This document shows positions 1 through 64,000 of a stretch of DNA of 64,000 nucleotides, one piece after another. Both the position numbers and the translations under genes were made by a program. This DNA comes from Candidatus Zhuqueibacterota bacterium (GTDB lineage: Bacteria > Zhuqueibacterota > Zhuqueibacteria > Zhuqueibacterales > Geothermadaptataceae): NCBI GenBank assembly GCA_030950365.1, contig JAUZRQ010000009.1, positions 62,001 to 126,000 on the forward strand, given 5' to 3'. Position 1 is the stretch's first letter; every line of letters begins with the position of its first letter. Under the pieces are notes generated by a model. It was not told the DNA's origin and did no database searches. It worked only from the letters and a program-made list of their open reading frames with translations.

Positions 1-263
1 CGGTTGTCAGGCCTCATGGCGCATATACAGAAATGGGCCTGCCTCAGGTCTTGCCGCTCGCTCTCATCGCCGGTTTCGGGCAGCAGATACCAGTTTCCGA
101 GACCGTCGCGTCCAAAACGGGGATCATCACCAAGGGCTTTTTGCAGCAGCCGCTCCGCCGATGCGACCGAGCCACCGCGCAGGTGAAACAGCGAGCGCGC
201 GATCGCCAGCGCCGGGGCGCTTCCCCCGTGCTGTTTCAGAAATTCAATCACCTTTTGTTTCAT
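1..263 (-). CDS. Hypothetical protein, N-terminal part (cut by window edge)
   Basis: Open frame on the minus strand from an ATG at 261-263 to the window edge, 87 codons visible. The first ~60 residues (start MKQKVIEFLKQHGGSAPALA) look like a small winged-helix/HARE-HTH-type domain: helix, a turn with GGS, a second helix ending AERLLQKAL, then a wing-like DPRFGRDGLGNWYLL. This resemblance is by pattern only. Such a domain often precedes a nuclease or other catalytic domain, but the rest lies outside the window, so no function is assigned. Its start overlaps the end of the upstream CYTH gene by 20 bases on the same strand, which suggests translational coupling. Confidence 0.6.
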   Translation of the reverse strand, partial: MKQKVIEFLKQHGGSAPALAIARSLFHLRGGSVASAERLLQKALGDDPRFGRDGLGNWYLLPETGDESERQDLRQAHFCICAMRPDN

Positions 264-783
264 ACGCCACCTTTTTGCGCTCCATCAAATCGCAATAGGA
301 CAGGGCGACGAGCTGCGAAGGCTCGATCTGAAAGATTCGTAAATATCGTTCCAGCTTACGCTGCTCTTCCTCGTGATCCCGTTCGGGCGTCATCACGGCC
401 TCGAACTCTAAAAAGCCGCCCAGTCCCACCACCACATCCAGGTGCACACGTACGTTATCGATGGTGTAGAGTTCGCGCGTTTTTTCGACCACGGTGCGCA
501 CGTTGTAAGCTGCACGCAGCATGGCTTCCAGGCGCGCCGGTTCCGGAGCCAGGTAGATTTGATACTGGCTTTCACGCGGCCCGGGCTGGTCATCCCGCTG
601 ATAAAAAATGAGTTCGCCGTTGTCCTCGTCGCTGTTCAAACGCAGTTTGAGGCGGCCGCGCTCGCAGTCGAAATAAATGTCCTTTTGCACGATCGTCCGC
701 CGGAAAGTTCCCCCCAATTGCTCGATGCACTTTCGCGCAAAATCGAACTCCTCGTAACGCGCCTTCAACTCGATGTTTTGCAT
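244..783 (-). CDS. CYTH-domain protein (class IV adenylate cyclase/triphosphatase-like)
   Basis: 179 aa, about the usual size for a stand-alone CYTH protein. It begins MQNIELKARYEE, the family N-terminal ExExK-type signature (I-E-L-K-A), and has alternating charged strands expected of the triphosphate tunnel: KDIYFDCERGRLKLRL, GELIFYQRDD, then LGGFLEFEAVM near residue 125, where acidic residues bind metal. Known members hydrolyse triphosphates (thiamine triphosphate, inorganic tripolyphosphate) or make cAMP. Sequence alone does not decide which. No clear Shine-Dalgarno is seen. It overlaps the next minus-strand gene by 20 bases. Confidence 0.8.
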   Translation of the reverse strand: MQNIELKARYEEFDFARKCIEQLGGTFRRTIVQKDIYFDCERGRLKLRLNSDEDNGELIFYQRDDQPGPRESQYQIYLAPEPARLEAMLRAAYNVRTVVEKTRELYTIDNVRVHLDVVVGLGGFLEFEAVMTPERDHEEEQRKLERYLRIFQIEPSQLVALSYCDLMERKKVAYETKGD

Positions 784-829
784 TTAGAAACCCCATTGCC
801 TGTCGATATTCTTAAATGAAATGCAACAT

Positions 830-859
830 TTGAAAAAATATTGAAATATCTGTTAAAAT
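830..859 (+). promoter_or_regulatory. Possible sigma-70 promoter for the PstS-like gene
   Basis: TTGAAA (830-835) and TAAAAT (854-859) are separated by 18 bases in the AT-rich divergent gap between the CYTH gene and the PstS-like gene. Both boxes are near consensus, but the region is so AT-rich that a chance match is possible. Confidence 0.3.
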
Positions 860-926
860 GCAATTTAAATACGGTGCGTAAATATTTTTTCAAATGTAGA
901 CAGAGACCAAACGGAGATTGCCTTTG

Positions 927-1841
927 ATGCCTCAAAAATTGAAATCGAATCCAAATGTTCTGTATGGCCTTTGCAGGTTCCGGAATGCGGCCTTCATGAC
1001 TATATGGGCCATGGTCGGCCTGCTTTTGTTGTCCCTATCGGACGCGCAGGCGCAAAACTGGCTCAAAAAAAATAAAAAAGAGGAAAAGCCGCGACTCGTG
1101 GTGGCTGGTTCGGTGAGCTGCAAAAGCATTTTCGATCCGGCCGTGGTGCGGCATTTTGCCAAAACGCGCAAATGGGACGTGACCATCTACGGCTCGGGCA
1201 GCGAGGCCGCCATCGAAGCGGTGTACACCGGCGCCGTCGATCTGGCTATTTCCACCCGGCCGCTCACCGAGAAAGAACGCGCTAAGGGTCTGCGCGATTC
1301 GCTGATTGCCTACGACGCCATTGCGGTGGTGGTGCACAAGTCCAATCCGGTGCAGAAGCTTTCCATGAAACAGTTGAACAAAATTCTGCGCCGCAAGATC
1401 AAAACCTGGAAAAAGCTCGGCTGGCTGGATCAGCCGATTTCGGTGATTTTGCCGGATACCAGCTCCGGGCTGCGCACCATGTTTTTGCAAGCCGCGCTTC
1501 GCGGCAAGAAGATGAAAGTGCAGCCCAAAGAGGCGTTATCAACTTACGGCGCCATAGCCATGGTGCGTCAGGACACCCTTTCGATCACCATTTGTAGCCT
1601 GAGCCAGACCCGATATGCACATTTGAAACCCTTGGCCATCGAAGGCATCCGGCCGAGCAAAGAAACCATTGCCAATGGCACTTACCCCCTACGCGTGCCA
1701 GTGTTTCTGGTGACAAAAGGGCAGCCCACTCAACTAGTACAAACGTTTCTGAATTGGATGATGACTGGCAAAGTGTACACGGCACTGGCAAAACTGTTTT
1801 ATGTCCCAACTCAGGAGCCACGTTCCATGTTTGCAGAGTAA
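927..1841 (+). CDS. PstS-like periplasmic substrate-binding protein
   Basis: 304 aa from the ATG at 927, which follows a GGAG at 913-916; an in-frame TTG at 918 is less likely. A hydrophobic stretch around residues 24-42 ending in DAQAQ is a probable signal peptide, long at its N-terminus. The mature part begins with KPRLVVAGSVSC and contains YGSGSEAAIEAVYTGAVDLAISTRPL. This matches the first ligand loop of phosphate/sulfate-type binding proteins, where a serine-rich loop meets the anion and the GxxDLxxSxR motif follows. Later DTSSGLRTMFLQ matches the second ligand loop. The protein lacks nearby pstCAB genes, so it may serve a distant transporter, a sensor, or be a stand-alone anion-binding protein. 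A terminator follows immediately. Confidence 0.75.
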   Translation: MPQKLKSNPNVLYGLCRFRNAAFMTIWAMVGLLLLSLSDAQAQNWLKKNKKEEKPRLVVAGSVSCKSIFDPAVVRHFAKTRKWDVTIYGSGSEAAIEAVYTGAVDLAISTRPLTEKERAKGLRDSLIAYDAIAVVVHKSNPVQKLSMKQLNKILRRKIKTWKKLGWLDQPISVILPDTSSGLRTMFLQAALRGKKMKVQPKEALSTYGAIAMVRQDTLSITICSLSQTRYAHLKPLAIEGIRPSKETIANGTYPLRVPVFLVTKGQPTQLVQTFLNWMMTGKVYTALAKLFYVPTQEPRSMFAE

Positions 1842-1867
1842 GCGGCTCGCCTCCCCTCCACTCTCCT

Positions 1868-1911
1868 CGGCCCCGGCGCATGCTTATCATCGCGTCGGGG
1901 CCGTTTTTTTC
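1868..1911 (+). terminator. Rho-independent terminator after PstS-like gene
   Basis: Twelve-base-pair GC-rich stem CGGCCCCGGCGC (1868-1879) with GCGTCGGGGCCG (1892-1903), one G-U pair, 12-base loop, followed directly by seven T. It lies 26 bases after the stop codon. Confidence 0.85.
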
Positions 1912-2167
1912 TTTCAAATTTCAAACAGGGATCAATACTCCGTGTCCACCAAATGACCGTAATTGCATCGGCTGCAATTTATCTGCAGCAGGGCAATAAA
2001 TTTCAGCATTTGCCGAATTCGAAGACAGGTAAGAAAGTCCGTGCCCGATTCGAGAGGACGCAGATTCCTTGCGGCGGGACATTGAAAACTCACCAGCCTT
2101 GCCAGGCCCGGCGACAGGAAATCGACTGGGAAATTCTGAAGGAAGGATCGAAAGGAGGAAGAAAAAT

Positions 2168-2497
2168 CTACAGGAAACCAAGAAGGCGCTTCTGACGCAG
2201 GCCGTAAATCATCGGTACCCAGAAAAACAGATGCTCAGCCACACCCAGATTTTTTGACTGGCCATAAATCCATTGCATCATGTCGTATAAGAAATCAAAA
2301 TTGACAACGATGTAAACCAGTCCCAGGTATTGCAGGGCCAGCAGCACCAGGGCCATCAGGCCTATGGCGTAAGCCAGTATCTTGAACATGGTGCGAATAA
2401 TCCGGCCGATCAGCAGGCCGAAGCCGGCCGTGAGGATTAGCACAAAAGTTTGTTTATTTGCAAATAAAAAATTCTGTAAATCGGGACTGTTTTCCAT
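2168..2497 (-). CDS. Small membrane protein, FUN14-like
   Basis: 109 aa. Three hydrophobic segments are visible at roughly residues 18-32, 37-62 and 88-98. The pattern GxxIG...K.LAYxIGLxALxLLALQYLGLVYIVVNFD resembles FUN14-family proteins, where a GxxxG-containing helix is followed by LQYxGYxxVNW. The resemblance is by eye, and the function of bacterial members is not known. A purine-rich GAGGAAC precedes the ATG on the minus strand. The gene stands alone, facing the terminator of the PstS-like gene; the 326-base gap between them holds that terminator and nothing else I recognise. Confidence 0.6.
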   Translation of the reverse strand: MENSPDLQNFLFANKQTFVLILTAGFGLLIGRIIRTMFKILAYAIGLMALVLLALQYLGLVYIVVNFDFLYDMMQWIYGQSKNLGVAEHLFFWVPMIYGLRQKRLLGFL

Positions 2498-2548
2498 TGG
2501 TGTTCCTCACCATCCGTTTCGTTTTCTTGTAACACGGTAGCGGTTCGT

Positions 2549-2720
2549 AACTATTCAGCTATTTTCGTTTGATGAAAACTTGCCCTGTCATCGCGAGCAG
2601 CCGCCGCGAGGCGGGTGCGCCTGTCCGACCGCTGGCGGATGGCGATCTCACTGTCGATATGCTTATGAGATCGCGTCGTCGTTCCGCTCCTCGCGATGAC
2701 GGGTAAGTGGCTGAATAGTT
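2549..2720. repeat. MITE-like repeat with 11-bp terminal inverted repeats
   Basis: A 172-base segment bounded by AACTATTCAGC (2549-2559) and its perfect inverse GCTGAATAGTT (2710-2720). The interior is itself partly self-complementary, with GTCATCGCGAG near the left end and CTCGCGATGAC near the right. A close relative with the same ends and interior lies at 63397-63566, and related ends flank 7151-7444. It carries no open frame of note, so it would be a non-autonomous mobile element or a bulk hairpin repeat. It fills the 453-base gap before the GH18 gene together with the palindrome that follows. Confidence 0.75.
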
Positions 2721-2757
2721 TTCCTCCTTCCCAAGTTAAACTTGGGAAGGAGGAAAA
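2719..2757. repeat. Near-perfect palindrome, CTCCTTCCCAAGTT family
   Basis: Arms of 19 bases (2719-2737 and 2739-2757) are perfect inverted repeats around a single central base. The core CTCCTTCCCAAGTT/AACTTGGGAAGGAG is repeated exactly at 8956-8984. It abuts the right end of the MITE-like repeat. It could form a hairpin in RNA from either strand and may act as a terminator-like element. Confidence 0.75.
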
Positions 2758-2950
2758 TTGACGGTGCGCCTGAACCACTACATGACACTTAAGGTATCGT
2801 CTTATTTTTAAAAACGTTGAAAGAATTGTAACAATTTTAAAATTTCTGAAAATGAAAGTTCAGATTTTTATGTTTCCTTTTAACCGCTGATGCGCTATAT
2901 TATCGTCTTGATTTTTTTGCAATTGATTACCGCTAACGAAGGAGACCCAC

Positions 2951-5437
2951 TTGTTCAGACGCATATTCGCTTGGCTATTGCTCGGTTCGATCGCGCTTTT
3001 CACATCCCGCATCGGCAGCGCACAGGAAGAATTCAGCATTCATCAGTTGGAATGGCAGCAACATCGAAACCTGCCGCCCAATCCGGAGCTGCTCGGACGG
3101 CCGGGGGAAGCCGTGCAGCCACTCAATCCCGTACTGGCCCGAGCGAAGAGTTTGAGGGCCACGGTATTTGGCTATCTGCCCTACTGGAGCTCGAGCGCGT
3201 TTTTGCGCTATGACCTGCTCACCCACATTGCGGTATTTTCTGTCGAAGTCAACGCCGATGGCACGCTGGGCAACGACCATGGCTGGCCATGGACCAGCCT
3301 GATCAACAAGGCGCATTCGCAGGGCGTGAAAATCATTCTGGTGGCCACGCTGTTCGACGGTGCGAAAATCAAAACGCTGATTACCAATCCGACCTATAAA
3401 CAGCGTTTCTTCAACAATATCAAAGCGAAAATGCTCGAGGGTCAGGCGGATGGACTGAACATCGATTTCGAGGGATCGAACAGCACTGGCTGGCGGCAAT
3501 ACATCAACGGCTTCATGGCGGAATTGACCGACTTTCTGCACCGCGAAATTCCAGGCAGCGAAGTGAGCTTTGCCGGACCTGCGGTTAACTGGAACGGAAG
3601 TTGGGATCTCGCAGGGCTGGCCAATAGCTGCGACTATATTTTCATCATGGGATACGATTTCTACGGAAGTTGGAGCTCCACTTCCGGTCCCAACGCCCCG
3701 CTCACCGGCGGCTCCATCAACATCACCAACACCATCAACAACCAGTACGGCTACATCACGCAAACACAGCCGGAAAAACTGATTCTCGGTGTTCCGTATT
3801 TCGGGCTGCATTGGGAGACCTTTACCGATGCTCCCTATTCCAACGTCATCAACTGGATCGGTGCCAAACAGTTTCAATCGGCGCAGGCGGGTGCGCTGAC
3901 CTACGGCACGCAGTGGGATGGCGAATCGCAAACGCCATGGTACCGTTGGGACGATGGCAGCACCTGGAATCAGGTGTGGTTCGACAACGATTCCAGCCTG
4001 GGGCTGAAATACGAGCTGGCGCTGATCAAGAATCTCAAAGGCGTCGGCATGTGGGCGCTGGGTTACGATGGCAACCGCCAGGAATTGTGGAACGCGCTGG
4101 ACCAATATTTCGGCAGGGGCCTCGATCCCGTTCCCGATGAACCGCTATCGCTGCGGGTCATGCCATCGAGCGTCGGCGCCATTCGCGTGCAGTTTGAACC
4201 GGCCAAACTGGCAACCGGCTATTTCATCTATCTCAGTCAAGATGGCTTGACGTTTCCGGATTCGGTGTTCAGCGCGCAACCCGATGTCCGGCTCACCGGA
4301 CTGCAGACCGGCGGACTGTATTTCGTGCGCGTGCGCGCGGTAAACGCAACCGGGTTATCGCAGCCCACCGAGGTGCTCGCCGCCACGGCCTCGGCTTCCG
4401 CGCCGGTGTTGATCGTCAACGGCTTCGACCGCACCTCTGGTACGGTGAATCCACGGAATTACATTCGCCAGCATGCAAAGGCCGTGGCGCAGGCCGGTTT
4501 GCCGGTGGCCTCGTGCAGCAACGAAGCCGTGTTTCGCGGCAAAATCGCGCTGCAAGCGTTTCAGGTGGTGGACTGGATCCTCGGAGACGAAAGCACCGCC
4601 GATGATACGTTCAATCCCATTGAGCAGGACTCGGTCAGAGCCTTTTTGCGGGCCGGCGGCCGGCTGTTCGTGTCCGGTGCGGAAATCGGCTGGGATCTGG
4701 TGGCCAAAGGCAATTCCCGCGACCAGGCCTTTTACAACGATTTTCTGAAAGCCACGTACCTCGAGGATGCGCCGCTGGGCCGCAAAGCCACCTATTATTC
4801 CGCCAAACCGATTACCGGCAGTCTTTTTGATGGCCTGTCCTCGTTTTCTTTCGACAACGGTACAAACGGCACTTATGATGTGGACTGGCCGGATGCCATC
4901 CGCGGCTGGAAGGGCGGACGCAACTGCCTGGCCTATGTGGGCGTGGATGTGAACAGCGGCGGTGCCGCAGGCGTGGTTTACGAAGGGCTGTTTCCGGGCG
5001 GAAGCCAACCGGGCAAGCTGGTCTATCTGGCGATTCCGTTCGAAACCATCTACCCCGAAAATCGCCGCAACGCCATCATGGCGCGGATTTTGAACTTCTT
5101 CGAAGCAGGCATCACCAGCCTTGCCGACCGCCATGTCACACCAAAATCATTTCAGCTTTTGCCAAATTATCCGAATCCATTTAATATCAGCACGCGCATT
5201 CGATTCATCATTCCGGAACGCGGACGCATTTCTCTGGTGATCTACAACGCCTACGGACAGCAAATCAACCACCTCGAACGATCGTTTTCAGTGGCCGGAC
5301 GTCACGACATCCCCTGGGACGGCACCGATGCCATCGGACAGGTCGTGCCATCCGGGATTTATTTTTACCGAATTCGGTTTACCGGCAGCCAGGGAACCAC
5401 CGCCGTTCGCTCCGGTCGTATGACGTTGCTCAAGTAA
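2951..5437 (+). CDS. Secreted glycoside hydrolase family 18 protein with sorting domain
   Basis: 828 aa, started at TTG 2951 because AAGGAGA lies just upstream and a signal peptide (FRRIFAWLLLGSIALF...GSAQ) follows at once. Residues ~65-390 are a GH18 TIM barrel: FGYLPYWSS opens the first strand, and D167-G-L-N-I-D-F-E174 is the catalytic strand with the acid/base Glu174. The usual second Asp of DxxDxDxE is Asn here (N170). MGYDFYGSWSS and GMWALGYDGN are further barrel strands. A fibronectin-III-like domain (~395-480) and a region of unknown function (~480-720, begins VLIVNGFDRTSG) follow. The last ~95 residues (NYPNPFN ... SGIYFYRI ... LLK) form a FlgD-like/type IX sorting domain. Probably a cell-surface or secreted chitinase-like or peptidoglycan-active enzyme; the substrate is unknown. 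Confidence 0.85.
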   Translation: MFRRIFAWLLLGSIALFTSRIGSAQEEFSIHQLEWQQHRNLPPNPELLGRPGEAVQPLNPVLARAKSLRATVFGYLPYWSSSAFLRYDLLTHIAVFSVEVNADGTLGNDHGWPWTSLINKAHSQGVKIILVATLFDGAKIKTLITNPTYKQRFFNNIKAKMLEGQADGLNIDFEGSNSTGWRQYINGFMAELTDFLHREIPGSEVSFAGPAVNWNGSWDLAGLANSCDYIFIMGYDFYGSWSSTSGPNAPLTGGSINITNTINNQYGYITQTQPEKLILGVPYFGLHWETFTDAPYSNVINWIGAKQFQSAQAGALTYGTQWDGESQTPWYRWDDGSTWNQVWFDNDSSLGLKYELALIKNLKGVGMWALGYDGNRQELWNALDQYFGRGLDPVPDEPLSLRVMPSSVGAIRVQFEPAKLATGYFIYLSQDGLTFPDSVFSAQPDVRLTGLQTGGLYFVRVRAVNATGLSQPTEVLAATASASAPVLIVNGFDRTSGTVNPRNYIRQHAKAVAQAGLPVASCSNEAVFRGKIALQAFQVVDWILGDESTADDTFNPIEQDSVRAFLRAGGRLFVSGAEIGWDLVAKGNSRDQAFYNDFLKATYLEDAPLGRKATYYSAKPITGSLFDGLSSFSFDNGTNGTYDVDWPDAIRGWKGGRNCLAYVGVDVNSGGAAGVVYEGLFPGGSQPGKLVYLAIPFETIYPENRRNAIMARILNFFEAGITSLADRHVTPKSFQLLPNYPNPFNISTRIRFIIPERGRISLVIYNAYGQQINHLERSFSVAGRHDIPWDGTDAIGQVVPSGIYFYRIRFTGSQGTTAVRSGRMTLLK

Positions 5438-5527
5438 CCCATCCGCTTGGGCTGTTTCGAAAGAATCCGATTGGCTTCCATAGGACGTCAACGCAGGAAT
5501 ATGAACCGTATCAAGGATTGACACCCG

Positions 5528-6976
5528 ATGAAGGTATGCTTTGCCACGAGTGAGTGTGTGCCGTATGCGAAAACGGGCGGATTGGCCGATGTGAGCGCTT
5601 CGCTGTCGCGGGCGCTGGCGCGGCTCGGCTGCAAAGTCAAGATCTTTCATCCCCTGTATCGTTCCCTCAACCCCAAGGACCACCACCTCACCTTCGCTGA
5701 GGAGCTCAAAAACCTGACGGTGTTTATTGCCGGCAAGCCGGTGCGGTTCAATGTCTGGTACAAAAAAGAGCCCGGGCTGGCGCTGGAAACCTATTTCATC
5801 GATTGCCCGATGTATTTCGCCCGGGAAGCGATTTACACCGATGACACCGATGAAGACGAACGGTTTATCTTTTTCCAGGATGCCATCATTCGCGTGCTGC
5901 AGCAACTGGTCTGGACACCCGACATCATGCATTGCAACGACTGGCAGACCGCTCTGTTGCCGGTGTATCTGAAACTGAAATATAGCTGGGACCGGCTGTT
6001 TGCCAGCACACGCAGTCTGCTGACGCTGCACAACCTCGAATATCAGGGCAAATTTAGCCCGCAAACCATCGGCAAGGCCGGCCTGCCCATGGAGCATTAT
6101 TATCCCACCGGGCCGTTCGAATTTTACGGCAGCTTCAGTTTTTTAAAGGCCGGAATTCTCTTTGCGGATCTATTGAACACCGTCAGCGAAACCTATGCGC
6201 GCGAGATTCAAACCCCGGAATACGGGGCCGGGCTGGACGGGGTGCTGCGCACACGCAAAGACGATCTGTACGGCATTCTGAACGGCATCGATACCGTGGC
6301 CTGGAATCCCCGCAGCGACACGCTGATCCCCTACCGATATGGCATCAAGACGCTGAAATTCAAGGCACAGAACACGGCCAGTCTGCGGGCGCGGGCGGGA
6401 TTGCCCGGCGATGGAGGGGCCCCGCTCATCGGCATCGTGGCGCGGCTGGTGCATCAGAAAGGCTTCGATCTGTTGCCGCCGATCTGGAGCCAGTTGATGG
6501 AACTGCCGGCACAATGGGTGGTGCTGGGCACGGGAGACCGGGAGTTCGAGGATTTCTTCCGGCGGGCGGCACGGCGGCACCCGCAGAAAGTCGCGGCGAT
6601 TATTGAATTCAACAATGAGCTTGCGCACCTGATCACCGCCGGCAGCGATCTATTTCTGATGCCGTCGAAATATGAGCCCTGCGGATTGAATCAGATGTAC
6701 AGCCTAAATTACGGCACGGTTCCCGTGGTGCGCAAAACTGGCGGCCTGGCCGATACGGTGATCGACATCGATGAGAATCCGGCGAAAGGCAACGGCTTTG
6801 TGTTCGGCGATTATTCCCCCGCGGCGTTGATGTTCACTCTTCGGCGCGCGCTGGACCGATTTCCAGACAAAGCTCTTTGGCGCAAAATGATGCTTCGTGG
6901 CATGCGCGCCGATTTTTCCTGGAAACGCTCGGCGCAACAATACCTGGAGCTGTATCAGAAGGCGCTGGCGAAATGA
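5528..6976 (+). CDS. glgA: Glycogen synthase (ADP-glucose type)
   Basis: 482 aa, the normal length for bacterial GlgA. It transfers glucose from a nucleotide sugar to the growing alpha-1,4-glucan in the cytoplasm. Visible family marks are K15-T-G-G-L-A-D-V near the N-terminus, which binds ADP-glucose, HCNDWQTALLPVYL, LTLHNLEYQGKF, and the C-terminal GT5 motif KYEPCGLNQMYSLNYGTVPVVRKTGGLADTV, where the conserved Glu and second KTGGL lie. The gene begins 90 bases after the GH18 gene on the same strand. No other glycogen gene is next to it. Confidence 0.95.
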   Translation: MKVCFATSECVPYAKTGGLADVSASLSRALARLGCKVKIFHPLYRSLNPKDHHLTFAEELKNLTVFIAGKPVRFNVWYKKEPGLALETYFIDCPMYFAREAIYTDDTDEDERFIFFQDAIIRVLQQLVWTPDIMHCNDWQTALLPVYLKLKYSWDRLFASTRSLLTLHNLEYQGKFSPQTIGKAGLPMEHYYPTGPFEFYGSFSFLKAGILFADLLNTVSETYAREIQTPEYGAGLDGVLRTRKDDLYGILNGIDTVAWNPRSDTLIPYRYGIKTLKFKAQNTASLRARAGLPGDGGAPLIGIVARLVHQKGFDLLPPIWSQLMELPAQWVVLGTGDREFEDFFRRAARRHPQKVAAIIEFNNELAHLITAGSDLFLMPSKYEPCGLNQMYSLNYGTVPVVRKTGGLADTVIDIDENPAKGNGFVFGDYSPAALMFTLRRALDRFPDKALWRKMMLRGMRADFSWKRSAQQYLELYQKALAK

Positions 6977-7150
6977 CATGAGCCAGTTTTCTGTGCGGGA
7001 ACTGGTATTGGCTTATGATGGATTTCGTCAAGTATCAGTTTGCTGCAAGCGTTTGCAGAAATCAGGCCAAGCCTTTAACCTGAATGATTTATAAACGATT
7101 TTCTTTTTGGGCGCTAATTTTTAATAATCAATTAGATATACTGCCATTCC

Positions 7151-7444
7151 AGTAACTATTCGGTATTAATCGGGCATTGCCATTTTGAATAGCAACGAAA
7201 CGCCTTGATAATGAATTGGGATATCGACTCTAAAGAACCACAGATTTTACAGATTGGCACTGATTCTTGGGGGGAGCCACGGATGCACACGGATTGAACG
7301 CGGATGGTCTCCCTAAAGCCTTGAAATGATAAATTCGCTATTCCGAAAGCCTTAAAATTAAACCTCAGCGACCTCAGCGTCACTGCGAGAGGTTCGCTTT
7401 TCTTCCTAACTAATGAGTTTTTCAGCATTCGCTGAATAGTTACT
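7151..7444. repeat. Composite MITE-like repeat, 13-14 bp terminal inverted repeats
   Basis: Bounded by AGTAACTATTCGG (7151-7163) and GCTGAATAGTTACT (7431-7444), inverted copies with one or two differences. CATTCC occurs directly outside both ends (7145-7150 and 7445-7450), as a 6-bp target duplication would. Inside are two other dispersed motifs: ACGGATGCACACGGATTGAA (7280-7299), related to 44946-44968, and CAGCGTCACTGCGAGAG (7375-7391), related to 10379-10409 and 45015-45033. Together with simple AT-rich DNA it explains most of the 609-base gene-free gap 6977-7585. Confidence 0.7.
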
Positions 7445-7585
7445 CATTCCATGGATCGATTGGGGCATTTTTAGATTCCGGCACGCGTCAGCTTGTGCTG
7501 TATCCACAAGCTGAGCGAGCCTGAAATGACAAAGCATTTGAATTTTCAAAAATATTAAAAATCGATGAATAACCAGGGTTAAAAA

Positions 7586-8797
7586 CTACTTAATCAGAGT
7601 CATGGCAAAACGTTGTTCGCGTGAACCGACTCTGAGCCTCAGCAAATAAATGCCACTCGCGGATGCTCCGGCCTGCCATTGCACACGATAATGACCTGCC
7701 GGTTGCGGTTCAGAAACCAGCGTCGCGATTTTCTCACCCATCAGATTGAAAACACCGAGATCCACTACGGACAGCTTCGACAGCCAATAGCTGATGGTGG
7801 TCGTTTGATTGAATGGATTCGGATAATTCGGATTCAGCCGAAAATACAATTTCGGATCGCCTGATCGACCGCCGATCGACGTTAAAATATCACGAGTGGG
7901 ATAATAAGGTCTGGCAATGGCCCCTTCATCGCTCAGCAAAGCGGACAGGCTGGCATCCTTCAAAATCTCATCCACTTGAACCGTATTGCCATTGAGGAAG
8001 GCAAGTTTGGATATCAGTCGCACGCCATGCGAATAATCCGCATACTCCGCGTGATGGCCGTTATAGACCGGCTGGATGGGGTGGTTTTCGGACAAATGCC
8101 ATCCATAAATGACCACCCTTTCGTACGTCCGGTCCGGGCTGTAAATTTTGTTCGAGATGATGATATCTTTCTTGTGACCGGCAATGATGAAGTCCGAGGA
8201 CCGGTCAAAGCCGATTTGCGAAATCTGCTGCCGGATGGAATCGGTATGCTGTTTGAACACCGGCACCGTTGTCATTTTACTGGATGGCGGAATGGGTTGG
8301 GGATGCAATTTTATTTCTGCTATGCTGTAAATCATATCCACTATCGTTTTGGTTGGCAGCAGGCCATTGAACCGGTCAGCCAGATATTGAGCCGCTGCCG
8401 GCGTCATGGGGATGTACAAATAATCCTGATCCGAGCCAATCGCCAAATAATCGCACGTTGCAAAAAAAGTGCATTCATAACGTTTGCCATTGATCGTTCG
8501 ATGAACGGTCAGGGCTCGCATTTTGCGCGAAAACGAGGGCACATTGCCAGACAGGATTTCCCGGACGACCGCCTTCTCCCTGTCCTGAAGGCTCAAACCG
8601 GTCACGCGTTTGGCAAAGGCCGAGCCGGTCAGCGCATTCCCTGGCCGGTCAGGAAGATTCAGGTATCGCAGGGTATCCGCTGGGGTAGATTGCCGTCTCC
8701 CTGGATTGGGAGTAGCGGTATTCCCGGACGGTGGCAATATCATTTGCAGTGCAACAAACAACAGTGCGGTTTTCACGGAATGGCAATTGGCTGGCAT
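7586..8797 (-). CDS. Secreted protein of unknown function with PNPFN sorting domain
   Basis: 403 aa. The N-terminus is a hydrophobic signal peptide (KTALLFVALQMILPP). Residues ~35-310 match no family I recognise. They contain a cysteine pair (YECTFFATCDYLAIGSDQDYLYIPM) and a region near residues 195-245 rich in Ile/Asp (DFIIAGHKKDIIISNKIYSPDR). The last ~85 residues (NPNYPNPFNQTTTISYWL ... SGIYLLRL ... LIK) are the FlgD-like/type IX sorting domain shared with the proteins at 2951 and 12718. GAGGGG precedes the ATG on the minus strand. Probably exported to the surface; role unknown. Confidence 0.75.
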   Translation of the reverse strand: MPANCHSVKTALLFVALQMILPPSGNTATPNPGRRQSTPADTLRYLNLPDRPGNALTGSAFAKRVTGLSLQDREKAVVREILSGNVPSFSRKMRALTVHRTINGKRYECTFFATCDYLAIGSDQDYLYIPMTPAAAQYLADRFNGLLPTKTIVDMIYSIAEIKLHPQPIPPSSKMTTVPVFKQHTDSIRQQISQIGFDRSSDFIIAGHKKDIIISNKIYSPDRTYERVVIYGWHLSENHPIQPVYNGHHAEYADYSHGVRLISKLAFLNGNTVQVDEILKDASLSALLSDEGAIARPYYPTRDILTSIGGRSGDPKLYFRLNPNYPNPFNQTTTISYWLSKLSVVDLGVFNLMGEKIATLVSEPQPAGHYRVQWQAGASASGIYLLRLRVGSREQRFAMTLIK

Positions 8798-8955
8798 GAT
8801 CCATCCACCCCTCTGATCTTGTAAAATGGATGTGGCACCTTTTTAATCAACTATTCAGCGAGTACAGGATTTGGTCATTCCGCCTTTTAGTGGCGACTGC
8901 AAGGAAGCTGCTGAAATGCCGGAATCTCAATTCCGGACTGAACCTTCCTTATACT

Positions 8956-8984
8956 CTCCTTCCCAAGTTTAACTTGGGAAGGAG
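8956..8984. repeat. Palindrome, second copy of the CTCCTTCCCAAGTT family
   Basis: Arms CTCCTTCCCAAGTT (8956-8969) and AACTTGGGAAGGAG (8971-8984) are perfect around one central T. The same 14-base arms occur at 2724-2752. The upstream flank begins AACTATTCAGC (8849-8859), one end of the MITE-like family, with no matching right end seen. Confidence 0.75.
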
Positions 8985-9032
8985 GGACAGGAGGGTTCCT
9001 GGGAAGCAGAGGAAAATCAGCGTCTTGTGCAA

Positions 9033-10199
9033 TCAGCCGGTCATCCGGGCATCGATCTTCAAATCAAAGCCGCGGCGGGTCAATTCTTCCACGTATTTTA
9101 CCGGATCCACCGCTTCTTCCAGCTTGATGCTGCCGGGGCTGAATTCGCCGCGCGCCAGCATGATGCCGACAATGGCGGCGCCGAAACCGGTGGTGCGCTG
9201 CATGGCGGTGAAATCCAGCTCGTCGTCGTAAAAATCAATGAGCTCGATGGTCACCTCTCCCTCATCTCCGCTCACCACTACGCGCAGGACCACCACATCG
9301 CGCGGGTCTTCGCTTAATAGACGCGGTCCGGCAACGGCATGAAACAATTTGCGAGGCGACACCTTCACGCCATCGACCTGCACCGGTTTTTCATCCAGAA
9401 GCCCGAGGTCGTAGATGGTTTTCATTTTTTCATAATGGCCGGGATAGCGCACGGTCTTTTCGATGTATTCGTCGAGAACGCCAGCGAATGTCCACGGGCA
9501 GGTGGAGGTGCCGCCTACCGTAACAAACGCCTCGCAGCGCCCCAGCGGCTGAGGAAACTGGATCGGTTCCAGCTCGGAGAACGCGTCGATTTGCGTGATT
9601 TCGCCGCCGCGAAGCACATACGCCTTGCCGAAGTACTCGTTGGTCAGGCCTTCGATACTGAACGTCAGTGCGTAGTCCAGCGGCGGCTGGGGCTCTTGCG
9701 GCAGCCCTCCCACATAAATGCGCACCCGATGTGGGAGTTTGAGTCGCCGCATGCCGTACACGGCCAGAATATTCGCCATGCCCGGCGCCAGGCCGCAATC
9801 CGGCGCGATGGTGACGCCTTGCTGTTTGGCCATGCCGCTCAGTTCGTGCTGCTGGAATACCACATCAGTGTTGCCGCCGAGATCGCAAAAATGGCAGCCG
9901 GCCCGGATGGCCGCCCGGGTTAAATCTAGATTGAAATAATACGGCACGGCGCTGAGGCAAACATCCACCCCGCGCAGGAGCTGCTCGATTTCATGCGCTT
10001 TAGTCACATCCGCCTGCACCGGCACCACGACATCATCCTGCAAAAGGGCGTTCAACCGCAGCGCGGCCTGTACCGCGCGGTCCTCGTCAATATCGGCGAT
10101 AAGAATGCGCGCAGCGTGGCCATACTTGCCAAAATCGTACGCGGCGGCGGTTCCCTGCCAGCCGGCGCCCAGTACCACATAGGTTTTGCGATCGTTCAT
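9033..10199 (-). CDS. Saccharopine dehydrogenase-like NAD(P)-dependent oxidoreductase
   Basis: 388 aa. The N-terminal dinucleotide fold is plain: VVLGAGWQGTAAAYDF (GxGxxG) then ILIADIDEDRA, with the Asp after the second strand. SAVPYYFNLDLTRAAIRAGCHFCDLGGNTDVV and APDCGLAPGMANILAVY are the segments conserved in the saccharopine dehydrogenase/carboxynorspermidine synthase superfamily. Family members reduce or oxidise amino-acid imine adducts such as saccharopine. Without linked lysine or polyamine genes the exact substrate is open. It stands alone on the minus strand, between a repeat-filled gap and another repeat. Confidence 0.8.
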   Translation of the reverse strand: MNDRKTYVVLGAGWQGTAAAYDFGKYGHAARILIADIDEDRAVQAALRLNALLQDDVVVPVQADVTKAHEIEQLLRGVDVCLSAVPYYFNLDLTRAAIRAGCHFCDLGGNTDVVFQQHELSGMAKQQGVTIAPDCGLAPGMANILAVYGMRRLKLPHRVRIYVGGLPQEPQPPLDYALTFSIEGLTNEYFGKAYVLRGGEITQIDAFSELEPIQFPQPLGRCEAFVTVGGTSTCPWTFAGVLDEYIEKTVRYPGHYEKMKTIYDLGLLDEKPVQVDGVKVSPRKLFHAVAGPRLLSEDPRDVVVLRVVVSGDEGEVTIELIDFYDDELDFTAMQRTTGFGAAIVGIMLARGEFSPGSIKLEEAVDPVKYVEELTRRGFDLKIDARMTG

Positions 10200-10258
10200 A
10201 ATGGGGAAGGTCCTTTCGTGAAAGGATTATGTTGCGTGTGTGGCTGAACAATTTGAAT

Positions 10259-10409
10259 TCTTTCGCAGAGGCGCAGGACCGGCAGAGGCAATAACGATTT
10301 TCGGTCGTCAGGAACGGCCTCTAATCTATAAAAAATCAATCATGGTCGGCTAGAGGCGGTCCATGACCGCCATGATGCTCTGCGATCTCCGCGTCTCCGC
10401 GGGAGAATA
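10259..10409. repeat. Dispersed repeat pair (GCAGAGGCGC ... CTCCGCGTCTCCGCG)
   Basis: Left part TTTCGCAGAGGCGCAGGACC (10261-10280) and right part CTGCGATCTCCGCGTCTCCG (10380-10399) are loosely inverted copies of the same GC-rich unit, about 150 bases apart. Variants of the same pair occur at 63294-63632; single or broken units occur at 17967, 39491, 39690, 44770 and 45008. ATGACCGCCAT precedes the right unit here, and GACCGCCATC does at 63577. No coding capacity. It fills the 217-base gap between two minus-strand genes. Confidence 0.6.
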
Positions 10410-10416
10410 CCTCTTT

Positions 10417-11115
10417 TCAAAAGCCCGATCCCGCCTCACAGCCCGGATTCACCAACATGATCTCCGAAAGTGGCTTTTTACGAATGTCCGGCACGCGCGC
10501 CCCCGTGGCTGGATAGCCCACAGGTAGCAGCAAAAACGGTTTCTCATTGATAGGCCGCCGCAGAATCTCACGCAAAAAGCCCATCGGGCTGGGCGTGTGC
10601 GTGACTGTGACCAGCCCGGCGTTGTGAATAGCAGCGATCAGCATTCCTGCGGCGATGCCCGCGGACTCGTTCACGTAATAGTGCTTGATACGGCGGCCCT
10701 GATCATCCAGGCCGTAGTCGATTTTGAACATCACGATCAGCACCGGCGCAATTTCGAGAAACGGCTTTTGCCAGTTGGTGCCCAGCGGCTGCAGGTCTTG
10801 CAGCCAGTCCTCGGGAAACCGGCGCTGGTAATTTTCGCGCTCCTCCTTTTCAGCCGCTTCGCGAATGCGCCGTTTGAGTTCGGGATCGGTTACGACCACA
10901 AATCGCCAGGGTTGTTTGTTGGCCCCTGAGGGCGCCGTCCCGGCGGTGCGGATGATCGTTTCGATCAGATCCATAGGCACGGGATCGGGCGAGAAATCGC
11001 GCACACTGCGGCGTTTTTGCATGAGTTGCAAAAACGCCTGCGCCCGCGCCCGTTGTATGTCGAGATCGAGCCGCTCGAATGCGAGCGGGATGGTGGCTAT
11101 ATTGGCATCGTGCAT
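10417..11115 (-). CDS. Nitroreductase-family FMN enzyme
   Basis: 232 aa, a single nitroreductase domain. RRSVRDFSPDPVP near residue 35 and GTAPSGANKQPWRFVVV near residue 62 are the FMN-binding motifs, and GLVTVTHTPSPM near residue 170 with a C-terminal RRPINEKPFLLLPVGYPA completes the fold. The longer N-terminus and middle lid (REAAEKEERENYQRRFPEDWLQ) are like the iodotyrosine deiodinase/BluB-type subgroup rather than NfsA, so dehalogenation or another flavin reduction is possible; this is by pattern. It lies 22 bases downstream of the SpoIID-like gene on the same strand, so the two are likely cotranscribed. Confidence 0.85.
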   Translation of the reverse strand: MHDANIATIPLAFERLDLDIQRARAQAFLQLMQKRRSVRDFSPDPVPMDLIETIIRTAGTAPSGANKQPWRFVVVTDPELKRRIREAAEKEERENYQRRFPEDWLQDLQPLGTNWQKPFLEIAPVLIVMFKIDYGLDDQGRRIKHYYVNESAGIAAGMLIAAIHNAGLVTVTHTPSPMGFLREILRRPINEKPFLLLPVGYPATGARVPDIRKKPLSEIMLVNPGCEAGSGF

Positions 11116-11137
11116 GGCACCCTCTCTTTTCGAGGTG

Positions 11138-12475
11138 TCAATACAACGTTTTCAGGCGCGTGCCCGGATAATAGTGTTTTAGGATGGCTTCGGTGTCGAA
11201 ACCTTCTAGCGCCATGCCCAGTGCGCCGATCTGGCACAAACCCACGCCATGTCCCCAGCCGCCGCCGGTCAGTACGAACTCGTGCGGCACGGCATCGCTG
11301 CCGAACTTCGCCTCGATGATAAAAGCTGAGCTGTACAAAAATTTCCGATGCAGCACATTGCGGATGTCGTACTGATCTTTCAGCGTGATCGTGTGCAGGT
11401 GCATGTTGGCATCTAAAAAATCGATGCCCAGGCGCAGAATGCGGCCGGAGCCCCCGCGCTCCAGCACCTGCATGCCCTGCACCGCGGCCACATCCAGTTT
11501 GAGCATCTCGTTCAGCCGCTGCGTCAGTTCCTCCTGCCGGAGCGTCACCTGCCAGCGGAAATACCGGCCGCTTTCATCCACCGAGCCCAGGTACCGGCTC
11601 AGTTCGCTTTCATCCACCACGTGCGGGCTGCAAAAGCTTTTCGGCTGACCGGTCAGCCACTTCTGCGCATCGTCCTCGCGGCGCAGATCAAACTGCTCGG
11701 TGAAATTCTCGCGGGCATCGGATTTGACTACCAGGTACGGCTTTGGCTTGCCTTCCCACACGGCATCATACGCTTCCATGATGCCGCCGCAGCTTTTCGA
11801 ATACCGGGCATCGCAAATTTCATTGTTATACATGAGCACGCGGCCGCGGGTGGTTTGCGTGCTGGCAATGGCTTCCGCGGTCAAAAAGCCGGTGCCCTGA
11901 TAGCGCTGACAGCAATCATCGTTGCAGGCGTCGATGCCGAGCTCGTGGTGCTTATTCTCGGCATGCGCCAGCAGCCACGATCGCGCGGCGATGGTCTGGG
12001 CCTCCAGCAGCGCCGGCGGGCATGCGGCATTCATTTCCGACGTGGCCACGCAGGCCAGATAAGTTTCAAACGGCAAAACGTTCACCAAAAATAGCGTGTC
12101 GTTCAGCAGCGAGATTTCCAGCTTGCCAGGCAAATGCACATCGATATACTTTTTCCAATGAAAATTTCGTCCAGCGATGACCTCCCGGACCAGGATGCCG
12201 CTTTTCGGTGCCAGTTCAGCGGCGGCTTTTGTCAGAATGTGAACGCGCTCGCCGCTGTACAATTTTTTGCCACCATCAAAAACCGCCAATTTGCCGTTCT
12301 GAGTTTCAATGCGCAGCGATAACCCCGGCGATAGGTCCGTACTTTTGCCATTGGCAAAAACCAGGTGATAGTCGCCATTTTGGGGAGTTTCCAGCCGGAT
12401 TTCGCGGTATCTGTCCTCAGGGAGAATGATCCCGACGCGGATGTCGGGCTCGTGCTGCAACGCTCTGGTGTTCAT
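11138..12475 (-). CDS. SpoIID/LytB-domain protein
   Basis: 445 aa. The SpoIID domain covers roughly residues 110-440: NVLPFETYLACVATSEMNAACPPALLEAQTIAARSWLL is the conserved opening with its catalytic Glu in a SEM context, RYSKSCGGIMEAYDAVW is the middle motif, and LTGGGWGHGVGLCQIGALGMALEG is the hallmark close. Known SpoIID proteins cut denuded glycan strands of peptidoglycan as lytic transglycosylases. Outside spore formers the domain is found in cell-wall remodelling proteins. No signal peptide is evident at the chosen ATG, which is unusual for a wall enzyme. A CxxxDDCCQ cysteine cluster sits near residue 185. Nitroreductase gene follows closely. Confidence 0.9.
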   Translation of the reverse strand: MNTRALQHEPDIRVGIILPEDRYREIRLETPQNGDYHLVFANGKSTDLSPGLSLRIETQNGKLAVFDGGKKLYSGERVHILTKAAAELAPKSGILVREVIAGRNFHWKKYIDVHLPGKLEISLLNDTLFLVNVLPFETYLACVATSEMNAACPPALLEAQTIAARSWLLAHAENKHHELGIDACNDDCCQRYQGTGFLTAEAIASTQTTRGRVLMYNNEICDARYSKSCGGIMEAYDAVWEGKPKPYLVVKSDARENFTEQFDLRREDDAQKWLTGQPKSFCSPHVVDESELSRYLGSVDESGRYFRWQVTLRQEELTQRLNEMLKLDVAAVQGMQVLERGGSGRILRLGIDFLDANMHLHTITLKDQYDIRNVLHRKFLYSSAFIIEAKFGSDAVPHEFVLTGGGWGHGVGLCQIGALGMALEGFDTEAILKHYYPGTRLKTLY

Positions 12476-12717
12476 GGGGGCTGTTCCTTACGCATGCGTT
12501 TGCGAAAAAACGATCCGTCATTCTGAATTCGTTGCCAGAGAAAATACGCAACTTGTTGCTGAACATCAAGCAGGAATTGGCGAATGCGTGACACAGCACA
12601 AAAATCCGTGTGAATAAACGCGAAAGCAGTTGGCATTTGTGACACTTTTTTCTTAACTTGCAGACGCAAAATTGGCCATTCCATCGTCATGTTCATAGTA
12701 AACCGCGCGGAGTCCCT

Positions 12718-14178
12718 ATGAAACGGATGCTCATAGCTGTAACAGGATGCTTATTACCATTCCCTGGCCTGCTTTGGGGACAATTCCAGCTAGAACGTGC
12801 TTTTCCAAATTTGCGATTTACCCGGCCGGTGGATTTGCAGGCCGCGCCCGGCGATGATCGCAGGCTTTTTGTGCTGGAACAGGCCGGCATCATTCGCGTG
12901 TTCAGAAACGACCCGGCCGCCCAGACCAGCTCGATCTTTCTGGATATTCGTGATCGCGTCGCCTTTAGCGGTGAATCATGGGATGAAAAGGGTCTTCTTG
13001 GGCTGGCCTTCCATCCCAATTATCGCCAAAATGGCCACTTTTTTGTGAATTACACCACCGGAAATCCGCTGAGAACGGTTGTTTCTCGGTTTCAAGTGAG
13101 CGGCTTGGATTCCAACAAAGCCGATCCCAACAGCGAATTGGTGCTGCTGACATTCAATCAGCCGTACGGCAATCACAACGGCGGGCAACTGGCCTTTGGA
13201 CCGGATGGTTACCTGTACATTGCCACCGGCGACGGCGGCTCCGGCGGCGATCCCCACGGCAATGCACAGAATCGCAAAACTCTGCTGGGAAACATCCTGC
13301 GCATCGATGTTAACCGCAGCGCCGGCGGCTTAAACTATGCCATTCCCGCAGACAATCCCTTTGCCGGCAACAATCAGGGATTTCGTGAGGAAATCTACGC
13401 TTACGGCCTGCGCAATCCGTGGCGTTTCAGCTTCGATTCGGTGACCGGCTGGCTCTGGTGCGCCGATGTCGGTCAGAACCGCATCGAGGAAATTGATCTG
13501 ATCAAAAACGGAGGCAATTACGGTTGGAACATCATGGAGGGTAGCGAGTGTTTTCAGAGCAGCTCCTGCGATCGCACGGGATTGGAGATGCCCATCTGGG
13601 AATATGACCACAGTCTCGGTCGCTCCGTGACCGGCGGATATGTGTACCGCGGCCGCCGCGTCCCCGAGCTGGTGGGGGCCTACATTTACGCCGATTTTGT
13701 ATCCGGTCGCATCTGGGCGCTTCGGTATGACGGCCAGAACGAACCGCAAAACGAACTCTTGCTGGACTCCCATCTTCCCATTTCTTCCTTTGGCATCGAT
13801 GCCAGGCAGGAGCTGTACCTCTGCGCTTTTGATGGTTATATTTATCGCTTCAAAGCCACCGTGACCGGCATCCAAGAAAAGCAACGGGGGCTGCCCCGTG
13901 AGCACCGTCTCCTCGGCAACTTCCCAAATCCATTCAATCCGGAAACCGAAATCGTGTTTCAATTGCGCAGCGATGCCCGGGTGCGGCTGGACATCTGGAA
14001 CCTGCTCGGGCAACGAATCGTCACCCTGCTGGATGCATCACGTCCGGCCGGTATCCATCGTATTCGCTGGAATGGCCGCAACGCACTGGGAGACGCCCTG
14101 CCATCGGGAATTTACCTGTACCGCCTGGTCGTAGATGACCAGCCGCTATCCATACGGCGGATGGTGCTACTGCAATAA
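12718..14178 (+). CDS. Secreted PQQ-type sugar/sorbosone dehydrogenase with sorting domain
   Basis: 486 aa from the ATG at 12718 (GGAG at 12709), chosen because a clean signal peptide MKRMLIAVTGCLLPFPGLLWG begins there; the frame is open 20 codons further upstream. Residues ~25-390 are a glucose/sorbosone dehydrogenase beta-propeller: VDLQAAPGDDRRLFVLEQAGIIRVF, GLLGLAFHPNYRQNGHFFVNYT, NHNGGQLAFGPDGYLYIATGDGGSGGDP, YGLRNPWRFSFD and DVGQNRIEEIDLI. In this family the His of NHNGG and the Arg of RNPWR lie near the PQQ site. Residues ~410-486 (GNFPNPFNPETEIVF ... SGIYLYRL ... LLQ) form the FlgD-like/type IX sorting domain. Probably an extracellular aldose dehydrogenase. Confidence 0.9.
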   Translation: MKRMLIAVTGCLLPFPGLLWGQFQLERAFPNLRFTRPVDLQAAPGDDRRLFVLEQAGIIRVFRNDPAAQTSSIFLDIRDRVAFSGESWDEKGLLGLAFHPNYRQNGHFFVNYTTGNPLRTVVSRFQVSGLDSNKADPNSELVLLTFNQPYGNHNGGQLAFGPDGYLYIATGDGGSGGDPHGNAQNRKTLLGNILRIDVNRSAGGLNYAIPADNPFAGNNQGFREEIYAYGLRNPWRFSFDSVTGWLWCADVGQNRIEEIDLIKNGGNYGWNIMEGSECFQSSSCDRTGLEMPIWEYDHSLGRSVTGGYVYRGRRVPELVGAYIYADFVSGRIWALRYDGQNEPQNELLLDSHLPISSFGIDARQELYLCAFDGYIYRFKATVTGIQEKQRGLPREHRLLGNFPNPFNPETEIVFQLRSDARVRLDIWNLLGQRIVTLLDASRPAGIHRIRWNGRNALGDALPSGIYLYRLVVDDQPLSIRRMVLLQ

Positions 14179-14199
14179 CTATTTGTCCGGATTGCAGGA

Positions 14200-14228
14200 T
14201 TGACATGTGTGCAAAATTTGCCTATATT
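14200..14228 (+). promoter_or_regulatory. Sigma-70-type promoter for ispH
   Basis: TTGACA (14200-14205) and TATATT (14223-14228) with an exact 17-base spacer. Transcription would begin near 14235, so the in-frame GTG at 14241 would have almost no leader; the ATG at 14280 is the better start. Confidence 0.75.
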
Positions 14229-14279
14229 TAAAAATAAACAGTGCAAAAAAATCTCACCAAACATAAAATCGGAAAATTT

Positions 14280-15497
14280 ATGCAAACAGAACCCATCCAG
14301 ATTTTTCGACGCGGCCTGGGCTTAAAACATCAAGTAGCCAGCCTTCTGGATCAAGATTACGCCAGTCAGGTGGTGGATTTCTTCAAGGTAAATGATTACC
14401 GCCTTCAGATTGGACAGCTTACCCTGTTTCTGGCACGCGAATTTGGATTTTGTTATGGCGTGGATCGGGCGGTGGATTATGCTTATCAAACACGCAAAAA
14501 ATTTCCTGATCGTCGCATTTTCCTTACCGGCGAAATCATTCACAATCCACATGTAAACCGAAAAATGCTGGATATGGGCATCCACTTTTTAACCGGACAG
14601 TACAGCGACGGCATCTCGTATGACGACTTGGAGAAAGACGATGTGGTTATTTTGCCTGCATTTGGCGTGACGCAGCAGGAATTGGAATGGCTTAAGGCCA
14701 AAGGGTGTGTACTCGTGGATACCACTTGCGGTTCAGTGCTGAATGTCTGGAAACGCGTGGAGCAGTATGCCCGGGATGGCTTCACGGCCATCATTCACGG
14801 CAAGTACTGGCACGAAGAAACCCGCGCCACCAGCTCGCAGGCCACCAAATATCCCGGCGGCCATTATCTTGTGGTGTTGGATATGGCCGAAACTGAGCTG
14901 GTGTGCGATTACATCGGCGGCCGCTGGAACAAAGCCGACTTTTTCCGCAAGTTCGAAAAGGCGGTCTCCCCTGGTTTCGATCCTGATGTACACCTTCAAA
15001 AGGTTGGGCTGGCCAACCAGACCACCATGCTCTCCAGCGAATCCTTGGCCATTGCCGAGCGCATTCGCGTGGAAATGGAACGCAAATATGGCCAAGACTA
15101 CCTGGACGAGCATTTTCGCACCTTTGATACCATCTGTAGCGCCACACAGGACCGCCAGGATGCGGTGCTGGAGCTGGTGAAAAACGAGCATCTCGATCTG
15201 ATGCTCATCATTGGTGGCTACAATTCCAGCAATACCAATCATCTTGCCGAGATTGCTCAGAACTACACCCGCGCCTACCACATCGATGACGCGGCCTGCC
15301 TGGTGAGCCCGGATGAGCTGCGCTACAAGCCCATCCATAAGGACTGTGAAAAAATTGCGCACCACTGGCTTCCCGCTGGAGCGGCGCGCATCGGCCTGAC
15401 CGCCGGCGCCTCCACCCCGAACAACAAAATCGGCGAAGTCGTCGCACGGTTGGCCGAATTTCAGGGCGTATCGCTCAAAGATGTCCTTGAGCAATAG
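14280..15497 (+). CDS. ispH: 4-hydroxy-3-methylbut-2-enyl diphosphate reductase, cyanobacterial/plant type
   Basis: 405 aa from ATG 14280; the promoter position argues against the GTG at 14241. IspH is the last enzyme of the MEP isoprenoid pathway, an Fe-S enzyme that reduces HMBPP to IPP and DMAPP. The three cluster cysteines are visible in FGFCYGVDRAV, VDTTCGSVLNVW and TICSATQDRQ. IIHNPHVN, HEETRATSSQ and GGYNSSNTNHL are substrate-site motifs. The extra ~40 N-terminal residues (RGLGLKHQVASLLDQDY) and the insert between the second and third cysteines match the longer cyanobacterial/plant IspH and not the ~315-aa E. coli type. Single gene, flanked by unrelated genes. Confidence 0.93.
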   Translation: MQTEPIQIFRRGLGLKHQVASLLDQDYASQVVDFFKVNDYRLQIGQLTLFLAREFGFCYGVDRAVDYAYQTRKKFPDRRIFLTGEIIHNPHVNRKMLDMGIHFLTGQYSDGISYDDLEKDDVVILPAFGVTQQELEWLKAKGCVLVDTTCGSVLNVWKRVEQYARDGFTAIIHGKYWHEETRATSSQATKYPGGHYLVVLDMAETELVCDYIGGRWNKADFFRKFEKAVSPGFDPDVHLQKVGLANQTTMLSSESLAIAERIRVEMERKYGQDYLDEHFRTFDTICSATQDRQDAVLELVKNEHLDLMLIIGGYNSSNTNHLAEIAQNYTRAYHIDDAACLVSPDELRYKPIHKDCEKIAHHWLPAGAARIGLTAGASTPNNKIGEVVARLAEFQGVSLKDVLEQ

Positions 15498-15583
15498 CGT
15501 GCTCCCTCCTCTGGCATAAATATTGCCAAATTTTCACAGCATTGATCCGGCAGTTTCCATTCTCATCATCACAGGAGGTTCCC

Positions 15584-16468
15584 ATGCGGCTCAAAATGAC
15601 CCACTACGGCATTCTTGCATTTGTCTTTTTCATTTCCGGTTGCAACATTTTCAGTCCATTCAAACCCGAAACCACCTCTCCTACGGTTCTACTGGAACAG
15701 GGCAAGGCCGCGCTACAGGCCGGGGATCTTGACAAAGCTCTGGAATATCTGGATAAAGCCAAAGAAGCCGATCCCGAGAATCCGCAGATCCGCTATTTCC
15801 ACGCCGTCGCCACCGTGCGGATCAATAATCTTGATTTTCAGGATTTTATCGATGCGTTTCAATCCGAAGTCGCCAACCAGAATTTTTCGCCTGGCATTCA
15901 AATTTACAGTGACGCATTTTCCGGCGGTGTGGATACGCTTTTCACCTTGCCCGAAAGTGAGCTGCGCCGTATTATCGAAGCCTTCTGGATCGTGCAGGAT
16001 GATCTCGAGCCGGTGGTGCAGGCCATTCTCGATGGCCGATTGACCGCGGCCAATTTTGCCCACATCGATGATGTGCTTTTGAGTAGCGCCGTGGCCAGCA
16101 CCGTCTCTGCCCTGATCTTCCTCCTTGATGACGACGGCGAAGGTCCGGAGTTCCGTCTGGATACCCGCGTTCTACTGAAAAAGGCCGAAGAAGCGTATGC
16201 GCTGGTGATCAATGGCGATCCCATGGCGGGTTTCAAATCCATTGAGGAAGAAGTCAAATATCGCATTCAGCGGCAATGGCCTGGATTACAAAAAGGTCTG
16301 ACACATTTGTATTTATATTACACCTGGACACAACTTGGCGCGTTGCCTGATACGGTGCCGGTTCCCCCGCAACCCATGCCAACCAATTTGAACCACTCCC
16401 TGGCAGCCGAAATCTACAAAATTGCCTATCAGGGCGTGACTGCCCTCTGGCAGTATCTCCGTAATTGA
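15584..16468 (+). CDS. TPR-containing lipoprotein
   Basis: 294 aa from ATG 15584, chosen for the strong AGGAGG at 15573-15578 and the lipoprotein signal that follows (ILAFVFFISGC, lipobox Cys ~18). Residues ~32-75 (LLEQGKAALQAGDLDKALEYLDKAKEADPENPQIRYF) fit one to two TPR units. The rest is largely helical with no recognised domain. Probably anchored in the outer membrane. The gene precedes the PorV-like outer-membrane protein by 237 bases on the same strand, and a partner role there is possible but not shown. Confidence 0.75.
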   Translation: MRLKMTHYGILAFVFFISGCNIFSPFKPETTSPTVLLEQGKAALQAGDLDKALEYLDKAKEADPENPQIRYFHAVATVRINNLDFQDFIDAFQSEVANQNFSPGIQIYSDAFSGGVDTLFTLPESELRRIIEAFWIVQDDLEPVVQAILDGRLTAANFAHIDDVLLSSAVASTVSALIFLLDDDGEGPEFRLDTRVLLKKAEEAYALVINGDPMAGFKSIEEEVKYRIQRQWPGLQKGLTHLYLYYTWTQLGALPDTVPVPPQPMPTNLNHSLAAEIYKIAYQGVTALWQYLRN

Positions 16469-16491
16469 TTCACAAACATTACGCCTGACCG

Positions 16492-16652
16492 GTAACCGTT
16501 CGGTCTCCTACACGTCATCGCGAGGATCCGCCAGCTGGCGGAGACCACGCGATCCCATTGTTCTATTTGCAAAGAGATCGCCGCGCATCCGCCTTGCGGA
16601 GGCTGCTCACGAATACTGGCAAGATTGCTTCAAACGGGAATAACTGAATAGT
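16492..16652. repeat. Degenerate copy of the MITE-like repeat
   Basis: The left end GTAACCGTTCGG (16492-16503) and right end TAACTGAATAGT (16641-16652) are worn copies of the AGTAACTATTCAGC terminal repeat. The interior keeps the GTCATCGCGAG motif (16515-16525) and includes a perfect 16-base palindrome TCCGCCAGCTGGCGGA (16527-16542). Confidence 0.5.
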
Positions 16653-16705
16653 CACCCTGACGGATAAGCCAACACAGCGCAAACAAGAATATTAAAGGGA
16701 GCTGT

Positions 16706-17848
16706 ATGAAGACGCACCTTACAATATTTGCACTGATGGTTAGCCTGGTTTTGGGCAGCGAGCTACAGGCGCAGAACCAGGCGCTGCAGCGCATGATTTC
16801 ATCCAACCTGCGTACTCTGGGTATGGGCGGCGCTGCCGTGGCCGTGCCGATTTCAGACAATCCATTCTTTTACAACCCGGCCCTGCTGGCCGGCGTGGGC
16901 CGCGCCCGGCTCAATCTGGTGGATCTCCGCTTCCGCTTTAATCAGGCGTTTTTCGACCAGCTTAAATTCTATCGCGATCATCGCGAGCAGATCAACGACA
17001 CCGAGAACCTGACGCCTGAGGAGCAAAACCAGCTCTTTTCCGAGGCTTTGCAGGAGGCTCAAAAGTTAGCCAACGTGATTGTGGACGGCCCGCTGCCGAT
17101 CAATTACGTGCAACGCAACTTCGGCATCGGTCTGTTCACCCAGGGCGATTTGCAGTACGAAATTTTCGCCGGCGCGTCCGGACTCCCCGTGCTGAACGTG
17201 GCGCTGAAAACCAACATTGCGCTCATGACCGGATATGCCATATCCGTGTCCGGCCTGCTGCCCCATCCGATTCATATTGGCGTGGCGGCGAAATATTTGA
17301 TTCGTGCACAGACGCAAAAAACCAAGTCGCTTTTGAGTTTTAGCGAAGAAGAAGAATTTGAGGTGTATGAGGGGCAGGCGTTTTCTTTTGACCTCGGGCT
17401 GATTTATCCCATCACGCACAATCTGCATTTCGGTATGGCTTTTTACGACGTGAACCGTCCTGAGATCGAATGGCGCGTAAATGTAGACAATCCGGTCACG
17501 CCCATGCCGGAAACGCGGATAGAGAAGAGTATGCGCATGGGCATTGCCTATTATCCGCGCATGCGGCTGGGCAAGTTGTTTTACAATCTGCGTTTCGCGC
17601 TGGATATCGATGAGCCCTTCAATTCCGATATCACTTTCTTCAAAAAAGTCTTTTTCGGCGCCGAGGCAAACATCACCCCGATCATTTTCGCCCGTGGCGG
17701 GTTTTATCAGGGTTATCCGGCGTTCGGCGTCGGCGTTAATTTTCACGTGATTCGGCTGAATTTTGCCTTTTATGGCGAGGAACTGGGCAAATATGCCGGC
17801 GAATTTGTTAGCTGGACCCGCGCGGTGTCGGTGCAGGTGGGGATTTGA
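16706..17848 (+). CDS. PorV/PorQ-like outer-membrane beta-barrel protein
   Basis: 380 aa. Signal peptide MKTHLTIFALMVSLVLGSELQAQ, then LRTLGMGGAAVAVPISDNPFFYNPALLAGVGRARLNLVDL. This is the N-terminal pattern of the PorV/PorQ/FadL-like family, where an early G-x-A-x-A strand leads into a plug and NPA motif. From ~residue 130 the sequence alternates in strands ending in aromatic residues (HFGMAFYDVN, FYNLRFALDID, IFARGGFYQGYPAFGVGVNFHVIRLNFAFYG), as in a barrel. In Bacteroidota PorV shuttles type IX cargo, which would fit the sorted proteins in this window; that link is inferred. GGGAG precedes the ATG. Confidence 0.75.
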   Translation: MKTHLTIFALMVSLVLGSELQAQNQALQRMISSNLRTLGMGGAAVAVPISDNPFFYNPALLAGVGRARLNLVDLRFRFNQAFFDQLKFYRDHREQINDTENLTPEEQNQLFSEALQEAQKLANVIVDGPLPINYVQRNFGIGLFTQGDLQYEIFAGASGLPVLNVALKTNIALMTGYAISVSGLLPHPIHIGVAAKYLIRAQTQKTKSLLSFSEEEEFEVYEGQAFSFDLGLIYPITHNLHFGMAFYDVNRPEIEWRVNVDNPVTPMPETRIEKSMRMGIAYYPRMRLGKLFYNLRFALDIDEPFNSDITFFKKVFFGAEANITPIIFARGGFYQGYPAFGVGVNFHVIRLNFAFYGEELGKYAGEFVSWTRAVSVQVGI

Positions 17849-17966
17849 GGCAATTTGGGCGGATATCACAATCAGGGCTCGTAGAGGATCATTCCCAAAA
17901 ATAAATTAAGGGCCATCCCATTGTCGGGATGATTTGTCTGCGAGCCATTTTTAATTCCGATAAAAA

Positions 17967-18182
17967 TTCTCTCGCAGAGGCGCGGGGACCGCAGAGGGTG
18001 GTTTTTAGACTTTACAGCATGCGTTTTGTGCTGTGTTTCTGGCGAAAAAAAACAGATGATATAGCATAGCCACCGTCCCTTGTGGGCGGCAGTCACGGTA
18101 AAGAAAAAGCGAGGCCCGCGTCCCACAATGGTGCGCAGCTACACAATTATGAAACATCCGCGTTCCATCCGTGGCTACAACA
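17967..18182. repeat. Dispersed repeat units in a gene-free gap
   Basis: TCTCGCAGAGGCGCGGGGACC (17970-17990) is the GCAGAGGCGC unit seen at 10262 and 63297. ATCCGCGTTCCATCCGTGG (18157-18175) is an inverted relative of the CACGGAT/CGCGGAT motif at 7280 and 44946. The 409-base gap 17849-18257 holds these and no gene I can support. Confidence 0.5.
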
Positions 18183-18257
18183 TCGATACCCATCCTCCCG
18201 GTTTCCAGTCCTTTTCAAGGCCTTTCGTGCATGTCTATGACAGGTTCCGGCATTCGT

Positions 18258-19250
18258 TCAAAAGACCAGCATCCCCAGATGCGTTTTCCGGCCAAACGCT
18301 TCGGCTTTTTCAAAAAAGCGCTGCGTAAGGGTGCCGTGAATCAAAGCTTGATTTTCCCGTTGCTCCACCTTGATGCGATTGATTTCATCGATCAGCTCGC
18401 GTTCCCCGGCCACCGACAGTTTGGCCGCGGCCATGGTGCCGCGGACTAAATCGATCAGCAGCTTGCCGTTTTCCGGAGTGTCACACATAATCCGACTGTC
18501 AAAGCGTAAATCATCATTCACCTGTGCGGACAGCACCACCGCCTGCACGGCCTCGCGAATGAACTGCGTTTGCGGCGAGAAACCGCGAGCCAGCTCTTGT
18601 ACGCCCAGTTGCATCGGCTGGTTTATCACAAACCACAATTGATCGCCAAAAACAATTTCACTCAGCAGAGCACGAATTTCGGGATCCTGCGTCACCGGAT
18701 TGTCCATGCTTTCGCCTCTGGCCATGCCCATCACCCACGCTTCCGGTCCAAAATAATGGCGCTGACCTTTATCATACAAAATTGCATATTTTTTATCATC
18801 AGCCTGCAATTGATACACGGTTTTGCCATTCACCTCGGTCCGGCTGACCTTGAATTGCGTGTCCCTGGTGTTTATGTCAATTTCAATCATGAATGAATCG
18901 GCCGGAATCGTTCCGGTAAACATGGCATATCCAACGGGGTGCTGCTTCTGGTTCAGATCAAAAGCGATCATCACCTCACTTATGCTCACCTTCTGCAATA
19001 TGCCCTTTATCAGTTCGTACTCCTTTTCCTGCGTTTCTCTCAGCATTTGCTGGCGTATGCGCTCTACATACATGCGCGCCAGTCCGGTTTGCTTGATTTT
19101 GGTATGATTCCAGTAAGCGATAAAATCCACACCGGCTGGCACGGAATCCAGCATTTGCCGCACGTGCTTTGGCATCTGCACCGGCCGCTGCTTTTGGCAG
19201 CCGAGCAATCCTGCCAGCACCAGCAAAAGAAAAATAGCCAATCGCCTCAT
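18258..19250 (-). CDS. Lipoprotein of unknown function
   Basis: 330 aa from the second of two adjacent ATGs, which has better spacing to the GGAGG. A lipoprotein signal is clear: RRLAIFLLLVLAGLLGC, Cys ~18. The mature part begins with a short Pro/Gln-rich linker, then LDSVPAGVDFIAYWNHTKIKQT, a beginning seen in proteins that describe model-like sums of per-residue terms (DUF3352-type). That likeness is weak. Repeated strand-rich segments (VMIAFDLNQ, YAMFTGTIP, FMIEIDIN, VYQLQADD, YAILYDKG) suggest a beta-rich fold. It lies just 20 bases upstream of nothing but downstream of an ABC exporter on the same strand, so it may belong to that operon. Confidence 0.65.
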   Translation of the reverse strand: MRRLAIFLLLVLAGLLGCQKQRPVQMPKHVRQMLDSVPAGVDFIAYWNHTKIKQTGLARMYVERIRQQMLRETQEKEYELIKGILQKVSISEVMIAFDLNQKQHPVGYAMFTGTIPADSFMIEIDINTRDTQFKVSRTEVNGKTVYQLQADDKKYAILYDKGQRHYFGPEAWVMGMARGESMDNPVTQDPEIRALLSEIVFGDQLWFVINQPMQLGVQELARGFSPQTQFIREAVQAVVLSAQVNDDLRFDSRIMCDTPENGKLLIDLVRGTMAAAKLSVAGERELIDEINRIKVEQRENQALIHGTLTQRFFEKAEAFGRKTHLGMLVF

Positions 19251-19270
19251 CATTCCACCTCCCGAAACGG

Positions 19271-20101
19271 TTAGAAATCTTTGCGGAAAAAAAGCCAGCT
19301 CGCCAGCGCCAAATAACCCACGATGAGAAACAGCAGATGGATCAGCGGCTGCCAGTTTGTGATGGCCTCCTGAAAAACAATGCGTTTCATTATTTCGCCG
19401 GTTTCAAAAATCGGTGCCGAGATGTAATATAGACCATCAAGAATGAGCTGGTATGCTTTTTTTGATAGCAGCGCATAGGCCTTTTCGCGCTGGAATAGCA
19501 TGGGGCTGAAAAAGATCATGAGAGAGGCTCCCATGATGGATATGGCCGAATTTTGAAACACTACGCCCAGAAATACCATCACCGCAAACAGCACGGCAAA
19601 GGGCAGAATAATCAGCAGGCTGGCGTACACAAACTGCGGTTGCCAGTAGCCGGTTTTGATGGACAGAATCAACCAACTGCCGATGATGAGATACAAAATA
19701 TTGAAGCTGACGATGCCCACACCGCCGAGGTAGCGTCCCAACAGCAGCTCGAAACGGGAAATCGGTCGCGCCAGAATCCAGTCGATGTTGCCTTTTTCCA
19801 GAAGATTCGGCACCAGGCTGGCCGTGGCGAAAATGGAGAGAAAAATGCCCGCGGTGAATAACGCCGTGGCCAGCCCCATGTGAATGCCCAGCAAAAACTT
19901 CTCAACCTCAATATGCAAGCCGCCATGCGCGCTTTTGCCAAAAAATGATAGCGAGGCCAGCGCGCCGTCCACTACTTCAATGTTCAGCGCGAACAACAAG
20001 ATCAATAGCGTGATCGTGGAAATGACGAAAAAGGCGATAAACGTTTTTCGCGCCATGGACTCTTTGAACGTGTATGCCGCAACAATAAATGCCTGTCTCA
20101 T
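19271..20101 (-). CDS. ABC-2 type transporter permease
   Basis: 276 aa with about six hydrophobic segments (first FIAFFVISTITLLILLFAL, last LLFLIVGYLALASWLFF). The central stretch LLEKGNIDWILARPISRFELLLGRYLGG is the typical ABC-2/NosY-like signature between the second and third helices. Its start overlaps the stop of the ATPase gene (20098-20101), so the two are translated together. Substrate unknown. NosY-like permeases with a matching ATPase often act in export or in assembly of envelope parts. Confidence 0.85.
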   Translation of the reverse strand: MRQAFIVAAYTFKESMARKTFIAFFVISTITLLILLFALNIEVVDGALASLSFFGKSAHGGLHIEVEKFLLGIHMGLATALFTAGIFLSIFATASLVPNLLEKGNIDWILARPISRFELLLGRYLGGVGIVSFNILYLIIGSWLILSIKTGYWQPQFVYASLLIILPFAVLFAVMVFLGVVFQNSAISIMGASLMIFFSPMLFQREKAYALLSKKAYQLILDGLYYISAPIFETGEIMKRIVFQEAITNWQPLIHLLFLIVGYLALASWLFFRKDF

Positions 20102-21066
20102 GCCCTGCCCTCCTCTGTCACCGGTTCCAACGCCACCTGATCGAAATCCGCCTTGCCATCCTGCTGGATGGCAAGGATGAAGCTATCCTCGAGCGACTGG
20201 CGTTCAGGAATTACCGATTGAATGAGTACGCCCGCGCGCCGGATTTCATCGATGATCTGGTTCAAGACCCTTACCGAGGGTACGGCGACAGACACGTAGG
20301 TCGGTTTGGCCTCGATGATATCGCAGCTCTGGCGAATCGCATCCACCAGACCAGCATTCTGAAAGTCAGCATGAATGCGGTAGCGCCGATCCAGTGTGGT
20401 GAGCTTTTTAACGAGTCCCTGCAGCACCACTTTGCCGCGGTTCAGGATCACCACTTCATCGCAGACGGACTCGACTTCTGACAGCAGATGCGAATTCAGA
20501 AAAATCGTCTTGCCCTGCTGCTTCAGCTCCAGGAGCAGGTCACGAATTTCTTTGCGGCCGATGGGATCCACACCATCGGTGGGTTCATCAAGAAAAATCA
20601 GCTCGGGATCGCTGATGAGCGCATGGGCCAGCCCCAGCCTCTGCATCATCCCTTTGCTGTATTTTTTGATTATCACCTTGCGCCATTCCCACATGCGCAC
20701 CCGTTTCAGAAGTCGCTCGGCATTTTTGCGAATCTGATCCTGGTCGCGCATGCCGGAAAGCCGGGCGCAGAAAAACAAAAAATCCTCGCCGTTCAAGTAG
20801 AGCGGGAAACGGTGATTTTCCGGCAAAAAGCCAACCTTTTCGCGGGCGCGATGCTGTTGAACGGGAATATCAAACAAAAACGCCTGACCGTGGGTCGGGC
20901 GCAGCAGTCCCAGCAAAATTTTGAGAAACGTGGTTTTTCCAGCGCCGTTGGGCCCCAGCAGACCGAAAATGCTGCCTTTCTCCACGCTCAGGGTCAGACC
21001 ATCCAGCGCCTTTACCTTGCCGCGCTGGAAATGCTTGCTCAATTGCTCTGCGCGAATAATGGCCAT
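20098..21066 (-). CDS. ABC transporter ATP-binding protein
   Basis: 322 aa from ATG 21066, preceded on the minus strand by AGGAAAGAG. The frame runs 28 codons further upstream, but without a ribosome site. Walker A GLLGPNGAGKTT (~residue 35), Q-loop GFLPENHRF, signature YSKGMMQRLGLAHAL (SKGMMQ in place of LSGGQ, common in this exporter class), Walker B LIFLDEPTDGVDP and H-loop FLNSHLLSEVE are all present. The C-terminal ~90 residues are the extra domain of ABC-2 ATPases. Energises the permease encoded next. Confidence 0.92.
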   Translation of the reverse strand: MAIIRAEQLSKHFQRGKVKALDGLTLSVEKGSIFGLLGPNGAGKTTFLKILLGLLRPTHGQAFLFDIPVQQHRAREKVGFLPENHRFPLYLNGEDFLFFCARLSGMRDQDQIRKNAERLLKRVRMWEWRKVIIKKYSKGMMQRLGLAHALISDPELIFLDEPTDGVDPIGRKEIRDLLLELKQQGKTIFLNSHLLSEVESVCDEVVILNRGKVVLQGLVKKLTTLDRRYRIHADFQNAGLVDAIRQSCDIIEAKPTYVSVAVPSVRVLNQIIDEIRRAGVLIQSVIPERQSLEDSFILAIQQDGKADFDQVALEPVTEEGRA

Positions 21067-21483
21067 AATCTCTTTCCTGAAATTTGGATGGGCGTTTTTG
21101 CTTCGAACCGGAGGTCCGTGCGCTGTAAACCGGCTTTGCCCGCCATCCAAAATATGGCAAACATATCCATGAAGCGCAAGCCAATCGGCTCGGGGAAGCG
21201 ATTTGCCAGTACTGTGATTAACTTACGCATGCGATGTGTAAAGGTTACATGAGAAATTCGGCAACCGCTCAGCGCATGCTGCACTGATTTTCAGCGGCAA
21301 CCAACACCGAGCCGCAGAAATTCTGCGACTTCATCCCCGGCTCGTTCCACGGAAAAAGAACCCGATATTTTTCGCCATTTTTCATCTGCAGAATGACGAA
21401 AACCGGTATAATAGGAAAATAGTGAAATCGCTAATATGGCTGATAATTGCGAAAATCGATTCAGGTAGGTCTAAAAATAAGGC

Positions 21484-21635
21484 GGGCTCTCTGCTGCGCC
21501 CTAAAACAGAGAGCCCTTGCTACAACGCGGAGATAGCTATGGCGGAGAAGTCCTTTATGGTCATTTAGCTCTATTCTCAGTCCGGGGCCCCTTGAGGCCC
21601 CGGACTGCTGCGGAGGGAGTGGCAGGAGCTAAATG
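21484..21635. other. Candidate structured RNA or paired hairpin element
   Basis: Three perfect stems sit in 152 bases of gene-free DNA. GGGCTCTCTG (21484-21493) pairs with CAGAGAGCCC (21507-21516). CAGTCCGGGGCC (21578-21589) pairs with GGCCCCGGACTG (21596-21607) over a 6-base loop. This hairpin is enclosed by an outer perfect 10-bp stem, CATTTAGCTC (21562-21571) with GAGCTAAATG (21626-21635). Nested perfect stems with an unequal internal loop look like a folded RNA or an element recognised as a fold. No match to SRP, RNase P or tmRNA landmarks was seen. The rest of the 1.4-kb gap 21067-22499 holds only AT-rich sequence with no supportable gene, apart from the promoter-like pair at 22365. Confidence 0.45.
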
Positions 21636-22364
21636 TCATTGTCAAAGTTAAAACGCAGGCGGGCTTGCACATGGTGTCCTTCGCCCTTCATCTACATATA
21701 CCGCGCATTCCAATCACACCACATTTCCTGGCCCATCACATACGATTTCAATGCCTGGCACATCAAGGTTGAATCTCACACAACTCTTCTTGAGCGATCA
21801 ACAAGCCATCAGCGGCCTGAAAATGGCTTTTTAAAAGAGCAGCCCGCCTGCAGAAATCCTCCTCAGTCGGCAGGGATTCTATCGAATCCTCATCATTACG
21901 CCCATTCTTATTTCAAACTCTGTGCCATAAACCCAACAAACTGATTATATCAATAAAAACAGCCAGTTAAAGAAATTTGCATTTTATAAAATTTCATAAA
22001 TTCATTCCTAAATTTGCAAAAATGCCCCTTCTATTCCCAATTATAAGAATTCCTGGACCATTCGGCTCCGCCATTGCAATTAATCTACCATCCGTCCAAA
22101 GTCGAAAAAATCGAATATTATGCAGCGCACGCAGGCATGCAAAGATGATCTCAAAAATGCGCAATCGCGTGCATCTATTCAGCATGTACAGTTCATGGTC
22201 ATTTGCGGCTCGTTCCATGGAAATAGATATCGGTAATTTTTCTTCAACCGGTAATGGCGGCTGACCATAAATCGGCTGAACTGCCAAAGCAATTTATGTT
22301 GATGAATGGCAACGAATTCACTTTGATGTCAGCCAATTTTTGCTTTATTTCAAACCGGCACCTC

Positions 22365-22392
22365 TTGAGTGATGCATGCCTTTCGATATATT
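22365..22392 (+). promoter_or_regulatory. Possible sigma-70 promoter for the M6 protease gene
   Basis: TTGAGT (22365-22370) and TATATT (22387-22392), 16-base spacer, about 100 bases before the chosen ATG at 22500. Confidence 0.35.
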
Positions 22393-22499
22393 TGCTCAGC
22401 ACTCACAAAAAAACTAAACTTTCTTTTGCACGCGTACACCCCATCCGATTCTTTATAAAAAGCGAGCTGGTAATCCTGCAATCAACATGCGGGTATAAA

Positions 22500-24362
22500 A
22501 TGGCAAAGCCCTTTCTACATGCATTGCTGCTGTTTTTGCTGGCGCCGCTGGCACTTCTGGCACAAAATCCGGATTGCATTTACGTATCTGCAGCGGCGAT
22601 CCAGGCATTTTCGGAACATCCCCAACTGGCCAAATGGCGGCCACAAACGGGCTTTCCGTACGTGGCCCGGCAGATTGTGCAACCCGAAGGAACATGGCGG
22701 GTTCTCGTGGTGCTGGTGGATTTCCCGGACTATCCCTGGTACCGATCCGATGTGCAATATTTCAATTATCCGGAATCCCTGTTCACGCGCACATACTTCG
22801 AGAACATGCTGTTTAGCACCCATTCTTTTGCCGACCCCGTCAGCCAGTCTGCCTACACTGGTAGCATGCGAGATTATTTTCAGCAGGTCAGCTTTGGCCA
22901 ATTTGATATCTCCGGAGAAGTCATCGGCTGGATCCGCGCCGATCATCCCATGCGCTATTATGTTAACCCGGATGGCGCGGCCAACACCTATGATGATTAT
23001 GGCTATGGCAGCTTTCCGCAAAATGTGCCCGGACTGGTAACGGAAATCCTGCAGAAAATTGATGCGCAGGTGGATTTTCGGGATTACGATAACACCGGCG
23101 ACGGCAAAGTGGATGCCCTGTTTGTGGTGCACGCCGGCCCGGCCGCAGAAGAAGTTTATCCGGTGAGTGTGAACGATGCGGCCGATTATATCTGGTCACA
23201 CGCCTGGAAAATTCCCCGGCTGGAGCTGGACAACACGTTACTCGAGCGCTATTCCATTGAACCGGCAAATGGCACCATCGGCGTTTTTTGCCACGAATTT
23301 GGGCACACATTCGGGCTGCCGGATTTATACGACCCGGATCGATCCTCGGAGGGCATCGGGGAATGGGGGCTCATGGGCTCCGGCGGCTGGTGCCACCGGC
23401 GAGGGGACCGACCGGGTACCTGTCCGAGTCAGCTCACTGCCTGGAGCAAATGGAAGCTGGGCTGGTTGCAGCCGCAGATCATCACCTCTGGCGAGACGTT
23501 TGTCGATTTACCGGCTTCGGCCACTGCCGCACAGGCCGTGGTGGTTGCTCCCACCTGGTTGCCGGCCGGCGAATATTTTATGCTGGAAAATCGCCAGCCG
23601 TTGCGCTGGGACGCCGGTCTCACCCGGCGACAGAAAGATTTTGAGTTGCCCGATCCCCGCGGGCTGATTATTTATCACGTCGATGAAAATCGTGGAAATC
23701 AGCGTAATGACCAACGGCGGCTCCTGGATGTGGAGGAAGCCACCCCCTACTTTGATACTGCCAGCGGCAAGCCATTTGAACACCTAGACACAAAACGTGA
23801 CCTGCAATCTTATCAGTTTCTCACTTTCGGCAATCGCGGCGATGACGGCGATTTGTTTCCCGGATTAGCGCGCATGGCTGAGGATCGCATCACGTTTCTG
23901 GGGCCGCGTATTCGCAACCGCTTCGACGATTTCACCCTCCCTTCGGCCAACACCAACGATGGGGAGATGTCCGGCATTGCCATCGAGAAAATCACCCAGT
24001 GGCCCGACGGACGGGTATCGTTTCTGGTGCGCATCAATGCCATGGTTCGACTGGCTCTGGCCGAGAAGGACGAAGAGTCGGCCCTGCAGCCGCAACACAT
24101 TCGCCTGTTCCCCAATCCGCTAAACAAGAATGGCAAAGTCCGGCTTCTTGGACTGCCGCCGGGCAGGTCCATTCATGTGCGAATGCTTGATGTCCTCGGC
24201 AGGCAAATCACCGCGCAGGATATTCATGCCAATTTGCAGGGCGAAATCCGCATATCGTTATCCAGACTTGCGGGCTCCTCGCTTTCGCCCGGCCTGTATT
24301 TCCTCTATCTCACTCATCAAGGCAAGGCTGCGGCAATACGCAAACTGCTGATCCTGCCCTGA
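22500..24362 (+). CDS. Secreted M6-family (immune inhibitor A-like) metalloprotease
   Basis: 620 aa from ATG 22500, chosen because a clean signal peptide begins there (MAKPFLHALLLFLLAPLALLAQ); the frame is open 82 codons further upstream but has no export signal at those starts. Residues ~55-370 are the M6 domain: RVLVVLVDFPDYPW, GSMRDYFQQVSFGQFDISGEVIGW, and the zinc motif CHEFGHTFGLPDLYD (HExxHxxGxxD, the three zinc ligands being H, H and D), followed by GEWGLMGSGGW. A C-terminal segment (RLFPNPLNKNGKVRL ... SPGLYFLYLTHQ) is a divergent sorting domain, so the enzyme is probably exported by the same route as the PNPFN proteins. Acts outside the cell on proteins. Confidence 0.9.
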   Translation: MAKPFLHALLLFLLAPLALLAQNPDCIYVSAAAIQAFSEHPQLAKWRPQTGFPYVARQIVQPEGTWRVLVVLVDFPDYPWYRSDVQYFNYPESLFTRTYFENMLFSTHSFADPVSQSAYTGSMRDYFQQVSFGQFDISGEVIGWIRADHPMRYYVNPDGAANTYDDYGYGSFPQNVPGLVTEILQKIDAQVDFRDYDNTGDGKVDALFVVHAGPAAEEVYPVSVNDAADYIWSHAWKIPRLELDNTLLERYSIEPANGTIGVFCHEFGHTFGLPDLYDPDRSSEGIGEWGLMGSGGWCHRRGDRPGTCPSQLTAWSKWKLGWLQPQIITSGETFVDLPASATAAQAVVVAPTWLPAGEYFMLENRQPLRWDAGLTRRQKDFELPDPRGLIIYHVDENRGNQRNDQRRLLDVEEATPYFDTASGKPFEHLDTKRDLQSYQFLTFGNRGDDGDLFPGLARMAEDRITFLGPRIRNRFDDFTLPSANTNDGEMSGIAIEKITQWPDGRVSFLVRINAMVRLALAEKDEESALQPQHIRLFPNPLNKNGKVRLLGLPPGRSIHVRMLDVLGRQITAQDIHANLQGEIRISLSRLAGSSLSPGLYFLYLTHQGKAAAIRKLLILP

Positions 24363-24570
24363 TGCTTTCCAATTCAGCCATTGGAAAAAATCAAGAAAGC
24401 TGCATACAGACCATTCCAATATCGCGTGGCGGTGACATATTTCCCCAATCAGTTGGACTGCGAAGGTCTTGAAATCCCCACTGCCGGTTGATTCATACCA
24501 CGCCCACGGCGTTGGATGCCTGAACAGTGAGCGGCAATCCCCATAAGTAATAGAATTTCATAGCCTTTCC

Positions 24571-24599
24571 TTGACTTTTGCAAAAAAGATGATTATAAT
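24571..24599 (+). promoter_or_regulatory. Near-consensus sigma-70 promoter of the TPM/LemA operon
   Basis: TTGACT (24571-24576), exact 17-base spacer, TATAAT (24594-24599). Start of transcription near 24606, about 120 bases before the first gene. The 363-base gap 24363-24725 holds this promoter and nothing else recognised. Confidence 0.8.
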
Positions 24600-24725
24600 T
24601 TCATCTAATACCGATAGCCCTCCAATTGAATTTTGCGCGCACAAGAATTTGATGTTAGCAGCAAGATCAATTCGAAATTGCACCAATTCCATTCATTCGC
24701 ATTGGAATGGGAAGAGGAAAATGAC

Positions 24726-25202
24726 ATGAGCGAATCCCGGGATGGCTCATCAGGAAGGCGTGATTCGAACGGGTTTAATTCGGAACGCACAGGTAGGACA
24801 ACTTCGCGAATCAACGATTTCGTATCCAGCCGGAGGGACCCTGCAACCGGCCAGACTACCGGCCTCGAAGACGGTCAGTTTCTCAATTTCATCAGCCAGA
24901 TTTCGCCGGCGGCGCTGGTGCAGGTGTTACTGAACAAAGGCATTGTTACCCTGGATGAGTTAGAGCGAGCGCAAATGCAATTGCACGAACGCCGGGAAAA
25001 ATCCCGGCCGGAGCCGCTGCCCGAAAATAGCGCCACGTACACATTTGGTGCCTCCCAACGAAAACGGAGGAGCCGCCACTCGCATCGCTCCTTCAGGGGA
25101 AGCTGGCTGAAGAAGCATATGGCCAGATTTCGCTGGAGCCGCCGGCTCGGGACGCTGCTATTCGGCTGGAAATGGAAACGGATTTCAAAAGGAACCTCTT
25201 AA
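24726..25202 (+). CDS. Small basic protein of unknown function, first gene of TPM/LemA operon
   Basis: 158 aa from ATG 24726, which follows GAAGAGGAAA; an upstream in-frame TTG at 24633 lacks a ribosome site. The first ~45 residues are Ser/Arg/Gly-rich and likely disordered. Residues ~55-95 (GQFLNFISQISPAALVQVLLNKGIVTLDELERAQMQL) look like a short helical domain of the kind found in type II secretion-like proteins with a GI-x-T-x-x-EL motif. The last 45 residues are strongly basic (RKRRSRHSHRS, KHMARFRWSRR). No family recognised. Its stop codon overlaps the start of the TPM gene (TAATG). Confidence 0.6.
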   Translation: MSESRDGSSGRRDSNGFNSERTGRTTSRINDFVSSRRDPATGQTTGLEDGQFLNFISQISPAALVQVLLNKGIVTLDELERAQMQLHERREKSRPEPLPENSATYTFGASQRKRRSRHSHRSFRGSWLKKHMARFRWSRRLGTLLFGWKWKRISKGTS

Positions 25203-26029
25203 TGAACCATTGGATCATGCATCGCGCAATGCCTGTTCGATATCGATTGAACCGGATAATTGGATCGATTGTCGGCGTGGCGGTGTTTCTGGTGCTCGGC
25301 TTTGCGCAGCCGACGCAGGGAAACGCCCAGGAATTGCAATTCCCAAAGCCACTCGGTTTTGTGAATGATTTCGCCAATGTGATTTCGCAGCAATACGAAG
25401 TCCAGATGGAGCAAATCTGTCAGGAGGTCAAAGAAAAAACTGGTGCCGAAATTGCGGTGGTCACGGTCGAGACCGTGGGCTCGATGGATCATAAGGAATA
25501 CGCCGTGCGATTGTTCGAAACCTGGGGCATTGGCGAAAAAGGCAAGGACAACGGTATACTGCTTTTTCTGACTTTGAAAGAGCGTAAGATACGCATTGAA
25601 GTGGGGTACGGCCTGGAACCGGTGATTCCGGACATCACGGCCGGCAGGATTCTCGATCAGTATGTTGTTCCTCCATTGAGACAGGGCGATTACGGGCTTG
25701 GCCTGCTGCAGGGTGTGCAAGCCATTGCCCAACAGATCGCCAAAGCCGAGAATGTCGAGCTTACCGGAGTGCCATTCCGACCGCTCGCCGAGCCGCGAAC
25801 CCGGCACAAGCAGACCAACCCGATCCTGAGGTTATTGCCGTTCATCTTTTTCTTCATTTTGCCGGCGCTGTTCAGCCGACGGCGGCGGCGCCGCCACGGG
25901 CACATGTGGTACTGGGGCGGCTTTGGCGGTAGTGGTGGCTTCGGCGGCGGCTTCGGTGGCGGCGGTGGTGGTTTCGGTGGCTTTGGCGGTGGTTTCAGTG
26001 GCGGAGGAGGAGCAAGTCGAGGTTTTTAA
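25202..26029 (+). CDS. TPM-domain membrane protein (YgcG-like)
   Basis: 275 aa from ATG 25202, which shares a base with the preceding stop and has AAGGA upstream; ATG 25172 is a weaker choice. Signal or anchor segment GSIVGVAVFLVLGFAQP, then a TPM domain at ~45-190: FVNDFANVIS, GAEIAVVTVETVGSMDHKEYAVRLFETWGIGEKGKDNGILLFLTLKERKIRIEVGYGLEPVIPD. A second membrane segment (LLPFIFFFILPALF) is followed by an RRRRRR stretch and a Gly/Phe-rich tail. TPM proteins of this shape are known near LemA genes and are linked to envelope or photosystem repair roles. Function in this organism is not defined. Confidence 0.88.
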   Translation: MNHWIMHRAMPVRYRLNRIIGSIVGVAVFLVLGFAQPTQGNAQELQFPKPLGFVNDFANVISQQYEVQMEQICQEVKEKTGAEIAVVTVETVGSMDHKEYAVRLFETWGIGEKGKDNGILLFLTLKERKIRIEVGYGLEPVIPDITAGRILDQYVVPPLRQGDYGLGLLQGVQAIAQQIAKAENVELTGVPFRPLAEPRTRHKQTNPILRLLPFIFFFILPALFSRRRRRRHGHMWYWGGFGGSGGFGGGFGGGGGGFGGFGGGFSGGGGASRGF

Positions 26030-26052
26030 CCAGAGGAAAGGAGGCTACCTTG

Positions 26053-26781
26053 ATGAGGGTGCCTAAAAATCCTGAAGACATTTTTGACGATTTCAGCAAA
26101 GACTGGCGGGATACGTTTCACTCGCAGGTACAATCCATTATATTATATGGCAGCGCGGCGCGTGGCGATTATGTTCCACGTAAATCCGACATCAACTTTC
26201 TGATCGTTCTGTCAGCCGAAGCCATGAAATCGTTGCGCAAAGCCATCCCGCTGGTGCAGAAATGGCGCAAAAAAGCGGTGTCGGCGCCGCTGCTTTTGAC
26301 TTGGGACTATATTCAGCACTCACTGGATAGCTTCCCCATCGAATTTCTATCCATGAAATTGCATCATCGTACCATTTTCGGTGAGGATGTGCTGGAAGAC
26401 CTGCAGCTAAAGCCCGAGCATGTGCGTCTGCAGCTCGAACGCGAATTCAAAGGAAAGCTGCTACATCTGCGCGAAGGCCTGCTCATCCATGGCGATCATC
26501 GCGATAATCTGCTCGAGCTGCTATACCGCAGTATGAAAGCCTTTTTACCTCTGTTCGAAGGCTTTCTGTACTTGCACGGCGAAACCGTTCCGGTTGAGCG
26601 CCAAGAACTGGTAAAAAACGTCGTGGCCAGGGTTCAGGGGAACGCAGCCATTTTCGAGGATGTTTTCAAAGCCATGGAGCAAAAAACGCGATTACATAAA
26701 GAGGAACTGCTCACCCTGTTTGAGGGTTATATCGATGAGATTGAGCGTATTGCCAATTACGTTGATCAAATCGATTCTTAA
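26053..26781 (+). CDS. Nucleotidyltransferase-like protein (MNT/KNTase-type fold)
   Basis: 242 aa from ATG 26053, eight bases after AGGAGG; a TTG three bases earlier is too close. Residues ~32-55 carry the minimal nucleotidyltransferase signature (ILYGSAARGDYVPRKSDINFLIVL), G-S followed by S-D-x-x. The second acidic residue of the usual D-x-D is Asn here, so metal binding and catalysis may be reduced. The remainder (~130-240) is helical, like a HEPN-type or substrate domain. It sits between the TPM and LemA genes, in the same operon. A role as an active transferase or a degenerate regulator is open. Confidence 0.75.
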   Translation: MRVPKNPEDIFDDFSKDWRDTFHSQVQSIILYGSAARGDYVPRKSDINFLIVLSAEAMKSLRKAIPLVQKWRKKAVSAPLLLTWDYIQHSLDSFPIEFLSMKLHHRTIFGEDVLEDLQLKPEHVRLQLEREFKGKLLHLREGLLIHGDHRDNLLELLYRSMKAFLPLFEGFLYLHGETVPVERQELVKNVVARVQGNAAIFEDVFKAMEQKTRLHKEELLTLFEGYIDEIERIANYVDQIDS

Positions 26782-26804
26782 CCAATCCTGGATGGAGGAA
26801 AGGT

Positions 26805-27419
26805 ATGAAAAAAGGGACAAAAATTGGCCTGATTGTCCTTGGACTGTTTCTGCTCTTCATGTTTCTCACTTATCGGACCTTTGTCGGTACCTACAATGAA
26901 CTGGTTCGCATGGAAGAGGATGTGAAAAACGCCTGGGCGCAGGTGCAAAATCAGTATCAGCGCCGCGCGGATTTGATTCCAAATCTGGTCGAAACCGTGA
27001 AGGGCTATGCCGCACATGAACGCGAGACCCTGGAGGCCGTAATCAACGCCCGCGCCAGAGCCACCCAGGTGCAGGTCGATCCGGCGCGTCTGCTGGAAAA
27101 TCCGCAGCTCATGCAGCAATTCGCCCAGGCGCAGGGACAGCTTTCTAGCGCGCTCAGCCGATTGATGGTTGTCATCGAGCGCTATCCTGATTTGAAAGCG
27201 AATCAAAACTTCATTGCGTTACAAACGCAACTGGAAGGCACGGAAAACCGCATTGCCGTGGAGCGGCGCCGGTTCAACGAAGCAGTGCGCAATTACAACC
27301 AGAAATTGCGCCAGTTCCCCACCGTGCTGATAGCAAACATGTTCGGTTTCCATGAAAAAGCCTATTTCGAGGCGGCAGCCGAAGCACAGCAAGTGCCGAA
27401 GGTGGACTTTACAAAATAG
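26805..27419 (+). CDS. lemA: LemA family protein
   Basis: 204 aa, full length for the family. A single N-terminal membrane segment (IGLIVLGLFLLFMFLTY) is followed by the LemA coiled helical domain: YNELVRMEEDVKNAWAQVQNQYQRRADLIPNLVETVKGYAAHERETLEAVINARA, and IAVERRRFNEAVRNYNQKLRQFP close to the C-terminus, both family signatures. GGAGGAAAGG lies just before the ATG. Known to pair with TPM proteins; its cellular role is not settled. Last gene of the operon that starts at 24726. Confidence 0.93.
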   Translation: MKKGTKIGLIVLGLFLLFMFLTYRTFVGTYNELVRMEEDVKNAWAQVQNQYQRRADLIPNLVETVKGYAAHERETLEAVINARARATQVQVDPARLLENPQLMQQFAQAQGQLSSALSRLMVVIERYPDLKANQNFIALQTQLEGTENRIAVERRRFNEAVRNYNQKLRQFPTVLIANMFGFHEKAYFEAAAEAQQVPKVDFTK

Positions 27420-27477
27420 CGTTATTTCCCCGCAGACGTTCAATTGCATTTGACCTGGTTCATGAATTCGGAGGGAG

Positions 27478-28008
27478 ATGGTGAAGGTCCTGAACGGGTT
27501 GATGCATGGCATCGACTGGCTCAATGAAAAAGTCGGGCAGGGTGTGGCCTGGCTGAACACCCTCCTCGTTGTGGTTGTTTGTTATGATGTATTTACCCGA
27601 TATCTACTGCGGCGTAGCGTGGTCGCCATTCAGGAACTGGAATGGCATCTTTTCGCCATGATTTTCCTGCTGGGTGCGGCCTATACGCTGAAATACGACC
27701 GCCATGTGCGCGTCGATGTGTTTTATACCAACTTTTCTCCCCGCCGCAAGGCCATGATCAATTTCTTCGGCAGTCTGGTCTTTCTGATCCCCTTTTCTCT
27801 CCTGGTGGTCTGGTCCTCGAAAAATTTTGTCATCAACTCCTTTCTGATTCAGGAAACCTCGCCCGATCCGGGTGGGTTGCCGGCACGGTACATCCTCAAA
27901 GCTGCCATCCCCGTGGGCTTCTTTCTGGTCTTCCTCCAGGGAATCGTTCTGACGATCCGTTCACTTCGCGAATGGCTGAATCCGAATCAGGAGCAAATCG
28001 ATGCATGA
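27478..28008 (+). CDS. dctQ: TRAP transporter small permease (DctQ-type)
   Basis: 176 aa with four hydrophobic helices. LNEKVGQGVAWLNTLLVVVVCYDVFTRYLLRRSVVAIQELEWHLFAMIFLLGAAYTLKYDRHVRVDVFY is the typical DctQ opening, including the conserved Glu-rich QELEWH and the RHVRVDV motif. Forms the membrane complex with DctM. GGAGGGAG precedes the ATG. Its end overlaps the next gene by eight bases. Substrate is not readable from sequence, though sugar acids, dicarboxylates and lactate-like acids are common for the family. Confidence 0.93.
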   Translation: MVKVLNGLMHGIDWLNEKVGQGVAWLNTLLVVVVCYDVFTRYLLRRSVVAIQELEWHLFAMIFLLGAAYTLKYDRHVRVDVFYTNFSPRRKAMINFFGSLVFLIPFSLLVVWSSKNFVINSFLIQETSPDPGGLPARYILKAAIPVGFFLVFLQGIVLTIRSLREWLNPNQEQIDA

Positions 28009-29323
28009 TATGATGCCGCTACTCCTGTTTGTTGCTCTTTTCATCCTTCTCATGCTGGGCTTTCCCGTGGCGTTCACTCTCGGCGGCGTATCGTTGATTT
28101 TCGGCCTACTGACGTTTGGCCTGGATTTTTTTAATCTACTGCCGCTGCGCATCTGGGGCGTAATGACCAACTACGTGCTGATCGCCGTGCCGCTGTTCAT
28201 CTACATGGGCGTGATGCTGGAAAAATCCGGCCTGGCCGAAGAACTGCTGGAAACCATGGCGCTGCTGTTTGGCAAATTGCGCGGCGGACTGGCCATTTCT
28301 GTGGTGGTGGTGGGCGCACTGCTGGCGGCCTCCACCGGCATTGTGGGCGCAACGGTAGTGACCATGGGACTGCTCTCGCTGCCGACCATGCTAAAACGCG
28401 GTTACAGTCCCGAACTGGCGACCGGCACCATTGCCGCCTCGGGCACTCTGGGGCAGATCATTCCGCCGAGCATCGTGCTAGTGTTGCTGGGCAGCGTGCT
28501 GAATGTGTCCATTGGGGATATGTTCCTCGGGGCGGTAATTCCAGGATTCCTGTTGGTGTTCCTGTACTTGGTCTGGATCGGGTTTGTGGCGCTTACCCAA
28601 CCTCAAAGCGCACCGACCATGCCCGAAAAAGAGCTGGCAAAATTTCGCGGTCGGGCCATGTATCGGCAAATTTTCCGCGCCTTCCTGCCCCCCATCCTGC
28701 TGATGGTGGCGGTGCTGGGCTCGATTTTCGCTGGCATTGCCTCGCCCACCGAGGCGGCCGCCGTTGGTGCGCTCGGCGCCGGTATTCTGACCATGATCCG
28801 CGGTCGTTTCAATTTGCCCACCCTGAAAGCGGTGATGACCGAAACTACCTATTTGACCTGCATGGTGTTCATCATTCTGGTCGGTGCCACGGCGTTTGGC
28901 CTGGTTTTTCGCGGCATGGGCGGCGACCGAGTGATGACGCGGCTCATCCTGGAAGCGGAAATGGGGCCGCACGTCTTTCTGGCTATTGTGATGATTGCGA
29001 TTTTTATCGCTGGCTTTTTCATCGATTTTATCGAGATTACGTTCATAATCGTGCCGGTGGTGGAGCCCATTTTTAAGCACATGGGCGTGGACCTGCTCTG
29101 GCTGGGAATTCTGATTGCGTTGAACCTTCAGACTTCGTTTTTGACACCACCATTTGGATTTTCGCTGTTTTATCTGAAAGGTGTGGCCCCCAAAAATGTG
29201 GCCACGACACACATTTACCGTGGCATCATTCCATTTATTGTGATCCAGCTTCTGGTGCTGGGCATGCTGATCGCCTTCCCGGATATGGCTACATGGCTAC
29301 CGGCAAAGATATTGGGGGATTGA
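28001..29323 (+). CDS. dctM: TRAP transporter large permease (DctM-type)
   Basis: 440 aa, about twelve membrane segments. LMLGFPVAFTLGGVSLIFGLL, the IAVPLFIYMGVMLEKSGLAEELLETM motif, and ASTGIVGATVVTMGLLSLPTMLKRGYSPELATGTIAASGTLGQIIPPSIVLVL are hallmark stretches. The protein is the sodium-coupled transport subunit. The start (ATG 28001) overlaps dctQ, so both are made together. The binding-protein gene lies nearby but on the opposite strand, converging on this gene. Confidence 0.95.
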   Translation: MHDMMPLLLFVALFILLMLGFPVAFTLGGVSLIFGLLTFGLDFFNLLPLRIWGVMTNYVLIAVPLFIYMGVMLEKSGLAEELLETMALLFGKLRGGLAISVVVVGALLAASTGIVGATVVTMGLLSLPTMLKRGYSPELATGTIAASGTLGQIIPPSIVLVLLGSVLNVSIGDMFLGAVIPGFLLVFLYLVWIGFVALTQPQSAPTMPEKELAKFRGRAMYRQIFRAFLPPILLMVAVLGSIFAGIASPTEAAAVGALGAGILTMIRGRFNLPTLKAVMTETTYLTCMVFIILVGATAFGLVFRGMGGDRVMTRLILEAEMGPHVFLAIVMIAIFIAGFFIDFIEITFIIVPVVEPIFKHMGVDLLWLGILIALNLQTSFLTPPFGFSLFYLKGVAPKNVATTHIYRGIIPFIVIQLLVLGMLIAFPDMATWLPAKILGD

Positions 29324-29384
29324 TCCGGAGGGATGAAAAAGCAGGATAAACGTCCGCTAACGGCATACGGATGGACGGTGCCTG

Positions 29385-29437
29385 AATACCGGGATCCTAT
29401 CCCGAATGATGTTTTGCGATGAGATTCCGGTATTTTT
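29385..29437 (+). terminator. Possible terminator after dctM
   Basis: AATACCGG (29385-29392) pairs with CCGGTATT (29427-29434), followed by TTT. A smaller hairpin GGGATCCTATCCC (29391-29403) lies inside. The loop is long and the T-run short, so this is uncertain. Confidence 0.3.
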
Positions 29438-29590
29438 CACTATTCCGCTAAATAGGGATGGCAAGAAAAAAACAGGATGCCAAACTCAATTTCGGAATTG
29501 ATTTTACGACTCAAGAATTACACAAGAAATCACACACGCTTTGTTTATTTTAGTACCTGGGAACATTTTCCCCCTAAAAAAACACTTTGG

Positions 29591-30715
29591 CTATTCTGTC
29601 CCGCCAATTAAATTGTAATAGACCTTCTCGGATATTTCCGCCCAGCCGGCCAATTCTTTGCGAAATTTACTGTAGGATTCATACACCTTTCTGCTGACGG
29701 GATCATTTTCGATGAGTTCGCCGATTACTTCCTGAGAATACCGCCGAAATGCATTCAGCACCTGCTCCGGGAAGCGCTTCAACTGCACCTTGCCCGTTTG
29801 CATGAGCTTCTGCAAGTAAATATTGTTTTTTGCCTCGAATTCGGAAAGCATCATCACATTGGAGCGATACGCTGCCGAGCGCACGATTTCCTGCAGATCT
29901 CTGGGCAGCTCTTCAAAGGCGCGCTTGTTGACCATGAATTCCAGGATGGTGCCTGGCTCATGCCAGCCAGGATAATAATAATATTTCGCAATTTTGTGGA
30001 ATCCCATCAAATAATCATGATAGGGACCGATCCATTCGGTGGCATCGATGACGCCGCGCTCCAGATTGGTAAAAATTTCTCCGCCGGCGGAAAGGATGGC
30101 CGAACCGCCTGCCTTGGCAATGACTTTGCCGCCCAGACCGGGTATGCGCATTTTCAATCCTTTCAGGTCATCCACGGTCCGGATTTCTTTGTTGAACCAC
30201 CCGCCCATCTGCACACCGGTGCTGCCGCCCGGCATGGGCAAAAGCTGAAAATCGGCATAAATTTCTTCCCATAGCTCGAGTCCGCCTCCAAAATACAGCC
30301 AGGCGTTCATTTGTTGGGCATTCATACCGAATGGCACGGCGGAAAAGAACTGTGCCGCCGGAATTTTGCCGGCCCAGTAATAAGACGCCCCATGGCTCAT
30401 TTGCGCTACTCCCTGGGTTACCGCATCGAAGGCCTGCAGGGCTGGAACCAGCTCCCCACCGCCGTAAACATCAATTTTGAGTCGGCCTTCGGACATCTCT
30501 TCGATCCATTTGGCCGCGCGGTCCGCGCCCTCGCCCATCACCGGAAAGTGCGGTTGCCAGGTCGTGACCATTTTCCAGCGAAAGGTTTTGCGGGTATGAA
30601 CCGCCGGGGCCTCGCCGGTTTTCTCTTTGCCGCATGCGGCCAGAAGCCCCGCCCCACCAACTGCCACGGCTTTCGCACTTTTGCTGAGAAAATCTCTACG
30701 GCTGAATCGCTTCAT
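29591..30715 (-). CDS. dctP: TRAP transporter substrate-binding protein (DctP-type), Tat-exported lipoprotein
   Basis: 374 aa. The N-terminus has a twin-arginine motif (FSRRDFLSKSAKA) followed by a hydrophobic core and LLAAC, so it is probably exported folded by Tat and lipid-anchored at Cys ~27. FRWKMVTTWQPHFPVMGEGADRAAKWIEEMSEGRLKIDVYGGGELVP opens the DctP domain, and DLKGLKMRIPGLGGKVIAKAGGSA (~180-205) includes the conserved Arg-x-P motif that reads the substrate carboxylate. It likely feeds DctQM encoded to its left on the opposite strand; this convergent arrangement is less common than a single operon. Confidence 0.93.
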   Translation of the reverse strand: MKRFSRRDFLSKSAKAVAVGGAGLLAACGKEKTGEAPAVHTRKTFRWKMVTTWQPHFPVMGEGADRAAKWIEEMSEGRLKIDVYGGGELVPALQAFDAVTQGVAQMSHGASYYWAGKIPAAQFFSAVPFGMNAQQMNAWLYFGGGLELWEEIYADFQLLPMPGGSTGVQMGGWFNKEIRTVDDLKGLKMRIPGLGGKVIAKAGGSAILSAGGEIFTNLERGVIDATEWIGPYHDYLMGFHKIAKYYYYPGWHEPGTILEFMVNKRAFEELPRDLQEIVRSAAYRSNVMMLSEFEAKNNIYLQKLMQTGKVQLKRFPEQVLNAFRRYSQEVIGELIENDPVSRKVYESYSKFRKELAGWAEISEKVYYNLIGGTE

Positions 30716-31031
30716 GAGAACCCTCCAACATTGTGCACCGAAAACGGTTTATTTTCTTTTTGAGTTTTATGGCAGATGATGAAAAGCTACTTCAAGCACC
30801 TGCCACGGAATTTGCAAAAAGCAGTACCCGGTTTTCCTTGCATCTTGAAAACATTCGAATTATAATAGAAGCTGAGCGAAATTTCCGCAAGCAAAAAGAG
30901 ACCATTTTGTTGGTAAAGCCTGGCTCTCATTCAGGATTATCAACCATTTTCAACTTGCATTGATAATAAAAAATTACAAATATTTGGATGTTTTGTCTGA
31001 ACAACTCGATCCCAATTTCCGGAGCAGACTT

Positions 31032-33368
31032 ATGTCCAACAAAGTTCAACTGGATCTCGATGTACTTTTGCCCAACATTCCGGACGAGAAAGACCGGTGT
31101 GTTCACCGTTTGATGGAAGTGGCGCAAAATAGTAAGGGTATCGAAGAGGTGCATGTGGATTACAAAAACGGAAAGGCCGTCGTGTGCATTCATTACGACA
31201 CTGAATACCTGACGCTGTCGCAAGTCGAACGTATCATGCAGCAAACCGGCGCGCAGTTGACAGAACGTTACCAGCATGACACACTGCACATCACGGACAT
31301 GGATTGTGCCGATTGCGCCACCAGCATCGAACATATCATCGGCCGCATGGACGGCATCGTGGATGTGTCGGTCAACTACGCAGCAGAAAAGCTGCGCGTG
31401 GAGTACGATTCACAAAAGCTGTCCACCGAGGACATTCGCCGCATCATTCAGCAGCTCGGTTATAAAATTGAAGAGCCGGAGCGGCCGAAGGCGTGGTACC
31501 AGCGTCATACCGAGCTGCTGCTATCGCTGCTGTCAGGCCTTTTTCTGGCGATTGGCTTCGTGATCGAAAAAACTCTGCAGCCGGCGGTACCGATGCATAT
31601 CGGGCTTTATCTACTGGCCTACCTGACTGGCGGATATCATGCTACCATGCATGGCATCAAAGCCGCACTTCGCTTCAAATTTGATGTGGATTTTCTGATG
31701 GTGGCGGCAGCAGCGGGCGCGGCTGTATTGGGCGAATGGTCTGAGGGCGCGTTTTTGCTGTTTTTGTTCAGCCTCGGCCATGCACTGGAGCATGCGGCCA
31801 TGGACAAAGCACGCAACGCCATCCGGGCATTGGGACAGTTAACACCGAAAACCGCGCGCGTGAAGCAAAACAGCACAGAAACAGAATTGCCGGTTGAAAA
31901 ACTGCAGCGCGGCGACGTGGTTATTCTGCGTCCGGGCGAGCGCGTGCCCATTGACGGCCGTGTGATCCTCGGCCAGTCCGAGCTGGATGAAAGCTCGATC
32001 ACGGGCGAAAGCGTGCCCAAATTCAAGCAAGTTGGGGATGAGGTGTTTGCCGGCTCGGTGAACAGCACCGGCGTATTGGAAATTGAGGTCACCAAACTGG
32101 CGAAAGATACGACGCTGTCACGCATTATCAAACTCATTGAAGAAGCGCAGACGCAAAAATCCCCGAGCCAGCGACGGGTGCAAAAAATCACCGGTGTGCT
32201 GGTACCGGCCATTCTGCTGAGTGTGCTGGCCGTCATTTTTATTCCGCCAGTATTGCAGTGGCTGGCCTGGAAAGAAGCATTCCTGCGGGCCATGGCCATG
32301 CTGGTGGCAGCTTCGCCCTGTGCGCTGGCCATTGCTACCCCCTCGGCCATTCTGGCGGCAATCGCTCGTTCGGCCCGCAAAGGCGTGCTGGTCAAAGGCG
32401 GTGTGCATCTGGAGAATTTTGGTGCCCTGCGCGCCATCGCTTTCGACAAAACCGGAACGTTGACCCATGGCAAGCCGGAAGTCACCGACATTGTGCCCAT
32501 GGATTCGGTGCATGAAGACGGGCTGCTAAGTCTAGCGGCCAGTTTGGAGAGCCGTTCGGAGCATCCGTTGGCGCGGGCCATTTTGCTAAAAGCGCAGGAG
32601 CGCAATCTGGCGTTGCGCGAGGTCGCGCAGGTGGATATCGTCCCTGGAAAGGGCATTTATGGCGTGATTGATCGCAATCCGGTGCATATCGGCGGCATGC
32701 GCTTTTTTCAGCAGGATGACGGGCTATCGGATAAGCTGCTTGAAAAAGCCCGGAAACTCGAAGACGAAGGCAAAACGGTCATATTCATCAAACAAAACGA
32801 GCGCTTTTTGGGCATGCTGGCGCTTTCCGACCAGCCGCGCGCGGAGGCACCGCGCATCATTGCCGAATTGCACCGCATGGGCATTCAAAAAACGGTCATG
32901 CTGACCGGCGATAACCGACGCGTGGCGCAAAATCTGGCCCAAAAGCTGGGGTTATCCGAATTTCATGCCGACCTTATGCCTGAGGACAAAGTTCGGCTAG
33001 TAAAACAGTTGTGCGATACATACAAGTATGTGGCCATGGTCGGCGATGGCGTGAACGATGCCCCGGCTTTGGCCACGGCGACTGTCGGCGTGGCCATGGG
33101 CGCTGCCGGCACCGATGTGGCGATCGAAACAGCCGATGTGGCGCTAATGTCTGACGCGCTTGACAAGATTCCCTTCACTGTCGGGTTGAGCCGCAAAATG
33201 CGGCGTATCATCATGCAAAACATGTTCATTGCCTTTGGTGTGATAGCTCTTCTTGTACCGTTGTCGCTGGCCGGAGTGGCCTCGATCGGTGGCGCCATTT
33301 TGCTGCATGAGGGCAGCACCCTCGTCGTGGTGGTCAATGCGTTGCGGCTGCTGAACTATCGCATGTAA
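31032..33368 (+). CDS. P1B-type metal-transporting ATPase, P1B-4-like
   Basis: 778 aa from ATG 31032 (GGAG upstream); the frame is open to a TTG at 30960. N-terminal ~70 residues are a degenerate HMA-like domain, then a clear HMA domain with C-x-x-C (DMDCADCATSIEH, near residue 90). Membrane helices follow, with S428-P-C in the metal path (not CPC), phosphorylation site D472-KTGT, GDGVND near 670 and HEGST (~759) in the last helices. SPC plus HEGST marks the P1B-4 group, whose known members export Co(II), Fe(II) or Zn(II). Most P1B-4 proteins lack an N-terminal HMA domain, so this is a mixed architecture. trkA follows 51 bases later. Confidence 0.9.
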   Translation: MSNKVQLDLDVLLPNIPDEKDRCVHRLMEVAQNSKGIEEVHVDYKNGKAVVCIHYDTEYLTLSQVERIMQQTGAQLTERYQHDTLHITDMDCADCATSIEHIIGRMDGIVDVSVNYAAEKLRVEYDSQKLSTEDIRRIIQQLGYKIEEPERPKAWYQRHTELLLSLLSGLFLAIGFVIEKTLQPAVPMHIGLYLLAYLTGGYHATMHGIKAALRFKFDVDFLMVAAAAGAAVLGEWSEGAFLLFLFSLGHALEHAAMDKARNAIRALGQLTPKTARVKQNSTETELPVEKLQRGDVVILRPGERVPIDGRVILGQSELDESSITGESVPKFKQVGDEVFAGSVNSTGVLEIEVTKLAKDTTLSRIIKLIEEAQTQKSPSQRRVQKITGVLVPAILLSVLAVIFIPPVLQWLAWKEAFLRAMAMLVAASPCALAIATPSAILAAIARSARKGVLVKGGVHLENFGALRAIAFDKTGTLTHGKPEVTDIVPMDSVHEDGLLSLAASLESRSEHPLARAILLKAQERNLALREVAQVDIVPGKGIYGVIDRNPVHIGGMRFFQQDDGLSDKLLEKARKLEDEGKTVIFIKQNERFLGMLALSDQPRAEAPRIIAELHRMGIQKTVMLTGDNRRVAQNLAQKLGLSEFHADLMPEDKVRLVKQLCDTYKYVAMVGDGVNDAPALATATVGVAMGAAGTDVAIETADVALMSDALDKIPFTVGLSRKMRRIIMQNMFIAFGVIALLVPLSLAGVASIGGAILLHEGSTLVVVVNALRLLNYRM

Positions 33369-33419
33369 TGCTTGCTATTTTTTGAAAAATCAGGAATTTG
33401 ATCAAGCAAAGGATTCGCT

Positions 33420-34760
33420 GTGTATATCATTGTCATAGGAGCGGGTGAAGTCGGATACAATCTGGCCAAACTCCTGTCGTTTGAAGGTCACGACATCGTG
33501 GTAATTGACCAGGATCAGGAACGCTATAGCCGCACCGCGGAAACGCTCGACGTCCAAGCCATTCTGGGCAACGGTACCAGCTATCGCATCCTTGAACAGG
33601 CTGGCATCAAGTCGGCGGACCTGCTGGTCGCCGTGACGACCAACGACGAGGTGAACATCCTCGCCGCTCTGATGGCCAAACGCTATGGCGTGGAAAGAAC
33701 CATCGCGCGTGTGCGCAACGCCGAATTCCTGAACGCGAAGGCCCCGCTGAATGCCAAAAACCTCGAAATCGATCTGCTCATTCATCCGGAATCGGAGACC
33801 GCCAAAGCCACTATCATGCTGCTGAAGCAGACGGCCGCCACCGATGTCATCGAATTTTGTGACGGCAAGGTGAGCCTCATTGGCATTCAGCTCGACAAAA
33901 CCTGTCCCATTCTGGAAATTCCGCTCAGCGAACTGGCGGCCAGATATCAGAATCTGGTTTTCCGCACCATCGCCATTCAGCGCAAGGATCTCACCAAAAT
34001 TCCCAAAGGCGATGATGTTTTTCTGCCCAACGATCGGATTTTTGTTATCACCAAAACGGAAGCGATTCCAGATGTGATTCGGCTGGCGGGCAAAGAAAAC
34101 GAAAAAATCGAAAATATCATGATTCTCGGGGGTGGGCAAATCGGTTACCTCATCGCCGAGGAACTGGAAAAAGATCACAACGTCAAGCTCATCGAAGCCA
34201 GCGTGGATAAATCGCAAGAGCTGGCTGAGAAGCTGGCAAAATCGCTGGTTATACAGGGGGACGGCCGGGACATCAATCTGCTGGCAGTGGAAGGCATCAT
34301 CGATATGGATGCGTTTATCGCAGCGACCGGTGATGATGAAACCAACATAATTTCATGTTTACTGGCTAAACATCTTCAGGTTTCCCGAATCATATCCCTG
34401 ATCAACAAGCCCGCATATACGCCCATTTTGCCGACCATTGGTATTGATGCATATTTATCCAAGCAAATGATCACGGTAAATGGTATTCTAAAATTCATCC
34501 GGCGAGGTGAAATTGTGAGTGTGGCTTCAATTCCCGGGATTGCCGCCGAGGCCATCGAAATGATCCCAAAACCCGGAAGCAAGATCACGCAAAAGCCGCT
34601 GGCCGATTTGCATTTTCCGCACAACGCGATTCTGGGCGCGGTCATGCGCCAGGATACGGTATTTATCCCTGTTGGCAACACACACATTCAGCCAGGCGAT
34701 AAGGTAGTTATATTTGCAATGCCATCTGCTATCCGTGAAGTAGAGGAAATGTTCAACTGA
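33420..34760 (+). CDS. trkA: Trk potassium uptake regulatory subunit
   Basis: 446 aa starting at GTG 33420 (AAAGGA upstream). Two RCK halves are visible, each with an N-terminal Rossmann fold: YIIVIGAGEVGYNLAKLL at residue 2 and IMILGGGQIGYLIAEEL at ~235, and TrkA-C domains after each. NAD(H) or ATP binding here gates the TrkH channel. The gene lies between the metal ATPase and trkH; the spacing to trkH is 88 bases, so a shared operon is likely. Confidence 0.95.
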   Translation: MYIIVIGAGEVGYNLAKLLSFEGHDIVVIDQDQERYSRTAETLDVQAILGNGTSYRILEQAGIKSADLLVAVTTNDEVNILAALMAKRYGVERTIARVRNAEFLNAKAPLNAKNLEIDLLIHPESETAKATIMLLKQTAATDVIEFCDGKVSLIGIQLDKTCPILEIPLSELAARYQNLVFRTIAIQRKDLTKIPKGDDVFLPNDRIFVITKTEAIPDVIRLAGKENEKIENIMILGGGQIGYLIAEELEKDHNVKLIEASVDKSQELAEKLAKSLVIQGDGRDINLLAVEGIIDMDAFIAATGDDETNIISCLLAKHLQVSRIISLINKPAYTPILPTIGIDAYLSKQMITVNGILKFIRRGEIVSVASIPGIAAEAIEMIPKPGSKITQKPLADLHFPHNAILGAVMRQDTVFIPVGNTHIQPGDKVVIFAMPSAIREVEEMFN

Positions 34761-34848
34761 CATTGCGATCAACATCCTTACTATTATTTAGTTGAATGGC
34801 TATATTTCTAACGCTGTTGAAACCAAATATATGGTTACATAACGCTCT

Positions 34849-36291
34849 ATGATCAATTTTCGCGCAATTCTACACGTCCTCTTCGCCCTCATGCTGTTTC
34901 TGGGGTTCAGCCTGCTGATTCCGACGGGGGTGGCCTTCATCTATCAGGAAAACGATCTGCTCTATCTACTTGCATGCAGTCTTGGCATTTTGCTCATCGG
35001 CGGTGTCGGCTACTGGCTGTCGCGCATCGAAGTTGAATTGCGCATCAAAGATGGCTTTGTTATCGTCACGGCAGGCTGGTTGCTATTTGCGGCATTTGGT
35101 GCATTGCCTTTTTATCTTTCCGGTTACATTCCATCATACACGGATGCGTTCTTTGAAACCATGTCCGGCTTCACCACCACCGGTGCCTCGATTTTGACTA
35201 ACATCGAGGCGCTGCCGCACGGCCTGCTGTTCTGGCGATCTTTCACGCACTGGATCGGTGGTATGGGCATCATTCTGCTGTCGCTAGCCATCCTGCCGCT
35301 GCTCGGCATTGGCGGTATGCAGCTTTACAAGGCCGAGGTCCCCGGCCCCTCGCCGGACAAGCTCAGCCCGCGCATCCGCGAAACCGCCAAGCTGCTGTGG
35401 GGCGTGTATTTCCTTTTATCTGCCATTGAAACATTGCTGCTCTGGCTGGCTGGTATGACGTTTTTCGATGCGGTTTGCCACACGTTTGGCACCATGGCCA
35501 CGGGCGGATTCTCAACCAAAAACGCCAGTATCGGACATTATAACGATCCTTTGATCGATTCGATCATCATTTTGTTTATGGTTATTGCCGGCGCCAATTT
35601 TGCGTTGCACTACCGTGCCCTGCGTGGCAAGTTGGACTATCTCAAAGATCCCGAATTCAAGCTGTATTTTGCCATTATCTTGCTGGCTGTATTGTTCGTC
35701 GGCCTGGATGTGCTGAAGATCACCGGTTTCGACTGGTTTCTCACCCTGCGGCAATCGGCCTTTCAGGTGGTGTCCATTCTTACCACCACGGGCTATGGCA
35801 CGGCGGATTACGAAAGCTGGAGCGCTTCATCGCAGTTGCTGCTGCTGATTTTGATGTTTCTCGGCGGCTGTGCCGGCTCCACGGGCGGTGGAATTAAAGT
35901 CATTCGGCCGCTGGTGCTGTTCAAATTCGGTCAGGCGGAATTGAAGCGACTGGTGCATCCGCAGGCCGTGCTGCCGGTTCGCGTGGGTAAAAAGGCCATT
36001 CAGAAGGAAATCGTCACCAACATCGCTGGCTTTTTTCTGTTTTACATCGGATTGTTTGTGGTGGGCTCGCTGATCATGAGCGCTATGGGGCTGGATTTGA
36101 TTACCGCCATTGGTAGCGTAGCAGCCACCATTGGTAATATCGGCCCGGGACTGGGAAACGTGGGACCAACGGATAATTACGCAAGCATTCCGGTGCTCGG
36201 CAAATGGTTCCTTTCGTTTTTGATGCTGGCCGGTCGCCTGGAAATATACACCGTGATTATTTTGTTCAGCCGGTCGTTCTGGCAGAAATAA
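34849..36291 (+). CDS. trkH: Trk potassium uptake membrane subunit
   Basis: 480 aa, typical TrkH length. Four M1-P-M2 repeats are expected, and the pore loops show as MSGFTTTGASIL (~102), FGTMATGGFSTKN (~212), SILTTTGYGTADY (~313) and AATIGNIGPGLGNVGP (~425); the glycine-rich filter positions hold. GHWIGGMG-type sequence HWIGGMGIILLSLAILPLLGIGGMQLYKAE is a family signature. Works with TrkA, encoded directly upstream. Confidence 0.95.
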   Translation: MINFRAILHVLFALMLFLGFSLLIPTGVAFIYQENDLLYLLACSLGILLIGGVGYWLSRIEVELRIKDGFVIVTAGWLLFAAFGALPFYLSGYIPSYTDAFFETMSGFTTTGASILTNIEALPHGLLFWRSFTHWIGGMGIILLSLAILPLLGIGGMQLYKAEVPGPSPDKLSPRIRETAKLLWGVYFLLSAIETLLLWLAGMTFFDAVCHTFGTMATGGFSTKNASIGHYNDPLIDSIIILFMVIAGANFALHYRALRGKLDYLKDPEFKLYFAIILLAVLFVGLDVLKITGFDWFLTLRQSAFQVVSILTTTGYGTADYESWSASSQLLLLILMFLGGCAGSTGGGIKVIRPLVLFKFGQAELKRLVHPQAVLPVRVGKKAIQKEIVTNIAGFFLFYIGLFVVGSLIMSAMGLDLITAIGSVAATIGNIGPGLGNVGPTDNYASIPVLGKWFLSFLMLAGRLEIYTVIILFSRSFWQK

Positions 36292-36421
36292 GCGGGAACA
36301 TCCGGTGGCAAGAAAACAATCTTTGCCCAAATTGGAGCGATACTGCATCTAATGTAATGATATAAAAGCCAGCATGAGGTCACAAAAGCATTGAAACCTG
36401 TGCCATTTAGGAGGATATACC

Positions 36422-36808
36422 ATGTCTTATTATTATAGCAAAACTCTCAACAAATCCTTTGATGAAGCCATCGAAGCGGTGACTCAGGCCCTGCAGGAAG
36501 AAGGGTTCGGCATTCTCACCGAAATCGATGTCAAAGAAACTCTGAAAAAGAAGCTGGATGTGGATTTTCGGCCTTATAAGATTCTCGGCGCCTGCAATCC
36601 GCCATTTGCACACAAGGCGCTTTTGGCCGAGGAAAAAATCGGTCTGATGCTACCTTGCAACGTGATCGTGCAGCAAAAGGAAGAGGGGGTGGAAGTTGCT
36701 GCTGTCGATCCGATCGCATCCATGGCCGGCGTGAAGAACGATAACCTTGCATCCATCGCCACGCAGGTTCGCGATAAGCTGAAAAAAGTCATTGACTCCT
36801 TGAATTAA
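36422..36808 (+). CDS. DUF302-domain protein
   Basis: 128 aa, the full length for the family. LNKSFDEAIEAVTQALQEEGFGILTEIDVKETLKKKLD and YKILGACNPPFAHKAL with LPCNVIVQQKEEGVEVAAVDP are the DUF302 signatures; Cys residues in GACNPP and LPCN are typical. Function unknown; the family is often near heavy-metal or sulfur genes, as here near a metal ATPase. AGGAGG precedes the ATG by eight bases, one of the strongest ribosome sites in the window, so it is probably abundant. Confidence 0.93.
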   Translation: MSYYYSKTLNKSFDEAIEAVTQALQEEGFGILTEIDVKETLKKKLDVDFRPYKILGACNPPFAHKALLAEEKIGLMLPCNVIVQQKEEGVEVAAVDPIASMAGVKNDNLASIATQVRDKLKKVIDSLN

Positions 36809-36833
36809 TCTTCGAAGTGACCTTACCCCGTGT

Positions 36834-36869
36834 CGCCCCTGTACCCGCCCGTGCAGGGGCGGCCCTTTT
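36834..36869 (+). terminator. Rho-independent terminator after DUF302 gene
   Basis: CGCCCCTG (36834-36841) pairs with CAGGGGCG (36854-36861), followed by GCCC and TTTT. The rest of the 369-base gap 36809-37177 has no gene I can support. Confidence 0.6.
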
Positions 36870-37177
36870 CCGTATCTATAACTGCCCTGTTCCGCGTGCA
36901 AATAGATGAACATTGCAACTATAATGCCTGTCGTATTGCTGTGTAGGTTGCAGAATAGGCGTTATATCCCGATATCCTGCCTTTTGTCTTTTCAGGTTTA
37001 AGGTTGTCCTCACCTGGATTGTTTCTTTTCCAAATGCCCTGTCCAAAAACCGCTTGCATTTTTAGTTTGAAATGAATATGATAAAAACGCTTATTGGTCT
37101 ATTTGAAATTTAAATGAAAATATCATGATGCTTTTAATGCGCACTAATACCTACATAAACCGCGGAGAGACAACGCT

Positions 37178-38644
37178 ATGGCTCAAATGTTCATCAACGG
37201 CGAATGGACCGACGCCGTATCCGGTGAGGTCTATGAAGTCCGTAATCCGGCCAATGGTGAGGTGGTGGACACCGCCCCCCTGGCTGGCGAAGCCGATGTC
37301 GAGAAGGCTGTAGCCGCAGCCAAAGCGGCCTTCCCCCTCTGGGCGAAAACCCCCGCCGACGAACGCGCAAAAATCCTGCGCAAGGGCATTGAGCTCATTG
37401 AAGCCCATGCCAAAGAGATTCAGACGCTGCTGAGCGCCGAACAGGGCAAGCCGGTCTTCGAAGCCGCCGGCGAGCTCCATCATCTTTTGCACGGCCTCGA
37501 ATTTTATGCGGGCCTGGCCAGCAAAATTCGCGGCGTGCAGACCCCCCTTCCCCCCACCCTTGGCAAAAACGTGTATGGCATGATCCTGCGCCGGCCGGTG
37601 GGTGTCAGCGTCGGGATCGTCCCGTGGAACTTCCCCCTCACCCTCATGGGCACCAAAGTCGGCCCGGCCCTGATCGCCGGGTGTCCCATTATCATCAAGC
37701 CGGCATCAACCACCCCTCTGGCCACATTGAAAATCATCGGTCTGCTCAACGAAGCCGGGCTGCCGCCGGGCGTTTTGAGCGGCGTGACCGGCCGCGGCAG
37801 TCAGGTGGGCGAAAAGCTGATTTCGCATCCCGATGTGCGGCGCGTGGCCCTTACCGGCAGCAGCGATACCGGCCGCCGGGTCATGGAAATCGCCGGTCCG
37901 GATTTCAAGCGCATCACTCTGGAGCTGGGCGGCTCGGATCCGATGATCGTCTGCCCCGACGCGGACATCCGCAAGGCCATCAATGGTGCGATGATCGGCC
38001 GTTTCTGGAACGCCGGCCAGGCCTGTCTGGCGGTGAAGCGGTTGTATCTGTTCGAAGAAATTTACGACGAGTTCATGGACGGCCTGCTGAAAAAAGTCGC
38101 CAACTACCAGCTCGGCGATCCGGCCACGCGGCCCGAAAAGCCGTTCATCCGCATGGGCCCGCTGCACACGGCCTATCAGCGGGAAGAAGTCGAGATGCAA
38201 CTCGAAGACGCCGTGGAAAAAGGCGCAAAGGTGCTCATCGGTGGCAAACGGCCGGACGATGCGGCGCTGGCCAACGGCTTTTTCTTCGAACCCACTGTGG
38301 TGGTGGATGTGCCGGAAGACAGCAAGCTGGTCACCGAAGAAGTCTTCGGCCCGGTGTTGCCGGTCTGGAAGGTGAAGTCACTGGAAGAAGCCATCGAAAA
38401 GGCCAACCAGAGCCGCTGGGGGCTGGGATCGTCGATCTGGACCAAAAACCTGGTCTGGGCCAACCGCGCCATTCAGGAGATCGAAGCCGGCATGACCTGG
38501 GTCAACCAGATTCACTACGGCTACGACGAGCTGCCGTTCGGGGGCGTCAAAGCGTCTGGAATCGGCCACGAGCACGGCCCGGAAGCCGTGGATTACTATC
38601 TCGAAAACAAGAGCGCGGTCATCGGCGGCCTGGATTGGGAATAG
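37178..38644 (+). CDS. Aldehyde dehydrogenase (first in phenylacetyl-CoA cluster)
   Basis: 488 aa, one complete ALDH domain. VGIVPWNFPLTLMGTKVGPALIAGC and KPASTTPLATL bind NAD(P); ITLELGGSDPMIV holds the general-base Glu and NAGQACLAVKR holds the catalytic Cys (~285). EEVFGPVLPV and the C-terminal WVNQIHYGYDELPFGGVKASGIGHEHG complete the fold. In the phenylacetate pathway the PaaZ dehydrogenase domain oxidises an open-chain semialdehyde; this enzyme could replace that half, since no fused PaaZ is present. That role is inferred from position alone. A close paralogue lies at 47460. Confidence 0.9.
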   Translation: MAQMFINGEWTDAVSGEVYEVRNPANGEVVDTAPLAGEADVEKAVAAAKAAFPLWAKTPADERAKILRKGIELIEAHAKEIQTLLSAEQGKPVFEAAGELHHLLHGLEFYAGLASKIRGVQTPLPPTLGKNVYGMILRRPVGVSVGIVPWNFPLTLMGTKVGPALIAGCPIIIKPASTTPLATLKIIGLLNEAGLPPGVLSGVTGRGSQVGEKLISHPDVRRVALTGSSDTGRRVMEIAGPDFKRITLELGGSDPMIVCPDADIRKAINGAMIGRFWNAGQACLAVKRLYLFEEIYDEFMDGLLKKVANYQLGDPATRPEKPFIRMGPLHTAYQREEVEMQLEDAVEKGAKVLIGGKRPDDAALANGFFFEPTVVVDVPEDSKLVTEEVFGPVLPVWKVKSLEEAIEKANQSRWGLGSSIWTKNLVWANRAIQEIEAGMTWVNQIHYGYDELPFGGVKASGIGHEHGPEAVDYYLENKSAVIGGLDWE

Positions 38645-38695
38645 ACGCAATCGACATCACATTCATTCATTCATTTCAACAGGAGGAAAATCTCA

Positions 38696-39478
38696 ATGGC
38701 TGATGCCGTTGTCACGTACAGTCGAACCGAATCCATTGGATACATCACCCTCAATCGCCCACCAGCCAACAGTTACGAAATCGGCTTCATGCGCGATCTG
38801 GATGCTGCCATCGATGCGGCCAATGCCGATGCCGAAGCCAAAGCCGTGATTGTGAAAAGCGCGCTGGACAAGTTTTTCTCCGCCGGCGCGGATATTAAGG
38901 CGTTCATGGCCAACAGCACGCCGCAAAACATGGAAATGGTGCAGGTGGCACATGACGCGCTGCGGAAAATAGCCACCAGTTCTAAAATTTTCATCGCGGC
39001 CATCAACGGCCACGCGCTGGGCGGCGGCATGGAAATCGCCCTCGCCTGCGATTTGCGCTTTGCCGCCGAGGGGAATTACCGCCTCGGCCTGCCGGAAGCC
39101 ACCCTGGGGCTTTTGCCCGGCAACGGCGGCACCCAGCGGTTGCCGCGGCTGATCGGAATCAACAAAGCGCTGGAGCTGATGATTACCGGCGAAACGCTGG
39201 TACCGCAGCAGGCGCTGGAGCTGGGCATGGTCAACAGGCTCTTTGCGGCGGAGTCCCTTCTGGAAGAAACCGAGAAGTACGCGCAGCGACTGGCCTCCGG
39301 CGCGACCATGGCGGTGGCCTACATCAAGCGCGCGGTGTACGAAGGCATCGAAAAGCCGCTGGATGAGGCGCTGGCGCTGGAACGCGAACTGATTGAACCG
39401 CTGTTCAATTCCGCCGACGCCCAGGAAGGCATCGCCGCGTTTGTGGAAAAGCGCAAGCCGAATTTTCAAGGAAAATAA
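38696..39478 (+). CDS. Enoyl-CoA hydratase/isomerase, hydratase type
   Basis: 260 aa, full-length crotonase. The oxyanion-hole and catalytic features are visible: FFSAGADIKAFM, AINGHALGGGMEIALACDLRFAAEG and LPEATLGLLPGNGGTQRLPRL. Both catalytic glutamates of a true hydratase appear (the E of GGMEIAL and of LPEATLG). Probably a beta-oxidation-like step on the ring-opened CoA ester. AGGAGGAAA precedes the ATG. A 262-base gap full of repeat units separates it from paaA. Confidence 0.9.
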   Translation: MADAVVTYSRTESIGYITLNRPPANSYEIGFMRDLDAAIDAANADAEAKAVIVKSALDKFFSAGADIKAFMANSTPQNMEMVQVAHDALRKIATSSKIFIAAINGHALGGGMEIALACDLRFAAEGNYRLGLPEATLGLLPGNGGTQRLPRLIGINKALELMITGETLVPQQALELGMVNRLFAAESLLEETEKYAQRLASGATMAVAYIKRAVYEGIEKPLDEALALERELIEPLFNSADAQEGIAAFVEKRKPNFQGK

Positions 39479-39490
39479 TTTTTCCATTTT

Positions 39491-39712
39491 CTCCCTGAGG
39501 CGCTGAGGCCGCGGAGACGTTTTTGAGTTCATTCGCTGTCCACTTATTTTATTATTGAAATCGTCGTGGCGGATCATTCGGTGTTCGGCGGCCACCGTCT
39601 GGCGGCTGTTGAAAGCCGAAAACGTAGCCTGTGATTTAAGGCAAATGGCAACTCGTGCTGGCAATAAGCCAGGAAAGCCTTCTCTCTGCACGCCCTGCGC
39701 CTCTGCGAGAAC
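39491..39712. repeat. Dispersed repeat units in front of paaA
   Basis: CTCCCTGAGGCGCTGAGGCCG (39491-39511) and CGCCCTGCGCCTCTGCGAGA (39691-39710) are inverted variants of the GCAGAGGCGC unit, set 220 bases apart as at 10259-10409. They interrupt an otherwise tightly packed gene cluster. Confidence 0.45.
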
Positions 39713-39740
39713 CCCAATTCAAAACACGCGGAGAATTGCT

Positions 39741-40685
39741 ATGGCGCTTGTAACCGAAGAAGCCTTAAAACAGCGGCTTGCCGAGGGCAAGCTGGTCGAG
39801 ACCAAAGAGCAGATGAGCCCGCGGTACCTCGAGGGCATCATCCGGATTCTAACGGTCTCGGCGGACACGGAGCTCATCAGCGCTCCGGCCTATTACCTCG
39901 CCGCGCAGGACGCCCCCAACATCAACGCCTTTGTCTCAGCCATGGGCATCATTCAGGATGAACTCGGCCATGCCCACATCGCCTACCGTATTCTAGAAGA
40001 CCTCGGCGTCGATAAAAACAAGCTCATTTACGAACGCAAACCGGAAGAGTTCAAATATCCGTACGCGTTCGATGTGCCGCTGGAGACCTGGGTGGAGCTG
40101 GTCGTGGCCAATGCGTTTTACGACCGCGCCGGCTTTGTGCTGCTGGGCGATGTGTTCAAGCACGGCAAGTTCGGCCCCTGGAAGCGCGCGCTGGCCAAGG
40201 TAGATAAAGAAGAAAACTTCCACCTGCGGCACGGTGAGATGTGGATGCGCAAACTCGTGCTGCAGCCCGACGGTCGCGAAAAGCTGCAGCGCGCCGTGGA
40301 TTGGATGTTCCCGCTTACCGTGGAATGGTTCGGCCTGCCGGACAATTTAAAACGACATACCGAACAAATCGAATATGGCTTCAAGGGCAGCAGTAACGAC
40401 GAGCTGCGACAACAATGGCTGAGCACCGCCGTTCCGCTGTGCGAGGAACTCGGCCTCGAAGTGCCGGCGCATTACGATGCCAGCACTGGCAAGTACGTGC
40501 TGGACTTTCCGTTCCCCTCCCGCTTTGTGGCCGAAGAAAAGCGCTGGCTATTTGAAGAGGGCCCGATTAGCTGGGATGAAGTGCTCGAACGCTGGAAAGC
40601 GCGCGGTCCGAAAAACAAGGAATTCGTCGAATCGGTGCAGCGCGGCTACCGCGATTTTCTGCAAACGGAGAAACTGGCATCGTGA
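39741..40685 (+). CDS. paaA: 1,2-phenylacetyl-CoA epoxidase, catalytic subunit A
   Basis: 314 aa from ATG 39741 (GGAG eight bases upstream); the frame is open a further 62 codons into a repeat. PaaA holds the diiron site that epoxidises the phenylacetyl-CoA ring with O2. Carboxylate-bridged diiron motifs are visible: the first E in VSADTELISAP, ExxH in IIQDELGHAHIAY (~75), the E of NAFYDRAG region, and ExxH in VDKEENFHLRHGEMW (~160). Length agrees with E. coli PaaA (~309 aa). Overlaps the next gene by four bases. Confidence 0.95.
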   Translation: MALVTEEALKQRLAEGKLVETKEQMSPRYLEGIIRILTVSADTELISAPAYYLAAQDAPNINAFVSAMGIIQDELGHAHIAYRILEDLGVDKNKLIYERKPEEFKYPYAFDVPLETWVELVVANAFYDRAGFVLLGDVFKHGKFGPWKRALAKVDKEENFHLRHGEMWMRKLVLQPDGREKLQRAVDWMFPLTVEWFGLPDNLKRHTEQIEYGFKGSSNDELRQQWLSTAVPLCEELGLEVPAHYDASTGKYVLDFPFPSRFVAEEKRWLFEEGPISWDEVLERWKARGPKNKEFVESVQRGYRDFLQTEKLAS

Positions 40686-41053
40686 AAAAATTGCCGGTCA
40701 TCCAACAACCGCCGCCACCGGATTTCGATGTGCAATCCACGTCCGAGCCCGAACGCTCGCTGTGGCAGGCGCTGAAAACCGTACTGGACCCCGAGTACCC
40801 CATCAGCGTGGTGGATATGGGGCTGATTTACGGCCTTGAAAAGCACGACGGCGAGGTGCGGGTTAAGCTGACCTTCACCGCCATGGGCTGTCCATGCATG
40901 GAGATGATCATCGACGACATCCGCACCTGCTTGAAAAAGCAGCCCGGCATTGAAACCGTTCACATCGAAATCGTCTGGGATCCGCCCTGGACGCGGGCGC
41001 GCTTGTCTCAGGCGGCTATCGAACAATTCAGACAATGGGGCATTACCGTATGA
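40682..41053 (+). CDS. paaD: PaaD-like MIP18/DUF59 domain protein (N-terminal half of PaaD)
   Basis: 123 aa from GTG 40682, overlapping the paaA stop. LWQALKTVLDPEYPISVVDMGLIYGLEKHDGEVRVKLTFTAMGCPCMEMIIDDIRTCL is the MIP18 (DUF59) domain with its CPxxE-type motif CPCMEM; IVWDPPWTRARLSQAA closes it. The E. coli PaaD has this domain followed by a C-terminal zinc ribbon in one chain. Here the chain stops after the first domain, and a separate gene at 42220 encodes the zinc ribbon. Probably helps mature the PaaABC oxygenase. Stop overlaps the paaB start. Confidence 0.9.
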   Translation: MKKLPVIQQPPPPDFDVQSTSEPERSLWQALKTVLDPEYPISVVDMGLIYGLEKHDGEVRVKLTFTAMGCPCMEMIIDDIRTCLKKQPGIETVHIEIVWDPPWTRARLSQAAIEQFRQWGITV

Positions 41054-41262
41054 GTGACACCAATACCACTCCCGCCGGTGAAGTGTACGAAGTCTTCGCG
41101 CGGATCAAAAAAGACGATCCGCACCGGCACATCGGCAGCGTCATTGCGCCGGAAGCCGAACTGGCGAAAATGTATGCGTTTACATTGTATAATGAATGGA
41201 ATTGGGACCACATGTTCATTATCAGGCGCAGCGATATTCACACCCTGATTGCACCCAAATAA
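41050..41262 (+). CDS. paaB: 1,2-phenylacetyl-CoA epoxidase subunit B
   Basis: 70 aa from ATG 41050, overlapping the paaD stop as ATGA. EVYEVFARIKKDDPHRHIGSVIAPEAELAKMYAF and the later FIIRRSDIHTL match PaaB (Y-x-V-F-x-R and HRHxGS near the N-terminus). The E. coli protein is ~95 aa, so this copy is short at the C-terminus. PaaB bridges PaaAC units in the epoxidase. A second, more divergent PaaB-like protein is encoded 14 bases downstream. Confidence 0.88.
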   Translation: MSDTNTTPAGEVYEVFARIKKDDPHRHIGSVIAPEAELAKMYAFTLYNEWNWDHMFIIRRSDIHTLIAPK

Positions 41263-41276
41263 TCCGGGAACCGATC

Positions 41277-41471
41277 ATGAAAACGTATCACATTTTCGGC
41301 CGCAAGGCCTACGCCGAGCCGCTGACGTTCGTTCAGCAAATTCAGGCAGAAACGGAAAAGGACCTCGATCAGGCAGTGGATGCGCTGAAACGGGAACCGG
41401 ACTGGGTGGAGCTGGTCGCCATTGCCGAATCGGACATGATCGAGGTTCTATTTGAAGGAGCGGAAGCATGA
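41277..41471 (+). CDS. Small PaaB-like protein
   Basis: 64 aa from ATG 41277. The plan repeats PaaB: YHIFGRKAYAEPL at the start (Y-x-x-F-x-R), AETEKDLDQAV in the middle, and VELVAIAESDMIEVL near the end, aligned with FIIRRSDIHTL. Overall identity is low. It lies between paaB and paaC and overlaps paaC at its stop (ATGA), so it is translated with the epoxidase genes. It may be a second bridging subunit or a PaaB paralogue that replaces the missing C-terminal part of PaaB. Confidence 0.75.
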   Translation: MKTYHIFGRKAYAEPLTFVQQIQAETEKDLDQAVDALKREPDWVELVAIAESDMIEVLFEGAEA

Positions 41472-42223
41472 CAGCCATCGCGAAGAAAGCATTTCAATCG
41501 ATTCAGGAATTGGACAAAAAAACGTCCTCTGCCCTGCTGCAGTTTGGCCTGAGTCTCGCCGATACCAAGCATTTTCTCGGCCGCCGGATTTCCGAGTGGG
41601 TCACCGGTGCTCCAACCATGGAGGCCTCGGTGGCGGCGGCCAACATCACGCAGGACGAGCTGGGACACGCGCGCAGTCTGTTCGCCATGCTGCGCGATTT
41701 CCCGGGCGCTCCCGATGAATTGAAAAACGAAACCGAGTTTGCTCGCAAACGCCACTTCGCGCCGTCCATCCTCGACACCTCATTCGCTTCCTGGTTCGAG
41801 GTGATCGCCGCGCTGTTTTTGATCGACCGGGCATTGACGCAAATTTTCCGAAGCGGCAGGCAATCCACCTACTATCCGCTCAGGCAGCGCATCGCTAAAA
41901 TTTTGCAAGAAGAACGCTTTCACGTGATCTACGCTGATGGCTGGGTGAAAACCATTGCCGCGCGCACCGATGGTGCTTCCGCGAAATTGCAGCAGGCCAT
42001 CGACCGGTTCTGGCCTGTGTGTGTGGATTGGTTCGGGCCGCACACGCAGTCAGACTTTGCGCCACTGCTGGAAGCCGGCATTTTCGCCGAAGAACCGGCC
42101 GCCTGCTTTGAGCAGTGGCGGAACGCCGTCAGCGAGGTGCTGCACGCCAATGGCCTGCACGTGCCGGATTACGCTCCGGACTGGCAGCAATGGCAGGCAG
42201 AGCGGCGCGAGGTGCGGCCGTGA
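41468..42223 (+). CDS. paaC: 1,2-phenylacetyl-CoA epoxidase, structural subunit C
   Basis: 251 aa, matching PaaC length (~248). FGLSLADTKHFLGRRISEWVTGAPTMEASVAAANITQDELGHARSLFAML is the N-terminal ferritin-like half; ILQEERFHVIYADGWVKTI is the second. Both ExxH pairs (DELGH and EERFH) are present, whereas in the E. coli PaaC that I recall the first is lost. PaaC normally serves as the structural, non-catalytic partner of PaaA. Its stop overlaps the GTG of the next gene. Confidence 0.9.
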   Translation: MTAIAKKAFQSIQELDKKTSSALLQFGLSLADTKHFLGRRISEWVTGAPTMEASVAAANITQDELGHARSLFAMLRDFPGAPDELKNETEFARKRHFAPSILDTSFASWFEVIAALFLIDRALTQIFRSGRQSTYYPLRQRIAKILQEERFHVIYADGWVKTIAARTDGASAKLQQAIDRFWPVCVDWFGPHTQSDFAPLLEAGIFAEEPAACFEQWRNAVSEVLHANGLHVPDYAPDWQQWQAERREVRP

Positions 42224-42426
42224 GCCAACCACAAAAGCCCAACGGAGCGTCCGATTCGGCTCGTCCGTCCTGCGCTTATTGCGGATCCACCGATACCGAG
42301 TTAATTTCCCTGTTTGGACAGACCCTGATGGGATCGCAGTATTACTGCAAAACCTGCCACACGGTTTTCGAAGCCGTGCGCTGGACGGATTCGCTGGATC
42401 ACGATGAAAATGGAGAGCCAAGATGA
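42220..42426 (+). CDS. PaaD C-terminal zinc-ribbon protein as a separate gene
   Basis: 68 aa from GTG 42220, overlapping the paaC stop. CAYCGSTDTELISLFGQTLMGSQYYCKTCHTVFEAVR has two C-x-x-C pairs and the F-G-x-T-x-x-x-x-x-Y pattern of the C-terminal part of PaaD. The family protein normally joins this ribbon to the DUF59 domain, which here is encoded three genes upstream at 40682. The frame runs on upstream inside paaC without a start, so the short start is preferred. Stop overlaps the next crotonase start. Confidence 0.88.
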   Translation: MSQPQKPNGASDSARPSCAYCGSTDTELISLFGQTLMGSQYYCKTCHTVFEAVRWTDSLDHDENGEPR

Positions 42427-43205
42427 CGTTCCAGACGCTTCAATTCGAAGTCAAAAACCAGATCGCCACGATCACGCTGAACCGCCCGGATGTGCTCAAC
42501 GCGGTCAACATGGATATGCGGCAGGAGCTGCTGCAACTGACCGACCGGCTGTTTTTCGATGACGACATCCGCGTGATTGTTTTCACCGGCGCCGGGCGGG
42601 CGTTTTCCGCCGGCGCGGACATCGGCCATTTTGAAAACGACTGGCACGGGCCGCGATTCCGCGCCTTCAGCCGCAAAATGGCCAGCTTTTTCGACGATAT
42701 CGAAGCGGTGGAAAAGCCAGTGATCGCAGCCATCAATGGGCCGGCCACCGGCATGGGCCTCGATCTGGCCCTCGCCTGCGATATCCGCTTTGCCGCAGAA
42801 GAGGCAACGCTCGGCTTTCGCCAGAACGCCATCGGCCTGATTCCCAGTCTGGGAGGCTGCGTGCGGTTCGTACGGCTGATCGGCCTCGGCCGCGCCAAAG
42901 AGTACATTTTCACCGGTAAAATGCTGACCGCCGAAGAGGCGCAGCGCATCGGGCTGGTCAACCGCCTGTATCCCGGCGAGACCCTGCTGGAAGAGACGCA
43001 CCGGTTTGCCGAGAAGCTACTCGATAAAGCGCCGCAATCGCTGGGACTGGCCAAGCGGCTGTTGAACACGGTGGTAGATATCGACCATTATTCCGGAATC
43101 ATTCTCGAAGACCTGGCACAGAGCATTCTCATGAACACGGAAGATCACCGCGAGGGGCTGCAGGCCTTTCGCGAGAAACGCAAACCCCGATTCAAAGGAC
43201 GATGA
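42423..43205 (+). CDS. Crotonase-family protein without both hydratase glutamates
   Basis: 260 aa. Crotonase fold: AFSAGADIGHFE (oxyanion loop), AINGPATGMGLDLALACDIRFAAEE and FRQNAIGLIPSLGG. At the two catalytic positions this copy has Asp (GLDLAL) and Gln/Asn (FRQNAIG) instead of Glu, so it is unlikely to be a plain hydratase. PaaG, the ring-1,2-epoxyphenylacetyl-CoA isomerase, is the crotonase expected at this place in the pathway; its catalytic Asp is in a different motif, so equivalence is not proven. Overlaps both neighbours by four bases. Confidence 0.85.
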   Translation: MTFQTLQFEVKNQIATITLNRPDVLNAVNMDMRQELLQLTDRLFFDDDIRVIVFTGAGRAFSAGADIGHFENDWHGPRFRAFSRKMASFFDDIEAVEKPVIAAINGPATGMGLDLALACDIRFAAEEATLGFRQNAIGLIPSLGGCVRFVRLIGLGRAKEYIFTGKMLTAEEAQRIGLVNRLYPGETLLEETHRFAEKLLDKAPQSLGLAKRLLNTVVDIDHYSGIILEDLAQSILMNTEDHREGLQAFREKRKPRFKGR

Positions 43206-44749
43206 ACATCCCCGATATTCGCACGGTCACCGTTATCGGTGCCGGCACCATGGGCTCCGGCATTGCCCTCACCGCACTGCGCGCCGGGTTTGAGGTTCGG
43301 TTATACGACATCAGCCAGGCTATGCTCAGCCGTGCGTCGGAGTATATCCAACATCATCTGCAGCGCAAAAATCAAGAGGACCGCTTTGCGGCGCTGAGCC
43401 TGATCGATAAGTTGGAAGCGTTTTCAGGCTCGGATGTGGTGATCGAGGCTGCGCCGGAGAAACTGGATATAAAAAAAACGCTTTTTCGCGATATTTCGGA
43501 GATTTGTCCCCCACCCGCCTTGCTGGTAAGCAACACCAGCACCCTTCCCATCACCCTGCTGGCGGCCTCGGCGGAAGCGCCGGAGCGCGTCGGCGGGATG
43601 CATTTTTTCAATCCCGCGCCGGTTTTGCCGCTGGTGGAAGTCATCCGCGCGGTGCAAACCTCGGAAACGGCCTTTCAGCGCATGCTGGGTTTTGCGCGGT
43701 CCCTCGGCAAAACCCCGGTGGCGGTCAATGACACGCCGGGATTTATCGTGAACCGGGTGGCGCGGCCGTTTTACGGGGAGGCGCTGAAGCTGCTCGCCGA
43801 AGGCGCGGCATCGCACAGCGATATCGACGCGATTATGGAAGGCATCGGTTTCCGCATGGGACCATTCCGGCTGATGGACCTCATCGGCATCGATATCAAT
43901 TTCACCGCCATGAAATCGATGTACGAGCAGACCTTCTTTGAGCCCCGCTACCGTCCGAGTTTGATTCAGCAGCAGAAAATCCATGCCGGCCACCTGGGCC
44001 GCAAAACCGGCCGCGGATTCTATAATTATGCAGAGACGGATGATGTTGCCGAACCGCCGCAGGATTCCACCGAAACACCTGCTTTCAGCGGAAAAGTGCT
44101 CTTGCTCGGCGAAGACTGGGCGCCGGATTTGCGGGCCAGCCTGCAAGCAGCGGGGATGAACGTAACCGGCGAACCGGCGGACGATGTGGCCGTCGCTATT
44201 GTTGCTGCATCCCATGAAAGAGATTTGCAAAAGCACGTTATTGTGTTGGATCAGCGCCTTTCAGAATGGACTCCTCTCCTTGTACAGTGCTATGACAAGC
44301 CGCTGTCCGAAATCGCATCATGGATGGAGCATCCGCAGCGGCTGGCCGGACTGGATGGCCTGTTTTTTGCAACCAGTTCCCGCCCCACCCTGGCGCGACA
44401 CGCGAAATGGAACCATGAACTCGAACCGTTGGTTGAAGCGTTCATGGCCGCGCTGCAAAAGCAACCGGTGTGGATTCAGGAAACGCCGGGACTGGTGGCG
44501 TCGCGCATTCTGTGTATGCTGATCAACGAAGCCGCTTTCGCCGCGCTGGAAAAGGTAGCCAATCCCGAGACCATTGATCTGGCCATGAAGCTTGGCGTGA
44601 ATTATCCGAAAGGCCTGTTCGAATGGGGCGCGGCGCTGGGCTATTCCCGCGTGCTGGCCATTTTGCAGCATTTGTATGACGAATACGGCGAGGACCGCTA
44701 CCGGCCGTGCGTTTATCTGAAACAACTCGTGCGCATGAAGAACGATTAA
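43202..44749 (+). CDS. 3-hydroxyacyl-CoA dehydrogenase, two-domain type
   Basis: 515 aa. The N-terminal Rossmann fold (VTVIGAGTMGSGIALTALRAGFEVRLYD), the catalytic His region MHFFNPAPVLPLVEVI and FIVNRVARPFYGEALKLLAEG are typical. Residues ~190-280 are the first C-terminal dehydrogenase domain; ~410-515 (ETPGLVASRILCMLINEAAFAALEKVA ... NYPKGLFEWG) form a second copy, with a divergent linker between (~290-400). The layout matches PaaH-type enzymes that oxidise the 3-hydroxyadipyl-CoA intermediate. Overlaps the preceding crotonase by four bases. Likely last gene of the core cluster. Confidence 0.9.
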   Translation: MNIPDIRTVTVIGAGTMGSGIALTALRAGFEVRLYDISQAMLSRASEYIQHHLQRKNQEDRFAALSLIDKLEAFSGSDVVIEAAPEKLDIKKTLFRDISEICPPPALLVSNTSTLPITLLAASAEAPERVGGMHFFNPAPVLPLVEVIRAVQTSETAFQRMLGFARSLGKTPVAVNDTPGFIVNRVARPFYGEALKLLAEGAASHSDIDAIMEGIGFRMGPFRLMDLIGIDINFTAMKSMYEQTFFEPRYRPSLIQQQKIHAGHLGRKTGRGFYNYAETDDVAEPPQDSTETPAFSGKVLLLGEDWAPDLRASLQAAGMNVTGEPADDVAVAIVAASHERDLQKHVIVLDQRLSEWTPLLVQCYDKPLSEIASWMEHPQRLAGLDGLFFATSSRPTLARHAKWNHELEPLVEAFMAALQKQPVWIQETPGLVASRILCMLINEAAFAALEKVANPETIDLAMKLGVNYPKGLFEWGAALGYSRVLAILQHLYDEYGEDRYRPCVYLKQLVRMKND

Positions 44750-44764
44750 ATAACGGAATATAGT

Positions 44765-45040
44765 TTATTCTCTCGCTGAGGTGCAGAACTCGCTGAGCAG
44801 AAAGTTGTTTTGTAAAAATTATTCTGCAAGTAGCGTCCTGTCATTCCGGCTTCCAGCGGCGACTGAATGGGAACCGCTGAAATGCCGAATTCTAATAGTT
44901 ACTGATTCTCTGATTTAAGCAAATAGATTCGAAAATTTAGCCGCTGATGCACGCGGATGAAACGCGGCTCATAAAGCATCTTCGCTTTGCGCTATAAAAA
45001 TTCTCTGCGAGCCCGGCGCCACTGCGAGAGAATAATAAAG
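44765..45040. repeat. Repeat-filled gap after the phenylacetyl-CoA cluster
   Basis: The 462-base gap 44750-45211 holds CTCGCTGAGGTGCAGAACTC (44772-44791) and CTGCGAGCCCGGCGCCACTG (45009-45028), both variants of the GCAGAGGCGC unit; GATGCACGCGGATGAAACGC (44945-44964), a relative of 7280; and TAATAGTTACT (44896-44906), one end of the MITE-like family. No gene recognised. Confidence 0.45.
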
Positions 45041-45211
45041 TCTCTGTGGAAGATCATAAAAGCCAACCATTCGAATTCCATATATGCCAGTTCAAAACGG
45101 CACACTGCGAGCTCCCGACTGTGCTTCAACGTTCCCCCGCGAAAACCGTCTATTGGTTAAACGGGGGGCAATGCGATTGAACCATGAGCCATCATGAAAC
45201 GGGAGGGAGAC

Positions 45212-47380
45212 ATGCAGAACAAACGGTTGCGCTGGACTGCGACAGTCGCGATGCTCCTGTGCGGCGCGCTGGCCTTACCGGCGCAGGATGCATCCATCAT
45301 GGGATTTTCGCCGAGTTCCGCTAAAAAGCAGCTCGAACTGGAGAAAAAAATCATCGGCATGCCGTCCGGTGAGCGCATGCGGGAATACCATCGCGCGTTG
45401 ACCGCGGAGCCCCACCATGCCGGAACTGAAGCCAATGTCAAAACCGCCGAATACATTGCGCAAAAGCTGCGCGAATTTGGCGCGGATCGCGTGCAATATT
45501 TCCATTACGAAGCCCTTCTTCCCCGCCCTGTGGAACGCCGCGTGGTATTGCTGGAGCCGGAGCGCTATGAGCTCATCCTGGCCGAGCCGGCCATCGACGC
45601 CGATCCCGATTCCAAAAAAGACGGCGTGCTGCCGCCGTTCAACGCCTATGCCGCTGACGGCGAGGTCACGGCACAAGTGGTGTATGTGAATTACGGCATT
45701 CCCGACGACTATAAAGTGCTGGATTCGCTGGGCATTTCGGTCGAGGGCAAGATTGTGATTGCGCGCTATGGCCGGAGCTGGCGCGGCATCAAACCGCGAC
45801 TGGCCGCCGAACGCGGCGCGCTGGCCTGCATTTTGTATTCGGATCCGGCCGATGACGGCTACCGTAAGGGCGATGTGGTGCCCGAGGGTAAGTGGCGGCC
45901 CTGGCGCGGCGTGCAGCGCGGCTCGGTCATGGACATGCCCACCTACCCCGGCGATCCGCAAACCCCGGGATATGCGTCGAAAAAAGGCGCCAGACGCATC
46001 CCGCTGGATCAGGTGAAAACTCTGCAAAAAATTCCGGTGCTGCCTATTTCCTACGAAGATGCCCTGCCCATTTTGCGCAACCTGCGCGGCAAGGCCGTGC
46101 CCGAATCCTGGCAGGGCGGCCTGCCCATCACCTACCATTTCGGTCCCGGACCGGCGAAAGTCAGCCTGAAGCTCAAGCACGACTGGTCGGTGCGGCCGAT
46201 CGTCAATGTCATTGGCTATATTCGCGGCAGCCAATTTCCGGACGAGATCATTCTGGTGGGCGGCCATCGCGATGCTTGGACCTTTGGCGGCCGCGATCCG
46301 ATCAGCGGCGCGGTGTCGCTGCTGGAAACGGCGCGCGCCATCGGCGAGCTCGTGAAACAGGGCCACCGGCCGAAGCGCACCATCGCGTTTGCGAGCTGGG
46401 ACGCCGAAGAATACGGCCTCATCGGCTCGGTGGAATACGGCGAGGAATACGCACGGCAGTTGCGCAAGCAGATCGTGGTGTATCTGAACCGAGAAAGCTA
46501 CACCGCCGGCGATTTCGGCGCGGGCGGCTCGCATGCGCTGCAGCCGTTTATCAACGAAATCACAAAAGCCATTTACATGCCCGGCGACTCAGTGACGATT
46601 TTCGAGGCGTGGCAAAAGAAAGCGGGCAAGAAAAAGACGAACCTGCTGGAATGGCAAGGGCAGCGCATGGTGCGCATCAGCGCGCTGGGCTCGGGCAGCG
46701 ATTACACCGTGTTCCTGGATCATCTCGGCATTCCCAGCATCAATCTCGGCTTTTCCTCTGGCAACGGCATTTACCATTCCCGCTACGACAGCCACTGGTT
46801 CTTCACCACTTTTGGCGATCCCGGTTTCCGCTATGGCGAAAAGCTGGCGGAACTGGTGGCGATATTCCTGCTGCGCATGGCCAATGCCGATATTCTGCCG
46901 TTCGATTACGCGGCGACTTCCGAGACCATCGACCGCTATTTGGATGAACTGGACAAAGAACTCGAAAAGAAAAATTGGCAAAATAACATCGATTTCGCGC
47001 CGCTTCGCAAGCGAAACCACAGCCTATTCTATGCGGCAAGGGTTTTGAACGACGAGATTCAGCGCATTTTAATCAGTGAGCAGACGCAGCAGAAAAAGCA
47101 TCGGAAGAAATTGCAGCGACTCAACCAGTTGCTGTACCGTACCGAACAGCAGTTTTTGCATGAGGCTGGACTTCCCGGACGGCCGTGGTTCAAGCATCAG
47201 ATTTATGCGCCCGGCTTTTACACCGGCTATGGCGTGAAAACCCTGCCCGGCATCCGCGAGGCCATTGAAAAAGGCGACACGGAAGAGGCCAAGCACATGG
47301 TGCGGGTGCTGGAAAAGGTGTTGCATCGAGCGCAGCAATCGCTGGTTCAGGCCATCCGGGTGGCAGCGGAGATTCGATAA
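45212..47380 (+). CDS. Secreted M28 peptidase with PA domain (glutamate carboxypeptidase II-like)
   Basis: 722 aa from ATG 45212 (GGGAGGGAGA upstream). Signal peptide TVAMLLCGALALPAQ. A PA domain (~130-290) covers VVYVNYGIPDDYKVLDSLGISVEGKIVIARYG. The M28 catalytic core is clear: LVGGHRDAWTFGGRDPISGAVSLLETARAI (~348, zinc His and Asp), FASWDAEEYGLIGSVEYGEEY (~395, general-base Glu and zinc Glu), and YHSRYDSHWF (~510, zinc His). A transferrin receptor-like dimerisation domain fills the C-terminal ~170 residues. Cleaves small peptides or acyl amino acids outside the cytoplasm. Linkage to the paa genes is only by position, after a repeat-filled gap. Confidence 0.92.
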   Translation: MQNKRLRWTATVAMLLCGALALPAQDASIMGFSPSSAKKQLELEKKIIGMPSGERMREYHRALTAEPHHAGTEANVKTAEYIAQKLREFGADRVQYFHYEALLPRPVERRVVLLEPERYELILAEPAIDADPDSKKDGVLPPFNAYAADGEVTAQVVYVNYGIPDDYKVLDSLGISVEGKIVIARYGRSWRGIKPRLAAERGALACILYSDPADDGYRKGDVVPEGKWRPWRGVQRGSVMDMPTYPGDPQTPGYASKKGARRIPLDQVKTLQKIPVLPISYEDALPILRNLRGKAVPESWQGGLPITYHFGPGPAKVSLKLKHDWSVRPIVNVIGYIRGSQFPDEIILVGGHRDAWTFGGRDPISGAVSLLETARAIGELVKQGHRPKRTIAFASWDAEEYGLIGSVEYGEEYARQLRKQIVVYLNRESYTAGDFGAGGSHALQPFINEITKAIYMPGDSVTIFEAWQKKAGKKKTNLLEWQGQRMVRISALGSGSDYTVFLDHLGIPSINLGFSSGNGIYHSRYDSHWFFTTFGDPGFRYGEKLAELVAIFLLRMANADILPFDYAATSETIDRYLDELDKELEKKNWQNNIDFAPLRKRNHSLFYAARVLNDEIQRILISEQTQQKKHRKKLQRLNQLLYRTEQQFLHEAGLPGRPWFKHQIYAPGFYTGYGVKTLPGIREAIEKGDTEEAKHMVRVLEKVLHRAQQSLVQAIRVAAEIR

Positions 47381-47459
47381 GCAGTTCATTTAAGCACCAA
47401 ACACCCGGCGCCTCGAAGGTGCCTGGCGTTTCTTCACGAAAAACAACACGGAGAGAGCT

Positions 47460-48899
47460 ATGGCAAAGATGTTCGTTGCTGGAGAGTGGATCGATTCGGA
47501 GTCGGGCGACGTCGATGAGATTCGCAATCCGGCCACCGGAGAATTGGTGGATACCGTGCCCCGCGGCACCCGCAAAGATGCGGAGATGGCCATCCAGGCG
47601 GCGGCCGATGCATTTCCGGCCTGGGCCGATGTGCCATTCTCGCAGCGCGGCGAAATCCTGTTCAACGCGGCGCGCCTGATCAAAGACAACGAAAAAGAAC
47701 TGGCCCGCCTGCTGACGCAGGAACAGGGCAAACCGCTGCGCGAGAGCGTGCGCGAAATCCGCCGCTTTGTGCACACCATCGAGCACTATGCGGGACTGGG
47801 CAAAAACGTCCGTGGCGGCTATGTGCCGCTGCTGGACCGCGGCAAATACGGCCGGATCATCAAACTACCGCTGGGTGTGTGCGGCGCTATCGTGCCGTGG
47901 AACTTCCCGGTGGCGCTGATGGGCAACAAGATTGCGCCCGGATTGCTGGCCGGCAACACGTTTGTGGTCAAGCCGGCAGGCACCACCCCCCTCACTGCTT
48001 TGCGCACCATGGAGCTGTTTTATCAGGCCGGATTGCCGCGCGGCGTCATGAACATGATCACCGGGCCCGGCGGCACGGTGGGCCAGGAAATCATCGAAAA
48101 TCCGACGGTGCGCAAAATCGGCTTCACCGGTTCCACGGCCACCGGCAAACGCGTGATGGAACTGGCCGCCAAAGAGCTGAAAAAGGTCACGCTGGAGCTG
48201 GGCGGCAGCGATCCGATGATCGTGTGCGACGACGCCAACATCGACCGCGCGGTCAGCGCCGCCTCGGTGGGCCGGTTTTATAACTGTGGCCAGGCCTGCC
48301 TGGCGGTCAAGCGGCTGTACCTGTTCGAATCCATCGCCGATGAGTTCATCGAAAAGCTGGTAGCCAAGGTGCAAAAATTGAAAGTCGGCAACGGCCTCGA
48401 GGAAGGCGCCATGCTGGGCCCGCTGCACACGGCCTACCAGCGCGAGGAAATCGAAGGCCAGGTGCAGGATGCCCTCGACCGCGGCGCGAAAGTGCTGGTG
48501 GGCGGCAAGCGGCCCGAGGGCGCGGAATATGAGCGCGGCTTCTTCTACTTGCCCACGTTGCTCACTGAAGTGGACGAGGCCTCGCGCGTGATCCGCGAAG
48601 AGGTCTTTGGCCCGGTTCTGCCGATCATCCGGGTGAAGGATTTCGATGAGGCCATCGAAAAGGCCAACGATTCCATTTACGGCCTCGGTTCGTCCATCTG
48701 GACACGCAGTCTGCGCCGGGCGGAAATCGCCGCGGAAAAACTACAGGCCGGTTACACCTGGATCAACTCAGCGCAGATCATCTACGACGAATTGCCGTTC
48801 GGCGGCGTGAAGCAAAGCGGCCTCGGCAAGGAGCACGGTTACGAGGCGTTGGAGCACTATCTCGAAACCAAGGCGGTCGTCGTAGCGGCCGATGTGTGA
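47460..48899 (+). CDS. Aldehyde dehydrogenase, second copy
   Basis: 479 aa, full ALDH domain. GAIVPWNFPVALMGNKIAPGLLAGNTFVVKPAGTTPLTAL, VTLELGGSDPMIVCDDANI (Glu) and NCGQACLAVKRLYLF (Cys, ~279) share the same variants as the enzyme at 37178, including GQACLAVKR, so the two probably arose by duplication. GGAGAGAGCT precedes the ATG. May oxidise a related aldehyde; the substrate is not readable. Confidence 0.9.
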   Translation: MAKMFVAGEWIDSESGDVDEIRNPATGELVDTVPRGTRKDAEMAIQAAADAFPAWADVPFSQRGEILFNAARLIKDNEKELARLLTQEQGKPLRESVREIRRFVHTIEHYAGLGKNVRGGYVPLLDRGKYGRIIKLPLGVCGAIVPWNFPVALMGNKIAPGLLAGNTFVVKPAGTTPLTALRTMELFYQAGLPRGVMNMITGPGGTVGQEIIENPTVRKIGFTGSTATGKRVMELAAKELKKVTLELGGSDPMIVCDDANIDRAVSAASVGRFYNCGQACLAVKRLYLFESIADEFIEKLVAKVQKLKVGNGLEEGAMLGPLHTAYQREEIEGQVQDALDRGAKVLVGGKRPEGAEYERGFFYLPTLLTEVDEASRVIREEVFGPVLPIIRVKDFDEAIEKANDSIYGLGSSIWTRSLRRAEIAAEKLQAGYTWINSAQIIYDELPFGGVKQSGLGKEHGYEALEHYLETKAVVVAADV

Positions 48900-48928
48900 T
48901 GATGAGGCGTACATGTTAAAAAGCACGA

Positions 48929-48974
48929 ACGGCCGGATGGTGATCTGCCACGAATGGCAGACCCATCCGGCCGT
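48929..48974. terminator. Long hairpin between two convergent genes
   Basis: ACGGCCGGATGG (48929-48940) pairs perfectly with CCATCCGGCCGT (48963-48974); inside, CTGCCA (48945-48950) and TGGCAG (48955-48960) continue the stem with CGAA as the loop. It sits between the ALDH stop and the rpe stop. No T-run follows on the plus strand, so it may act as a bidirectional end or RNA-stabilising element. Confidence 0.55.
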
Positions 48975-49030
48975 ATCGTGTCCGGGGGATGGTGTGGGTC
49001 TTTCCGATTATGGAAGGCCATGCAATACTT

Positions 49031-49789
49031 TTAATCAGCGCCCTGGAACACCCGATCTTCGAAATAGTGTTCCAGCTCGGCGGCGGAGTGCCAGCGGCCG
49101 TTGCCATCGGTGAAGCTGTTTTCGTTCTGGCATTGCGCCAGCATATCCTTGACGGTTCTTGCTGGAGCCGGCGTGCCAAAGATACCTGAACCGGAAACCA
49201 GCACATCGGCGCCAGCGCGCGCCACTTCGGCGATGTTATCCAATTGGATTCCGCCATCGACTCCCACCCGAACCTGAGGCAGTCCCCGCTCATCGAGCAT
49301 CTGCCGCAACTTGCGGATTTTATCCATACTGGCCGGAATGAAGGACTGGCTGCCAAAACCGGGGTTCACGGACATGATCAAGACCAGGTCCACTTCCTGC
49401 ACAATTTCCTCAATGCTACTGAGCGGGGTATGCGGATTAAGCGCCACGCCGGCTTTCACGTTGTGACTGCGGATAGCCGTCAGCGTGCGGTGCAAATGCG
49501 TACAGGCTTCCACATGCACGGTCAGTACATCGGCGCCGGCCTGAACGAAATCGTCGATGTACCGATTGGGATCGGCGATCATCAGATGCACATCCAGCGG
49601 CAGGCGAGTACGCCGGCGCAACGCTCGCACGACTACCGGTCCCATGGTGATGTTGGGCACAAAATGGCCATCCATCACGTCAATGTGCAACCAGCCGGCT
49701 CCGGCCTTTTCTAGCCTCCGAACCTCTTCCGCCAGCCTGGTAAAATCGGCAGACAGAATGGATGGCGCAAGAATGAATGATGGTTTCAT
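49031..49789 (-). CDS. rpe: Ribulose-phosphate 3-epimerase
   Basis: 252 aa, about 30 longer than usual at the C-terminus. APSILSADFTRLAEEV, WLHIDVMDGHFVPNITMGP (metal His and Asp), HLMIADPNRYI, TVHVEACTH, LVLIMSVNPGFGSQSFIP and VRVGVDGGIQ with GADVLVSGSGIF are the full set of family motifs. Interconverts ribulose-5-P and xylulose-5-P in the pentose phosphate and Calvin cycles. The next two remnants upstream on the same strand come from RuBisCO and CbbY genes, which fits an ancestral Calvin cycle locus. Confidence 0.95.
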   Translation of the reverse strand: MKPSFILAPSILSADFTRLAEEVRRLEKAGAGWLHIDVMDGHFVPNITMGPVVVRALRRRTRLPLDVHLMIADPNRYIDDFVQAGADVLTVHVEACTHLHRTLTAIRSHNVKAGVALNPHTPLSSIEEIVQEVDLVLIMSVNPGFGSQSFIPASMDKIRKLRQMLDERGLPQVRVGVDGGIQLDNIAEVARAGADVLVSGSGIFGTPAPARTVKDMLAQCQNENSFTDGNGRWHSAAELEHYFEDRVFQGAD

Positions 49790-49837
49790 CTTTCCCTCCC
49801 AAAATTGAACGATCTATGAATGAAATGCCCTCGTTTT

Positions 49838-50029
49838 TTAATTGCGATTGTCTCGCACTTCTCGAATCAGTTCGGCGTACCGCTTTTCAGCCAATTTTTG
49901 GCGCTGAACGCATTTCAGGATTTCGCGGGCGGATAGAATACCCACAAGCCCCTTCCCTTCCATCACCAACAGATGCCGATGTTCATCCATTTCGAGAAGC
50001 TCCAGAACCTGATGGCATGGCGCATCCGA
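49838..50029 (-). pseudogene. CBS-domain fragment
   Basis: A frame with no proper start runs from the TGA at 50030 to a stop at 49838. It reads SDAPCHQVLELLEMDEHRHLL and goes on VMEGKGLVGILSAREILKCV, then an RQKLAEKRYAELIREVRDN tail. The second half of a CBS domain (HRHLxVxExxxLVGILSxREIL) is plain, but the first half and any other CBS unit are missing. An internal ATG at 49990 would give only 50 aa. It lies 35 bases after the RuBisCO fragment, which suggests a second deletion scar. Probably a gene remnant. Confidence 0.6.
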
Positions 50030-50064
50030 TCAGCATACATGATTGCAGCCTCTCGATTTTGCAG

Positions 50065-50991
50065 TTATTTGGCTTCTGCATCAATAGTGACTATATCCAG
50101 GACATCCACCGTCGGGAAATCAAACCGGATGTCTCTCCAGGCTTCCAAGGCCTGACGCAGTTCCGGCGAATATTTGGCTGCCTTCATGAAAATGTTGGTG
50201 TCTTCATTGAGTAAATCGCGATCCTCGTTGCGGGCCTGGATAACAGCTTGCAATGCAACACGATTGGCCATAGCGCCGGCGGCATTGCCCCAGGGATGTC
50301 CCAGGGTACCACCGCCGAATTGCAGAATGGCATCGTCGCCATAAATGTGTACCAGCTCGGACATGTGCCACATGTGGATACCGCCAGACACCACCTGAAA
50401 ATGCCGGGAATCCCCCCATGGATGATCGAAAAAGATGCCGCGGCTCAAATCGCGGGCCACGAAATTCTTGCGCAACAGATCAGCCATGCCCATGGTTGAA
50501 GCGCGATCGCTTTCCAGTTTACCAACCACGGTATCATTATGGCCATGATCTGCGGTGACAAGTCGGCACCACTTTGCCAGGACTGGCCAGTGAATGCCAT
50601 GGTTGGGCTGCCGGTCGATCACTGCATGCATGACCCATTGGGCGTGCAGGAAAACGTCGTTGTCGCGGCACCATTTGGACAGCGAGGTAAAGGCCGTGAG
50701 GCCGTCGGTCAGGTAGTCCACTATGATCACCGGCGCTTCCAATTCCTTGGCGGCTTCGGCGCGGCGGTACATCTCCTCCATGTTACCGGCCGTGACGTTT
50801 AGAAAATGGACCTGGCGTTCACTGGTTTTGGCTTCGGCTTTTTTCACTGCTTCAATCACGAAACGAAAGCGATCGTACCTGAGCATGAACGGCTGCAAAG
50901 TGATGTTTTCATCGTCTTTGGTGAAATCCAGGCCGCCGCGCAAAGCTTCATACACCATGCGTCCGTAAATTCGTGAAATGCTCGGTTGCAC
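50065..50991 (-). pseudogene. cbbL: C-terminal part of a form I-like RuBisCO large subunit
   Basis: 308-codon frame beginning near form I residue ~178. Long identical stretches to form I remain: [11 protein letters not shown] (carbamate Lys201, Asp203, Glu204), [19 protein letters not shown] (Lys334), SGGIHMWH (Ser379) and [25 protein letters not shown]. The N-terminal ~175 residues, including the substrate Lys175/Lys177, are missing. At the H-I-H-R site (spinach 292-295) it reads H-A-Q-W, so His294 and Arg295 are replaced. The only start is a GTG at 50989-50991 without a ribosome site. It lies in a different frame from the CbbY fragment to which its 5' end is joined. No small-subunit gene follows. 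A broken gene, possibly from a RuBisCO-like protein. Confidence 0.85.
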
Positions 50992-51065
50992 GCCGGTAAA
51001 TAGCCATGCCGCTCCGAATCAGCCAGTGTACCATCGACATCGACAATGACCGCTTTCAGGTTCAT
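50968..51065 (-). pseudogene. cbbY: N-terminal fragment of a CbbY-like HAD phosphatase
   Basis: From ATG 51065 with GGGAGA upstream: [20 protein letters not shown] then [12 protein letters not shown]. This is the CbbY-type beginning, with HAD motif I (D9-V-D11-G-T). Homology stops after about 33 codons, and the DNA runs on into the RuBisCO gene in another frame; the CbbY frame itself ends at 50856. CbbY dephosphorylates xylulose-1,5-bisphosphate, a RuBisCO inhibitor, and is normally found next to RuBisCO genes. The fusion looks like a deletion that removed most of cbbY and the first third of cbbL. Confidence 0.8.
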
Positions 51066-51117
51066 CGTTCTCCCGCATTTTTGTGAAGCAGGTTTAAAAA
51101 TGAATGCCGTTCATTAT

Positions 51118-51132
51118 GCGAAAGCCGTGCCA
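51118..51132 (-). promoter_or_regulatory. Sigma-54 (-24/-12) promoter upstream of cbbY/RuBisCO remnant
   Basis: On the minus strand TGGCACGGCTTTCGC reads from 51132 to 51118: GG and GC are at the strict 10-base gap of sigma-54 promoters, and only one base of TTGC differs. The start site would be near 51106, leaving a ~40-base leader before the ATG at 51065 with its GGGAGA ribosome site. Confidence 0.7.
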
Positions 51133-51217
51133 GGAAATTGGTAAAAATTGTATTCCCGGTGTAACATATTGTTATTATTAGTATAAAAATTATTGTGGAA
51201 ATGCGAGTGTTAGATTT

Positions 51218-51235
51218 TGTGCCACTGATGACACA
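51218..51235. promoter_or_regulatory. Enhancer-type palindrome, proximal copy
   Basis: TGTGCC-ACTGAT-GACACA, an inverted repeat with 6-base arms (one mismatch) and 6-base spacer, 86-103 bases upstream of the sigma-54 promoter. The same layout occurs at 51339. Confidence 0.6.
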
Positions 51236-51338
51236 CTTTATGGAAATAACAATTGTTTTCATTTTTTTAAATATTTCAATTTGCGGTAAAACTTATTGAT
51301 TAATCACGATTTAGATAGGGTTGGCAGCAAAATCAGAT

Positions 51339-51356
51339 TGTGTCACAGGAGACACA
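51339..51356. promoter_or_regulatory. Enhancer-type palindrome, distal copy
   Basis: TGTGTC-ACAGGA-GACACA, perfect 6-base arms, 207-224 bases upstream of the sigma-54 promoter. A weaker half-match TGTGTC-GTTAAG-GTTACA follows at 51362-51379. Distance and symmetry suit the upstream sites of a sigma-54 activator, probably the one encoded at 51438. The remaining gap 51066-51437 is AT-rich without a gene. Confidence 0.65.
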
Positions 51357-51437
51357 GCTTGTGTGTCGTTAAGGTTACATAATTGGGGTGAGATTTTTAG
51401 ATGGCGCTTTTATGGTAAGACGTACGCAAAGAGGTCT

Positions 51438-52835
51438 TCAATCTACATCCGCCAGGGCTTTGAATTCGGCCACATTGATGCCGTGTTTCTCCATTAGCCG
51501 GTAAAAAGTGCGCCGGGATACACGCGCGGCTCTGGCTGCGCGGGACACATTGCCATGGCACTGCTGCAGATAGCGCACCAGCGCATCCCGTTCAATCTGG
51601 CTGATCATGCGATGTTTCAAATCGCTCAGACCTTTCAATAACGCCGAGGAATCCAGCCGGGAATTGCCCGAGACGTTTTGCAGGCCCATGGGCAGATGCT
51701 CCACGCGGATCTCATCCATACTGGTCAGCACCAGCGCCCGCTCGATGACATTCTCCAGCTCGCGCAGGTTGCCGGGCCAGTGGTAATTTTTCATGGCCTC
51801 AATCGCTTCGGGCGAGATGCGCTCCACCCGCTTGTTGACTTTGGCCTGCGCCAATTTCAAGAAATGGTACGCCAGCAGTGGAATGTCTTCGAGCCGTTCG
51901 CGCAGCGGTGGCAGATGAATGGTAAAGGTATTCAGCCGGTAGAACAGGTCGGCGCGGAACTCGCCTTTTTCGATGGCCTCTTCCAGTTTCCGGTTAGTAG
52001 CAGCAATGATCCGCACCTTAATTTTTTTAGTGTCATTGTCACCGATGGCGCGGATTTCCCCCGATTGCAAAAACCGCAGCAACTTGGACTGAATTTCCAG
52101 CGGCATGTCGCCGATTTCATCAAGAAACAAAATGCCGTCGTTAGCCAACTCCAGCAGACCAATGCGATCGGACACCGCGCCGGTGAACGCGCCTTTTTTA
52201 TAGCCAAACAGCTCGCTTTCGATGAGCGTCGGGCTGAAGGCCGTGCAATTGACGGTGATCAGTGGGCGATCGCGCCAGGGACTGTTCTTGTGAATCATGC
52301 GCGCCACCCCTTCTTTGCCGGTGCCGCTCTCCCCGCGGATTAGCACTGTGGTGGGCGCGGGCGCAACCCGCCGGATGAGCGAAGCGATTTCCTGCATTTT
52401 CGGCGTTGAGCCGATAATGAACTCCTCTGGCTCATAGCGCGCCATTTCGCGCTGCATGATCTGAAACCGGTCCTCCAGGATTTCTTTTTTCTTGTATTCA
52501 TCCAGGAGCTGCCAGATCATCATCGCGCTCTTGCCACCAATGAGCTCGGTTTGTTCAGCTTTCTCGTGAATGAGCCGCCTTTGCAGCGATTCATCGCCGG
52601 TGACGTTGACAATCAGGTCGAGGTCAAGCTCGCGCAAGAGAGGCTGATATTCACGGGCCACTGGAATGTTCATCTTTTTCGCCAGCGGGATGCCCGGAGC
52701 TCGCAAATTTTTATCCACCACGCCGAGTACTTGAATCGATGGATGGCGCTCGAACACGCGCAAAAGCATCCGGCCGGCACGACCGGCCCCGATCAACAAT
52801 ACTCGTAGATTGAATGTGGGTTGCTCTACGGTCAT
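51438..52835 (-). CDS. Sigma-54-dependent activator with N-terminal Rossmann-type sensor domain
   Basis: 465 aa. Residues ~10-105 form a dinucleotide-binding fold: LRVLLIGAGRAGRMLL (G16-A-G-R-A-G21), VLGVVDKN with the strand-2 Asp, and DLDLIVNVTGD. Residues ~135-375 are the sigma-54 AAA+ domain: Walker A GESGTGKE at 168-175, GAFTGA at 215-220, which contacts sigma-54, and Walker B ILFLDEIGDMP. The C-terminus is a Fis-type HTH (GNVSRAARAARVSRRTFYRLME). Instead of a receiver, PAS or GAF domain, the sensor seems to bind NAD(P) or a related ligand. It lies upstream of the sigma-54 promoter at 51118 and likely acts there, perhaps in response to redox state. Confidence 0.9.
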   Translation of the reverse strand: MTVEQPTFNLRVLLIGAGRAGRMLLRVFERHPSIQVLGVVDKNLRAPGIPLAKKMNIPVAREYQPLLRELDLDLIVNVTGDESLQRRLIHEKAEQTELIGGKSAMMIWQLLDEYKKKEILEDRFQIMQREMARYEPEEFIIGSTPKMQEIASLIRRVAPAPTTVLIRGESGTGKEGVARMIHKNSPWRDRPLITVNCTAFSPTLIESELFGYKKGAFTGAVSDRIGLLELANDGILFLDEIGDMPLEIQSKLLRFLQSGEIRAIGDNDTKKIKVRIIAATNRKLEEAIEKGEFRADLFYRLNTFTIHLPPLRERLEDIPLLAYHFLKLAQAKVNKRVERISPEAIEAMKNYHWPGNLRELENVIERALVLTSMDEIRVEHLPMGLQNVSGNSRLDSSALLKGLSDLKHRMISQIERDALVRYLQQCHGNVSRAARAARVSRRTFYRLMEKHGINVAEFKALADVD

Positions 52836-52874
52836 AATTATGAAAATTGGAGAAAAACCTTTCTGGTTTATTTA

Positions 52875-52913
52875 TAAATAAAAAACGAAGGCCCCTCTGT
52901 AGACGCCTTCGTT
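52875..52913 (-). terminator. Rho-independent terminator of the parvulin-like gene
   Basis: On the minus strand AACGAAGGC (52913-52905) pairs with GCCTTCGTT (52892-52884), followed by an uninterrupted T-run and ATTT-rich sequence. Confidence 0.8.
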
Positions 52914-52936
52914 CCCTGGGTAATTTGAAATGTGGT

Positions 52937-53482
52937 CTATTTGATGCGTTTGAAAATCGCGTAGCCGATGGACGTTTTGATGATGCTGGAGACTTCGTTC
53001 GGCTTCAACGATAAAATGGCGTTTTCGATCTCCGGCGCAAAATCGCCTTTGTAAAATTCACCCAGATCGCCGCCGCGCTTGGCGGTGGCCGCATCGAGCG
53101 ACTTCTCTTTGGCAAGAACCGCAAAATCGGCTCCTGCGGCAATCTGGCTCAAAATTTCCCGCGCTTCCTGTTCGGTCTTCACCACGATCATCAACGCACG
53201 GTAGCTTTTGCCGGCCAGCTTCTTTTTATCTCCCGTGATGGATTCTTTCCAGATAAAACCGGTTACCGCCACCTGCACCCATTTATCGCCATCTTCAATG
53301 ACCACCATGGGCGTGCCCTTGAGCACCGAGGCGATTTTTTTGCCGTTCGGTGCTTCGCGCAAATTCTCCTGCTGGGCAATCACATACACTTTTTTGCCTT
53401 TGTAAAATACCTCTCCCGCAATCGCCATCAGAACCAGCCCGAAAAGCAATCCCAGTGCGAGTCCCGTCGCAAATCGTTTCAT
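52937..53482 (-). CDS. SH3-domain and parvulin-type peptidyl-prolyl isomerase
   Basis: 181 aa. An N-terminal anchor or signal segment (GLALGLLFGLVLMAIAG) is followed by a bacterial SH3-like domain (~30-80: VYVIAQQENLREAPNGKKIASVLKGTPMVVIEDGDKWVQVAV) and a parvulin domain (~95-181: IVVKTEQEAREILSQIAAGADFAVLAKEKSLDAATAKRGGDLGEF and SLKPNEVSSIIKTSIGYAIFKRI). Parvulins help fold exported proteins in the periplasm. The combination with SH3 is known but small. Ends in a clear terminator. Confidence 0.85.
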   Translation of the reverse strand: MKRFATGLALGLLFGLVLMAIAGEVFYKGKKVYVIAQQENLREAPNGKKIASVLKGTPMVVIEDGDKWVQVAVTGFIWKESITGDKKKLAGKSYRALMIVVKTEQEAREILSQIAAGADFAVLAKEKSLDAATAKRGGDLGEFYKGDFAPEIENAILSLKPNEVSSIIKTSIGYAIFKRIK

Positions 53483-53503
53483 TCCAATTTCCCTCCGATG
53501 ATG

Positions 53504-54937
53504 TTAATGATGACTCATAGGTAAAGATGATTGTTTTCTTTGCAAAGGTACATCGAGATATGTAAGTTTATCGCGATAAATGCGAATGTTTTTCAATGTT
53601 TTGGTCTTATAGCCTTCGGCTTCGATTTTCAGGGTGTATTTCCCGGGCAATAGCCAGCGCTCAAACCGCCCGAACCGGCTTTCGCTCACTCTTGGATATA
53701 CATACCGGGCCTCCCATCCACGCACTCGCACCCGTGCGCGCAGCGGCTGATGCGTTTGTTCGTCGCGGATATGTCCCCAGAGCGCCGACCGCTGAGCCCG
53801 CTCCAACAAGTAAAACGCCGCCTTCACTCCTTCGGCAAGCACGCGCCTTACCCGGTGCGATTGTGGAAAGTGCTCCTGTCCTAGCTCCACAATGAAATCG
53901 ATGCTGCGTAGCCGGCCATACAGCCAGACCGAGCTTTGCCCAACGCGGCCATTCAGGGGCAGCACGCCGTAACTGTCCCGACCATTCAAACGCGTCATCC
54001 GCTGCGCCATCTCCCTGGCCACGCGCAGAATCAGCTTTTGATCGGGTGGCGGATAGTAATTGCCCCACGGATATAGAATGGCCTCGCCGTAGGTGTGGAA
54101 CGAAATGCCGCACACCACATTTTCACGCAATGCCAGCTCTTTGATGGCGACAATCTCCTTTTCAGAGAACGGTCGGGTGCCTCGATAAAACCAGCTCGCA
54201 GGATTCCCCTCGCCGCCTTCTTCCCAGTTGAAATTGTAATTGCGATTCAAATCGACGCCATCAATAATCGGATCAAAATAGCCGTCGCCGTCGTTATCGC
54301 GTAAATTCTTACGCCACCAGGGAAACGGAACCTGGTGGTCCATGAGGAATTTATAGCCATCCGGATTGACGACCGGTACGATCCAGATTTCAAGATTATC
54401 GATCCAGCGGCGAATTTGAGGATCGCTGGTATAGGCCGTGGCCAGTCGCTCGGCGATGCGCATGCATACCAGCGCCCCCACCGGCTCGCGCGCGTGGTGT
54501 AGTCCGCTGAACAGCACCGCGCTCTCATCCTCTTCTTCCTGCGGATGATCACTGATTTTCATGGCGTAAATCGGCAATCCCAGGGCGGTGGTTTCGCCGA
54601 TTTTCTGCACATGCACCACTTCGGGGTGCCTCGCCGCCAGTCGCTGCATGCGGTCGTAAAACGTTTCGAGGCGGTCATAATAATCCGGAATGTTGCGGTT
54701 GCGTGGCCCGTTGGCTGGCGCTGGACTCTGAGCCAGCGCCCTCCTGGGCCCGAGCCAGTCGATGACCCGCTGCCAGTGGATGGCATCGCTAATGGCCTGA
54801 ATTTGGAGCGATAGTCGGCGCAAAAACCGCGTTTTATTGCGATGCTGCAACCAGCTCATCATAATCAGGATTGCCAGGCATTGGACCGAAATGGCCCAGA
54901 AAACAAACCAGCGACGGGATCGGTTGACTGCCGGCAT
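53504..54937 (-). CDS. M14 zinc carboxypeptidase, membrane-anchored
   Basis: 477 aa. One N-terminal membrane segment (FVFWAISVQCLAILIMMSW), a coiled/linker region with PAPANGPRN (~72), then the M14 domain (~85-375). Zinc ligands are visible in SGLHHAREPVGALV (H-x-x-E) and ISFHTYGEAILYPWG (His); DGVDLNRNYNFNW holds the substrate-binding Arg/Asn pair, and FIVELGQEHFP holds the catalytic Glu. The last ~80 residues (LWGHIRDEQTHQPLRARVRVRG) are a carboxypeptidase-regulatory-like beta domain. Probably trims C-terminal residues of peptides in the periplasm or outside. Confidence 0.93.
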   Translation of the reverse strand: MPAVNRSRRWFVFWAISVQCLAILIMMSWLQHRNKTRFLRRLSLQIQAISDAIHWQRVIDWLGPRRALAQSPAPANGPRNRNIPDYYDRLETFYDRMQRLAARHPEVVHVQKIGETTALGLPIYAMKISDHPQEEEDESAVLFSGLHHAREPVGALVCMRIAERLATAYTSDPQIRRWIDNLEIWIVPVVNPDGYKFLMDHQVPFPWWRKNLRDNDGDGYFDPIIDGVDLNRNYNFNWEEGGEGNPASWFYRGTRPFSEKEIVAIKELALRENVVCGISFHTYGEAILYPWGNYYPPPDQKLILRVAREMAQRMTRLNGRDSYGVLPLNGRVGQSSVWLYGRLRSIDFIVELGQEHFPQSHRVRRVLAEGVKAAFYLLERAQRSALWGHIRDEQTHQPLRARVRVRGWEARYVYPRVSESRFGRFERWLLPGKYTLKIEAEGYKTKTLKNIRIYRDKLTYLDVPLQRKQSSLPMSHH

Positions 54938-55110
54938 AGATCACCTGCAGGTTTGAGATGCATGGCGGCGCTCGTGCTTCGTAAGCTTTTGATTAAAACT
55001 ACAAAAATTTTAATAACTATTCAAGTCAAAGTCGATCGAATTTTTCAATTTTAGTCAATTTGTAACTCTGGCCTGATGTCATTTCCCGCCCAAAACACCG
55101 TACGGCCAAC

Positions 55111-55170
55111 ATAAAGAAAAAGCCTGCAGGCGCGAGAGCCGGAATTCCAACGGGTCCACGCCTGCAGGCT
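55111..55170 (-). terminator. Rho-independent terminator of the nuo operon
   Basis: On the minus strand AGCCTGCAGGCG (55170-55159) pairs with CGCCTGCAGGCT (55132-55121), a 12-bp perfect stem around a 26-base loop, followed by TTTTCTTTAT. It lies 28 bases after the nuoN stop. Confidence 0.8.
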
Positions 55171-55198
55171 GCATCCAGATTTAACGACAGCAACCGAT

Positions 55199-56722
55199 TC
55201 AAAATACACCGGTAAAAAATTGAATAGAATTGCGGGTGAACTCCTGCAATGGCGCCCAGTAGAGGCCAAAAAGCAGAATGGGCACCATCAATACAATCAG
55301 CATGATATTCATGCCGAACGCCACCGGCAGCGCGGTCGCTTTCTCCTCCGAAGGCCGATCCAAAAACATGTATTTCATGATTTTGACATAGTAGTACAGC
55401 GACACGACGCTGTTGAGCACGCCGACCACGGCCAGCCAGTAGTACTGTTCTCCGGCCTTAATCAGCGCGGCAAAAAGGTAAAATTTACCAATGAAGCCAA
55501 CCGTGGGCGGCAAACCCGTGAGCGAAAACAGAAACAGGCCCATGGCCACGGCAGGCAGCGGCGCCCGATAGCCCAACCCGCGGTAATCGTCGATCTTTTC
55601 GCTTCCAATCAAATCCTGGAACACAATCACCACCAGGAAGGCGCCCATGTTCATGAGATAATAAGCCACCAGGTAAAACAGGGTGGCGAAATAACCTTCC
55701 TGTGTCAGCACCACCGTGCCCATCAGCGCATAACCGGCATGCGCAATGCTGGAATAAGCCAAAAGCCGTTTGACGTTGTTCTGCACCAGCGCGATCAGAT
55801 TGCCCAGAGTCATAGTGGCGGCGGAAATGACCGCCAGCAACTGCGGCCAGTTCACGTTGCCAATGGCCTGCCAGACCGTGCTTTCCACCAGGCTCGGCTG
55901 TGACATGCCACTGACGAAAAAGCGGATCAGCAGGGCGAAGCCGGCGGCCTTGGGCCCGACCGAAAAGAAGGCGGTCATGGGCGTCGGAGCGCCTTCGTAC
56001 ACGTCCGGAGCCCAGAAGTGGAATGGCACTGCAGCGATTTTGTAACCAAAACCAGCCAGAATAAACAGCACGGCCAGGAAAACGACCAGCGGATTTTGCG
56101 CCACGGCGTCGCTGAGCAGATTGGCGAGCTGATACAGATCGAGTGTGCCGGTTAAGCCGTACAGCAGCGAAAATCCGTACAGCATCAGTCCGGAGGAAAA
56201 GGCGCCGTAAATAGCGTATTTCAGGCCGGCTTCGCTGGAACGGGTGGCGCGTTTGATGTAGGCCGCCAGTACAAAACTGGAAATGCTGACCAGTTCGATG
56301 CTGATGTAGATCATAATCAAATTGGTGGACGCGGCCATAAGAAACATGCCCAACACCAGCGCAATCAGAAGGGTGAAGTATTCGCCGACCGGCCGTCCGG
56401 CCAACTCGATGGAGGCCATGGAAAACAGAATGGCCAGCGATGCCGCGAGCAGGAACAGTACTTTGAAAAACAAGGAAAAATGATCCAGCACCAGCATGCC
56501 GTTGAACAGCGAGCGCGAATCGAGATTGTACTGATTGACGACCGTGATCAGCGTGATCAGCACGCCCGCCAGGGCCACCACGGCCAACCAGCCGGAAGAG
56601 GACGGCTTTTTCATCACCAGATCGATGATAATCAGCGCCAGCAGCGTGGCCACTAGCATCAGCTCGGGAATGAAATACGGCAAGCTGGCCAGATTAATTT
56701 GCAGAAAATGAGAAAATTCCAT
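55199..56722 (-). CDS. nuoN: NADH-quinone oxidoreductase subunit N
   Basis: 507 aa, fourteen membrane segments expected. IELVSISSFVLAAYIKRATRSSEAGLKYAIYGAFSSGLMLYGFSLLYG is the family signature region, with conserved Lys in FGYKIAAVPFHFWAPDVYEGAPTPMTAFFSVGPKAAGF. An antiporter-like proton-pumping unit of complex I's membrane arm. Follows nuoM by 23 bases; last gene of the operon before the terminator at 55111. Confidence 0.96.
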   Translation of the reverse strand: MEFSHFLQINLASLPYFIPELMLVATLLALIIIDLVMKKPSSSGWLAVVALAGVLITLITVVNQYNLDSRSLFNGMLVLDHFSLFFKVLFLLAASLAILFSMASIELAGRPVGEYFTLLIALVLGMFLMAASTNLIMIYISIELVSISSFVLAAYIKRATRSSEAGLKYAIYGAFSSGLMLYGFSLLYGLTGTLDLYQLANLLSDAVAQNPLVVFLAVLFILAGFGYKIAAVPFHFWAPDVYEGAPTPMTAFFSVGPKAAGFALLIRFFVSGMSQPSLVESTVWQAIGNVNWPQLLAVISAATMTLGNLIALVQNNVKRLLAYSSIAHAGYALMGTVVLTQEGYFATLFYLVAYYLMNMGAFLVVIVFQDLIGSEKIDDYRGLGYRAPLPAVAMGLFLFSLTGLPPTVGFIGKFYLFAALIKAGEQYYWLAVVGVLNSVVSLYYYVKIMKYMFLDRPSEEKATALPVAFGMNIMLIVLMVPILLFGLYWAPLQEFTRNSIQFFTGVF

Positions 56723-56745
56723 GCTGACTCTTCCCTATCCCTTGA

Positions 56746-58287
56746 TTATTGCATCCCTAACAAAAAAGATGGAGCATTTAACACGGTCTGCACGAGATTA
56801 TTGAGCGACACTTCCATCAAATTGAGCAGCAGGTTCGGATAGACGCCCAGCACGATCACCAGAATGCCCAGCGGGACCAGGGTAATGAGCTCTCGTGTAT
56901 TGACTTCTGGCATATTCACATATTTCGGATTCAGCGGGCCGAAGAACACGCGCTGCAGGGTCCATAGCATGTAGCCCGCGGTCAGGATGATTCCCAGGGT
57001 GCCAATAATGGTGTACACTTTCAAATTGAACGCCTCGGAGCCGAACGCACCCAGGAAGCTGAAGGCTTCGCTGATGAAGTTATTCAATCCCGGCAGGCCG
57101 AGGTTGGCGAAAAAGGCCAGGCTGGCAATGCCGGTATAAATGGGCATCTGCGAGGCCAGCCCACCGAAACCCGAGATTTCGCGGTGATGCGCCCGGTCGT
57201 AGATTACGCCGACCAGCAAAAACAGCATGCCGCTGACGATGCCGTGATTGAACATTTGTAACACGGCGCCGTTCATGCCCAGGGAAGTCAGACCGGCCAT
57301 ACCCAGTAACACCACTCCCATATGGCCGATGCTCGAATACGCCACCAGCTTTTTCAAATCGGTTTGCGCCATGGCGCACAGCGAGCCGTACACGATGTTG
57401 ATCACGGCCAGAATCACGAAGCCATACAGGAACGGCTCCCATTTCATGGCGTCCGGCAGGATTGGAAAGCTGATCCGCAGCATTCCGTACGTGCCCATCT
57501 TTAGCAGCACGCCGGCCAGAATCACCGAAATGGGCGTCGGGGCTTCTACGTGAGCATCGGGCAACCAGGTGTGGAACGGAAAGATGGGCACTTTGATGGC
57601 AAAACCGATAAACAACGCCGCATAGACCAGCAGCCGGATGTTGAATTGTTTCAGAATACCTGCGTGATTGGCCTGATCCATCATGTGCAGCATGTTGAAT
57701 GTATGACCGCCGGTAACCGGATCCTTCACGTTGAAATACAACACCAACAAGGCCAGGAGCATGAGCACGGAGCCAAGCAGCGTGTACAGAAAGAACTTGA
57801 TGGCCGCATATTCGCGCCGCGGGCCGCCCCAGATGCCGATCAGAAAGTACATCGGCAGCAGCATGACTTCCCAGAAAATGTAAAACAGGAAAAAATCGAG
57901 CGCCACGAACACGCCCATCATGCCGGCATCCAGAAGCAGGAACAGCGCGAAATAGGCCTTTTCTGCCCTGTCGATGTTCCAGGAGGCAACGATCGCGATA
58001 AACGACAACAGCGCGGTCAGAAGCACCATCGATACGCTCAGGCCATCGATGCCGACGAAGTACCAGATATTGAATGATTCGATCCACTTCACCTGCTCCA
58101 CAAACTGCATGGAGGTGGTGTTGGTATCAAAATTCACGTATATCTGCCAGGCAATGATCACCTGCAGGCCCGTGAAAACCGCCGAAACCATTTTAATGGC
58201 GGTTTTCTTCTCTTTGGGCAGCAGCAGTACGATGAGCATGCCGACCACCGGCAGAAAAACAATGACACTGAGAATATTCGGAATCAT
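56746..58287 (-). CDS. nuoM: NADH-quinone oxidoreductase subunit M
   Basis: 513 aa from ATG 58287, which has AGGAGGG nine bases upstream; the frame runs 11 codons further. EVMLLPMYFLIGIWGGPRREYAAIKFFLYTLLGSVLML, AFIGFAIKVPIFPFHTWLPDAHVEAPTPISVILAGVLLKMG and DLKKLVAYSSIGHMGVVLLG contain the key Glu and Lys of the antiporter-like proton channel. Part of the complex I membrane arm. Confidence 0.96.
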   Translation of the reverse strand: MIPNILSVIVFLPVVGMLIVLLLPKEKKTAIKMVSAVFTGLQVIIAWQIYVNFDTNTTSMQFVEQVKWIESFNIWYFVGIDGLSVSMVLLTALLSFIAIVASWNIDRAEKAYFALFLLLDAGMMGVFVALDFFLFYIFWEVMLLPMYFLIGIWGGPRREYAAIKFFLYTLLGSVLMLLALLVLYFNVKDPVTGGHTFNMLHMMDQANHAGILKQFNIRLLVYAALFIGFAIKVPIFPFHTWLPDAHVEAPTPISVILAGVLLKMGTYGMLRISFPILPDAMKWEPFLYGFVILAVINIVYGSLCAMAQTDLKKLVAYSSIGHMGVVLLGMAGLTSLGMNGAVLQMFNHGIVSGMLFLLVGVIYDRAHHREISGFGGLASQMPIYTGIASLAFFANLGLPGLNNFISEAFSFLGAFGSEAFNLKVYTIIGTLGIILTAGYMLWTLQRVFFGPLNPKYVNMPEVNTRELITLVPLGILVIVLGVYPNLLLNLMEVSLNNLVQTVLNAPSFLLGMQ

Positions 58288-58392
58288 TGAATCAAACCCT
58301 CCTGTCCTTGCCCTGGTCACACAGGTCGTTCATTGGGTTGATAAATTCTGACTGCTTTGACAGGCCGATTTTAAGCAGGTGATCCGGCCACC

Positions 58393-60399
58393 TTACACCA
58401 TTGCAAGCTGGATCACATAAAGTAGAATAAAAGCCCCAAGGGCCATGAGAATATATGCCTGCACCCGCCCGGTTTGAATTTCGCGCAGGGTAGCACCAAA
58501 CCAGCCAATGATGCGCGCCACCCAATTGACCAGCCCATCCACAATGCGGTTGTCGGTGGTGCCGCTGCCAAAGGAGATCAGCGTTGTCAGGCGGGCGGTG
58601 TTATTCACAAGGCCATCGATGACGTTCAAATCGAACCAGCCCATGGCCTTGCTGAGCAGCAGCGTGCCGCGAACGGCCGTGGCCTGGTACAGCTCGTCAA
58701 AATACCATTTGTTCCACAGGAAATTGTAAATGCCGGCAAATTTTTTGGACACCGCTTCCGCCGAATATTTGTTCCAGTAATAGTAAAGCATGGCAACAGC
58801 GATGCCGCCGAACGCAAATGCGATCGACAGCACCATGGCAATGGTATGCGCTCCGTGCGCCGCCGCTTCTGTTGCCGCGTGCGTGGCATCCTGCACAGCG
58901 CCGCTTTCGGCGAACATCTGCAAATTCGGTTTGCGCACCAGCTCTTCGAACCATTTGCCATAGCCGCCAATCACCGTAAACACCGCCAACGCCACCAGGG
59001 GGATGGTCATGGTACCGGGCGACTCGTGCGCGTGATCGAATTTTTCTTTGTTGCGCGGTGTGCCATAGAAGGTCAGGAAAAGGGCGCGAAACATGTAAAA
59101 GGCGGTCAGACCGGCGGTAAAAATCAGAATGGCGAAAATGGTATAGTGATACAGCATACCGGTTTCCATTGCTTTTTCCAGCGAGGCGGCCAGGATGGCG
59201 TCTTTAGAGAAAAAGCCCGCCAGACCCGGCACGCCGGAAATCGCCATGGTGGCGATGAGAAAGGTGGCGAAGGTGACCGGAAGTTTGTGACGCAAACCGC
59301 CCATTTGCCGCATGTCCTGCTCGTGATGCATGGCGTGAATCACCGAGCCGGCGCCCAGAAACAAGAGCGCTTTGAAGAAAGCGTGGGTCATCAGGTGAAA
59401 CAGGCCGGCATTGTAGCCGCCCACGCCCAGCGCCGCAATCATATACCCAAGCTGGCTGATGGTCGAATAGGCCAGCACTTTTTTGATGTCCATTTGCACC
59501 ACGGCAATGGTGGCGGCGATAAACGCAGTGATCGTGCCGATGCCGGCGATGACCAACAGCGCGTGTTCGGAATACAGCACAAACGTGCGACCGACTAGAT
59601 ACACACCGGCGGCCACCATGGTGGCGGCGTGAATCAACGCACTGACCGGGGTGGGACCTTCCATGGCGTCGGGCAACCACACGTGCAGCGGAAACTGGGC
59701 CGATTTACCCACGGCGCCGCAAAAAATCAAAATGCCGGCGGTGGTTAATAGTGCACCCGATAGTTCTCCTGCAGCAATTTTACCAAATACTTCCGAAAAA
59801 TTAAAAGTATGTGTGATAGCAAAAATCAATAAAATTCCGATGAACATGCCTACATCACCAACGCGGTTCACCAAAAAAGCCTTTTTCGCGGCATTGGACG
59901 CCGAGTGCTTTTCAAACCAGAATCCGATCAGCAAATACGAGCTCACACCGACCAGTTCCCAGAACATGTAAATGCCGAGAAAATTGTCCACAGAAATCAG
60001 GCCGAGCATGGAAAAGGAAAACAGCGACAGATAAGCAAAGTATCGAGAATAACGCGGATCGCCGTGCATGTAGCCAATGGAGAACAGATGCACCAGGGAG
60101 CTCACCAGCGTCACGATAAACAGCATCACCGCGGTCAGATTGTCAATCAGAATGCCGAACTTGATCGTGGTGGTGCCAAGGACCACCCATTCGAAGCTGC
60201 GGGTGATGCGGAATTCGGGATCGTAGGCAGAAAACACTTTGCCAGCCACGATCAGCGATAGCAGCAGGTCGATGAACATCACCGAGGTTGGCAACCAGTC
60301 TCCCTGCCGCGGCAATCGCTTGCCGAAAAAGATTTGGATCGCAAAACTGATGAGAGGCAACAGGACGATCCAGATGACGTAATCGACAATCATGTCCAT
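58393..60399 (-). CDS. nuoL: NADH-quinone oxidoreductase subunit L
   Basis: 668 aa, the expected length with the long amphipathic C-terminal helix that clasps the arm. FSMLGLISVDNFLGIYMFWELVGVSSYLLIGFWFEK, GAVGKSAQFPLHVWLPDAMEGPTPVSALIHAATMVAAGVYLVGR and DIKKVLAYSTISQLGYMIAALG are hallmark sequences. Distal proton-pumping subunit. Its gene follows nuoK by 51 bases. Confidence 0.97.
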   Translation of the reverse strand: MDMIVDYVIWIVLLPLISFAIQIFFGKRLPRQGDWLPTSVMFIDLLLSLIVAGKVFSAYDPEFRITRSFEWVVLGTTTIKFGILIDNLTAVMLFIVTLVSSLVHLFSIGYMHGDPRYSRYFAYLSLFSFSMLGLISVDNFLGIYMFWELVGVSSYLLIGFWFEKHSASNAAKKAFLVNRVGDVGMFIGILLIFAITHTFNFSEVFGKIAAGELSGALLTTAGILIFCGAVGKSAQFPLHVWLPDAMEGPTPVSALIHAATMVAAGVYLVGRTFVLYSEHALLVIAGIGTITAFIAATIAVVQMDIKKVLAYSTISQLGYMIAALGVGGYNAGLFHLMTHAFFKALLFLGAGSVIHAMHHEQDMRQMGGLRHKLPVTFATFLIATMAISGVPGLAGFFSKDAILAASLEKAMETGMLYHYTIFAILIFTAGLTAFYMFRALFLTFYGTPRNKEKFDHAHESPGTMTIPLVALAVFTVIGGYGKWFEELVRKPNLQMFAESGAVQDATHAATEAAAHGAHTIAMVLSIAFAFGGIAVAMLYYYWNKYSAEAVSKKFAGIYNFLWNKWYFDELYQATAVRGTLLLSKAMGWFDLNVIDGLVNNTARLTTLISFGSGTTDNRIVDGLVNWVARIIGWFGATLREIQTGRVQAYILMALGAFILLYVIQLAMV

Positions 60400-60450
60400 G
60401 GGTCTCTTTCTACGTTAGCCTGATGAAAGATTGACGGTTCAACGCGCTTT

Positions 60451-60762
60451 TTAGCCCGCAAGGGTATCCGCTTCATCCAGATTGACCGAGCGCATCTGTT
60501 TGTAGATGTTGAGCACGATCGCCAGCGCCACGGCCGCACCGGCCGCCGCGGTGATGATCACAAACAGCGCGAACAACTGGCCATCCAGATCGGTATCGGC
60601 ATAACGCGAAAAGGCGATGAAATTGATGTTGGCCGCGTTCAAAATCAGTTCGATGCCCATTAACACGGTCACAGCGTTCTTCTTGGTCAGCACGGCCAGC
60701 AGCCCCAGAACGAACAACAGCGCACTCAGTACCAGAAAATGATTCAATCCAACTGCCATCAT
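60451..60762 (-). CDS. nuoK: NADH-quinone oxidoreductase subunit K
   Basis: 103 aa, three membrane helices. GLNHFLVLSALLFVLGLLAVLTKKNAVTVLMGIELILNAANINFIAF includes the two buried Glu typical of NuoK (in GIEL and the preceding helix context), and AAAGAAVALAIVLNIYK closes it. Two adjacent ATGs (60762 and 60759) overlap the nuoJ stop. Confidence 0.95.
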   Translation of the reverse strand: MMAVGLNHFLVLSALLFVLGLLAVLTKKNAVTVLMGIELILNAANINFIAFSRYADTDLDGQLFALFVIITAAAGAAVALAIVLNIYKQMRSVNLDEADTLAG

Positions 60763-61256
60763 GAACGCTCCCTTCGTGCCATGTATGCCGCGCCGATCAG
60801 GGCGATCAGCAAAAGAATGGATGCAATTTCAAACGGAATCAGCAGATCGGTCATGATGCGCTTGCCAATGGTGGTCGTGGTGGGCAGCATGTCTCCCGGG
60901 GTTTGCACGGCCCATTCGGCCCTGTAGATCATCCGCAGCAGCAAAAGAAAAAGGCCTGCCACAATGATCAGGCCGGGAAGCATTTGCAACGTACCGGTGC
61001 GCAACTCCACGCCGGTGAATTTGACCGACAGCATGATGCCAAACAGAAGCAGGGCAAGAATGCCTCCCACGTACACCAGAAGCTGGGTGGCCGCCAGAAA
61101 ATCGGCGCCCAGCAGCACATAGATTCCGGCGATGCTGGCCAGAGCAAACAACAGCCCCACTGCACAGTAAATCAGGTTGCGCGAAAACACCATCATGCCG
61201 GCGGAGACTACCGCACCAATGGCAAACACATAAAAAGTCAGGTCAAAATAGCTCAT
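60759..61256 (-). CDS. nuoJ: NADH-quinone oxidoreductase subunit J
   Basis: 165 aa. FYVFAIGAVVSAGMMVFSRNLIYCAVGLLFALASIAGIYVLLGADFLAATQLLVYVGGILALLLFGIML is the conserved NuoJ opening, with the helix-3 region VYVGGILALLLF that deforms in the pump cycle. Overlaps nuoK by four bases. A 171-base gap without a gene separates it from nuoH, where nuoI would often be. Confidence 0.95.
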   Translation of the reverse strand: MSYFDLTFYVFAIGAVVSAGMMVFSRNLIYCAVGLLFALASIAGIYVLLGADFLAATQLLVYVGGILALLLFGIMLSVKFTGVELRTGTLQMLPGLIIVAGLFLLLLRMIYRAEWAVQTPGDMLPTTTTIGKRIMTDLLIPFEIASILLLIALIGAAYMARRERS

Positions 61257-61427
61257 CGGTTTATCCAGTCCATCCAGTTTAGATAAAGCACTTGATTTCG
61301 ATTCGGCTGCTCAACCTATCCCGGCCGTTCCACCCTGTTTACATCCGGCGGCGTCGGCGCTTCAGGCCTCACGGCCGCTTCCTGCCTCCTCCCTGCCCTC
61401 ATCCTCCGGGCTTCATGGGTGGTTAGC

Positions 61428-62519
61428 CTAAAACAACATCCACAGGCCCACGCCAAAGATGGTGACAAACGCGAACGGCGTGAGCACCTTCCAGCTTGTG
61501 TACATGAGTTGATCCACGCGCAGGCGCGGCAACGTCCAGCGGAGCCACATCTGCAGGAAAATGATGGCCACGGCTTTCAGGATGATCCAGACCGGTTGCC
61601 AGCCGGGCTTGTCGAAAAAGCCGCCGAACAGCGAGCCGAACGGGCTGGTCCAGCCGCCCAGAAACAGCGCCGATAGAAAGATGCCGATCAGAAACATGTT
61701 GGCATATTCCGACAGGTAGAAGATCGCCCATTTGAAACCGCTGTACTCGGTGGCAAATCCGGCGGTCAACTCCGATTCGGCTTCGGGCAGATCAAACGGC
61801 GCCCGGTTGGCTTCGGCCAATGTGGCCAGAAAGGATATGATAAAAGCAATAAGATTCAATGGGAAAAATTGAAAAATGTGCCAATGCAAAATACCGCCTG
61901 CCTGGGCCATCACGATATCGTTGAACCGCAGCGAGCCCACCTGCATGACGATAACCAGCACCACCAGGCCGCTGGGAATTTCATACGACACGATTTGCGC
62001 GGCCGAGCGCATGCCGCCCAGAAGCGACCATTTGTTATTGCTCGCCCAGCCGGCCAGGATCACGCCGATGACGCTGAAGGAGGTGATGGCCAGCACGAAG
62101 AACACGCCGATGTTCATATCGCTGACCACCAGCTTTTCACCAAACGGCATGACGCTGAAAGCCGCGATGACCGCGCAAAACAGGATGAACGGCGCGATCA
62201 GATGCAAACGGCGGTCGGCGGCATTGGGAACGATGTCTTCTTTCAGCAGCAGCTTGAACGCATCGGCAAGGGTCTGCGCCCAGCCATGGCCGATGTTTTT
62301 CAGCAATGGAATGCCGGTGTTGACTTCCATCGGGCCGAGGCGGTCTTGCATGTGCGCCGAAATCTTGCGCTCCAAATACACAAACACCAGCGCACAAACC
62401 GCCGCTACGGTGGCAAACACCAATCCAAACAGCACGAAAAAAATAATCGCCAGCGCCGCTTCTGAAAGACCGGATAAAAAGGTTTGACTGTTTTGAACTG
62501 CCTGAATCAGCTCTTGCAT
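61428..62519 (-). CDS. nuoH: NADH-quinone oxidoreductase subunit H
   Basis: 363 aa, eight membrane helices. YLERKISAHMQDRLGPMEVNTGIPLLKNIGHGWAQTLADAFKLLLKED and EANRAPFDLPEAESELTAGFATEYSGFKWAIFYLSEYANM are universal NuoH sequences that shape the quinone entry and the E-channel. Connects the peripheral and membrane arms. Starts 13 bases after nuoA, with nuoB to nuoG absent between. Confidence 0.97.
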   Translation of the reverse strand: MQELIQAVQNSQTFLSGLSEAALAIIFFVLFGLVFATVAAVCALVFVYLERKISAHMQDRLGPMEVNTGIPLLKNIGHGWAQTLADAFKLLLKEDIVPNAADRRLHLIAPFILFCAVIAAFSVMPFGEKLVVSDMNIGVFFVLAITSFSVIGVILAGWASNNKWSLLGGMRSAAQIVSYEIPSGLVVLVIVMQVGSLRFNDIVMAQAGGILHWHIFQFFPLNLIAFIISFLATLAEANRAPFDLPEAESELTAGFATEYSGFKWAIFYLSEYANMFLIGIFLSALFLGGWTSPFGSLFGGFFDKPGWQPVWIILKAVAIIFLQMWLRWTLPRLRVDQLMYTSWKVLTPFAFVTIFGVGLWMLF

Positions 62520-62532
62520 CGCATTGTCCGAG

Positions 62533-62985
62533 TTATAGGGTCACTTCCTGAACGGTTTGTTGCCTCTCAGTCCCGACCTCTTCAAACAGTTGCGGGGCCG
62601 CATCGCGGGCAAATTTACCGGTTTCTGGTTTGTCCCATTCGAGATCGCCCTTGCGCCAGGCATAGGCCAGCCCCACCAGCAAAATAAACACGAAAATCAC
62701 CACTTCGACAAACGCAAACCAGCCCAGGTCCTTGAACACCACGGCCCAGGGCACAAGAAACACAATTTCAACATCGAAAATCACGAAAATAAGGGTGATA
62801 ACGTAAAAGCGGATATTGAATTGAACCCAGGAAGATCCGATGGGGATTTCGCCGCATTCATAAGTCGTATTCTTCCCGGCGGAGGGGACTCTCGGCTGCA
62901 GCAATCGACTTATGAGCAGGTTCAGGGCAATGAAGGCGGCCGCCACAATGACGAAAATGAAAGGTGCAGCGAAATGAAGTAACAT
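62533..62985 (-). CDS. nuoA: NADH-quinone oxidoreductase subunit A
   Basis: 150 aa, three membrane helices. YECGEIPIGSSWVQFNIRFYVITLIFVIFDVEIVFLVPWAVVFKDLG is the NuoA signature (YECG and the FDVE acidic cluster). The C-terminus is longer than usual and charged. First gene of the operon; a sigma-70 promoter lies ~93 bases upstream. Confidence 0.95.
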   Translation of the reverse strand: MLLHFAAPFIFVIVAAAFIALNLLISRLLQPRVPSAGKNTTYECGEIPIGSSWVQFNIRFYVITLIFVIFDVEIVFLVPWAVVFKDLGWFAFVEVVIFVFILLVGLAYAWRKGDLEWDKPETGKFARDAAPQLFEEVGTERQQTVQEVTL

Positions 62986-63077
62986 GCCGGTTCCCTTTCA
63001 GGACTCGAATGCCTGTCATGAATTTCATAATTGTTTTCGAATGCGAATTTTACAGCCAAGCCGGAAAAATTTACATA

Positions 63078-63106
63078 AGTATAGAAAAATGAAACTCCTT
63101 AGTCAA
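63078..63106 (-). promoter_or_regulatory. Sigma-70 promoter of the nuo operon
   Basis: On the minus strand TTGACT (63106-63101), exact 17-base spacer, TATACT (63083-63078). Start near 63071, leader ~86 bases to the nuoA ATG. Confidence 0.75.
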
Positions 63107-63293
63107 GTAAAAAAACTTTCAAAAGAATTTGCAAAAAATTCATGCGCCTGCGCCAGCCCTGTCGTTCCGAAACATTTTGGTAATTGATCTGACTGTATTA
63201 TTTTATCCATGAAAATGGTCGCTTTCATCCAATCTTTAACAATATCATCCGCATTTTCAGACGGAGTCGATTCTTTGCTGTTTAAAAAACAAG

Positions 63294-63632
63294 TTTCGCG
63301 TAGAGGCGCCGCGCCCGCAGAGGCCGCAATAATGTTCGTTCATCAGGGATGGGCTAAAACCTGATAATATTATTGCATGCATCGGCTGAAGACCGTAACT
63401 ATTCAGCTATTTTCGTTTTATGAAATCTTGCTTGTCATCACGAGCAACCGCTGCGAGGCGGATGCGCCTGTCCGACTGCTGGCGGACGGCGATTTATTTG
63501 CAAACAGGTTAATGAGATCGTTCGTCGCTCTTCTCCTCGCGATGTCAGGTAGGAAGCTGAACAGTTAATAAAGACCATCCCTGACCGCCATCAAACTCTG
63601 CGATCGCTGCGCCGACGCGGGAGCATTTTCTT
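63294..63632. repeat. Nested repeats: GCAGAGGCGC pair with MITE-like element inside
   Basis: The outer pair, CGCGTAGAGGCGCCGCGCCC (63297-63316) and CTGCGATCGCTGCGCCGACG (63598-63617), corresponds to 10259-10409. Inside lies a 170-base MITE-like element with ends AACTATTCAGC (63397-63407) and GCTGAACAGTT (63556-63566), a near copy of 2549-2720. The 551-base gap between the nuo promoter and the next gene holds these and no gene. Confidence 0.6.
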
Positions 63633-63657
63633 TAATGTAGGTTCAATCGGAGGAATC

Positions 63658-64000
63658 ATGTTTAACTTCAAGATCCAACCCATTCGCGCGCAGTTTCCGG
63701 CATTGCGGCAAACCGGCGCCAGCGGACAACCGCGCGTGTACCTCGATGGCCCGGCCGGCACCCAGGTGCCTCAGAGCGTCATCGACGCCATGGTGAATTA
63801 CCTCATCACTTCAAATTCGAATACGCACGGCCAGTTCGAAACCAGCCGCCAGACCGACGAGATCATCCACGAAACCCGCCGGGCCATGGCCGACTTCCTC
63901 GGCGCGGACAGTCCGGATTCCATCGTCATCGGCAACAACATGACCACCCTTACCTTTCACCTCAGTCACGCGCTGGCAAATTTCCTGCAACCCGGCGATG
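63658..64000 (+). CDS. Class V aminotransferase / cysteine desulfurase-like protein (cut by window edge)
   Basis: 114 codons visible from ATG 63658, with CGGAGGAA upstream. IRAQFPALRQTGASGQPRVYLDGPAGTQVPQSVIDAMVNYL and NTHGQFETSRQTDEIIHETRRAMADFLGADSPDSIVIGNNMTTLTFHLSHAL are the N-terminal part of the class V (PLP) fold. The DGPAGTQVP form is typical of the cysteine desulfurase-like subfamily of the VC1184 type and not of NifS/IscS. The PLP lysine and active-site loop lie beyond the window. Confidence 0.85.
   Translation, partial: MFNFKIQPIRAQFPALRQTGASGQPRVYLDGPAGTQVPQSVIDAMVNYLITSNSNTHGQFETSRQTDEIIHETRRAMADFLGADSPDSIVIGNNMTTLTFHLSHALANFLQPGD

Follow-up and report, generated by a model that had tools for sequence, protein, structure and literature searches.

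Probable remains of a form I RuBisCO operon, broken by two deletions beside an intact sigma-54 regulator gene, in a Candidatus Zhuqueibacterota bacterium

We analysed a window of 64,000 nucleotides from the genome of a Candidatus Zhuqueibacterota bacterium (G000; a 136-contig assembly, ~95% complete). Between positions 49031 and 52835 it carries two intact genes, a putative control region and fragments of four further genes, as follows.

51438-52835, minus strand: intact regulator gene encoding an N-terminal Rossmann-like domain (GAGRAG), a sigma-54-interacting AAA+ domain and a Fis-type HTH (Pfam).
51339-51356, unstranded: palindrome TGTGTCTCCTGTGACACA, putative upstream activator site, one mismatch to TGTGNCAN4TGNCACA (motif match).
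51218-51235, unstranded: palindrome TGTGTCATCAGTGGCACA, putative upstream activator site, perfect match to TGTGNCAN4TGNCACA, with a perfect equivalent at the same place in genome G001.
51118-51132, minus strand: putative sigma-54 -24/-12 promoter TGGCACGGCTTTCGC, identical in G001.
50973-51065, minus strand: cbbY relic, the first ~31 codons with the HAD motif DVDGT (tblastn against G001 CbbY residues 1-30, 77% identity, E=2e-10).
50968-50972, minus strand: deletion junction 1, GAATT, a possible microhomology (blastn breakpoints 50968/50970 against 9306/10545 of L100, the G001 operon locus).
50065-50991, minus strand (ORF as called): cbbL relic, ~300 codons for the C-terminal part of a form I RuBisCO large subunit, in an open frame (PF00016, E=8.6e-93).
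50398-50416, minus strand: paired frameshift inside cbbL, a shift of -2 followed by one of -1 when compared with G001 (DNA alignment).
50033-50040, minus strand: cbbS relic, the start codon and one further codon (ATGTAT); the spacer after cbbL is the same as in G001.
50031-50040, minus strand: deletion junction 2 (blastn breakpoints 50031/50064 against L100 2256/8399).
49838-50031, minus strand: CBS2 relic, the last 63 residues of a CBS-domain protein (86% identity to G001 CBS2 residues 82-144).
49031-49789, minus strand: rpe, ribulose-phosphate 3-epimerase, intact, the last gene of the former cluster (TIGR01163, E=9.9e-90).

A previous reading of this DNA, made from the sequence alone, had described a CbbY start fused out of frame to the C-terminal part of a RuBisCO large subunit, with the change of frame at about 50968-51000. 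Both observations were borne out by the tblastn and PF00016 matches listed above and by the position of the GAATT junction, across which the two relics lie in different frames. The ORF carrying the cbbY start spans 51065-50856 on the minus strand; its DxDGT motif is kept while the rest of the HAD domain is deleted, and it gave no Pfam match. True cbbL homology begins near 50972 and runs to the natural stop at 50065. It covers positions 31-299 of 299 in PF00016 (RuBisCO_large) and positions 176-467 of the form I model NF003252, through the model end, in agreement with the earlier statement that the first ~175 residues are missing. The N-terminal domain PF02788, which supplies part of the active site and is present in G001 cbbL, is missing for the relic, so that no complete RuBisCO active site could be formed. 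The metal-binding motif is present; the KPKLG loop with the catalytic lysine, upstream of the junction, is present in G001 and missing from the window.

The sequence-only reading had left open the form of the enzyme, and comparison with the RuBisCO forms settled on form I by both model score and phylogeny. NF003252 scored 383 bits, against at most 78 bits for RLP-type models, which rules out a form IV RuBisCO-like identity. Among PDB entries the relic matched best a RuBisCO large subunit, 7qsw, in an alignment that begins at residue 181. In a tree the relic fell inside form I and grouped with G001 cbbL (support 100/99), which is adjoined by cbbS, and it was 68% identical to the form I large subunit of two Saprospiraceae (Bacteroidota) MAGs, L020 and L021. 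The former enzyme was a form I RuBisCO that had a small subunit, and neither form I-prime nor form IV applies.

G001, the only other genome of the same genus that we compared, holds on a single contig the order regulator-cbbY-cbbL-cbbS-prk-tkt-fba-glpX-CBS1-CBS2-rpe, followed by an aldehyde dehydrogenase gene on the opposite strand. Pfam confirmed its cbbY (full HAD), cbbL (491 aa, with PF02788), cbbS, prk, glpX and CBS genes. This is the intact regulator-cbbY-cbbL arrangement for which the earlier reading had suggested searching related genomes. Among same-family genomes, G003 and G005 carry cbbL-cbbS-prk with transketolase also found, and RuBisCO is absent altogether from three genomes of genus g2.

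By blastn the window matched G001 in four pieces (47769-50031, 50064-50968, 50970-51132 and 51457 onwards), whose partners follow in the same order (1-2256, 8399-9306, 10545-10708 and 11021 onwards), collinear and co-oriented with exactly two gaps. The first gap is a deletion of ~1.24 kb relative to G001, from cbbY codon ~31 to cbbL codon ~187. The second, which the sequence-only reading had missed together with the paired frameshift, is a deletion of ~6.1 kb that removed cbbS from codon 3, the whole of prk, tkt, fba, glpX and CBS1, and CBS2 as far as codon ~81, and fused the first two cbbS codons to the truncated CBS-domain gene. The CBS2 relic has an in-frame stop immediately upstream and no start codon. 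Since G001 holds the intact cluster at the same chromosomal place, the window locus is very probably that cluster after deletions, a G001-type Calvin-Benson-Bassham (CBB) operon of which recent natural loss of carbon fixation left these remains. We put the probability of this account at roughly 0.95.

The earlier reading had proposed either a single deletion or a join of two separate places by the assembler. Deletion of most of cbbY and of the cbbL start was upheld, with two events in place of one. An assembly or binning error that brought together the start of cbbY and the end of cbbL, while these are separate or intact in the real genome, might be thought of given the number of contigs in the source; it is nevertheless very improbable, as flanks and relic pieces line up with G001 in order and orientation across two independent gaps, the missing operon pieces were found nowhere else in the genome, and misjoining cannot create the lost active-site residues and paired frameshift described below. 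Form I operons do move between phyla, with close relatives in Saprospiraceae and Chloroflexota, and the fragment could in principle have been laterally acquired already broken, so that the operon never worked in this lineage. We regard that as extremely unlikely, because the chromosomal place and flanks are those of the intact G001 operon and relic and G001 cbbL group together in the tree.

We next considered the state of the cbbL relic as the remnant of a lost operon. Pairwise dN/dS was uninformative, synonymous sites being near saturation and most of the divergence older than the loss, and outgroup-based tests were therefore taken instead. With G003 as outgroup, the relic had 40 derived amino acid changes and G001 cbbL 4 (relative-rate test, p=1.7e-8), a result with which three further outgroups agreed; the controls, rpe (8 vs 3 and 11 vs 3) and the regulator (12 vs 17), were not significant. 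The end branch of the relic in the tree measured 0.45, that of G001 0.018. At 130 near-invariant positions, defined as at least 97% conserved across 79 other form I-type sequences, the relic was altered at 23, G001 at 4 and G003 at 2. The altered positions include the active-site His-Arg pair in LHxHRAMHA (H294 and R295 in spinach numbering), which alignment to 7qsw and 6uew showed to have become Gln-Trp in the relic; the arginine is present in 79/79 comparison sequences. In the paired frameshift, deletions of two bases and one base ~15 bases apart turn VSMPGIFP into GDSRHFQ, after which the frame is restored. Excess non-synonymous change in the relic was ~0.09 per site, against ~0.7 synonymous changes per site per branch, which suggests that constraint may have lapsed within about the final eighth of the period following the G001 split, a rough figure given the near-saturated synonymous sites.

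The truncated frame extends over 308 codons without a stop, and its -2 and -1 frameshifts cancel, as might be expected of a retained gene expressing a RuBisCO barrel fragment in a new role. However, neutral simulation with 30-50 amino acid changes gave zero stops in 11-26% of runs, so that an open frame is expected by chance at such an age (P=0.11-0.26), and we rejected it as a sign of function. The changes moreover hit conserved and active-site positions, the N-terminal domain needed for a complete active site is gone, the natural start is absent, and the frame lies out of register behind the cbbY start. A retained gene is accordingly a most doubtful explanation of the locus.

Loss of the operon extends to the genome as a whole. 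In the whole ~95%-complete G000 we found no PF02788, no PF00101 (small subunit), either in the window, where the earlier reading had already noted its absence, or elsewhere, and no PF00485 (phosphoribulokinase, present in G001), while control genomes gave the expected matches to each. Searching G000 at the DNA level with the entire G001 operon returned the window pieces and a transketolase paralogue only, with no displaced operon part; an intact second copy in the same strain, which the earlier reading had raised as an alternative origin, was likewise searched for in G000 and not found. From the absence of PF02788, PF00101 and PF00485 we conclude that the Calvin cycle has been lost: the locus is predicted to yield no RuBisCO and the cell to be unable to run the cycle. 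The earlier proposal that the lineage had a carbon-fixation or RuBisCO-like locus and is losing it holds by way of the intact G001 operon, with the refinement that the enzyme was form I and that a whole Calvin module went. A copy in an assembly gap, in the missing ~5% or so, is conceivable; the decay of the window copy would stand regardless. A second rpe lies elsewhere in G000 (contig C97).

A RuBisCO-family protein on contig C20 was examined as a replacement and rejected, being form IV-like, fused to a cupin and just 23% identical to CbbL; G001 also has a second RuBisCO-family match of similar length. The gene (L003, G000:C20:1-12000, positions 2179-3795) encodes 538 aa with a form IV-like RuBisCO domain and a C-terminal cupin domain, and adjoins speD and speE upstream of a nitrous-oxide-reductase-like cluster.

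A [NiFe] hydrogenase is retained in G000 (contig C134) with the same score as that of G001. Retention of this membrane-type enzyme makes it likely that the change of life was from hydrogen-driven mixotrophy to hydrogen-assisted heterotrophy. Elsewhere in the window, translations at 37178-44749 read as aldehyde dehydrogenase, enoyl-CoA hydratase, 3-hydroxyacyl-CoA dehydrogenase and PaaA/PaaC-like genes, which suggests a phenylacetate-type degradation pathway, consistent with heterotrophy.

In the history that we propose, the ancestor would have had a complete CBB operon comprising the regulator, cbbY, form I cbbL and cbbS, prk, tkt, fba, glpX, two CBS genes and rpe. Selection for CO2 fixation would have lapsed following the split from G001, and the operon would then have lost its middle through deletions, of which the first may have used the 5-bp microhomology. 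The surviving rpe may now be all that is driven by the conserved regulator and the sigma-54-type promoter.

The regulator (465 aa) matched Sigma54_activat (E=2.3e-69) and HTH_8 (6.3e-8) and, at its N-terminus, GFO_IDH_MocA (1.4e-4, just under the curated cut-off). It is 87% identical to its G001 orthologue, which likewise lies upstream of cbbY, and its evolution is not accelerated. Two or more palindrome sites at up to two mismatches occurred in 0/3000 shuffled intergenic sequences. Similar palindromes lie upstream of cbbL or cbbY in G003, G005, the same-order genome G007 and one Saprospiraceae genome, and promoter elements resembling that of the window upstream of cbbL in G003, G005 and G007. 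Both the sites and their spacing are kept in several genomes. The G001 locus showed no LysR gene.

We had considered the regulator as exclusive to CBB loci and rejected this, as two same-family genomes of the sister genus g2, G002 and G004, carry it without RuBisCO, and in G003 and G005 it is on a different contig from cbbL. Similar palindromes follow the regulator in both g2 genomes. In G002 (L133, 8982-10421) it precedes, as read from translations, a porin, an acetate-type symporter and two acetyl-CoA synthetases. From these sequence features we infer that a sigma-54 switch of carbon metabolism would govern the CBB operon. A more specific model, which we offer tentatively and at somewhat less than even odds, is that an activator with a Rossmann-like and possibly NAD(P)(H)-sensing domain binds the paired palindromes and activates the CBB operon, in this order as in the Saprospiraceae lineage, acting as a redox switch between CO2 and acetate use that has outlived loss of the operon. 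Like CbbR (LysR-type) regulation, the arrangement places a regulator gene beside the operon; the difference lies in the type of regulator, here a sigma-54 activator that carries a Rossmann-like domain. In the literature searched, nothing was found on the control of cbb operons by sigma-54, and a carbon-fixation switch of such a kind is apparently not described there.

The CBB cluster reported for Zhuqueibacterales (Zhuqueibacterota, former KSB1) comprises form I rbcL, rbcS, PRK, TKT, FBP aldolase, FBPase and RuPE (rpe), and the order also carries a group 1d [NiFe] hydrogenase; in the main text of that study CBB genes are reported as gained by transfer, and no such relic is described (PMC11683472, 2024). 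G001 matches this cluster in gene content and also has a [NiFe] hydrogenase, whereas the window copy has been destroyed by the two deletions. The Saprospiraceae locus L020 has the same order, cbbY-cbbL-cbbS-prk-tkt-fba-glpX-rpe, with a homologous regulator nearby and, unlike the window, is intact.

RuBisCO loci of two further genomes of the order differ from that of G001. In G007 (L104, G007:C1:454001-474000, positions 9329-10726) a form I-like large subunit adjoins prk at a locus with the same regulator, and no small subunit gene was found anywhere in this genome (100% complete, 20 contigs). Its best PDB match was 6ura, the small-subunit-less form I-prime enzyme, and the G007 RuBisCO is form I-prime-like, apparently outside Chloroflexota. 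In G008 (L103, G008:C30:60000-77146, positions 15003-15935) a CbbX-like AAA ATPase gene lies between cbbS and prk, and the form I cbbL shares just 61% identity with G001 cbbL. It seems that the RuBisCOs acquired at regulator-linked loci differ between genera.

As a kind of event the loss is ordinary. It shares with other bacterial operon pseudogenisation by deletion the short-junction deletions, the relaxed constraint on remnants and the survival of promoter and end genes, and differs in nothing of principle; here a whole carbon-fixation module is affected and an intact sister exists in the same genus. Its value is in the clean, recent pair of intact and broken operons and in the surviving control region. 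With the intact sister at hand, one can read directly how events followed on one another, from relaxed selection and deletions to what stays, and conservation of the regulator and promoter suggests a mode of Calvin cycle control that has apparently gone unstudied. An automatic RuBisCO match in such a genome, at E about 1e-92, does not mean autotrophy, and the relic tempers the view of Zhuqueibacterales as only gaining carbon fixation by transfer.
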